A stretch of DNA of 35,898 nucleotides from Holophagaceae bacterium (GTDB lineage Bacteria > Acidobacteriota > Holophagae > Holophagales > Holophagaceae): positions 1-35,898 of the forward strand of contig JANXPB010000094.1 in assembly GCA_025357545.1 (NCBI GenBank). The letters run 5' to 3'. Positions 1-35,898 of the stretch are shown here, in pieces. Numbering within the stretch: position 1 is the first letter of the stretch; each line of letters opens with the position of its first letter. Under the pieces are notes generated by a model. The model did not search any database. It saw nothing but the letters and a program-made list of their open reading frames with translations, and was not told where the DNA came from. A program made the translations under genes and the position numbers.

Positions 1-21
1 AGGCGAGATGAGGGTTTTCAT
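1..21 (-). CDS. 5' end of a gene leaving the window (first 7 codons)
   Basis: A minus-strand ATG at position 21 is followed by six further codons (MKTLISP) before the window ends. An AAGGAG ribosome binding site lies five bases upstream of the ATG, and a sigma70-like promoter sits at 45-72. The product cannot be identified from seven residues. The call rests only on the combination of start, ribosome binding site and promoter. Confidence 0.45.
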
Positions 22-44
22 GCCAGCTCCTTGGAGCTGACATC

Positions 45-72
45 AATATAAGTTATACTTTATTGAATGCAA
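45..72 (-). promoter_or_regulatory. sigma70-like promoter
   Basis: On the minus strand TTGCAT (67-72) and TATATT (45-50) are separated by 16 bp in an AT-rich patch that stands out from its GC-rich surroundings. It is placed to drive the gene starting at 21. Confidence 0.45.
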
Positions 73-141
73 CTTGGCATGAGTCCTCAACTGAACCGAA
101 TGTTACAGTTCCAAGTTCCTGAGTCATTGTGCAATTTGGAA

Positions 142-154
142 GCGCCTTCGGCGC
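142..154 (-). terminator. weak stem-loop downstream of nadC
   Basis: GCGCC and GGCGC are separated by a 3-base loop, about 60 bp past the nadC stop. On the minus strand it is followed by TTCCAAATT, not a clean T-run, so it is only a possible terminator. Confidence 0.25.
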
Positions 155-214
155 ACGGCGATCAACCTCGTGGCCACAGGCCGCCTGCCTGATTGAAACC
201 CAAGCCCCAGAATT

Positions 215-1066
215 TCAGGACTCTAGCCGTAGACTCAGGTCCGCCGCCGGGGCGCTATGGGTGAGGGCGCCCACGCTGAGGAAGTCCACGCCGGTCTCGG
301 CCACCGGGCGGGCCCGCTCCAGGGTCAGGTTGCTGCTGGCTTCCAGGAAGACCCGGCGGCCCGACGCATTCCGCATCTCCACCGCCAGGCGCATGGACTC
401 CAGGTCCATGTTGTCCAGCAGGACGCCATCCACCTCCGGCAGTTCCAGGCATTCGGCGAGCTGGTCGATGCGCTCCACCTCCACCTCGATGCGGATCAGG
501 TTCGGGCTCAAATTGCGGGCGCTTGCTACCGCCTGGCGAAGCCCGTCGGCGGCCGCGATGTGGTTCTCCTTGAGCAGCACGCCGTCGCCCAGGGAGAAGC
601 GATGGTTGAAGCCACCCCCACAGCGCACCGCGTACTTTTCCAAGAGTTTGAGGCCCGGCGTGGTCTTGCGGGTGTCCAGGACCCGGGCGCCGGTGCCCGC
701 GATGGTCTCCACGAACATTCCAGTGAGAGTGGCGGTGCCCGAGAGGCGCTGCAACAGATTCAGCAGGACCCGCTCGGCCATCAGGATTGCTCGGCTGGGC
801 CCTTCGAGCTGCAACACCACGCTGCCCGCCTGCACGATGCTGCCGTCCTCCTGCCAAGGCGTGGCCTTGATGCGCTCGTCCACCAGGCGCAGCACCTCCA
901 TTGCCACCGGCAGGCCCGCGATCACCAGCAGCGACTTGGCCTTGATGGACCCCCGCATGGGCCGATCCCGCACCGCGCCCGAAGACCAGTCCTGGCTGCC
1001 CCAGTCCTCCCGCAGGAAGGCGCGGAGCTGATCGCGGTAGGTCTCGGGATGGGGCGGGTTGAACAT
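215..1066 (-). CDS. nadC: nicotinate-nucleotide pyrophosphorylase (quinolinate phosphoribosyltransferase)
   Basis: This 283-aa protein has the usual length of NadC, the cytoplasmic enzyme that turns quinolinate and PRPP into nicotinate mononucleotide, CO2 and pyrophosphate in de novo NAD synthesis. Family signatures are clear: RLSGTATLT (about 108-115), DTRKTTPGLKLLEKYAVRCG (131-150), GGGFNHR (150-156) and KENH (166-169), which together form the substrate and PRPP site. The C-terminal barrel carries VDGVLLDNMD and VDFLSVGALTHS, as in the family. The start has no obvious Shine-Dalgarno sequence. It lies 14 bp after the stop of the upstream GGDEF gene, so translation may be coupled. nadA and nadB are not in the window. 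Confidence 0.95.
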   Translation of the reverse strand: MFNPPHPETYRDQLRAFLREDWGSQDWSSGAVRDRPMRGSIKAKSLLVIAGLPVAMEVLRLVDERIKATPWQEDGSIVQAGSVVLQLEGPSRAILMAERVLLNLLQRLSGTATLTGMFVETIAGTGARVLDTRKTTPGLKLLEKYAVRCGGGFNHRFSLGDGVLLKENHIAAADGLRQAVASARNLSPNLIRIEVEVERIDQLAECLELPEVDGVLLDNMDLESMRLAVEMRNASGRRVFLEASSNLTLERARPVAETGVDFLSVGALTHSAPAADLSLRLES

Positions 1067-1080
1067 GCGAAAAGATTAAC

Positions 1081-2124
1081 TCAGGTGGCCGCCACCACGC
1101 GGTTGCGGCCTTCGGCCTTGGCCCGGCGGAGGGCCGCGCCCGCACGGCGCAGCAAAATTTCGCAGCGGTCGTCGGCCTCGATGAGTTGCGCCACCCCGAA
1201 ACTCAGGGTGGCCTCGTGGACGGTCCGTCCTTCCCGATGTTCCAGGGCGGAAAAATCCACCCGCAGGTTTTCGGCGGCGGTGCGGGCCCCCTCCAGATCG
1301 GTATTGCCCAGGACCAGGATCAGTTCCTCGCCATCCATGCGGGCAGCGGCGTCCACGGAGCGCACCCGGGTCCGCAGCAGGCGCCCCAGGTTGCGCAGAA
1401 TCGCATCGCCCATGGCATGGCCGAACTGCTCGTTGATGGCCTGGGCATGGTCCAGATCCATGACCACCACCGCCAGGGGCTGGTGGTAGCGGCGGGCCCG
1501 CTTGATTTCCTCCACCAGCCGGCGGATGCAGGCCCGGCGGTTGAGGAGCCCGGTCAAGGCATCCATGGTGGCGAGCCGGTCCACCTCCCGCAGAGCCACC
1601 TCCAGTTCGCCACGCACCCGCCGCAATTCCAGCAGAGCGATCACCTGTCCGGCCAGGTGGCCCAAGGATTCCTTCTGCCGCTTGGAAAGGCGGCGTGCTT
1701 CCGTGTCGAGCACCCCAAGCGTGCCGATTCGGTGCCCCTCGGGAGTCTCCAGCACTGCGCTCGCGTAGGCCCGTACCGAAGCGCCGAAGGAGGCCCGGAG
1801 GGCCACCCCCATCGGATCGGCATCCGCGTCCCAGATCTCGAAGAAAGGCTGTTCCAGCACCGCCCGGGTGAAGAAATCCGAATCGCGGGGGATTTCCAAA
1901 CCCGCCAGTTGGCCGCGGCCCCAGGCCGCCTTGATCCAGACGCGGTCCTCGTCCACCAGATCCAGGCGGGCGGCGGGCGAGGCGCAAACCTCGGCTGCGA
2001 AGCGCACCAATTGGTCCAGGGCCTCCTCGGGCCCGCTATCCAGGACGCCGTAGCGGCGCAGAGCCTCCAGCCTGGCGGTTTCATCCCGGGGGCTATGGAA
2101 GGCGGCTGATCGGCTTCCGCTCAT
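1081..2124 (-). CDS. GAF-GGDEF protein with a degenerate active site
   Basis: The 347-aa protein has an N-terminal GAF-like sensor domain (about 36-165), a short helix and a C-terminal GGDEF domain (about 185-345) beginning with the typical MDALTGLLNRR. The signature reads DGEEL (264-268) in place of GG(D/E)EF, and the nearby family segment DxDxFKxxND is DLDHAQAIN, lacking the usual Phe-Lys. It may therefore be a weak or inactive diguanylate cyclase that binds GTP or c-di-GMP for regulation. The start at 2124 is preceded by GGAG at 8 bases; starts at 2148 and 2211 are possible but have no better site. It probably forms an operon with nadC and is divergent from the hydrolase gene at 2214. No membrane segment is seen, so it is likely cytoplasmic. 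Confidence 0.87.
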   Translation of the reverse strand: MSGSRSAAFHSPRDETARLEALRRYGVLDSGPEEALDQLVRFAAEVCASPAARLDLVDEDRVWIKAAWGRGQLAGLEIPRDSDFFTRAVLEQPFFEIWDADADPMGVALRASFGASVRAYASAVLETPEGHRIGTLGVLDTEARRLSKRQKESLGHLAGQVIALLELRRVRGELEVALREVDRLATMDALTGLLNRRACIRRLVEEIKRARRYHQPLAVVVMDLDHAQAINEQFGHAMGDAILRNLGRLLRTRVRSVDAAARMDGEELILVLGNTDLEGARTAAENLRVDFSALEHREGRTVHEATLSFGVAQLIEADDRCEILLRRAGAALRRAKAEGRNRVVAAT

Positions 2125-2213
2125 GTGAGGAGCTCCAGACGGATTCATTTCATACCATGCGCTGGCCCAAAATCCCCCAGTGAACCACAATGCAACCAAA
2201 CACCGAGGCATTC

Positions 2214-2939
2214 ATGAACCCCATCAGCGGCGAATGGATCACCCTGCCCGTGAGCGACGGCACGCCCATGCGCGCCTACCTCGCGCGGCCCCAAAGCGCC
2301 CCCACGGCCCCGGGCCTGCTGGTTTTCCAGGAGATCTTCGGCGTGAACAGCCACATCCGCGAAGTCTGCGAACGCCTGGCCATCGAAGGCTTCACGGCCC
2401 TGGCGCCGGAGCTGTTCCACCGCACCGCGCCCGGCTTCGCCTCCTCCTACGACAGCCACCTGCCTGGCCGGGAGGAGGCTGTGAAAATGACCCTCCCCGG
2501 CCTGGAAGAGGATTTCAAAGCCGTGGCGGACTGGTTCGCCGCGGATAGCCAGACCGGGTCCCGCAAGATCGGCAGCATCGGCTTCTGCATGGGCGGCCGC
2601 ATGAGCTTCCTGGCCGCATCTGCCCTGCCCCTGGCCTGCGCGGCCTCCTTCTATGGCGGCAACATCCCGCAGCACCTGGACCGGCTGGATCGCGTGAACA
2701 GCCCCTTGCTGCTGGTGTGGGGCGGCCAGGATGCCTCCATCCCCCCCGAGCAGCGGCAGCAGCTGGAAGAGGCGCTCCTCTCCGCGAAGAAGTGCTTCAT
2801 GAACGTCTGTTTCGAACCTGCGGGGCACGGGTTCTTCTGCGACCAGCGTGCCAGCTACCACGCCGAAGCCGCCCACCTGGCTTGGCCCTTGACCTTGGAT
2901 TTCCTCCGCAAGTATCTGGATCCCGAGGCACGGCAGTAG
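2214..2939 (+). CDS. dienelactone hydrolase family protein
   Basis: This is a 241-aa alpha/beta hydrolase. It carries the dienelactone hydrolase nucleophile motif GFCMGG (Cys about residue 125), the Asp in WGGQDASIPPEQ and the His in AGHGFFCDQR, giving the Cys-Asp-His triad of the family. The N-terminal LLVFQEIFGVNSHIREVCER is also typical. Such enzymes open lactone rings in chlorocatechol breakdown, but many members act on unknown esters and no other catechol gene lies nearby. I chose ATG 2214 because GAGG lies 5 bases upstream; the ATG at 2190 has no ribosome binding site. The enoyl-CoA hydratase gene follows after 21 bp and is probably co-transcribed. No signal peptide is seen. Confidence 0.9.
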   Translation: MNPISGEWITLPVSDGTPMRAYLARPQSAPTAPGLLVFQEIFGVNSHIREVCERLAIEGFTALAPELFHRTAPGFASSYDSHLPGREEAVKMTLPGLEEDFKAVADWFAADSQTGSRKIGSIGFCMGGRMSFLAASALPLACAASFYGGNIPQHLDRLDRVNSPLLLVWGGQDASIPPEQRQQLEEALLSAKKCFMNVCFEPAGHGFFCDQRASYHAEAAHLAWPLTLDFLRKYLDPEARQ

Positions 2940-2960
2940 ACTGGCGGGACAGGAGCCTCC

Positions 2961-3737
2961 ATGTCCGTGATCAGCATCGAAACCGTCGACCGTATCGCCT
3001 GGGTGACCCTCCAGCGCCCCGAGAAGCTCAACGCCCTGAACACCGAAGTGCTCAAGGAACTGGACTGCGCCTTCGCAGGGCTGGAGCATGATGAAAAGGT
3101 CGGCGTCGTGGTGGTCACCGGCGCCGGCGAGAAGGCCTTTGTGGCGGGCGCCGACATCGGTGAACTGCGGGAGCTGGACAGCGCCTCGGCCCGTCGGCAG
3201 GGACTCGCCGGGCAAGCCGTGTTCAACCGCATCGAGCAGATGCCCAAGCCCGTCCTGGCAATGGTCAATGGCTTTGCCTTAGGCGGCGGCTGCGAACTGG
3301 CCCTGGCCTGCCATGTGCGGGTGGCTTCTGAAACCGCCAGGTTCGGCCTCCCTGAAGTGTCCTTGGGTATCATCCCTGGCTACGGTGGCACCCAGCGTCT
3401 GCCGCGCCTGGTGGGCAAAGGCGTGGCCCTGGACATGATTCTCAGCGGCGACTTGGTGGGCGCCGCGGACGCCTTGCGCATAGGGCTTGTTAGCCGCGTA
3501 TTTCCGGCCGCGGAACTCAAGGCAGGTACCGAGAAACTCGCCCGCACCCTGCTCAGCCGGGGGCCCCTGGCCCTGCGCCAGGCCCTCACCGCCGTGCACC
3601 AGGGCCTGGAAATGCCATTGGAACAAGGCCTCCAGTTCGAGGCGGCCCTCTTCGGTCTGCTGGCCGCCACCGAGGATATGAAGGAGGGGATGGCGGCCTT
3701 CCTGGAGAAGCGTCCCGCCCAGTTCAAAGGGCTGTAG
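2961..3737 (+). CDS. enoyl-CoA hydratase/isomerase (crotonase family)
   Basis: The 258-aa protein is a full-length crotonase. The oxyanion-hole segments are AFVAGADIGEL (about 59-69) and NGFALGGGCELAL (about 103-115). Both catalytic glutamates are present: E112 in GGCELA and E132 in FGLPEVSLG, 20 residues apart as in the hydratases. This favours hydration of trans-2-enoyl-CoA, possibly crotonyl-CoA, in fatty-acid or butyrate metabolism. AGGAG lies 6 bases before the ATG. It follows the dienelactone hydrolase and faces the two-component genes. The exact substrate cannot be read from sequence. Confidence 0.92.
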   Translation: MSVISIETVDRIAWVTLQRPEKLNALNTEVLKELDCAFAGLEHDEKVGVVVVTGAGEKAFVAGADIGELRELDSASARRQGLAGQAVFNRIEQMPKPVLAMVNGFALGGGCELALACHVRVASETARFGLPEVSLGIIPGYGGTQRLPRLVGKGVALDMILSGDLVGAADALRIGLVSRVFPAAELKAGTEKLARTLLSRGPLALRQALTAVHQGLEMPLEQGLQFEAALFGLLAATEDMKEGMAAFLEKRPAQFKGL

Positions 3738-3745
3738 CCCCCGGC

Positions 3746-3768
3746 AGCTAGTGGTTCCACAACCAGCT
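3746..3768. terminator. possible bidirectional stem-loop between convergent genes
   Basis: AGCT+GGTT pair with AACC+AGCT, with a 3-base bulge and a 4-base loop, between the hydratase stop (3737) and the response-regulator stop (3783). There is no T-run, so this is weak. Confidence 0.25.
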
Positions 3769-3782
3769 CCCGGTATCGATCC

Positions 3783-4416
3783 TCAGCCCAGCCAGCCTTC
3801 CTCCAACGCCATCAGCACGGCCAGAGTGCGATCGCGAACTTTCAACTTGGCCAGGACGCTGGAGACTTGGTTCTTCACCGTGCCCTCAGCGGTACGCAGG
3901 GCGTAGGCGATCTCCCAATTGCTGAAGCCCGAGGCCATGAGCCGCAGCACTTGGAGCTCGCGTTCCGTGAGCGGGGGGCGGCCCTTGGAGGAGTTCAAGG
4001 CTGCGGGTGCGCTGGAGCAAGTGTTCCGTGAGGGCCGGCTGGATGAAGGTGCCGCCCGCGGCGATGACGCGGATGGCCTCCACCAGCTGATGCAGGGTCA
4101 CGTCCTTGCGCAGGTAGCCCTTGGCACCCGCCCGGATGGCATCCAGCACCGATTGGCCGTCGTCGAAGGTGGTGAGCACCAGGCAGGGGGTCACGTCGCC
4201 CCGCTCCTCCAGCCGCTGCAGCACGCCGATGCCATGCAGACGGGGCATCCGGAGATCCAGCAGGATCACGTCGGCCTTTGAATCCGGCAGCAGCCTCAAG
4301 GCTTCTTCGCCGTCCGAGGCCTCGGCCACCACCTGGATGTCCAGCGCCAGCCCCAGCAGGCTGAGCAGCCCATGGCGCACCAGGGCCTCGTTCTCCACCA
4401 CCATGACGCGGATCAT
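3783..4416 (-). pseudogene. NarL/FixJ-type response regulator, frameshifted in a G6 run
   Basis: Two reading frames together make one normal response regulator of about 210 aa. The first (from 4416) is a receiver domain with VENE, phospho-acceptor D54 in LLDLRMP, and the conserved Thr and Lys in LTTFDD and GYLRKD. The second (about 3998-3783) is a LuxR-type helix-turn-helix beginning PPLTERELQVLRLMASG, with GTVKNQVSSVLAKL. They join if one base is removed from the homopolymer of six G at 3973-3978, giving an uninterrupted linker PPPLTEREL. It overlaps the kinase gene by 4 bp (ATGA), so the pair is translationally coupled. Everything outside this run looks intact, so a sequencing or assembly error, a recent mutation, or slippage during expression are all possible. 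Confidence 0.85.
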
Positions 4417-5525
4417 GCAGGGGGATCATTCATCGGCAGCGCAAGGGTGGCGGCCAAGCCCTGTCCAGGCTCCACCACCAACGCCAGCGTGCCCCCGGCG
4501 GCCTCCACACGCTCGCGCATGGAGCGGAGGCCGCGGCCTTCGACCAAGCGGGTGGCACCGATGCCGTCGTCGCGGACCATCAAGCAGAGCCCCTCGGCCC
4601 GAGCTTGCACTTGGATCCAGATCTGCGCCGCGGAGGCGTGGCGCACGGCATTGGTGATGAGCTCCTGTGCGCAGCGCAGCAGCAGGCTGGAGCGCGCAAT
4701 ATCCACCGGCAGCGGGCCCTGGATTTCCAGGTGGATGCGCGGTTGGGGGAAGTCCACCACGAGATTGCGGAGGTCCTGAGCCAGATCCGCTCCCGGCGGA
4801 GGATGCAGCGTGTCCATGGTCCTGCGCAGATCCCGCATCAGGCCGCGCCCGATGGACGAGGCTGTTTCAAGGGCCTGCAGCCGGTGGTCCGCCTCCGCAT
4901 GGGTGGCCACCTCCAGATTGAGGTTCAAGGCCGTGATGCGATGACCCAGGGCATCATGCAGTTCGCCGGCGATGCGCACCCGCTCCGCCATGCGGTGGCG
5001 GTGCAGCAACAGTTCCTGGGCGGCCTTGAGGGCCTCCCGGGCACTGGTCTCTTGTTCCACCAGGCGGAAGGTCATAAAGGCCAGCACCTGGAAGCCAAAA
5101 TAGGGCGGTGACAGCATCAAAGCCTGGTTCAGCGTCCAGTGGTGGTCGATGGCCAGGGCACAGCCCAGGCTCTGGAGCGTGATCCAGGCAAACCCCGCCT
5201 TGATGGATAGTCGCGGCCCCAATTGCATGGCCACCAGCACCAGCAGGGCGCCTTCAAAGCCGTCGCAGCGCACCAGCACCATGGCCACCACGCAGGCGGC
5301 CTCCAGCGCCGGAAGGAGGAACTGCAAGGCCGACCCCAGGCGCGGGTAAACATCCCGGAAGGACGCATGGATCAGCCCGAAAAGCAGCCACAGGCCGATC
5401 CAAGAATAGACCCGGGCGGGTTGCTGGATGCGACCGAGAAAAGCCGAGGCGCCCACCATCCCCCACACCAGCAGCCCGCCCGATTGCAGCAGGTCATCGG
5501 ATTTTCTCAAGGGGAGGGATGGCAT
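4413..5525 (-). CDS. sensor histidine kinase, NarL/DesK type (HisKA_3)
   Basis: The 370-aa protein has about five hydrophobic segments in residues 17-155 that make a membrane sensor with no large periplasmic domain. A coiled-coil linker and the HisKA_3 motif RIAGELHDALGHRI follow, with H190 the likely phosphorylated histidine. The C-terminal HATPase_c domain shows the N box (CAQELITNAVRHA), MVRDDGIG and GRGLRSMRERVEAAGG. It is expected to phosphorylate the partner response regulator encoded immediately downstream with a 4-bp overlap. The signal is unknown. The ribosome binding site is poor: GGAG lies 17 bases upstream of the ATG. Confidence 0.92.
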   Translation of the reverse strand: MPSLPLRKSDDLLQSGGLLVWGMVGASAFLGRIQQPARVYSWIGLWLLFGLIHASFRDVYPRLGSALQFLLPALEAACVVAMVLVRCDGFEGALLVLVAMQLGPRLSIKAGFAWITLQSLGCALAIDHHWTLNQALMLSPPYFGFQVLAFMTFRLVEQETSAREALKAAQELLLHRHRMAERVRIAGELHDALGHRITALNLNLEVATHAEADHRLQALETASSIGRGLMRDLRRTMDTLHPPPGADLAQDLRNLVVDFPQPRIHLEIQGPLPVDIARSSLLLRCAQELITNAVRHASAAQIWIQVQARAEGLCLMVRDDGIGATRLVEGRGLRSMRERVEAAGGTLALVVEPGQGLAATLALPMNDPPA

Positions 5526-5578
5526 CCCGAGAACTATAGCTCCGGGCGGTCCAGGAGCTTCATAGGCCGAAAGTCATA

Positions 5579-5621
5579 GGCCCCGCTTAGTCCCTCGGGG
5601 CCATGGCACCAGACTGGCCCC
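5579..5621 (+). promoter_or_regulatory. three alternating GGCCCC/GGGGCC arms in the cupin-gene leader
   Basis: GGCCCCG (5579-5585), CGGGGCC (5596-5602) and GGCCCC (5616-5621) are regularly spaced. The central arm can pair with either neighbour, so two mutually exclusive hairpins are possible. They lie 33-75 bp before the cupin start, between divergent genes. In GC-rich DNA such arms can arise by chance. Confidence 0.3.
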
Positions 5622-5653
5622 TCCCCAAAATGACCTTCAGACCAGGAGCTTCC

Positions 5654-6388
5654 ATGGCCACGCATTCCGATCAGGGCCTCACGGTAGAGCGCCGATGGTT
5701 TTTTCAACTTCCACTCCTGGTCGTGGCCACTTCCCTAGCCGCCTAAACCGCGAAACTCGAATCCCTGGAGAATGCGGCCGTCGGGACCAGTGGAGGAACC
5801 GGAGCGCTGGACTTCCAGGCCTTCGCAAAGGCTTGTGGAGAGCTCTCGGCCCTGGCCAATAATGACAATTCCCTGCTGGAGGACGCCCATGTGGCGCGCA
5901 TCGCTGAAGCCGCGGTGCGGTTGAATCGCAGCACGGTTCCGGCAGGAAAGCTCTACCCCTTCGGCGGCTTCGTGGACATCGGACCGGTGGCGAAGGCGCC
6001 GGCCCTGGCGATCATCCTATGGCGGATGGGGCCCGGCGCCGTTTTCCCACCCCACGACCATGACCCGGTAGACGTGGTGACCCTGTGCCTGGAAGGCAGC
6101 TGCCGCGCCCACCACTTCGAGATCGAAGGCCCCCGGCCCCCGCACGAATCCCGCGAAAGATTCACCCTGCGCCAGACCTTGGACCTGCACATGACGCCAG
6201 GCCGCTGTTCATCCCTGACCCGCACCCGGGACTATATCCACACGTTCCAGGCGGGTCCCCAAGGCGTGCTGGCCCTGGACATCAACACTTCCCTGCCAGG
6301 AAAAGGCAGCTTCAGCTTCCTCGACATTCAAACGGAGGCTGTGGACGCGGGCCAGCGCCTCTTCAAAGGCAATTGGAAGGCGCTGTGA
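5654..6388 (+). pseudogene. secreted cupin-fold protein interrupted by an in-frame TAA
   Basis: An ATG at 5654, with AGGAG 5 bases upstream, starts a frame that stays open to 6388 except for TAA at 5744-5746 (codon 31). Codons 13-30 read RRWFFQLPLLVVATSLAA, a secretion signal with a twin-arginine start. The stop falls right after it, where CAA (Gln) would need only one change. The rest is cupin-like: PPHDHDPVDVVTLCLEG gives the HxH metal motif, and RTRDYIHTFQAG looks like the second cupin motif, resembling cysteine/thiol dioxygenase-type cupins. Full length would be 244 aa. GTG 5891, with GAGGA 7 bases upstream, could restart translation and give a 165-aa protein without a signal. No frameshift is present. 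Confidence 0.8.
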
Positions 6389-6414
6389 ACGATCCACTTC
6401 ACAAGAGGCACACC

Positions 6415-7011
6415 ATGCTTGCGCTGCTTTTCTCCCCCTTCATCGTGCTCCAGGGCGCCGCCACGCCACCCGCCCACGCGCAGGCGCTGGAGGCCATCCG
6501 CGCCTTGGGCGGGTCAGTCGAAGTGGACGAGCAACTGCCCGGAACACCCATCGTGAAGGTCGACCTCCATGGCACAGCCATCACGGACGCGGACTTGAAA
6601 ATCCTCGCGGACCTCACGGAACTGCGGCACCTCGATCTGAGGCTCACGAAAATCGGGGATGCGGGCGTCGCGCATTTGAGAGGGTTGGCGAAACTGCGCT
6701 TCCTGAATCTATTCCGCACGCAACTCGGCGACCGAGGGCTAGAACAATTGAAAGGCTCCAGCGAACTCGAGACGCTGCTGATGGGGGGCACCCGGATTTC
6801 CGACCTGGGGATGCCGGCCCTCAAGGCCTTTCCGCATTTGAAGAAGGTGAGCCTCTTCAATACGCAGGTTGGAGACGAAGGCATCCGCCAGCTCAAAGCC
6901 TTGAACGAATTGAAGGTCCTGCTCACCGCCCAGTCGCGGGTCACGGAAGCGGGCCAGAAGGCTCTCCGCGAATCCTTGCCAGGCCTGCGTTTCACCGAGC
7001 TCCAGAACTAA
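6415..7011 (+). CDS. secreted leucine-rich-repeat protein
   Basis: The 198-aa protein starts with a signal peptide (MLALLFSPFIVLQGAATPPAHA). It then carries about five leucine-rich repeats of roughly 24 residues, with units such as LTELRHLDLRLTKIGDAGV and LAKLRFLNLFRTQLGDRG, of the GDAGV/GDRGL type common in Planctomycetes and Acidobacteria. Such repeats bind proteins; no catalytic residue is seen. I chose ATG 6415 because AGAGG lies 6 bases upstream; the reading frame is open further left inside the cupin gene. It begins 26 bp after the cupin stop and probably shares its transcript. The partner is unknown. Confidence 0.8.
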   Translation: MLALLFSPFIVLQGAATPPAHAQALEAIRALGGSVEVDEQLPGTPIVKVDLHGTAITDADLKILADLTELRHLDLRLTKIGDAGVAHLRGLAKLRFLNLFRTQLGDRGLEQLKGSSELETLLMGGTRISDLGMPALKAFPHLKKVSLFNTQVGDEGIRQLKALNELKVLLTAQSRVTEAGQKALRESLPGLRFTELQN

Positions 7012-7024
7012 GGCCGCGGCCACG

Positions 7025-7348
7025 CTATCCCTTTTGCGGAATCCCCAAGCGGTCGTATTCCCCCTCGATGCGGCCAGTCACCATGAACCAGGCCATTTTG
7101 TGGTCCCCGGCCAACGACAGCCAGGGATGCCGGAAAGTGGCAGGACGGTTGCCCTCGATGGCGAAATGGCCCGTCCAGGCGAATCCGTAGGCCACGACGG
7201 GCACCGTCCAAAGCCAGGCGTAGCGCCCTGTTGCGCCAAGCGCGAGGAGGAGAGATAGGTAGCAGAGGGTGCCCACCAGATGCAGGCGCCGGTTCGCCCG
7301 GTGCCGGTGCTCTTTGAGGTACATGGGCCAGAAGGAGGCGAACGTCAT
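7025..7348 (-). CDS. DUF962 / Mpo1-like membrane protein
   Basis: The 107-aa protein begins MTFASFWPMYLKEHRHRANR, matching the start of DUF962 proteins, and continues RRLHLVGTLCYL, a hydrophobic pair (about 29-60), GHFAIEGNRPATFRHPWLSL and FMVTGRIEGEYDR. Its yeast relative Mpo1 is an Fe(II) dioxygenase of fatty-acid alpha-oxidation that uses conserved histidines; the HR..N..LH and GH..IEGN histidines are present here. An upstream ATG at 7441 would add 31 residues (138 aa), but these do not resemble the family. Neither start has a clear ribosome binding site. It is convergent with the LRR gene and divergent from the PDZ hydrolase gene. Confidence 0.75.
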   Translation of the reverse strand: MTFASFWPMYLKEHRHRANRRLHLVGTLCYLSLLLALGATGRYAWLWTVPVVAYGFAWTGHFAIEGNRPATFRHPWLSLAGDHKMAWFMVTGRIEGEYDRLGIPQKG

Positions 7349-7561
7349 GGCGGAATGGTACGCCCCCTGCGCGGGGCCCGGCTCATTGGTTTCGACCCCG
7401 AGCCATCGGAGCCGAGCCTGAGCCAGAATCGCGTAACCCATTACTTAATTGTTGCAATTATTAAATTTAAAATAATTAATGAAATTTAAAGCATGGAAAT
7501 GGCCTTGGCTCCGCACCAATAGCCGCTTCAGGACATATGACGGGAGGCGGAAAATCGATAT

Positions 7562-7597
7562 ACGAAGTAATTCGTTGAACAATACGAATTATTTCGT
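7562..7597. promoter_or_regulatory. twin-palindrome operator (ACGAA-N4-TTCGT twice)
   Basis: Two 14-bp palindromes, ACGAA-GTAA-TTCGT at 7562-7575 and ACGAA-TTAT-TTCGT at 7584-7597, are spaced 22 bp apart, two helical turns. Together they lie inside a larger inverted repeat, 7558-7575 against 7584-7601, matching at 17 of 18 positions. The right palindrome fills the space between the -35 and -10 boxes at 7575-7602, the usual position for a repressor. No regulator gene is adjacent. As RNA the region could also form a long hairpin. Confidence 0.6.
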
Positions 7598-7602
7598 ATA
7601 TT
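7575..7602 (+). promoter_or_regulatory. sigma70-like promoter of the PDZ hydrolase gene
   Basis: TTGAAC (7575-7580) and TATATT (7597-7602) are 16 bp apart, 25 bp before the start codon. This would give a leader of about 18 nt that includes the GGAG ribosome binding site. The region is strikingly AT-rich. Confidence 0.55.
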
Positions 7603-7626
7603 CATTTCCACCTCGCGGAGCCCGCC

Positions 7627-9012
7627 ATGAAACCGAACGCCCTCACTCTTTATGCCCTCGTCCTGGCGGTACCCCTGCCTTCACCGCGGTCACTGGCTAC
7701 AGTTCCACCTGCCGTTCCCGAAGTGAAGTCCCTGAATGGACTGCTGGATCGCGTGAGGGATCGCACCTCGATGCCGGGCCTCGCCGCGGCCGCGATCAAA
7801 GACGGGCGGATCGTCGGCCTGGGTGTTGGTGGAGCACGGGAACTGGGGAAACCTGAAGCCATTGAGGCGAAGGACCGCTTCGTCATCGGATCCTGCACCA
7901 AGGCCATGACGCGCATGCTGTTCGCCCGGCTGGTCCAAGCGGGGAAGCTTAGCTACGACTGGCCGCTGGCGAAGGCCCTGCCCGGCGTTGCCATGCGCAA
8001 GGAGTACCAAGCCGCCACCATCGGCGACCTCATGCGGCACACCAGCGGGCTGCAGCCCTACACCCGCATCACCCCCAAAGAAACCCCCATCATCTTCGAA
8101 CTGAAGGGCAACCCACGGGATAACCGGCGAGCTTTCGCCGCCCACGTGTTGATGGAAGCCCCCGCGGGCCAAGTCGGCAAGGACTTCGTCTACTCCAATG
8201 CTGGCTACTTGGTGTTGGGGGCCATCGCCGAGGCCGCGGGCGGGAAACCCTGGGAGGACCTGATGGAGCAAGAGGTCTTCCGGCCCCTGGGGCTCGCCTC
8301 GGCGGTCATCGGCCTCCCGGCGGCCCGGACGAAAGGGCCCATGCCTACCGGCCACCTGCGGGGACCTGGGGGCTTCGAAGTCGCAAAATACGGGCCGCCC
8401 CTGGAGGGCCTCTTCGCCCCGGCAGGAGGGGTGGTGCTCGCCATCGAGGACTTCGCCAAATTCGCCATGGCCGAAGCCGAAATGGAGGCCGGACTGGCCA
8501 ATGCCTACCTGGGTCAGGGCGCCATCAGCCAACTGCCCGCGCTGCGGCCCGCCGATGCTGGTGAAGCCGAGGGCGCCATTTTCTTCGGCGGCCAGGGCTC
8601 CTTCACCGCGGCCTTCGCCGTATGGCCCAGCCAACGGTTCGCGGTGGTGGTCTGCTGCAACGGGGGGGACAGCGATGAGCTCTGTGAAGCCGCAGTCAAT
8701 GCCATACGCAGCGACTGCGCCCCCGGAATCCCACCCAGTGCCGGCCCCAGGCCCCGGGCCCGTGCCCCGGCCGGAAGGAAGCTGGGGATCGGGCTTCGCA
8801 TGGAGCCGGGGGGGGTGCTCCGCATCGCGGGAGTCGCGGCGGGCAGCCTGGCGGACCAGGCCGGGCTCAAGAGCCAGGACCAGATCAGCCTGATCAACGG
8901 AAAGACGCCGGATAGCCTGGGCCAGGACGCGGTCATGACGGCCCTTGGTGCCCCAGCCCTGAAACTCGTGATCCTTCGGGACGGCAAGTCCCACCAGGTG
9001 GACATCCCTTGA
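7627..9012 (+). CDS. secreted serine hydrolase (class C beta-lactamase fold) with C-terminal PDZ domain
   Basis: The 461-aa protein has an N-terminal signal peptide (about 1-25), then a penicillin-binding-protein/beta-lactamase domain (about 35-365). Its SxxK motif is SCTK with S89 and K92, and the YxN motif is Y189-S-N191. The third motif looks weak, with FGGQGSFTA where the family has HxG. Residues about 375-461 form a PDZ domain (LGIGLRMEPGGVLRIAGV, then GSLADQAGLKSQDQISLING). It should act in the periplasm or outside as a peptidase or esterase on peptide or ester substrates; true beta-lactamase activity is not implied. GGAG lies 8 bases before the ATG. The promoter overlaps the twin-palindrome operator. 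Confidence 0.9.
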   Translation: MKPNALTLYALVLAVPLPSPRSLATVPPAVPEVKSLNGLLDRVRDRTSMPGLAAAAIKDGRIVGLGVGGARELGKPEAIEAKDRFVIGSCTKAMTRMLFARLVQAGKLSYDWPLAKALPGVAMRKEYQAATIGDLMRHTSGLQPYTRITPKETPIIFELKGNPRDNRRAFAAHVLMEAPAGQVGKDFVYSNAGYLVLGAIAEAAGGKPWEDLMEQEVFRPLGLASAVIGLPAARTKGPMPTGHLRGPGGFEVAKYGPPLEGLFAPAGGVVLAIEDFAKFAMAEAEMEAGLANAYLGQGAISQLPALRPADAGEAEGAIFFGGQGSFTAAFAVWPSQRFAVVVCCNGGDSDELCEAAVNAIRSDCAPGIPPSAGPRPRARAPAGRKLGIGLRMEPGGVLRIAGVAAGSLADQAGLKSQDQISLINGKTPDSLGQDAVMTALGAPALKLVILRDGKSHQVDIP

Positions 9013-9123
9013 TCCCACCCCACCTGATTCCCGCCCCGGCTCCGGGCGATTCACCATCAGATCAGGTCGGTTCACCCCTGTCCTTCCATGAATGGCCACG
9101 AAGCCCTGATAGGATTTCCAGCC

Positions 9124-10236
9124 ATGGCGTTCGACGGCCCACATACAAAACGTCTTTATTGGGGGGCCTGGGTGCTCCTGGGCCTCTTCATGGCCACCCA
9201 GGACATCCTGCGGACCACCCTGCCCTTGACGACCCGGTTCGTGGGTCAACTGTTACTGCTCAACCTGGCCCAGAACCTTTTCTGGGGCCTGCTGTCGCTC
9301 ATCACCCTGCGCATCGTCCGCCGCTACCCGCTCCAGGTCCATGCGCCCTTGAAGCATTGGTGGGCGCACCTGGCGGCGGGGGTGGTGATCACGACGGTGG
9401 GACTGGTGGGGATTGCCGCAATGGCCTTTCTTCTGGACCCGCCGAAATGGCCCCTGCTGAGGGCTTTCCAGCAGTTTGTGGTGTCCTACTTCTCATTCGA
9501 GTACCTGGTCAGCTACTGGGGCGTAGTGGGCATCCATGAAGGCCTCCAGATCCTGAAGAGCACCCGGGAACGGGAACTCCGGGTCTCCCTGCTGGAAGCC
9601 AAGGTGGCCCAGGCCCAGCTGCGGGCCCTGCAGATGCAGCTCAATCCCCACTTCCTCTTCAATACCTTGAATGCCGTCTCGGTCTTGATGCACACCGACC
9701 CCGCCACCGCCGACCGCATGCTCGTGAAACTCAGCCAGCTTCTGCGCCTGTCCCTTGAGCAGAGCCGTGAAGAAGAAACCAGCCTGGGCCGGGAACTGGC
9801 TTTCCTGGAAGGCTACTTGGAAGTCGAACGCATGCGCCTCGGCGACCGGCTGAGGGTGGTGTTCGAAGTGCCGGGTTCCCTGCTGGTAGCCCAGGTGCCC
9901 ACCTTCGTGCTTCAGCCCCTTTTGGAGAACGCCATCCAACACGGCATCTGCGAACGCAGCCAGGGCGGCACCATCCACATCCGTGCCCGGCAGGAGGGCG
10001 GGATGCTCACCATGGAGGTCCAGGACGATGGCCAGCGGCCTGGAGCCGGACAGGCCCTGCGGCCGGGCATTCCCGCCCCCCGCGACCCCCGGTCGCGCTT
10101 GGAGCTGGCCTATGGCCAGGAGCAGCGCCTGGACCTGCACTATCTGGAAGGCGGCGGCGCCGTGGCGCGCATCCACCTTCCCCTCAACCTCCTGGATAGC
10201 TCTCCGCGTTTTCTCGGTGCAGCGCTGCCCACCTGA
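9124..10236 (+). CDS. LytS-like membrane histidine kinase, ATP site degenerate
   Basis: The 370-aa protein has about four N-terminal membrane segments (11-145), a coiled-coil linker and a His_kinase (PF06580) domain with NPHFLFNTLN, where H176 is the likely phosphorylation site. The N box is LLENAIQHG. The G1 motif is VQDDGQRPGAG in place of DNGxG, and the G2 loop GIPAPRDPRSRL lacks the glycines and Asn of GIGLxNxxxRL. ATP binding may therefore be lost. It is a close paralogue of the next gene, which retains these motifs, so a heterodimer in which one subunit supplies the ATP site is plausible. I chose ATG 9124 for the AGGA 9 bases upstream; 9088 is possible. It leads a three-gene operon. Confidence 0.88.
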   Translation: MAFDGPHTKRLYWGAWVLLGLFMATQDILRTTLPLTTRFVGQLLLLNLAQNLFWGLLSLITLRIVRRYPLQVHAPLKHWWAHLAAGVVITTVGLVGIAAMAFLLDPPKWPLLRAFQQFVVSYFSFEYLVSYWGVVGIHEGLQILKSTRERELRVSLLEAKVAQAQLRALQMQLNPHFLFNTLNAVSVLMHTDPATADRMLVKLSQLLRLSLEQSREEETSLGRELAFLEGYLEVERMRLGDRLRVVFEVPGSLLVAQVPTFVLQPLLENAIQHGICERSQGGTIHIRARQEGGMLTMEVQDDGQRPGAGQALRPGIPAPRDPRSRLELAYGQEQRLDLHYLEGGGAVARIHLPLNLLDSSPRFLGAALPT

Positions 10237-10268
10237 CCCCCGCCCATGCTCCTCCCTCCGGCCTGACC

Positions 10269-11423
10269 ATGCCCATTCCACCTCATGAAGAACACCTCGC
10301 GCCAGCCCCGGAAAGCGACCGGGGCAAGCGTGGGCTCCGCCGCAGCTGGATCCTCTATTTGGGGGGCTGGACTCTCATCGGCCTCTACATGGCGAGCATG
10401 GACCTGATGGCCATCCGCACCGAAATCCAAGCCGAGTCCGTCCTCAGGATCCTCGGCATGAACCTGGTCCAGAACTATGGGTGGGCAGTGCTGTCGCTGG
10501 GCACCCTGGCCCTGCTGCGCAAGGTGCCTTTGCACCAGGGAGCCAGCGTGAAGGCCTGGACCCTCCACGGGGTTGCCAGTCTGGTCATCACGTGCGCAGG
10601 CATCGCGATGATGGTGTCGGTCGTGCCCCTTTTCTATGTGCCGAAATTGTCCTTCCTGCCCCGGCTTTGGCGCTTCATTCAGCAATATTTCCACTACTGC
10701 TACCTGGTCTACTACTGGGGCGTGGTGGGCCTGCATGAGGGCATCGCGGTCTACCGGCGGTCCAAAGAGCGGGAAGCCACGGCCTACCAGCTGGAAGCCA
10801 AACTGGCGCAGGCCCAGCTGCGGGCGCTCAAGATGCAACTCAATCCGCACTTCCTTTTCAACACCCTGAATGCCGTGTCCGCCCTGCTCCACAGCGACCC
10901 GGCCACGGCGGATCGCATGCTGGTGAAGCTCGGCAGCCTGCTGCATCTCAGCCTGGAGCAGTCCCGGGAGCAGGAGAGCAGCCTTGAACAGGAGATCGCC
11001 TTCCTGGAAGGCTATCTGGAAATCGAACAACTGCGTTTCGGCGAGCGGCTGAAGGTCCGTATCGAGGTGCCGAAACCCCTGCTGGAAGCCCAGGTGCCGA
11101 CCTTCGTGCTGCAGCCCCTGGTGGAGAACGCCATCAAGCACGGTCTTGCGGGCCGGGCGGCCGGCGGCACCATCCATATCCGCGCCCGCCAGGAAGGCCG
11201 ACGCCTCTTCCTGGAAGTGGAGGATAACGGCACGGGCATCCCCGGGGCCCATAGCGGAACTGGCATCGGCACCCGCAACACCAAGTCCAGGCTCGTCCAA
11301 CTCTATGGCGAGGAGCAGAGTTTCGACCTTAAATTCCCAGCCACAGGCGGGGCCCTGGCGCAGATCAGCCTGCCCTTTTCTCTCTCCAAAGGTTCACCTA
11401 TCTTTCAAGGGGGTATGCCATGA
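10269..11423 (+). CDS. LytS-like membrane histidine kinase
   Basis: The 384-aa protein has four hydrophobic segments (about 26-150) and a coiled coil carrying LEAKLAQAQLRALKMQL. The PF06580 motif is NPHFLFNTLN, with H194 the likely phosphorylated residue. The ATP domain is complete: N box LVENAIKHG, G1 VEDNGTGIPG and G2 GTGIGTRNTKSRLVQLYG. It lies 32 bp after its paralogue and overlaps the LytTR regulator gene by 4 bp (ATGA), so the three are co-translated. It should autophosphorylate and signal to that regulator. No extracytoplasmic sensor domain is seen; the sensing is probably within the membrane. Confidence 0.93.
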   Translation: MPIPPHEEHLAPAPESDRGKRGLRRSWILYLGGWTLIGLYMASMDLMAIRTEIQAESVLRILGMNLVQNYGWAVLSLGTLALLRKVPLHQGASVKAWTLHGVASLVITCAGIAMMVSVVPLFYVPKLSFLPRLWRFIQQYFHYCYLVYYWGVVGLHEGIAVYRRSKEREATAYQLEAKLAQAQLRALKMQLNPHFLFNTLNAVSALLHSDPATADRMLVKLGSLLHLSLEQSREQESSLEQEIAFLEGYLEIEQLRFGERLKVRIEVPKPLLEAQVPTFVLQPLVENAIKHGLAGRAAGGTIHIRARQEGRRLFLEVEDNGTGIPGAHSGTGIGTRNTKSRLVQLYGEEQSFDLKFPATGGALAQISLPFSLSKGSPIFQGGMP

Positions 11424-12187
11424 AGGGACCCGCACCCCTCCGCGCCCTCGTGGCCGATGATGAGGCCTTCGCCCGTCAGCGTATCCTGCAGCTGTTGGAG
11501 CGGGAACCCGATTTCCAGGTGGTCTCTGAATGCACACACGGCGGCGAAGCCGTGCAGGCCATCCGGGAGATGAAGCCCGACGTGGTCTTCCTCGATATCC
11601 AGATGCCGGAGTTGGACGGCTTCGGCGTGGTGGAGGCCATCGGCCCCAGCCTGATGCCGCCCACCATCTTCGCGACCGCCTTCGACCAGCACGCCATCCA
11701 GGCCTTCGAAGTGAGCGCCCTGGATTACCTGCTCAAGCCCATCGATCCCGACCGCATGGCCAAGGCCCTGGATCGCGTGCGGGCCTGGCAGCGTTCCGCG
11801 GAGCCGGAGAACCTGCGCATGCAGCTCGAAGGCCTGTTGGCCACGGTGCGCCAGGAGGATCCCCATCTCACCCGCATCCTGGTGAAGCAGGATGACCATC
11901 ACCTCATCGTGAAGGTCAGCGACATCCAATGGATCGAGGCCGAGGACAACTATGTCCGCATGCACATGGACAGCACTTCCTACCTGCTCCGCATGTCCAT
12001 GTCCGCCATGGTGACGCGCCTGGACCCCCGACAGTTCCGCCGAATCCACCGCTCCAGCATCGTGAACCTGGACTTCATCCGGGAGATCCACCCATGGTTC
12101 AGCGGCGACCACGTCGTGATGATGAAAGACGGGACACGCCTAACCATGAGCCGCACCTACCGGGACCAATTCAAGGAACTGGCCTGA
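11420..12187 (+). CDS. LytTR-type response regulator
   Basis: The 255-aa protein has a receiver domain (about 8-125) with VADDEAFARQR, phospho-acceptor D59 in FLDIQMPELDGF, conserved Thr in FATAF and Lys in LLKPID. A LytTR DNA-binding domain follows (about 150-252): ILVKQDDHHLIVKVSDIQWI, EAEDNYVRMH, RRIHRSSIVNLDFI and the terminal segment with LTMSRTYRDQF. LytTR proteins bind tandem direct repeats as dimers. It is the last gene of the kinase-kinase-regulator operon. Its targets are unknown; no LytTR-style direct repeat was recognised in this window. The 3' end is followed by the structured repeat. Confidence 0.95.
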   Translation: MKGPAPLRALVADDEAFARQRILQLLEREPDFQVVSECTHGGEAVQAIREMKPDVVFLDIQMPELDGFGVVEAIGPSLMPPTIFATAFDQHAIQAFEVSALDYLLKPIDPDRMAKALDRVRAWQRSAEPENLRMQLEGLLATVRQEDPHLTRILVKQDDHHLIVKVSDIQWIEAEDNYVRMHMDSTSYLLRMSMSAMVTRLDPRQFRRIHRSSIVNLDFIREIHPWFSGDHVVMMKDGTRLTMSRTYRDQFKELA

Positions 12188-12237
12188 ACCCAGCCGCGCC
12201 GGTCAGCTTCGAAGCGCAGTTGGGCCAGCCTTCCCAG

Positions 12238-12530
12238 CGGCTCGCCACAGTCCTGGCGCCACTCGCCCCCTGGCCATGGCGCCGAATCCGGATCACCGCG
12301 ATCTTGGATGAGTTCTCCCCCGGGGACCCGGGTGGAAGCGGGAGGCCAAACTTATCCTCCGGGAGTTTGGGCCTGCCCTGGGGGAGACGATCTTGAGGTG
12401 CATCCGCTGGGCCCTCCACCAAGATATGTGGGGCATGGGGCCCGACCCCCGACCACGATTGCACATTGCGATCTTTCCTGGCATCAGGGAGTCGAAGCAT
12501 GGCGCCGCCGCCGCGTGGGGAGGTGCGTTA
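12238..12530. repeat. structured intergenic element, copy A
   Basis: This stretch aligns with 13683-13973 (copy B), same orientation. The first 74 bp and the last ~150 bp align without gaps; the core differs by 2 nt. By eye identity is about 66% in the left 80 bp and about 55-60% in the right part. Near-identical blocks include CGGCTCGCC, GTTCTCCCC, TGGAAGCGGGAGGCC, GGGCCTGCCC, GGGGGAGACGA and TCGAAG. It can fold: outer stem 12314-12321 with 12380-12387 (8 bp), inner hairpin 12346-12352 with 12364-12370 (7 bp), and a small CCTG/CAGG stem before TCGAAG. It lies between the LytTR gene and the small secreted-protein gene. No intact protein frame is shared with copy B. Function unknown; a non-coding RNA or old mobile element are options. 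Confidence 0.65.
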
Positions 12531-12666
12531 ACCATCAGTCTCTGGGAATCAATGCAGATGCCAAAGCCGGTGTAGGACAGCCCACTTGGCGTGGTCCTTT
12601 GGACCATCCTTGAAGTGAATCAAAAATAGGAAATCAATGCTGCGATCGTGAACTCCGGGAGGCTAC

Positions 12667-13107
12667 TTGAAAGCACCTGTACGTGCATCCGCCATTCTCT
12701 TGGCACTCATTGCCTTAACTGGGATGGGCACTTCCGCCCAAGATCGGACTTCAGGCATCTGGGCCATTGATTTCGTCAAACCCAAAGATGGACAACGTCA
12801 AAACTACCTGAAATTCATCGAAGACAATTGGTTGAAGGCCCGCGAAGAAGCGAAGCAACAAGGGTTCATTGCATCTTTCAAAGTGTTGGTGCTTCCACCA
12901 CCCGGTGAGAAAGACTATGAGGTGTTGCTTGTGACGGAATATCCCGACAGGAACAGCTACTTGGCGCGAGAGGAACATTTCAAGGCAGTGTTCGCCAAAA
13001 TCGCACCGGCCGGACCAAGGCTTATCAATGGGCTAGGCTCACGGCAATTGGCCGATATCACCTCTTCCAGAGTCTTCACTGAACCATCCTTGGCTGATCC
13101 GAGGTAG
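12667..13107 (+). CDS. small secreted protein, function unknown
   Basis: The 146-aa protein begins with a signal peptide ending near GMGTSAQ (about residue 25). The mature part (GIWAIDFVKPKDGQRQNYLKF, then EYPDRNSYLAREEHFKAVF) has the pattern of a small alpha/beta protein and may belong to the dimeric alpha-beta barrel group, but no family is certain. The start is TTG at 12667, 4 bases after a strong GGGAGG; no in-frame ATG fits better. Base composition is lower in GC than its neighbours, with codons such as AAA, GAA and CAA more common, which suggests transfer or relaxed expression. The gene lies between copies A and B of the structured element. A hairpin TGGTCC-TTT-GGACCA is at 12592-12606, upstream. 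Confidence 0.7.
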   Translation: MKAPVRASAILLALIALTGMGTSAQDRTSGIWAIDFVKPKDGQRQNYLKFIEDNWLKAREEAKQQGFIASFKVLVLPPPGEKDYEVLLVTEYPDRNSYLAREEHFKAVFAKIAPAGPRLINGLGSRQLADITSSRVFTEPSLADPR

Positions 13108-13682
13108 TCGTTGGGCGCGAGCATTTCGTTCAACCCAGTAGCCGGATGTGGTGGGGTGGGTGGGCCGCCTCTCTCCTTCAGGATGGCCTGAAGCCACTCC
13201 TCAGCTTCGGCGCAGTCCAATCTGGCAATGGCCTGCGTTCCGAAGAAGACATGGGTTGATCGTAATCAGTTGCGCTAGCACCCTGCTGGTTGCGGGAAAA
13301 ACCAAGCCGCATCTTCGAGCAGATAGGACTCCAAGGCTAGCCACGAAAGTAGCCCCGACGGATACGGTGGATGAAATTGGTGTCAGCCAATTTAGAGCCT
13401 CCCATGTTCATTGCACCCCATGCGGCCTTGTCACGCCCAGGTTTGCCTGACTTGAGCTGCGGGGGATATCCCTGCGAACGCAAGGGGGCGCATCACCTCG
13501 AGGAGGCCCCTCGGAAGTGGCGGCGAGGAGCTTGAATCACCTGCCTCTCTGGCTCATGGATGGCCTAGCACAGCGCCTTTTCAGGGCCCTCCGGGGCCAT
13601 GATCCACGCCCGCCGAACTCCGTTCGAGGAATCGGCGCGGTCCTTCCAATACCGGGGACCTCGAATTGGAGGAGGCACTCCG
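13108..13682. other. non-coding stretch with possible gene remnants
   Basis: No convincing gene is found. On the minus strand about 13250-13110 reads HVFFGTQAIARLDCAEAEEWLQAILKERGG-like sequence (shown here in part), which looks like a protein fragment but is cut by stops on its upstream side. Composition is less GC-rich than the flanks. A short imperfect hairpin (TCCTTCCAAT with ATTGGAGGA) lies at about 13641-13675, just before copy B. Confidence 0.35.
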
Positions 13683-13973
13683 CGGCTCGCCCCGAAAGCG
13701 ACGCCCCTGGCCCCGCAACCGTGGCGAGGAAACCCGTGCGTCACGATATTGAATGCGTTCTCCCCTGGGAACTCGTGTGGAAGCGGGAGGCCGGACTTTT
13801 CTCTAGGGGTCCGGGCCTGCCCGGGGGAGACGACCTCGCCCAGCGTCCTCAGGGCAACCCATCAGGATTCACGGATTATTTCGTCCGCCCCTGGTTCAGC
13901 GGTGCGAACTGTGGGTGGTCCTGGTGCCAGGGAATCGAAGAGAAGCACCGCCGTTGGGCGGGGAGGCCCATCG
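13683..13973. repeat. structured intergenic element, copy B
   Basis: This is the partner of copy A (offset 1445 bp left of the core, 1443 bp right of it). The outer stem is 13759-13765 with 13824-13830. The inner hairpin, CCGGAC (13791-13796) with GTCCGG (13809-13814), keeps pairing although two base pairs changed from A-T to G-C relative to copy A. A CCTGG/CCAGG stem precedes TCGAAG at 13935, and CCGCC/GGCGG forms a last small stem. If transcribed rightward it would end at the terminator at 14021-14052. No gene is seen. Confidence 0.65.
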
Positions 13974-14020
13974 GCCACCAAAACCTCGTTCTGAACCTGC
14001 GATGCCTCCGCTTCCATCCC

Positions 14021-14052
14021 AGCTCGCGCGCCCCAGGGCCGCGAGCTTTTTT
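14021..14052 (+). terminator. intrinsic terminator after copy B
   Basis: AGCTCGCG (14021-14028) and CGCGAGCT (14040-14047) form a perfect 8-bp stem, followed by six T (14047-14052). It points rightward, and no plus-strand gene precedes it within 900 bp, so it implies a non-coding transcript across copy B. Confidence 0.72.
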
Positions 14053-14152
14053 GTGGCTGCCTTGCGCGCCAAGTCCCAGCGATTGGCACCAGTGGCGCCA
14101 AATGCTGGCGGTGGTGGAATCAGAATCCCTTGTGGACCTCGCCCCGCCTGAA

Positions 14153-14191
14153 TTGGAAGGCCCGCCAACCTCCGGTTGGCGGGCCTTCCAA
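14153..14191 (-). terminator. long perfect stem-loop ending the TonB receptor gene
   Basis: Arms 14153-14170 and 14174-14191 are perfect 18-bp inverted repeats around a 3-base loop, 17 bp past the receptor stop codon. Only a short T stretch follows on the minus strand. The stem may also block transcription from the left. Confidence 0.72.
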
Positions 14192-14208
14192 GGGGCAAAG
14201 CCGTCAGG

Positions 14209-17037
14209 CTAGAACCGCAGACCGAAGGCGAAATCGAGGTTGCGCGCTGCGACATAGTTTGTGGAGGAAGTCGGACGCCCATAGTTGGATCCCGCCGTCC
14301 ACCGACCGGTCGACGAAGTGCTGCCGGTGGTATTCCAGGTGATGAGGAGTTGGTGGTTGAAGAGGTTCTGGATGTTCAACCTTCCGAAGGCCGACACTTT
14401 CTTGAACAAGGGAATGTCATAGCCGATCTGGAGGTCCAGTCGCTGAAAATCTGGAAACCGCTGGGACCCACGATCCCCGAAATAGCGCGAGTAGGTCGGG
14501 GCGAAACCCTGATCCTGGAGGGCCTGGGGCGTCGGGGTGGAGGTTCCAGTCAATGAGTAGGGAGCTCCCGAAGCATAGGTCCATAGGCCGCCCAGATTGA
14601 AGACTCCCCGCCCCAAGGACTTCCGGTAAGTGGCATTCGCGATGATCGTGAGGGGCACATCCGAGGACAGGAATCCCTTGGGCCCCAGCTGGTCCCTGGG
14701 AATCTGGTTGCTCGGACCGAAATTATTGATCTGGTCGGTGGTTCCAACTTGGCCCCCTTCGTAATTGCCTTTTGTCTCGGCCAGGGTCGCATTGAATCCG
14801 TAGGAAATGTTTTCGTCGAACCGCCGCTGCCAGACGATCTCGATCCCCCAGTAGTCTCGCTTCAGCCTGGAATCGTTGGCGATGCGGGTCAGGATGAGGC
14901 CCCGGCCTGGATCGTAGGACTGGAAATCATCCACGAAATTGTCCCAGACGCGTTTGGAGACGTTGACGCTCCAGGAAGTCTTGCCATCGGTGTGGCTGTA
15001 CTGGGCCGCGATCTCCCTCATGTGGGGAGCTTTGAGGTTCGGATCCACCGACGTGGTGCGAAGAGCCGCGGTGTCATTGACGAAGAACGGGTTCGAGTCG
15101 AAGGCCGCCAGGTTGACCGAACCGTCGGTCTTGAGTGGATTGCCCCCGAGGTAGGCATAGTCGTACTGGCCAGGGGTTCCTGCCGGGGTGGCGGCGCCGG
15201 TGGTGCCGGTGGTGACCAGGCCCAGGTACTCTCCATACTGGAGGTTGAAGACGCTGTGGCCGTGGCCGTCCACGTCATAGATGGCGGCGAGGCGGGGGCT
15301 CACCTGGCTGAACTTGAAATTGGATTTCCCCAGGTCGTCCGTGGCCTCATGGCGATCGAAGCGAAGCCCCAGGTTGAAGGAGAGCTTGTCGTTCACCTTC
15401 CATTTGTCATTGATGAACAGGCTTTGTTCTTTGGTCTTCGCCACGGCTCCGAAATAGGGCTTCCAAAATTCTAGATACGAGGAAGACGGTTTATTTGGGA
15501 TCAACACACGGTTGGAGATGGCGGAATTGTGAGGGTCGTTGAAGCCTGCGAAATAGATGATGTAGTTCGAGGGCGTCTGGGCGTTCGCGGCGGCATTGGT
15601 GGATTCAAAGCTTTGGTAGCCGAATTTGAATTCGTGAGTGCCGTTCGCTTCGAAGAATTTGGTCATGGCGACATTAAGGGTCTTCACCGGCCGGGAGTCG
15701 CCGCTGTTGTCGAAGAAGCCATTGTCGAAGATGTCACCGGTGGTTAGATCAAACCACATCGGCACATTCTTGGGCCCCTGGCCGCCGCTGGGGCCTGCGG
15801 ATCCGCCCAGGGTCTCCTTCTTCTCGCTGTACCGCACGTCCATGAGGAAGCTGTCGCTGAACGTGCCGAGGTAGTTCACGGTGGTGTAGGTGTAGTCGTC
15901 CGTCTGGGAGGAAAGTGACGCGATGGACGTGCTGGATAAGCCGAACGAGGTCGGGTAGTCGAGATTGATGTTGGTCCGGATGGCCTTGTTGTACTGGAAG
16001 GACAAGCGGTGGTTGGTGTTGATCTGCCAATCCACCTTGGCGTCTTTGCGATTCTCGGAATCCGTGCGCACGAACCCGACGCCGCCGAAATCGCCTGAAG
16101 TGGTGGTGCCTGGGAAGGAACGGGGCGGCGTGGCCACCCGGTAGGCCAGGGCGAAAAACAGGTGGTCCTTGATGATAGGGCCAGTTACCACGTAGTTCTG
16201 GATGGTGGTTGTGGTGTTCGGGAATGACGTGAGTCCGTCCTTCCCGCGGTTCAGGGGGTTGTAGGCGTTCCAGGATGGGTTGGTCAGCTCGTAGCGGAGG
16301 GCGCCGTGGAATTCATTGGTTCCGCTCTTGGTAACTGTGTTCACGATGCCGCCGGTAGTGCGGCCGTACTCCGCCGACACACCGCCGCTGATGACCTGGA
16401 CTTCTTCCAGGAAATCCTCATTGAGTCGCACGGCGGGCCCACCCGTCACGGGGTCGGAGACGTCAGCGCCATCCACCAGCCAACCAACCTGGGTGCCCTG
16501 GGCTCCGCGGATGACCGTGTTTCCGTTCGCGTCCAAGGAAGTGCCGGGTGACTGGAGCGCGATATTGTTGATGGTGCGGTTATTGATGGGCAGGTTGTTG
16601 ATTGAGTCCACGCTGATGTTGGCGCCGCTCTTGGCATCCGTGCTGTCGATGATCCTTTCGCTGGAGGAGATGACCACGACCGTCGAGCCCGTTTCAGGAA
16701 TGAGCTTCAGCACCACATCCTGGACGTTGGTGCGGTCCACATTTACCCGCAGATCGAAAGAAGCGGAGATGAATCCCGGCGCGTTCACCTGCAGGCGGCC
16801 CACCCCAGGGATGAGCTGCGAGACCCGGTAGGCGCCCGTGGCATCCGTGCGCACGGTGCGGTCTCCCTGCCCCAGATGCAGCACGACCGATGCCCCCGTG
16901 ACGGGATTGCCTTTCTCGTCCCGTACCACCCCGGCCAGGGTCCCGGTTTGCGATCCTTGCGCCAACAGACCTGGCCCAGCGATCAGTGGAATGGCGCCCG
17001 CCACCAAATGCCGTAGCAAACGGGAACTGTTAATCAT
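14209..17037 (-). CDS. TonB-dependent receptor, Oar-like, with carboxypeptidase-regulatory domain
   Basis: The 942-aa outer-membrane protein has a signal peptide (to about LLAQG, residue 28). A carboxypeptidase regulatory-like beta-sandwich follows (about 32-115, GTLAGVVRDEKGNPVTGASV), then a plug domain (about 120-240) with NLPINNRTINNIALQSPG, VDGADVSDP and EVQVISGGVSAEYGRTTGG. The rest is a 22-strand-type barrel with typical motifs (GPIIKDHLFFAL, SLFINDKWKVNDKLSFNLGLRFD). It ends in LDFAFGLRF, a terminal Phe as in outer-membrane proteins. It imports or exports an unknown large substrate with TonB energy. GGAGGGG lies 7 bases upstream of the ATG. It stands alone, with terminator 14153-14191. 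Confidence 0.93.
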   Translation of the reverse strand: MINSSRLLRHLVAGAIPLIAGPGLLAQGSQTGTLAGVVRDEKGNPVTGASVVLHLGQGDRTVRTDATGAYRVSQLIPGVGRLQVNAPGFISASFDLRVNVDRTNVQDVVLKLIPETGSTVVVISSSERIIDSTDAKSGANISVDSINNLPINNRTINNIALQSPGTSLDANGNTVIRGAQGTQVGWLVDGADVSDPVTGGPAVRLNEDFLEEVQVISGGVSAEYGRTTGGIVNTVTKSGTNEFHGALRYELTNPSWNAYNPLNRGKDGLTSFPNTTTTIQNYVVTGPIIKDHLFFALAYRVATPPRSFPGTTTSGDFGGVGFVRTDSENRKDAKVDWQINTNHRLSFQYNKAIRTNINLDYPTSFGLSSTSIASLSSQTDDYTYTTVNYLGTFSDSFLMDVRYSEKKETLGGSAGPSGGQGPKNVPMWFDLTTGDIFDNGFFDNSGDSRPVKTLNVAMTKFFEANGTHEFKFGYQSFESTNAAANAQTPSNYIIYFAGFNDPHNSAISNRVLIPNKPSSSYLEFWKPYFGAVAKTKEQSLFINDKWKVNDKLSFNLGLRFDRHEATDDLGKSNFKFSQVSPRLAAIYDVDGHGHSVFNLQYGEYLGLVTTGTTGAATPAGTPGQYDYAYLGGNPLKTDGSVNLAAFDSNPFFVNDTAALRTTSVDPNLKAPHMREIAAQYSHTDGKTSWSVNVSKRVWDNFVDDFQSYDPGRGLILTRIANDSRLKRDYWGIEIVWQRRFDENISYGFNATLAETKGNYEGGQVGTTDQINNFGPSNQIPRDQLGPKGFLSSDVPLTIIANATYRKSLGRGVFNLGGLWTYASGAPYSLTGTSTPTPQALQDQGFAPTYSRYFGDRGSQRFPDFQRLDLQIGYDIPLFKKVSAFGRLNIQNLFNHQLLITWNTTGSTSSTGRWTAGSNYGRPTSSTNYVAARNLDFAFGLRF

Positions 17038-17576
17038 AAGAAGCCCCTCCCATGAAGCCGGTCACCTGGCCGGCGCGTGCTTGTCTTCCACCAAATTGCT
17101 CGCGTCGCGCCGGGTGACTACTGAAGTGGGAGGAATGAGTTTGTGACTGTGGCGAAATGCGCGAGTCCGGGGGTGAAGCGATGGCACCTTAGGGCGAGTT
17201 CGCGCAGCCGGGGCCAACCCCCGTTTTTTGGACGGAGTACCCCGCCAGTGAGGCCGATTAGATCCAGCGCCAGGCCGTCCAAGTTCCACCAGCCATGCCC
17301 AGCGAAGGGGCGTCCGCTTCGCGCGTGTGTTCCGCAATCACGCCAAGGGTTTCTAAAAAAGTTTCCCGCTCTTCCCGCGATAGGCCGCCCTGTCCCAGAA
17401 TTCCAGCGCCTCGCCCCTGATGGATTGTGAAGCCAGGAAGGCGCATGGAGACTTAACGCATTTCAAGGCCTCGTGTCCTTCCGTTCCTGGCGGTTTACCT
17501 CTTCGTTGCCCTCGCTGCGGCCCTCAGTCCTACCCCCCAACCTTGGCGATGCCGTGCACCGCCTTCCGGAGACCGT
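17038..17576. other. 539-bp intergenic region between divergent outer-membrane genes
   Basis: No gene is convincing. It holds the leader of the minus-strand receptor and the promoter region of the barrel-receptor-barrel operon. It also contains a plus-strand terminator-like hairpin at 17209-17229 and, on the minus strand (17446-17258), a frame with LSREERETFLETLG that resembles the last helix of a MarR-type regulator. No sigma70 promoter could be assigned with confidence. Confidence 0.4.
17209..17229 (+). terminator. orphan terminator-like hairpin
   Basis: CGGGG (17209-17213) and CCCCG (17219-17223), followed by six T (17224-17229), form a short GC stem with a U-tract. No plus-strand gene precedes it, since the flanking receptor is transcribed leftward. 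Confidence 0.45.
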
Positions 17577-18275
17577 ATGTCCAAACTCAGATTGCTCGCC
17601 TGCCTGCTGGTGGCCCTGGGCGGCCCCGGTAGGGCGCTCGTGGCCCAGGAGGCTCCATTCACTGGCGCCTTCAAGATCGGATTGGGATCGCTTAGCGGCG
17701 ACGCAAAAAAGGCTCTCGACCTGGGTGCCACCTTCTCCTTCGCTGCCGAGGGTGCCTACTCACTAAGCGACCGTTCCTCCCTGGTCGGAGAGGCCGGCTA
17801 CCGCTACTTTCCCGGCGACAACCAACTCTTGAGCTTCATTCCCGTGTCCGTCACGGCCACCGGCGTGAACCCGACCATCTACGAGACCCGCAATCGGCGC
17901 ACCGAGGCCAAAGGCTTTCAATTGACCGGGCTGTACCGCTTCGAAGTCATGCCCAAGCAGTTTTACATCCAGGCAGGACTTCGCCTCGGCCAAAACAAGG
18001 CCACCGAAACGGACACTGGCACACAGCTCGTCACGGACGGAACCGCGATCGCCAACACCGGGACCATCAGCAATTCGCACATCCTGGCCATCCGGACCAT
18101 CGCCTCGGTGAATGAGAAGAAGACCCTTTCCATCGGGCTATTGGCCGGGGTGGGCTACCGCTTTCTGGGCCGTTACGCCGCCGAGCTCAATGTCTTCAAC
18201 ACCAAGATCGAGACCCCTGCCAACGGCGCCAAGACTGGCCTCGTGGCGGAAGTGGCCTTCTCGGTCCAGTTCTGA
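17577..18275 (+). CDS. secreted outer-membrane beta-barrel protein
   Basis: The 232-aa protein has a signal peptide (to about ALVAQE, residue 24). A series of alternating hydrophobic strands follows: FKIGLGSLSG, ATFSFAAEGAYSL, SSLVGEAGYRYFPG, FQLTGLYRFEV, FYIQAGLRLGQ, ILAIRTIASV, LSIGLLAGVGYRF and TGLVAEVAFSVQF. The final Phe fits an 8- to 10-strand outer-membrane barrel. Function is unknown. GGAG lies 5 bases before the ATG. The TonB receptor gene starts 15 bp after its stop, and a second small barrel gene follows that, so the three form one operon and the barrels may help the receptor. Confidence 0.8.
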   Translation: MSKLRLLACLLVALGGPGRALVAQEAPFTGAFKIGLGSLSGDAKKALDLGATFSFAAEGAYSLSDRSSLVGEAGYRYFPGDNQLLSFIPVSVTATGVNPTIYETRNRRTEAKGFQLTGLYRFEVMPKQFYIQAGLRLGQNKATETDTGTQLVTDGTAIANTGTISNSHILAIRTIASVNEKKTLSIGLLAGVGYRFLGRYAAELNVFNTKIETPANGAKTGLVAEVAFSVQF

Positions 18276-18290
18276 GCCAGGAGGAGACCC

Positions 18291-21200
18291 ATGATGAAAC
18301 CATCGACCTTCCGAATTCTCTCCCTCCTTTCCCTCGCCATGGTCGCCACGCCGGTGCTGCTGGCCCAGGACTCCACGGGTCAGATCGTGGGCAGTATCCT
18401 CGCCAAAGGCGGCGCACCGCTTGGCAGTGTGCTGGTCCGGATCAGCTCGCCCGCCCTGCAGGGCACGCGCACGGTCAGCACCGATGACAAGGGCAGCTTC
18501 CGGGCGCCTCTGTTGCCCCCAGGGGTCTATACGTTGACCGCCGTGAAGGAAGGCTTCCTCTCTGGCTCCGCCCGGGCAGACCTGCGGTTGGGCCAGGTAC
18601 TGCGCCAGGATCTGGTGCTGAACCCCGCCGAAGTGCCCAGCACCACGGTGGTGGTCTCCGCATCGTCCACCAACCAGGACAAGACCGATGTGAAAACCGC
18701 CACGAGCATCACGGCCGAATTCATGGATTCCATCCCCCGGGCCACGCGCGGGCTCGACACCGCGGCCTTCCTTGCCCCGGGCGTGACGGGCCGTGGCGTG
18801 GCGAACGCCAATGGCCAACAGAATGTGGTCATCCGTGGAGCCACTTCGGTCGGCAACCGCTTCCTGCTGAATGGAACGGATATCGCCGACAACGTGTTCG
18901 CCCAATCCGACGGCCGGAACTACTACGTGGATGATTCAATCCAGGAAGTCCAGGTCATCCAAAGCCCGGTCAACGCTAAGTTCGGCAACTTCACCGGCGG
19001 CATCATCAATGCGCTCACCAAGTCCGGAGGCAATGAGTTCACGGGCATCCTTCGGGGCAATCTGACCAAGGCCAGCTGGTCGGCCCAGGCCCCCCGCGGA
19101 ACCCGCCCTTCGATCGTGCCGGTCAATGGAGGCTCGGGGGCCACCGAGGACACCCTGAGCAAGGCCTACACCCTGCAACTGGGCGGCCCCATCATCAAGG
19201 ACCGCCTCTGGTTTTCCGCTTCAACCAAGCAGAATCCCACCACGGTGGGCATCATTAGTTTCGCCCAACCTTCAACCTTCACCACCTACTACACCGGCGT
19301 GCCGGCGTTCACACTGCCCACCGTGGGGCAGCCCTTCCCGCAGGTCCAAAGCCTGCAGTTCTACGAAGGCAAGCTGACCTGGGCCATCAACGCGAACCAC
19401 ACTCTGGAAGCGGGCCAGACGCGGAACGTGGCTACCACCACCAACCAGATCATCGGCAATTCCTTCGACCCCGATACGCTAGCGGACCGCAAGGACACCA
19501 ACGAATACAAGACCTTGGCCTACAGGGGCATCCTGGGCAGCAACCTGACCGTGGAAATGCGGTACGCCAAGAAGGCCGACACCATTTCCTCAGGCGGTGA
19601 TCTGAACAAGCCCTTCCCCCAGCGCATCGATGCGCTGTATGGCAATGGCGTCTACTACCGGTTCAACAACGCGACCTTCAGCAAGCTGAAGCCTGACCAG
19701 CGGGACGCCACCACCTACACGGCGAACCTCACGTGGTTCTCGCCCACGACCTCCTTGGGCACCCATGTGGTCGAAGCAGGAATCGAGCGCATCGTTTCAG
19801 AATTCTCCTCGGCGAACGATCAGTCGCCGACGAACGAGCGCATTTTTGTGGGCGGCCGCAAGGCCAACGGCAACTATGAAGTCCAGAGCATCGCTGACGA
19901 CCCGGACCAGGCCGTGGCGCTGCAACTCTATTTCTCCAGCGCAGGCAAGGCGACCACCACCACCCAATCCTTCTACATCAACGACACCGCCACGCTGAAC
20001 GACCACCTGCAGGTGATGCTGGGTCTGCGTTACGACTCGGCCAACGCCGAGGACACCTTCGGGAAGAAGAACATCGGCTCCAGCAAGGCCAGCCCCAGGT
20101 TCCAGCTCACCTACGACCCCAAGGGCGATCAATCCTGGGTGTTCCGCGGCAGTTTCGCCACCTATGTGGGCAAGCTCCACGACGGCCTCACCAGCAAGTT
20201 CACCTTCGCCGGGAATCCCATTTCGGAAACCTACGGCTACAAGGTCACCAACCTGAACGCCACCTACGCCCAGGTTGTCGACCTGAACAATTGGGATATT
20301 TCCGCCAACGGCTTTCTGGGGGCCGGTGGCTCCACCGGGACGTTCGTCAACCCGCACCTCAAAGCGCCCTCGGTGGACGAGGTCAGCGTGGGCGCCCGCA
20401 GGAACTACAGAGATGGCTCCTTTCTATCCCTCAGTTTCAACAAGCGCACGTTCAAGGATGAATTCGACGACAATTTCGCCATCGCCGATGAAGTCCGGCA
20501 GAGCTCCTTCGTGACTCCCGGAATAACCCTGGTCAACACCGCCACGCGCTGGAGCAACAGCTCCACAGAGAAACGGGATTTCAACAGCCTTGAGCTGGAA
20601 TTCCTGCATGTGCTGAGCGGCCAGTGGTCCTTGGGCGGCAATTACACCCTGTCCAGCCTTCAAGGCAATGGGGAAGGCGGGGACAACTCGTCCATCTCCC
20701 GTAATGTCTCGAGTCTCGGCGACCCCTTGGGCAACTACGAAAGCGTGCACCGGTCCCGGGGCCGGGACCAGAGCTACTACGCGCCCTATGGCTACCTGTC
20801 CTCGGACACCCGCCACCGCGGCAAGGTATTCCTGAACTACCTGGACCGCAGCTCCGCCGGCGGCACCCTCCATGCCTCCATGCTCCTGAATTACACCGGC
20901 GGACAGGTCTATGACGTCGCCACCACCAACAATTTTGAAGCCGGGCAGGATGCGGTCGCCGCCGGGAGCCAATCTCCGAATCTCTACCCCACCACCTACA
21001 CCCGTTACTGGGGCCGCGGCGTCGGGCGATTCAACGACACTTACAGCGTTGATTTCAAGGTGGGCATGGAGGTGCCGCTGTTGCGGAAACTCCGGTTCTT
21101 CACGGAAATCAACATCACCAATTTCTTCAATCACCAACAGCAGGGCACCTTCTCCACGGCCACGAGCGGAACCTCCCAGGCCACCGACAGCGCCAAGAGC

Positions 21201-21320
21201 GGCTATTTCACCCAGCCCTGGTCTGCGAACCTCGCGAATCGAACCGGCTGGGGCACCTATGGCAACGCCAACTACATTCCAGGGCGGGCGATCACCCTTT
21301 CCACCGGCTTCAAGTGGTAA
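18291..21320 (+). CDS. TonB-dependent receptor, Oar-like
   Basis: The 1009-aa protein starts with a signal peptide (to about VLLAQ, residue 26). A carboxypeptidase-regulatory domain follows (about 28-110, GQIVGSILAKGGAPLGSVLV), then a plug (about 125-250) with IPRATRGLDTAAFLAPGV, VIRGATSVGNRFLLNGTD and EVQVIQSPVNAKFGNFTGG. The long barrel ends in RAITLSTGFKW, an aromatic C-terminal residue. It should energise transport of an unknown substrate through TonB. GGAGGAG precedes tandem ATG codons at 18291 and 18294. It is the middle gene of the barrel-receptor-barrel operon. Confidence 0.95.
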   Translation: MMKPSTFRILSLLSLAMVATPVLLAQDSTGQIVGSILAKGGAPLGSVLVRISSPALQGTRTVSTDDKGSFRAPLLPPGVYTLTAVKEGFLSGSARADLRLGQVLRQDLVLNPAEVPSTTVVVSASSTNQDKTDVKTATSITAEFMDSIPRATRGLDTAAFLAPGVTGRGVANANGQQNVVIRGATSVGNRFLLNGTDIADNVFAQSDGRNYYVDDSIQEVQVIQSPVNAKFGNFTGGIINALTKSGGNEFTGILRGNLTKASWSAQAPRGTRPSIVPVNGGSGATEDTLSKAYTLQLGGPIIKDRLWFSASTKQNPTTVGIISFAQPSTFTTYYTGVPAFTLPTVGQPFPQVQSLQFYEGKLTWAINANHTLEAGQTRNVATTTNQIIGNSFDPDTLADRKDTNEYKTLAYRGILGSNLTVEMRYAKKADTISSGGDLNKPFPQRIDALYGNGVYYRFNNATFSKLKPDQRDATTYTANLTWFSPTTSLGTHVVEAGIERIVSEFSSANDQSPTNERIFVGGRKANGNYEVQSIADDPDQAVALQLYFSSAGKATTTTQSFYINDTATLNDHLQVMLGLRYDSANAEDTFGKKNIGSSKASPRFQLTYDPKGDQSWVFRGSFATYVGKLHDGLTSKFTFAGNPISETYGYKVTNLNATYAQVVDLNNWDISANGFLGAGGSTGTFVNPHLKAPSVDEVSVGARRNYRDGSFLSLSFNKRTFKDEFDDNFAIADEVRQSSFVTPGITLVNTATRWSNSSTEKRDFNSLELEFLHVLSGQWSLGGNYTLSSLQGNGEGGDNSSISRNVSSLGDPLGNYESVHRSRGRDQSYYAPYGYLSSDTRHRGKVFLNYLDRSSAGGTLHASMLLNYTGGQVYDVATTNNFEAGQDAVAAGSQSPNLYPTTYTRYWGRGVGRFNDTYSVDFKVGMEVPLLRKLRFFTEINITNFFNHQQQGTFSTATSGTSQATDSAKSGYFTQPWSANLANRTGWGTYGNANYIPGRAITLSTGFKW

Positions 21321-21346
21321 TCCAACGAGACCAAGGGAGACAGAAC

Positions 21347-21910
21347 ATGAGAAAGAACATCCTTGCTGCCCTGCCCATGCTCGCGTTGGGGTTTTCGGCC
21401 CTGCAGGGCCAGGAAGCCTCCGTCCGCAGCCCCTTCGAGGCGAGCCTCACCAGCACCATCGCCACCGCCGATATGAAAAAGATCTCCAGCGGCTCCAACC
21501 CTGTGGGCTATACCCTGGCCCTGGGCTATCGGGGGGAACTCCATCCCGGCCTCAGCACCCGTGTGTTCCTGGGCTTCATGTCGCTCTCCGGACTGGAAGG
21601 CTCGGGGCTTGAAAACAAGAAACGCCCCCAGGTGCACGGCGGTTGGGACCTGATCAAGGACTATGGCCCGCTGAGCGTGTTCGGCGGGCTCACGGCCACC
21701 CAATGGAAACAGGCCGTTTCCGCCACCGACCCTAATTTCATCGGCGCCAATAAGCCCGAGGGTATCAAACTTGGCGCCCGCATTGGCGCCGAGTTTGCCA
21801 TTGGCAAGGGGTTCAGCGGCACGCTCGCCTTCGAGCAGACCGAGTTCAACCGCCGCTTCAATCCCTCCTGGGTGAGCGTGGGTGTGGTGTACCGCTTCAA
21901 GGGAAAATAG
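21347..21910 (+). CDS. secreted outer-membrane beta-barrel protein
   Basis: The 187-aa protein has a signal peptide (to about ALQGQE, residue 23). Predicted strands include FEASLTSTIATADM, VGYTLALGYRGEL, STRVFLGFMSL, LSVFGGLTATQW, GIKLGARIGAEFAI, FSGTLAFEQTEF and SVGVVYRFKGK. This fits an outer-membrane barrel of about eight strands. I chose ATG 21347 because GGGAG lies 8 bases upstream and the signal peptide begins there; an in-frame ATG at 21314 has neither. It is the last gene of the operon with the receptor. Its function is unknown. Confidence 0.8.
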   Translation: MRKNILAALPMLALGFSALQGQEASVRSPFEASLTSTIATADMKKISSGSNPVGYTLALGYRGELHPGLSTRVFLGFMSLSGLEGSGLENKKRPQVHGGWDLIKDYGPLSVFGGLTATQWKQAVSATDPNFIGANKPEGIKLGARIGAEFAIGKGFSGTLAFEQTEFNRRFNPSWVSVGVVYRFKGK

Positions 21911-21937
21911 GACGTCCCGAGCCTAGGTATGGCAGGA

Positions 21938-22003
21938 GTCGCCGTGGTACCTGGATAGCGAGTGCCCCCTAAGGGCCTCTCTTCCTGGTACCGCGGCGGC
22001 TTT
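21938..22003 (+). terminator. long imperfect hairpin ending the receptor operon
   Basis: Arms 21938-21955 and 21983-22000 match at 15 of 18 positions, each containing GGTACC. The loop has a further GCCC/GGGC stem, and three T follow. It is well placed 28 bp after the last operon gene. Confidence 0.55.
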
Positions 22004-22149
22004 CATGTCGATGCGATTTCCGGCCAGGGGCCCTGTCCCGAAAATATGGAAATCCGCCGGCGTGGGCCCACTGGTTTTTTTCGCCGCCGCCAACCCAACT
22101 CCGTCAATAATGCGGCGTCATCACTTTTCTGGAATGGAGAGGGGCTCGT

Positions 22150-22527
22150 ATGCGGGTTAACTACGTGATCGTGTTCGTGAGCGACATGAACCGGGCCGTG
22201 GCGTTTTATCGGGATGTGCTGGAACTGCCGCTGCGGTTCGAGTCACCTGGATGGACCGAATTCGCCACCGAAGGGGCCACCTTGGCCCTCCATGCGAGTG
22301 AGGGGCCCGGTTCCAAAATGGACGCTTCAGAACCTGCTCTGGCCGGGCGCTGCCGTCCCGGGCTGAGCGTTCCGGACCTCGATGCATTCCACAAGCGGAT
22401 GGCAGAAAGGAACGTCCCCTGCGTTCAGACGCCGCAGACGTTTTTTGGCTCCCGCGTGGCCCAGTACTCGGATCCTGACGGATTGGTGATTTCCGTCGGG
22501 GAAGAGCGGCAGAGCAGTCGATCCTAA
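22150..22527 (+). CDS. VOC-superfamily (glyoxalase/bleomycin-resistance fold) protein
   Basis: The 125-aa protein has one vicinal-oxygen-chelate domain: VNYVIVFVSDMNRAVAFYRD at the start, then LPLRFESPGWTEFATEGATLALH, RPGLSVPDLDAFHKRMAE and VAQYSDPDGLVISVGE. These metal-binding folds include glyoxalase I, extradiol dioxygenases and antibiotic-binding proteins; the residues here do not pick one. GAGAGG lies 8 bases before the ATG. It is a single gene, convergent with the propeller protein, whose stop is 1 bp away. It is cytoplasmic. Confidence 0.85.
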   Translation: MRVNYVIVFVSDMNRAVAFYRDVLELPLRFESPGWTEFATEGATLALHASEGPGSKMDASEPALAGRCRPGLSVPDLDAFHKRMAERNVPCVQTPQTFFGSRVAQYSDPDGLVISVGEERQSSRS

Positions 22528-22528
22528 G

Positions 22529-24652
22529 TTATTTTTTTCCGGCTGATCCGATAAAGACGAAGGCGGTCTGCTCGTTGCTATGGGCATCGATGACCCGCAC
22601 CAGCACGCGGTCCCCACGGACCAGGTCCCTCGGCACCAGCACATCGAAGCGTTCGGTGGAGTCGTCAAAGATGCGATCCTCGGGCAGCACCTGCAGCCAG
22701 TTCTCCCCGTCGGCGCTGAGGGCCGCCTCCTTCAGGACCGAGGTCGCGTCGTTGGCGGTGAAGCGCACCCGGATGCCTTCCCCTTCTGCAACGGCGCTGA
22801 GTTCCGAAAGGACCGGCGGCGTGTGGTCCACGATGAAGGCGGCGGTGCGGTGGGTGCTGGTGAGCACCGAGTTGAAGGGTTGGGAGGGTGCATCGGTGGC
22901 GGTGACCTCCAACCGGTAACGGCCATCGGGCACTGGCAGCGTGTCGAACGTGAAGAATTTTTCCCGCCAGGCCTTCTCCAGTTCAATGGGCGTCCCCCGC
23001 TCCGGCAGCAGGCGGATGCGGTACTGCAGGGTGTCGGTGTTGGGATCACTGACCCGGAACACGAAGGCCTGGGAGGCGCGCCGGAAACTGCGCTTCTCGG
23101 ATCCGGCGTACTGCATGGAGGGAATCAGCTTCTGGGTTTCGAGCGGGACTCTTTCGATGCCGATGTCGTCCGGCGGAGCGTTGCGCAGGATGACCACGCC
23201 CGGTGGCATCACATCGATGCCATCCCAGGCCGGGGCCAGGTTGCGATTGTTCCAGTAGACCTTCACGGAATCCACGGTCGGCGTGGCGCCACCACGGGTG
23301 CTGGAGAGCTTCAACTTGAACTGGGCGAAGCGCGCCGGCGGCACGCCGGGACGTTCCCCGCTGCGGAGGGGTGGCGTCCAGGGCGACCAGGTGCTGTCGG
23401 GGGTTTCAGCGGTGCCCGTGCGCAACTGCAGTTCCACCGCCGTGCCCGAGGGTTGTTCAGCCTCCAGGTAGGAGCGGCCCCAATCCGCGATGGGATTGCC
23501 TTTGAGCACCCGGCTTTCCACAGTGCCTTCGGAGGCTTGGCTGTCTGAAAGGTGGTGCACTTCAGCCGGATTGGAACCCACCACCAGCAAGTCCGATCCG
23601 GTGGCCACGAAGCCCGTAGCCTGGGCCGTGCCCAGGTCCTGCAGGGCCGAGAAGGCTTCCTGGTTCCGGCCCCTGTCCGTCAGGGGAATGGCAAAGATGC
23701 GCGCGCGGTTCCCGGTACCCACAAGCAACTGGCCGCGCCACGAGGTGAGGGCGAAGATCTGGCCCTGATTGCTCTGCCAAAGGGTCTCCGGCACGCGCGA
23801 TTTGTCCAGGCGGATCACCGCGGACTTGGTGGAGCTGCCGGTTTCCGAAAGGTAGCTCTCGCGCTTTTCGAGGCTGCCCGTGGCCATACGGTTGGCCAGT
23901 CCGTTGTTGGCGCCGATGAAGACCTGGCCGTCGACCACGGCGAGGGCCCGGACCTCCTCGAAGCCGGAGGCCATCAACGTCTCCAGGCGATCCGCGATGA
24001 AATGCAGCACCATCCCACGCCCATGGGTGCCCAGGTACCAGCCGCCGGAACCATCCGGCGCGAGCGCCGTGAAGGCCGTCTCCTCAGGCAGTTGGGCCAG
24101 CCTCCGGCCGCCCCCTTCCCGGGTCAGCAGCAGCACGGCGCCATGCTCGCCGCCCCCCGCCACCACCACGTCACCGCCTTGAACCCCGAGGCCCCACACC
24201 ACCCGGGCCTCGATTTCCGCGAAGGGCTTCACATCGCCGGTGGGCGATACCCGGAAGACCTTGCCTTCGCCGCTGGGGGCCACCAAGAGATCGTTGCCGA
24301 GCTTGGCCATGGCGAAGATGATGCCGCCCTTGACCTGCGCCCAAGGTTTCACATTCCCACCACTGTAATGGAACAACTTGCCTTCGGTGCCGGCCGAGAG
24401 AAAGGCCCCGCCCGTGCCATCCGCCACGGCCGCCCAGACCACGCCTTCGGGCAGTTCACTGACCCGACGGAGGGAGGGGGACAGCCGCAGACGGCCGTCG
24501 GAGCCGATGCGCACGCCTCGGGCTTCAGCGCCCAACCAATCATTGAAACCGGCAAACACGGCGGGGGAATTCAGTGCCGGGGAGGTGATGGGTTGTTGAG
24601 CCTGGGCCAGGCCCGCGGCGGCGATGACGATCGGGAGGACTTGAAGGCGCAT
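22529..24652 (-). CDS. secreted beta-propeller protein with C-terminal Ig-like region
   Basis: The 707-aa protein has a signal peptide (MRLQVLPIVIAAAGLAQAQ). About 400 residues of propeller-type repeats follow, with units such as AAVADGTGGAFLSAGTEGKL, GIIFAMAKLGNDLLVAPSGE and LGVQGGDVVVAGGGEHGAVL, similar to NHL or WD40-like blades. The C-terminal part has a fibronectin/Ig-like look (VPDGRYRLEVTATDAP, VDHTPPVLSEL). No catalytic motif is seen; it may bind carbohydrate or protein outside the cell. I chose ATG 24652 for the GGAG 8 bases upstream and the signal peptide; the open frame extends to 24736 without either. It follows the S55 peptidase gene on the same strand after 80 bp. Confidence 0.75.
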   Translation of the reverse strand: MRLQVLPIVIAAAGLAQAQQPITSPALNSPAVFAGFNDWLGAEARGVRIGSDGRLRLSPSLRRVSELPEGVVWAAVADGTGGAFLSAGTEGKLFHYSGGNVKPWAQVKGGIIFAMAKLGNDLLVAPSGEGKVFRVSPTGDVKPFAEIEARVVWGLGVQGGDVVVAGGGEHGAVLLLTREGGGRRLAQLPEETAFTALAPDGSGGWYLGTHGRGMVLHFIADRLETLMASGFEEVRALAVVDGQVFIGANNGLANRMATGSLEKRESYLSETGSSTKSAVIRLDKSRVPETLWQSNQGQIFALTSWRGQLLVGTGNRARIFAIPLTDRGRNQEAFSALQDLGTAQATGFVATGSDLLVVGSNPAEVHHLSDSQASEGTVESRVLKGNPIADWGRSYLEAEQPSGTAVELQLRTGTAETPDSTWSPWTPPLRSGERPGVPPARFAQFKLKLSSTRGGATPTVDSVKVYWNNRNLAPAWDGIDVMPPGVVILRNAPPDDIGIERVPLETQKLIPSMQYAGSEKRSFRRASQAFVFRVSDPNTDTLQYRIRLLPERGTPIELEKAWREKFFTFDTLPVPDGRYRLEVTATDAPSQPFNSVLTSTHRTAAFIVDHTPPVLSELSAVAEGEGIRVRFTANDATSVLKEAALSADGENWLQVLPEDRIFDDSTERFDVLVPRDLVRGDRVLVRVIDAHSNEQTAFVFIGSAGKK

Positions 24653-24714
24653 GCAATGACTCCAGCCAACAGATAAGAACCCGGAATACGGACGACGGAT
24701 CAGGGGTGGTCCCT

Positions 24715-24750
24715 TCACTCGATTTCCACTTCTCACTCGATTTCCACTTC
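24715..24750 (-). repeat. exact 18-bp tandem duplication across a stop codon
   Basis: GAAGTGGAAATCGAGTGA occurs twice back-to-back on the minus strand (24750-24733 and 24732-24715). The first copy is the last five codons (EVEIE) and stop of the S55 peptidase; the second repeats both just beyond it, so the protein is unchanged. Confidence 0.95.
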
Positions 24751-26502
24751 CAGCGTGACCAGGCCGTGGACCTCGCGCTCGAGCGGCAGCACCGCCCGGC
24801 CGATGATGTGCCGCACCAGTTTGTTGTCGGAGCTGCCGCCGTCGGTGCCGATGAGGCTCGCAATGGAGGGCGGGATGCCCTCGATGCGGCTGCCCCGCAG
24901 GCCGGCGCCGGGTTGGGCTTGCACCAGCAGCGCGTAGGCGTGATTGTTGCGCAGCGCACCATTGAGCAGGCGCACCACATCGTTCAGGCTGCCCACATCG
25001 ATGGCCCGCTCGTCGGGATCCGCTGCGGCCAGGCTGAGCCCGTCCCCCACCATCAGGCTGGCTTTGCCAGGCTGGGCGCTCTGGGGCACCGGGATGTTCA
25101 GGATCGCGTTCTCCCGCACCCCCTGGATGTTTTGGAGGGTCACGAGGACCGGCAGGTTCCCCCCGCGCTTGGCCCGGGCCTTGAGCAGGCGCACGGCCGC
25201 GATGCCCGTGAGGTCCAGGCGCTCCTCGGCCTTGATGGTGAGGGAGATGCCCTCAAAGACCGGCCGCTCGAAGGGATTCATGGCCAGGGCCTGCATCATG
25301 CCCGCCATGAACATGGCCATGCGGTTGGGATTCAGGTCGGCGATGACGTTCTCGATTTCAATGGCTGGATGCCCGGCGATCTTGATGTTCCCCTGCAGGG
25401 AAAGGCTCTGCAGGCCCAGCCCCCGCACATGGCCGTTGAGGGTCTGGCTCATCACCGCCGCCACGAGAATGGGGGTGATGAAGGGATGGTCCATCAACTC
25501 GAAACGGTAATCCAGGGTCTTGCGGCCGCCCAGGTTGAGCCCGATGCGCAGGGGCACCATGCGGGCTTCGGCGCCCAAGACGCCGCCCACCCCCACCGAG
25601 CGGTCCAGGCGCAACGCGCCGATGGGCGCCACGGGCTGCGCGAGCTTGAAACTGGATTGGTAGCTGGCCACGCTGCCAGCCACCGAGGCGGACCAAAGCG
25701 GCAGGTCCACCCCGCCCAGGTTGAACAGCTGATGGCCGAAGAGCAGCACCTTCTTGCCGCTGACCCAAGTGATGGTCCCGGAGGCGGCCATGTCCATGTC
25801 GCCCTGCACCAGGGCGATGGAGGCCATGCCACCGGGCTCGACGGGACTGGCCTCGCCGCCCGGGGCCGCGGCGACCATGCCGCTGCCCACACTGGCGAAG
25901 CGAATGGGCAGCCCGCTGAACAGCGCCTGGGTTTCGGGCGCCAAGGGTGTGCCGGAGATCACAAGTGGGACGGCGGTTCCGCCATCCACGGGCACCGCAG
26001 GCTCGCCCATCAGGCCCCCATAGGAGAGCATTTCACCGCGCAGCGCGGCTTTGAGCACCTTGGGGGGTTCCAATTTGGGAAGGATCAGGGGCGTGCGCAC
26101 CGGGGCGGACTCCGGCAGGTCCCGCAACTGGTCCAGCATTTCAGCGATGGGCGTGATGCCGCCGATGGGCTCCTTTTCAAAGGCGAAACCGATACTCAGG
26201 GCGCCCACCAGTTTCCCGTCGATGTAGCAGGGCGAGCCGCTCATACCCGCCAGGATGCCCGTTTCCGCCAAGGGCCCGCCACTGGCCTTGACCAGGATCA
26301 GGCTGTGCCCCGGCGAGATATTGCGCTGCACGCCCAACACCTCGAAGTCGAAGCTTTCGATGCGGGCGCCCTTGAACACCGTGCGGCCGGTTCCCTTCAT
26401 GCCGGAGCGGATCTCCGCCAGGGGCAGGGTGGTTTGGGCCCCGAGCGACGTTGAAAGTACAAAAAGAGCATGAACAATAGATCGTATGGGTGCCAAGGGC
26501 AT
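24733..26502 (-). CDS. SpoIVB-type S55 serine peptidase, secreted
   Basis: The 589-aa protein has a hydrophobic signal peptide (about 1-22). An S55 domain follows: PLAEIRSGMKGTGRTVFKG, FEVLGVQRNISPGHSLI and GILAGMSGSPCYIDGKLVGA (about 83-100), which holds the GMSGSP serine. Later the segment TITWVSGKKVLLFGHQLF gives the FGH motif of this family. SpoIVB cuts a regulator in sporulating Bacillus, but many non-sporulating Acidobacteria and relatives carry such proteins with unknown targets. The upstream start TTG 26514 would add four residues; I prefer ATG 26502. It sits divergent from the third TonB receptor and upstream of the propeller gene, and both are predicted to be exported. Confidence 0.85.
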   Translation of the reverse strand: MPLAPIRSIVHALFVLSTSLGAQTTLPLAEIRSGMKGTGRTVFKGARIESFDFEVLGVQRNISPGHSLILVKASGGPLAETGILAGMSGSPCYIDGKLVGALSIGFAFEKEPIGGITPIAEMLDQLRDLPESAPVRTPLILPKLEPPKVLKAALRGEMLSYGGLMGEPAVPVDGGTAVPLVISGTPLAPETQALFSGLPIRFASVGSGMVAAAPGGEASPVEPGGMASIALVQGDMDMAASGTITWVSGKKVLLFGHQLFNLGGVDLPLWSASVAGSVASYQSSFKLAQPVAPIGALRLDRSVGVGGVLGAEARMVPLRIGLNLGGRKTLDYRFELMDHPFITPILVAAVMSQTLNGHVRGLGLQSLSLQGNIKIAGHPAIEIENVIADLNPNRMAMFMAGMMQALAMNPFERPVFEGISLTIKAEERLDLTGIAAVRLLKARAKRGGNLPVLVTLQNIQGVRENAILNIPVPQSAQPGKASLMVGDGLSLAAADPDERAIDVGSLNDVVRLLNGALRNNHAYALLVQAQPGAGLRGSRIEGIPPSIASLIGTDGGSSDNKLVRHIIGRAVLPLEREVHGLVTLEVEIE

Positions 26503-26648
26503 GAGGTTTTCCAAGGGAATTTCAGAATGGATCGGAAAGATTAGAGATTACCAGGGATGCAGGCTACCTAAGGTCAACAGAGTCCCTATCTGCATATGCT
26601 TCCAACGGGACCTTGGGTTCCCTTCGGTAAGGTTACGGATTCTTCACT

Positions 26649-26676
26649 TTTGACCAATGGGATTCCCCTGTAATAT
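26649..26676 (+). promoter_or_regulatory. possible sigma70-like promoter for the third receptor
   Basis: TTTGAC (26649-26654) and TAATAT (26671-26676) are 16 bp apart, 22 bp before the start codon. This would leave a very short leader with GGAGG. It lies in a region richer in AT than its flanks. Confidence 0.4.
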
Positions 26677-26698
26677 TTCCAGCTCGGAGGAACTTCCT

Positions 26699-29600
26699 AT
26701 GACATCAAGGCATGTTCAAATTTCTGGCCTTTTCGCCCTGCTCGTGGCCGCTCCCTTGGCCAGCCCCTTGGCGGCCCAGTCCAGCCAGACGACCGGCACG
26801 GTGCGCGGCGTGGTGACCGCCAAGGGGGGTGCCCCCATCGCCGGAGCCACCCTCGTCCTGCAGCACCAGGAAACCGGTTTCATCCGGACCATCCGCACGG
26901 ATGCCCGGGGTGCCTTCCAGGCGCCCCTGCTACCCGTGGGGCCCTACACTTCGACCCTCACCGCCGAAGGCATGAAGAGCCAGAAAAACGACAAGGTCGT
27001 GGTATCCCTGGGCGGAACCACCAGCCTGAACCTGGCCATGGAATCCGCGGTGGCTTCCGCCACGGTCGAAGTGGTCGCGGCGGTCCAGGCCCTGGACGCC
27101 CAGCAGGTGAACTCCGTCAGCACGGTCGACGCCAAGCTGGTGGAGAGCATCCCGTTGGTCACGCGCAATTTCCAGGACTTGGTGCGCCTGACCCCGGGTT
27201 CCGTCGCGGGCCCCGGCAACCCGCCCCGCCTGATGGTGGGCGGCGCCCGGCAGATCATGAACAATCTCCAGATCGACGGCGCGGGCCAGAACTCCAACTT
27301 CTTCGGCGAGCAGCGAGGCGGCGCCATCATTCCCTTCGTGTTCGGCGCGGACACCATCAAGGAACTGCAGGTCATCACCAACGGCTATGACGCCGTCTAC
27401 GGCAATGCCGCGGGCGCCGTGGTGAACGCCATCACCAAGTCCGGCACCAACGAGATCGCCGGCAGCGCCTTGTACCAGGTCCGCAACGACTCCTGGCAGG
27501 CCCTGGCCCGCCCGGTGCCCTACGATCCGAACGGCATCAACAACACCACCGCCTCGCGCACCCGCGTGGGCAACTCCTTCAACGCCAATTTCAACATCGG
27601 CGGTCCGATCATCAAGGACAAGCTGCACTACTTCATCGGCGTGGAGACCTACAAGAAGGATTTGGGCGCCAAGCCCGGCTTCCCGACCCCTTCCAGCGCC
27701 GTGGGCAACACCTCGGCCGATGTGGACGCCTTCGTGGCCTCCAAGCTCTACAACGTCATCACCGGCAAGACCGGCCTCACCCTCGGCCAGGAGGGCGGCA
27801 ATCCCAACACCGGCGTCCAGGGCCCCACCTACAACCAGCAGACCAAGAACACCTCCTACTTCGGCCGCCTGGACTACGCCCTGAACGAGAAGCACCACCT
27901 GACCCTGCGCCTGAACCTGAACAAGTTCAACGACACCATCGGCGGCGGCAACACGGTTTTCACGCCGGCCTCCAACATGCTGATCAACGAGACCAACGCC
28001 ATCTCGTGGGTGCTCGAAGCCAACAGCATCTGGACCAATGAGCTGTTCAGCGAAACCCGGCTCCAGGTTTCCAACGAGCGCCGCCCCTTCACCGGCAACG
28101 GGGCCTCGCCCGCCATCGCCGTGGGCGGTTCTACCTTTGGCACCAAGACCTCCACGCCCCGGCAGATGAACGAGATCACGGACCAGCTCATCAACAACAC
28201 CACCTGGACTCGAGGCGACTGGACCCTGAAGGGCGGCGTGGATCTGCAGAAGATCGCCATCACCAACCAGTTCTTCAACAATGGCAACGGCTCCATCCAG
28301 TTCCAGAACTACGCCATGGCCGCCGCCTGGGCCAACGGCAACATCTCTGCAACCACTCCCGGTTCCGGCAGCAGCCAGATCACCTACAGCGGCGCCACCA
28401 GCTACAACGGGGGCCGGGTCAACATCGACACCAACCTGAACGCCGTGTACCTGCAGACCCAGTACCAGGGCCTCATGGACAAGCGCCTGATCTTGACCGC
28501 CGGCCTGCGCTACACCGGCCAGACCATTTCGAAGAACCCACTTCCCAACGCGAATTTGGGGGGCCTGGATTCCGCCAACGATGCCTCGGCTATTGATCCA
28601 CGCTTTGCCTTCAGCCTGGATCTGGATGGCAAGGGCAAGACCATCCTCCGGGGCGGCTACGGCTGGTTCAGCTCCCCCACCCCCATGCTCCTGGTGGCCA
28701 ACACCATGACGGGCAACGGGAACACCATCACCAACTACAGCTACGCCCTGAACAAGACCAACGCCGCGAACCGCGATATCTTCAATACCGGCATCCTGAG
28801 CGCCGCCCAGTTGATCGTGGGCAACGGGTTCAACAAGGTGGCGAACGATCCCCTGAGCAGCCTGGCCACCAACTCCGCCTTCGCGGCCGGATCCGCCAGC
28901 GCGGTACAGGTCTGGGATCCCGACACCAAGCTGGCCAAGGCCAAGAAGGCCTCCCTGGGCATCGAACATGACCTGGGTAACGGCCTCATCGTGGGGGCCC
29001 AGGCCACCTACACGGAGTTTGTGAATCTGCAGTACCTGCGCAACATCAACCTCTACCAGGTGGGTAACGGCACGCCCTACAACGATGGCTACGCGGACCC
29101 CAACGGAAACCTGTTCTCGGTGACCACCCGTCCCGGCACCGCTACGGTGCGGGGCCACGTGCTGAATTTCGGCAAGGGCGCCACCGTCCCCGGCAACCCC
29201 GCCGGCGGTTTCGGCGACGTGTACCTGGTGAACTCCGACGGCTACGGCCGCTACAAGGCCTTCACCCTCAGCGCCAGCAAGCAGTTCAACCAGGACCTGG
29301 GCTTCATCGCCAACGTCACCTTCTCCAAGTCCCAGGATACCAATTCCAACGAGCGCGGCACCTTCACCTCCACCTCGGGCGTGAACCCCACGTCGGAGCT
29401 GGGTCTGGCCGCCACCCCCTATCCGGCCAATCCCCACCTGGCCTTCGGCACCTCCGACAACGATCGCAAGATCGTGCTGAACGTGGCCGCCTACTTCCCG
29501 ATCTATTGGGGCATCAAGGGCTCCACCCGCTTCAACTACTCCTCGGGCCTGCCCTACAGCGCCTACTCCGGCAAGGATGTCAACGGAGACGGGCTGCCCA

Positions 29601-29887
29601 ACGACCTGCAGTACGGCATCCGCAACGGCGAGCGCCAGACCCCCAACAAAGTGATGGACCTGCGCCTCGTGCGGGCCTTCCGCATCGCGCGGCACTTCGA
29701 GATCGAAGGCAGCATCGACGTCTTCAACGTCTTCAACTGGGCTCAGCAGGACGTGGCCGGCTCCAACAACGCCGACAAGAAGGCCACCAGCTCCGACGGC
29801 GTCACCCCGAATCCTTCCTTTGGCCAGATCCAGAGCAAGGATTTCAATACCCGCGAAGTGCAGTTCGGTCTCCGCCTGCGCTTCTAG
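26699..29887 (+). CDS. TonB-dependent receptor, Oar-like
   Basis: The 1062-aa protein starts with a signal peptide (to about PLAAQ, residue 27). A carboxypeptidase-regulatory domain follows (about 33-115, GTVRGVVTAKGGAPIAGATL), then a plug (about 130-260) with IPLVTRNFQDLVRLTPGSV, NLQIDGAGQNSNFFGE and ELQVITNGYDAVYGNAAG. The barrel ends in REVQFGLRLRF. It is the largest receptor of the window and very rich in Asn, Thr and Gly codons typical of barrel loops. I chose ATG 26699 for the GGAGG 8 bases upstream; an open frame from 26657 has no signal peptide at its start. It is a single gene with terminator 29903-29938. The substrate is unknown. Confidence 0.95.
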   Translation: MTSRHVQISGLFALLVAAPLASPLAAQSSQTTGTVRGVVTAKGGAPIAGATLVLQHQETGFIRTIRTDARGAFQAPLLPVGPYTSTLTAEGMKSQKNDKVVVSLGGTTSLNLAMESAVASATVEVVAAVQALDAQQVNSVSTVDAKLVESIPLVTRNFQDLVRLTPGSVAGPGNPPRLMVGGARQIMNNLQIDGAGQNSNFFGEQRGGAIIPFVFGADTIKELQVITNGYDAVYGNAAGAVVNAITKSGTNEIAGSALYQVRNDSWQALARPVPYDPNGINNTTASRTRVGNSFNANFNIGGPIIKDKLHYFIGVETYKKDLGAKPGFPTPSSAVGNTSADVDAFVASKLYNVITGKTGLTLGQEGGNPNTGVQGPTYNQQTKNTSYFGRLDYALNEKHHLTLRLNLNKFNDTIGGGNTVFTPASNMLINETNAISWVLEANSIWTNELFSETRLQVSNERRPFTGNGASPAIAVGGSTFGTKTSTPRQMNEITDQLINNTTWTRGDWTLKGGVDLQKIAITNQFFNNGNGSIQFQNYAMAAAWANGNISATTPGSGSSQITYSGATSYNGGRVNIDTNLNAVYLQTQYQGLMDKRLILTAGLRYTGQTISKNPLPNANLGGLDSANDASAIDPRFAFSLDLDGKGKTILRGGYGWFSSPTPMLLVANTMTGNGNTITNYSYALNKTNAANRDIFNTGILSAAQLIVGNGFNKVANDPLSSLATNSAFAAGSASAVQVWDPDTKLAKAKKASLGIEHDLGNGLIVGAQATYTEFVNLQYLRNINLYQVGNGTPYNDGYADPNGNLFSVTTRPGTATVRGHVLNFGKGATVPGNPAGGFGDVYLVNSDGYGRYKAFTLSASKQFNQDLGFIANVTFSKSQDTNSNERGTFTSTSGVNPTSELGLAATPYPANPHLAFGTSDNDRKIVLNVAAYFPIYWGIKGSTRFNYSSGLPYSAYSGKDVNGDGLPNDLQYGIRNGERQTPNKVMDLRLVRAFRIARHFEIEGSIDVFNVFNWAQQDVAGSNNADKKATSSDGVTPNPSFGQIQSKDFNTREVQFGLRLRF

Positions 29888-29902
29888 GACTCACCTTGAT
29901 CC

Positions 29903-29938
29903 AAGCAGAAGGCCCCGCAATCGCGGGGCCTTCTGCTT
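29903..29938 (+). terminator. strong intrinsic terminator
   Basis: Two perfect 16-bp arms, 29903-29918 and 29923-29938, with a 4-base loop, lie 15 bp past the receptor stop. Because the arms begin AA and end TT, the element can work in both directions. Confidence 0.9.
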
Positions 29939-30004
29939 TAGTGGCTTCAAGGAAATATACTGTCGGAGTTTCCCTGCCTATACATTGGGTGGAAGAGGTG
30001 CCTG

Positions 30005-30304
30005 ATGACCAGGGAGGATGCCTTACGGATTATCCAGGCGGCCTTTCCCGCACTCAAGGAAGCCTATGGCTTGAGTTCCACCGCAGTGTTTGGCTCCGTG
30101 GCGCGAAACGAAGCCTTGCCGAACAGCGACATAAACCTTCTTGTGGAATTTGAATCGGGGAGGGTCTGCGGATATTTCGGGTTTTATAGCCTGCAAAAGG
30201 AACTCGAATCGATCTTGAGAGTGCGGGTGGACCTCGTTACCCCAGACGCATTAAAAAAGCAGTTGAGAGCGGCCATCCTTGCTGAGGCTGTCCATGCCGC
30301 TTGA
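30005..30304 (+). CDS. MNT-type nucleotidyltransferase (antitoxin family), altered metal site
   Basis: The 99-aa protein is a minimal nucleotidyltransferase, the antitoxin-type partner of HEPN RNases. Its signature is FGSVARNEALPNSDINLLVEF (about 29-49, in part), where GS and S41-D42 are kept but the second metal-binding Asp is Asn (N44). The third Asp appears in VRVDLV. Family members act by adding AMP to HEPN toxins; the change may reduce that activity. GAGG lies 6 bases upstream of the ATG. It overlaps the HEPN reading frame by 11 bp, as in intact modules. The start region is less GC-rich than the flanks, fitting acquisition by transfer. Confidence 0.85.
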   Translation: MTREDALRIIQAAFPALKEAYGLSSTAVFGSVARNEALPNSDINLLVEFESGRVCGYFGFYSLQKELESILRVRVDLVTPDALKKQLRAAILAEAVHAA

Positions 30305-30640
30305 ACGGGGATGGCGCCTGAGGGTCGAGGACATCCTGGAATCCATCATCAAAATCAGTGTCTACACGGACGGCATGAACTTTGAATCGTTCGCTTGGGA
30401 TGAACGCACCGTGGACACGGTCATCCGCCACTTCGGAGTAATCGGCTAAGCGGCAATCATCTGCCCGATTCGTTCCAGTCAGCGTATCCAGGCATCCCTG
30501 TGGACGCCATGCGAGCCATGCGGAATTTCGTCATCCACGAGTATTTTGGAGTGAGCAAGGAGATCATCTGGAAGACATTGACCGAGGATCTTCCACCACT
30601 GCTGCAACACATCGAGGAGGTTCTTCGCGAACCTTCCTGA
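30294..30640 (+). pseudogene. HEPN-family (DUF86) RNase toxin, broken
   Basis: The frame from ATG 30294 gives RVEDILESIIKISVYTDGM and DERTVDTVIRHFGVIG, then stops at TAA 30447-30449, where HEPN proteins have GEAA (GAA to TAA). Shortly after, the sequence needs one extra A near 30455 to continue as AANHLPDSF, ending MRAMRNFVIHEYFGV, DLPPLLQHIEEVL. The R-N-x3-H RNase motif (RNFVIH) is still present. The intact length would be about 115 aa, as in the family. With two independent lesions it is a pseudogene. It overlaps the MNT gene, and both seem to be decaying after the toxin was lost. Confidence 0.87.
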
Positions 30641-30683
30641 TTGCCACTCACCTGGGGTGGTCGATCTCAACTAGGCTTTAGAT

Positions 30684-31454
30684 ATGAGAATCCTCTGTTT
30701 AGGCGACGTGGTGGGTGAACCGGGGCGACGGTTGCTGGAGACGCACCTGCCTGAGTTGCGGCGGGAGTACGCGGTGGATTTCGTGGTGGTGAACGGCGAG
30801 AACGCCGCCCATGGCCACGGCATCACCGAACGCATTGCGAGCGATTGGTTTCAGAACTTGGGAGTGGATGTCATCACTACGGGCAACCATGCCTTCGATG
30901 TGAAGGACATCGGAACATATTTTGCGAAGGAACCAAGACTGCTGCGGCCCGTCAACTATCCTCCGGGAACCCCGGGCCTGGGCCATGTGAAGCTGCACAC
31001 TCCGGGCGGCGAAGAAGTGCTCGTGATGTGCCTCATGGGCCGGGTCCACATGCCCACTTGCGACGACCCCTTCCGCGCGGCGGACAGCGTGCTCATGAAG
31101 GAGCGGGCCGACGTGGTGATCGTGGACATGCACGCCGAGGCCACCAGCGAGGCCCAGGCCATGGGCTGGTACCTGGATGGCCGGGTCAGCGCCGTGGTGG
31201 GCAGCCACACCCACGTGCCCACACTAGACGCCAAGCTGCTGCCCGGCGGCACCGCCTACGTCACGGACATCGGCATGACCGGCCCCTACGAGAGCGTCAT
31301 CGGCATGAAGAAGGAGGCCAGCCTGGCGCGGTTCCTTAGCGTCCAGCGGGCCAAGTTCGAGGTGGCCGATGGCGACCTTCAATTGCACACAGTGCTCATC
31401 GAGACCCAGGGCAAGAAGGCCATCTCCATCGAGCGCATCCTGCGGAAGCTATAA
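30684..31454 (+). CDS. ymdB: YmdB-type metallophosphoesterase
   Basis: The 256-aa protein has the full YmdB family pattern: LCLGDVVGEPGRRLL with the first Asp, VVNGENAAHGHGIT, VITTGNHAFD, VVDMHAEATSEAQAMGWYLD, and VVGSHTHVPTLDAKLLPGG followed by TDIGMTGPYESVIG. The Asp, Asn, His and His residues bind two metals. In Bacillus it is a cyclic-nucleotide phosphodiesterase affecting biofilm and mobility; in other groups it is often next to the RNase Y gene, which is not in this window. The ribosome binding site is weak. It is followed by the methyltransferase gene after 27 bp. Confidence 0.92.
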   Translation: MRILCLGDVVGEPGRRLLETHLPELRREYAVDFVVVNGENAAHGHGITERIASDWFQNLGVDVITTGNHAFDVKDIGTYFAKEPRLLRPVNYPPGTPGLGHVKLHTPGGEEVLVMCLMGRVHMPTCDDPFRAADSVLMKERADVVIVDMHAEATSEAQAMGWYLDGRVSAVVGSHTHVPTLDAKLLPGGTAYVTDIGMTGPYESVIGMKKEASLARFLSVQRAKFEVADGDLQLHTVLIETQGKKAISIERILRKL

Positions 31455-31481
31455 CTTGCCGCTGCGGCCAAGGGCATGGTG

Positions 31482-32186
31482 ATGAACCCTTCCACCCCCC
31501 CAGAGAACTGGGACCGGGCCTACCGCGAGGCGCCCGAGATCTTCGAGGCCTTCTCCCGGGCCGAGGATCCCGAGGGTCGGGTGGTCCGGAGCCTCCTGGC
31601 GCACGCCCCCCTCAGCGGCCGCACCGTGCTGGAACTGGGCTACGGAACCGGGCGCTACACCCGGGAATTGGCCCCTCAGTCGGGATGCTACCTGGGGGTT
31701 GAACCCAGCCCCACCCTGCACTCGCTCGCCCGCCGGGCCTGCGCCGGGCTGACTCCAACGCCCTTCCTGCTGCGGGCCCGCGGCCAGGCGCTGCCCCTGC
31801 GCGCCGCCAGCGTGGATGTGATGATCGCCGCGTGGGTGGTGGTCAACCTGCGCCCGGCAATCCGCGAAGCCGTTCAGCGAGAGGCTGCAAGGGTCCTCCG
31901 CCCCGGTCCGGGCCATGGCCTGTGGCTCATCGAGAACCACTGGAACAGCCAGTTCCAGCGCTGCCGGGGCCGGGGCGGGGAGGACGAAGCGCGCCTGCGG
32001 CACCTCATCGAAGTCGATGGCTTCCGGATGGTGGAGACCATCGCCACCAAGTTGCGCTTCCCCGATGCGGCCGAAGCGGAACGGGTGCTGGGCTATCTGT
32101 GCGGAGAGGCCCTGCTAGCCCGGCTGCGCCGCCGCCCCACCGCCACCCTGGAACACCGGGTCGTCCTGCTGCATCGACCCGTCTGA
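31482..32186 (+). CDS. class I SAM-dependent methyltransferase
   Basis: The 234-aa protein has a Rossmann methyltransferase fold. Motif I is VLELGYGTGRYTREL (about 49-63), the acidic residue after beta-2 is in GVEPSPTLHSL, motif II contains VDVMIAAWVVVNL, and VLRPGPGHGLWLIEN follows. It resembles the UbiE/Coq5 or small-molecule group; the substrate is unclear. Two ATG codons are close (31476, 31482); I use 31482 because AAGG is at normal distance (8 bases) only from that one. The 3' end overlaps the convergent radical SAM gene by 72 bp. It is probably in an operon with the ymdB-like gene. Confidence 0.83.
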   Translation: MNPSTPPENWDRAYREAPEIFEAFSRAEDPEGRVVRSLLAHAPLSGRTVLELGYGTGRYTRELAPQSGCYLGVEPSPTLHSLARRACAGLTPTPFLLRARGQALPLRAASVDVMIAAWVVVNLRPAIREAVQREAARVLRPGPGHGLWLIENHWNSQFQRCRGRGGEDEARLRHLIEVDGFRMVETIATKLRFPDAAEAERVLGYLCGEALLARLRRRPTATLEHRVVLLHRPV

Positions 32187-32939
32187 CCCCATGCGCAGGC
32201 GCCCCTGCTGGAACCAGAAGAATTCCACCGAGCTCGCGCGTTGCATATCATCCCGCTGGTAGACCGCGAAGGGCAGGCCAGCGGCCTTCAAAGCACGGCA
32301 GGCTCGCAAGTACTCGTCGCGGTCCACGGCCAAGGACTGGCCATTCACGGCCCCGCCCCGGCCCACGGGCAGGAAGCGGTACAGGTGCCAGGCATGCAGC
32401 TTCAACCCCGAGAGGCATTCCGCCGCCAGCCATTCGGCCAGGTCTTGCAGGCCGATGAGGTTGTCGCGGGTGACCACCGTCGACAGGGTGAACTCCCGTC
32501 CGGCCTCCACCAGGGTGCGGATGCGCGCCATGACCAGGCCATGGTGGCCACCCCCATCCAGCACCCGCAACCGCTCGTGCAGCTCCGGATCCAGGGATTC
32601 CAAAGGCAGGATGTAACGGTGGATGGCTGCGATGGTTTCAAAGCCCGGCGGCAGGTTCACCCCATTGGTGCAGACCTGGACCTGCAAGCCCAGGTCCGAG
32701 GCGAAACAGGCCAGTTTCTCCAGGTCGTGGGGCCAGAGGAGAGGCTCGCCGCCCCCCAGCACCACGCTGTCCACCCGGCCCTTCAGCGCACTGAGCAGGG
32801 CCGCAGCCTCATCGAAGGACATCACGGAGAAATCCGTCTCGCTGGCGCAGAACCGGCACCCCATGTCGCAGCGCGACGTAAGGAAAAACGAGGCGATGCG
32901 CTTGCGCGGATCCAACCTTTGGACATTGGGCAACTGCAT
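32115..32939 (-). CDS. radical SAM protein
   Basis: The 274-aa protein has the CxxxCxxC iron-sulfur motif of radical SAM enzymes (C24-DMG-C28-RF-C31). The GGEP motif is in SVVLGGGEPLLWP, and TNGVNLPPGF is also present. The layout is like the activase/MoaA-type superfamily with a short C-terminal part and no extra Cys cluster. It could modify a peptide or a small molecule; no precursor peptide gene was found next to it. There is no clear ribosome binding site. The 3' end overlaps the convergent methyltransferase gene. Confidence 0.85.
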   Translation of the reverse strand: MQLPNVQRLDPRKRIASFFLTSRCDMGCRFCASETDFSVMSFDEAAALLSALKGRVDSVVLGGGEPLLWPHDLEKLACFASDLGLQVQVCTNGVNLPPGFETIAAIHRYILPLESLDPELHERLRVLDGGGHHGLVMARIRTLVEAGREFTLSTVVTRDNLIGLQDLAEWLAAECLSGLKLHAWHLYRFLPVGRGGAVNGQSLAVDRDEYLRACRALKAAGLPFAVYQRDDMQRASSVEFFWFQQGRLRMGSDGSMQQDDPVFQGGGGAAAQPG

Positions 32940-33029
32940 GGGAAAACGCTAACAGGGGCCTGGTGATAAGTGCATCACGAACTGGCCGGATGCAGGGCCA
33001 TCCGGGGCCCGAGCCCCGCCTTGCCTCGG

Positions 33030-33989
33030 CTAGGGATTGTTCGCCAGGCGCCCTTGGATGAACTCTTCGGGCCGCTCCCACTGATCGCGGCTCTTCAGCC
33101 GGCGGCGGTTTTCCCGGCCCACATAGAAACGGCCCCGGTCCAGGTCCAGACGGGCTTCCGTCATGGCCCGCTCCAGGTTCTGCCGGCGCATGGGACCGCT
33201 GGGATGGGTGGCGAGATAGTCATCCAATCCATCCAGCACCGCGGCCACCGCCTCCCCCGGGAGGCTCCTCGGCGGGACTGCCTGCACTTCGCGCGCTGCG
33301 AACCGCCGGAACAGAGCTTCGCCAGCCTGGGGGTGGTAGCCGGCCGCGGCCGACAGCCCCATGCCCCAGCGGTCCGCTTCCAGTTCCTGCTCGTCGCGGT
33401 AGCCCTGCAGCATGAGCGCAGCACCCAGGGAGGCCAGAGCCCCCAGCGGCACACCACCCAATTTTTTCGCGTGCAGCTCGTATTGATAGCGGCCGATGCA
33501 GTGGCCCAGGTCCACATGGGCCAGCTCATGGCCCAGCACCGCCGCGGCTTCGGCTTCGGTTTGCAGAAAATCCAGCAGGGCGGTGGTAACGAAAAGCCTC
33601 CCGCCGGGCAGGGCAAAAGCATTGATCTGGGGGCACTCCACCAACTGTACGGTTACGTGGAAGCCCGGTCGGCGCAGCCCGCCCTTGGCAGCCAGCCGCG
33701 CTGCCACCAGGTTCAGCCATTGCGACGCCGCGCCTCGCTCCTGGGCCAGGGGGACAAGGTCGAACTGCCCGGCAAGCCGCGAGCCCAGGGCCGCTTCCTC
33801 CTCGATAGAAACCTGCGTGGTCATCAAGCCCACTTGGTTCACGGCGGCTTTCGCCTCAGTGGCCCGATCCAGGATGGGACGCAAGGAAATGGCCTGTTGG
33901 GGCGTGGCCCGATGGCCCACCACCCACATCACCGCCACCGTGGAAGCGGCGAGCAGCCCCAGCAGGATCAGCCGCAGTCCAGGTTTCAC
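33030..33989 (-). CDS. M48-family zinc metallopeptidase, membrane-anchored
   Basis: The 319-aa protein starts GTG with a membrane segment or signal (about 5-24, LRLILLGLLAASTVAVMWVV). The peptidase domain follows, with NAFALPGGRLFVTTALLDFL, HELAH (154-158) and the third zinc ligand Glu in QELEADRWGM. Members such as BepA and LoiP act on outer-membrane proteins in the periplasm. The C-terminal tail is DQWERPEEFIQGRL. It overlaps the DUF2339 gene by 4 bp (GTGA), so the two are co-translated. It may check the quality of the abundant barrel proteins, but that is only inferred. Confidence 0.88.
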   Translation of the reverse strand: MKPGLRLILLGLLAASTVAVMWVVGHRATPQQAISLRPILDRATEAKAAVNQVGLMTTQVSIEEEAALGSRLAGQFDLVPLAQERGAASQWLNLVAARLAAKGGLRRPGFHVTVQLVECPQINAFALPGGRLFVTTALLDFLQTEAEAAAVLGHELAHVDLGHCIGRYQYELHAKKLGGVPLGALASLGAALMLQGYRDEQELEADRWGMGLSAAAGYHPQAGEALFRRFAAREVQAVPPRSLPGEAVAAVLDGLDDYLATHPSGPMRRQNLERAMTEARLDLDRGRFYVGRENRRRLKSRDQWERPEEFIQGRLANNP

Positions 33990-35898
33990 AACAGGCGCTC
34001 CAGCCTGGCCTTGAACCGCGTGTAAAGGAAGGTCACGAGGATCAGGATGGCGCCCAGGGCCATGAAGGAGAGCCAGCGTGGCGCTCCACTGAGGCCCCGC
34101 AGATCGTAGACGAACAGCTTGAGGATGCAGAAGCTGAGGGCGCTCAGGCCCAGGAGCCGCGCGATGCGCTCTGCGACCAGGAAGCCGAGGCCGATCATGC
34201 CCAGTCCCGCGATGCTAAGGAAGATGGTCAGGTGCGTGCCGCTCAACTCCACCCAGATGGCCGCGAAGAGCAACACCGCCTGGGCCCAGAACCACGGCAG
34301 GCGCTGGCGGCCGGACATCAGGCCGTCATCCTCGGCGCCCTCGCTGCCCTCATCGCCCAGGTGCCGGCGGCGCAGCAACACGTACCCCGCCAGCAGCAGT
34401 GCGCAGGAGAACGGAATGGCCACCGCATTGGTGGAGAATCCGCCCGCCAGCGCGTCCCTGAAGGCCAGGTTGGTGCCGATGCCGCGCACCCCCACGGCCA
34501 CCCCTAGGATGGAGGCACAGCGCAGCCAGTCGGCCGCTTCCCGGCGCAGGCCCCAGAGCAGGGAGAGCAGCGCCTGTAGGGACCAGGCGACCACCACGTA
34601 AGCCCGCGGGAGTTCGTACAGCACCAGCAGCGCGAGCGCCAGCTGCATCCCGTAGAGATAGGCCGGGCGGGCCTTCACCATGGCTTCCGGCGCTGCTTCG
34701 GCATGGTGGGGAGCCCAGGAGAGATACACGTAGGCCAGCAATCCAAAAAAGGGCAGCGCCGTGAGCAGACGCAGGCTCAGGCCGCCGAGAGTGCCTTCCT
34801 GCAGGAGATTCACAAAGATGAAATGCAGGAAGGCTGACAGCATCCAAAGGTGTCCATGCGCCAACCAGGTCCAGGATTTCAAGGCCCTGCCCCGCTCCAG
34901 GAAGAGGACGCCCAGCAGCCCCCAGGCCAGGGCTACAAGCAGGTTTTTCTCATGGGCCAGAGCTTCGACCTTGATGAAGTAGCCCAAGGTCGCGCAGATC
35001 AGCAGCAGCAAGCCCGCGCCGAGGGGCACCGCGAGGCCGGTAGGCCCCATGAGGCCCGTCGCCCCGTTTTCATCCAGTTCGCGTCGTTGCAGCTGGTCCT
35101 GCGCTGCGAAAGCAAGGGCCACTGCCAGGAGAATGGACACCATCCGTTCCGGAAGGCCCAGGACCAATCCCTGCAGCGGCCAGCACACGGCGGCCACGGC
35201 GATGAAGCCCAGCAGCGTATAGATCAGCCCCAGGCAGAACTTGAAAGCCGTGCTCCGCAGGCGGAACCAGCCCAGGTAGCCAGCACCGATGAACATGAGG
35301 GTCGGCGCAATCCAGACCTTGGGGACTTCCAGAAAAATGAGCACCACCAGCAGCAGGTGGCCCAGGATTCCATAACCCGTGGCGAAGAGCCTCTGCCCGC
35401 GTTCGGACCATGCAGTGCGCGGCCAGGCCAATCTCAGGACGCCTTCGGCCCCGAGGGTGAAGGCCGTGGAGAGGCCCAACGACCGTAGGCGATGAGGAGC
35501 CAGGTGCTCTGCATTCGCGAGCAGGCCGAGGCCCATCAATGCCGTGAGGATTCCCGCCTCGACGCTCAGTTCTCCAAAGCCCAGCCAGAGCCCCGCCACC
35601 AGGAACACCAGCGCCGAACCCGCCAGGGCTGGCGTCTGCCAGGGCACCGCCAACTGGATCATCAGCACCGCTGCGAGGCTGATCAGCATGAGTACGCTCA
35701 GCAGCGCCGCAAAGGTGCGGACCCACTTCTCGCTGAACTCGGCGCAGCGCAAACCCCTGGCCAGACCGTAGCCCACCGCCAGGAGGGCGCAGCCCAACCC
35801 AGGAATCCAGGCCCGGGGCGTGGCGTGCACTTCCTCGGTAATGGCCAACAGCGCGATAAGGCCCACCAGGTTCAGCACGAAGCCCTGAAGCGTCAGAT
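33986..35898 (-). CDS. DUF2339 multi-pass membrane protein, 5' end outside the window
   Basis: The frame is open to the right-hand edge. A GTG at 35878 gives 630 aa, but DUF2339 proteins are often 800 aa or longer, so the start probably lies beyond. About 18 or more hydrophobic segments follow each other, with loops such as LDENGATGLMGPTG and PHHAEAAPEAMVKARP. The last part has ARLLGLSALSFCILKLFVYD and LSFMALGAILILVTFLYTRF, typical for the family's C-terminus. The function of DUF2339 is unknown. It is translationally coupled to the M48 peptidase gene. Confidence 0.8.
   Translation of the reverse strand, partial: LTLQGFVLNLVGLIALLAITEEVHATPRAWIPGLGCALLAVGYGLARGLRCAEFSEKWVRTFAALLSVLMLISLAAVLMIQLAVPWQTPALAGSALVFLVAGLWLGFGELSVEAGILTALMGLGLLANAEHLAPHRLRSLGLSTAFTLGAEGVLRLAWPRTAWSERGQRLFATGYGILGHLLLVVLIFLEVPKVWIAPTLMFIGAGYLGWFRLRSTAFKFCLGLIYTLLGFIAVAAVCWPLQGLVLGLPERMVSILLAVALAFAAQDQLQRRELDENGATGLMGPTGLAVPLGAGLLLLICATLGYFIKVEALAHEKNLLVALAWGLLGVLFLERGRALKSWTWLAHGHLWMLSAFLHFIFVNLLQEGTLGGLSLRLLTALPFFGLLAYVYLSWAPHHAEAAPEAMVKARPAYLYGMQLALALLVLYELPRAYVVVAWSLQALLSLLWGLRREAADWLRCASILGVAVGVRGIGTNLAFRDALAGGFSTNAVAIPFSCALLLAGYVLLRRRHLGDEGSEGAEDDGLMSGRQRLPWFWAQAVLLFAAIWVELSGTHLTIFLSIAGLGMIGLGFLVAERIARLLGLSALSFCILKLFVYDLRGLSGAPRWLSFMALGAILILVTFLYTRFKARLERLL

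Follow-up and report, generated by a model that had tools for sequence, protein, structure and literature searches.

Purine riboswitches are built on a three-way junction with a loop-loop contact, and attC sites and REP- or MITE-type repeats are intergenic folded repeats whose structure is conserved while their sequence varies. In Acidobacteria, Acido-1 (RF01686) and Acido-Lenti-1 (RF01687) have been described as lineage-restricted noncoding RNA candidates, and the L17 downstream element is known as a structured motif downstream of genes, within potential 3' UTRs, with its strand argued from G-U pairs (PMC2864571). The element described here occurs twice, as copies A and B, in a Holophagaceae bacterium, within a stretch of 35,898 nucleotides that was analysed as a whole and is called the window below. 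It is a real, non-coding element that on present data is limited to one genus and probably acts at the RNA level.

Homology and taxonomic range of the element

The segments 12238-12530 and 13683-13973 had been proposed as two diverged copies alignable over their whole length, and they are indeed homologous end to end, with 65% identity over 305 nt (E 6.7e-30, local BLASTN against about 64 kb of sequence). Their alignment offset is 1445 in the 5' part and 1443 in the 3' part, which confirms the predicted net loss of 2 nt in the core. The right 130 nt of A and B contain 76 identities, where random pairs gave 34.9 +/- 5.7 and none of 19,857 scored as high. With copy A as the query, copy B was the sole further copy in the host genome.

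12238-12530, + strand: copy A, whole homologous stretch (alignment; BLASTN to copy B)
13683-13973, + strand: copy B, whole homologous stretch (alignment and BLASTN)
12303-12394, + strand: structured core of copy A (P2, P3, P4), common to four homologues; cmsearch 100.1 bits, with this core among the four model-building sequences
13748-13837, + strand: structured core of copy B (P2, P3, P4); cmsearch 105.4 bits, likewise for a model-building sequence

Of the four other genomes in the genus, two carry one homologue each, namely G003 (JANYJQ010000193.1, a Holophagaceae MAG) and G001 (JAJYMZ010000130.1, an Acidobacteria MAG). Both homologues cover the left ~160 nt only, that is, the 5' part and the core. 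The original prediction of a structured element of about 293 nt therefore has to be cut back, since the right ~135 nt are missing from both sister-species copies and confined to the window copies, and the 5' ~80 nt have no consensus structure above shuffles (z 0.27). Copy A is 65% identical to copy B and 70% identical to the G003 copy over their common 160 nt (BLASTN), so the duplication is probably old, or else the sequence changes fast. As A resembles the G003 copy at least as much as it does B, the two window copies are probably old paralogues.

A covariance model, R1, was built from the four cores (A, B, G001 and G003) and scores these building sequences at 89-105 bits, as expected. Searches with R1 covered 77 family genomes, 93 class genomes (the host and 92 others) and a sample of 396 genomes from the phylum, three sets that overlap. 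Nothing beyond the four known copies exceeded 25 bits in the family, and no further match reached E 0.01 in the class. The phylum sample gave one weak match, G341 L098:526-623, with 28.6 bits and an E-value of 5.6e-4 for one genome, or about 0.2 over all 396. Its start coincides with the first codon of an enolase gene, the sequence taken alone does not form P2, and its order has no second genome in which to test it; it may be a chance match and is treated as such. G341 belongs to another Acidobacteriota family, and the match lies there between divergent enolase and cutA-like genes. It has the blocks TCTCCC, GGTGGAA, CGGCGG and GGGAGGCG in common with G001, together with a perfect 9-bp outer stem.

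Besides the two sister MAGs, a pattern scan of 84,980 species genomes returned one stretch in Microbacterium, where the match is limited to model positions 26-39. Against Rfam 15, the window matched no family at gathering scores and gave chance-level matches only at a relaxed threshold, in agreement with the earlier statement that the element fits no recognised RNA family. As a side result, 6S RNA (RF00013) had no match in the five genus genomes G000-G004 while controls were positive, and it may be absent from the genus or too diverged. On present data, the element appears confined to one genus among the genomes searched.

Fold of the shared core

All four cores fit one three-way junction, in which a closing stem, P2, holds two hairpins, P3 and P4. 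P2 comprises 10-12 bp (CUCCCyyGGG/CCCrrGGGAG plus two outer pairs), with one bulged U in copy A. P3 has 3 bp (CCG/CGG) and the near-invariant loop GGUGGAAG, which reads UGUGGAAG in copy B. P4, the longer hairpin, consists of AGGCC/GGCCU, a variable upper helix and a pyrimidine-rich loop. Invariant columns make up 7 of 8 in the P3 loop, 9 of 20 in the P4 stem and 2 of 11 in the P4 loop. The outer stem TCTCCCC/GGGGAGA was found in both window copies as predicted, and the switch of the inner hairpin from CCAAACT/AGTTTGG to CCGGAC/GTCCGG is as first described.

The automatic alignment has standard pairs in 92 of 100 cells: P2 and P3 are fully paired in all sequences, and P4 reaches 80%. When P4 is registered by hand, which favours the structure, all 100 listed pairs are standard, with eight G-U and no A-C. 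Both sides have changed at three pairs, one in P2 (C-G to U-A) and two in P4 (A-U to G-C). The two further homologues keep the fold and add the double change in P2 to the compensatory change described for the window copies. In a shuffle control, 93 of 500 shuffles reached three such pairs, a result that is not significant with four sequences only. Every one-sided change gives a G-U on the + strand and would give an A-C on the - strand, and 92% of the cells pair on the + strand versus 83% on the - strand. Because this wobble bias lies on one strand, RNA made from the + strand is favoured over single-stranded DNA.

The consensus energy of the core also beats column shuffles (z -3.98; SCI 0.70 versus 0.53; RNAalifold). 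So does that of the reverse-strand core (z -3.96), because P2 is nearly strand-symmetric. As single sequences, the ~90-nt cores give z-scores of -2.55 (A), -2.73 (B), -0.88 (G003) and -2.95 (G001), and the minimum-energy fold of G003 contains neither P3 nor P4. The full ~292 nt fold no better than shuffled sequence in either window copy (z -0.83 and -0.89). The structural signal resides in the ~90-nt core, not in the full ~292 nt. The proposal that selection acts on RNA or single-stranded DNA structure is supported for the two cores, with RNA as the favoured form, and is not supported for the 293 nt as a whole. Alignment and folding models together lend fair but not conclusive support to a conserved core fold, four sequences being too few for a firm covariation test.

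A contact between two of the loops is conceivable: in all four sequences, 5-6 of 6-7 positions could pair between the P3 purine loop (GGUGGAA) and the UUCCUCC-type pyrimidine loop of P4, in a register that depends on the alignment. In copy B, one putative loop-loop pair changes from G-C to U-A, subject to the same register. Purine and pyrimidine loops match easily by chance, and the modelled contact is a lead only. Building on it, one could imagine a new RNA class, a P2-closed three-way junction whose GGUGGAAG P3 loop kisses the P4 pyrimidine loop and which acts in trans or, released from the 3' ends of mRNAs, senses a ligand or protein; we regard this as quite improbable.

Gene context and synteny

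The element of G001 and G003 is flanked by a crotonase gene on one side and, on the other, by a convergent gene of no assigned family. Since orthologues of both flanking genes occur in the window, its two copies fall inside the same interval as the sister-species copies.

2961-3737, + strand: crotonase-type (enoyl-CoA hydratase-like) gene, whose orthologues in G001 and G003 precede the element there (85% identity)
11420-12187, + strand: LytTR response regulator that precedes copy A (Pfam PF04397 and PF00072)
12667-13107, + strand: 146-aa ORF between copies A and B, with no family match
14022-14053, + strand: likely intrinsic terminator about 50 nt after copy B, GCTCGCG ... CGCGAGC then TTTTTT, read directly from the sequence
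22529-24736, - strand: orthologue (82% identity over 485 aa) of the convergent gene after the G001 and G003 elements

This interval measures about 0.2 kb in G001 and G003, 3.6 kb in G002 and 18.8 kb here (3738-22528), a site that varies in size within the genus. In G002 it holds two histidine kinases and a LytTR regulator, the counterparts of window genes 9088-12187; about 13 nt separate the end of this regulator from the convergent gene, and no element is present at that junction. The G004 contig has an unrelated gene after the convergent one and contains no element from there to its end. Its position marks the element as an inherited locus, lost from some species or never present there, and not as a dispersed repeat.

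The gene at 22529-24736 is a 735-aa ORF that is 82-89% identical among genus members over the 485 aa compared and has no Pfam or NCBIfam match. Searches of Pfam, NCBIfam and plasmids likewise matched nothing to the 146-aa ORF between the copies. In G002 (L094:1729-1807, 84% over 83 nt) and G003 (L097:4523-4575, 75% over 53 nt), the crotonase gene is closely followed by a partial repeat of its own 3' end, which suggests that DNA was repeatedly inserted or rearranged at that gene end.

All four copies come after a + strand gene, and three of the four face a convergent gene. Copy A directly follows the LytTR regulator and lies between co-directional genes, copy B follows the 146-aa ORF, and the G001 and G003 copies follow the crotonase gene. 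With this arrangement, a cis-regulatory leader or riboswitch role does not fit: the G001, G003 and B copies precede a convergent gene, and only A precedes a + strand ORF, about 270 nt away.

None of the four copies has a T run after P2, whichever strand is read, and terminator scans listed none at the cores, so the core is not a standard intrinsic terminator, which would carry a T run directly after the stem. The likely terminator at 14022-14053 was not listed by the scan, whose limit its loop exceeds. Further along, at 14153-14191, an inverted repeat with perfect 18-bp arms and a loop of 3 nt (TTGGAAGGCCCGCCAACC) stands just past the end of a TonB-dependent receptor gene and probably marks the transcription end of that gene.

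Interpretation and comparison with known systems

The best explanation, to which we give roughly an even chance, is that the + strand of the ~90-nt core yields a small structured RNA located in the 3' region of the upstream gene, either a 3'-UTR element or a small RNA. The core would be transcribed together with the upstream gene and would fold so that P2 closes and holds the short P3 hairpin, with its GGUGGAAG loop, and the longer, sequence-variable P4 hairpin. As a 3'-UTR element it would then protect the 3' end or take part in its processing; alternatively, it would be released from there as a small RNA, and the P3 loop may serve as a contact site. No sigma-70-like promoter was found near the copies, although that consensus may not hold in this phylum, and the 3'-UTR reading fits slightly better because promoter-like sites were not found.

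The same promoter result weighs against a standalone small RNA gene that was duplicated, with each copy under its own promoter and acting by base pairing in trans, for example between the UCUCC/CCUCC-type loop of P4 and ribosome-binding sites. Such a gene would agree with the tandem paralogues, the likely terminator after copy B and the accessible conserved loops. A, G001 and G003, however, have no clear terminator, and the poor conservation of the P4 loop does not favour pairing through it, so that we consider this reading unlikely. A transcription-end structure or barrier, with P2 as a stem-loop that ends or protects transcripts where genes meet, mostly convergently, and that has no sequence-specific role, appears somewhat more doubtful. 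It draws on the three copies between convergent genes and on the strength of P2 on both strands, but the missing T run, the co-directional genes around copy A and the same junction without an element in G002 all speak against it. An inert barrier is further disfavoured by the one-strand wobble bias and the near-invariant P3 loop.

Acting instead as folded single-stranded DNA, the element could be a non-autonomous mobile element or recombination site of the MITE, REP-like or attC-like kind. In keeping with this, the two copies flank a small ORF in an interval that has expanded to 18.8 kb in this genome, and the duplicated crotonase 3' ends in G002 and G003 suggest a repeatedly rearranged site. 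A genome with two adjacent copies and no terminal inverted repeats does not present a MITE- or REP-type repeat, and integron-type GTTRRRY/RYYYAAC ends were not seen by eye at the core. With at most two copies per genome, the same gene interval in three genomes, a G-U bias that predicts RNA, and no match to the element in plasmids, phages or IMG/VR viral contigs, we judge this reading to be highly improbable. A decayed, tandemly duplicated protein-coding gene is scarcely credible: open frames cross both copies and frame +2 of the 3' part keeps 25 of 60 residues identical, but A/B mismatches spread evenly over codon phases (22/21/19 and 14/16/10), indels of 1-3 nt among the homologues shift the frame, and no Pfam or NCBIfam match lies above cut-off, which bears out the original prediction that the copies share no intact ORF.

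A structured RNA in the 3' region of its upstream gene thus remains the preferred reading. If transcribed, the element would add a lineage-specific structured RNA to a phylum with few described. Additionally, its one or two copies at a repeatedly rebuilt gene junction would offer a usable case of young RNA duplication and loss. In itself, the element settles no long-standing question.

Among known systems, attC sites and REP- or MITE-type repeats resemble the element in being intergenic, folded and variable in sequence, but the element showed no terminal repeats and, by eye, no integron core sites, and occurs in one or two syntenic copies with an RNA-type wobble bias. With the purine riboswitch it has in common a closing stem and two hairpins whose loops could pair (GGUGGAA with UUCCUCC-type); unlike that riboswitch, it does not lie upstream of a common gene, its P3 has 3 bp versus about 10 in P4, and it has no Rfam match. 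Closer is the L17 downstream element, which is also structured, lies 3' of genes and had its strand argued from G-U pairs, as here; that motif follows one fixed gene, whereas the gene upstream of the present element differs between copies and no Rfam model matches it. Acido-1 and Acido-Lenti-1 are, like this element, comparative-sequence candidates of Acidobacteria that are not cis-regulatory of a fixed gene (PMC2864571); the window element matches neither model nor any other Rfam 15 family and occurs in one genus only. Judged from sequence comparison, its nearest kinds are the lineage-restricted structured RNA candidates and the 3'-region motifs, and it would represent a new candidate RNA of such a kind.
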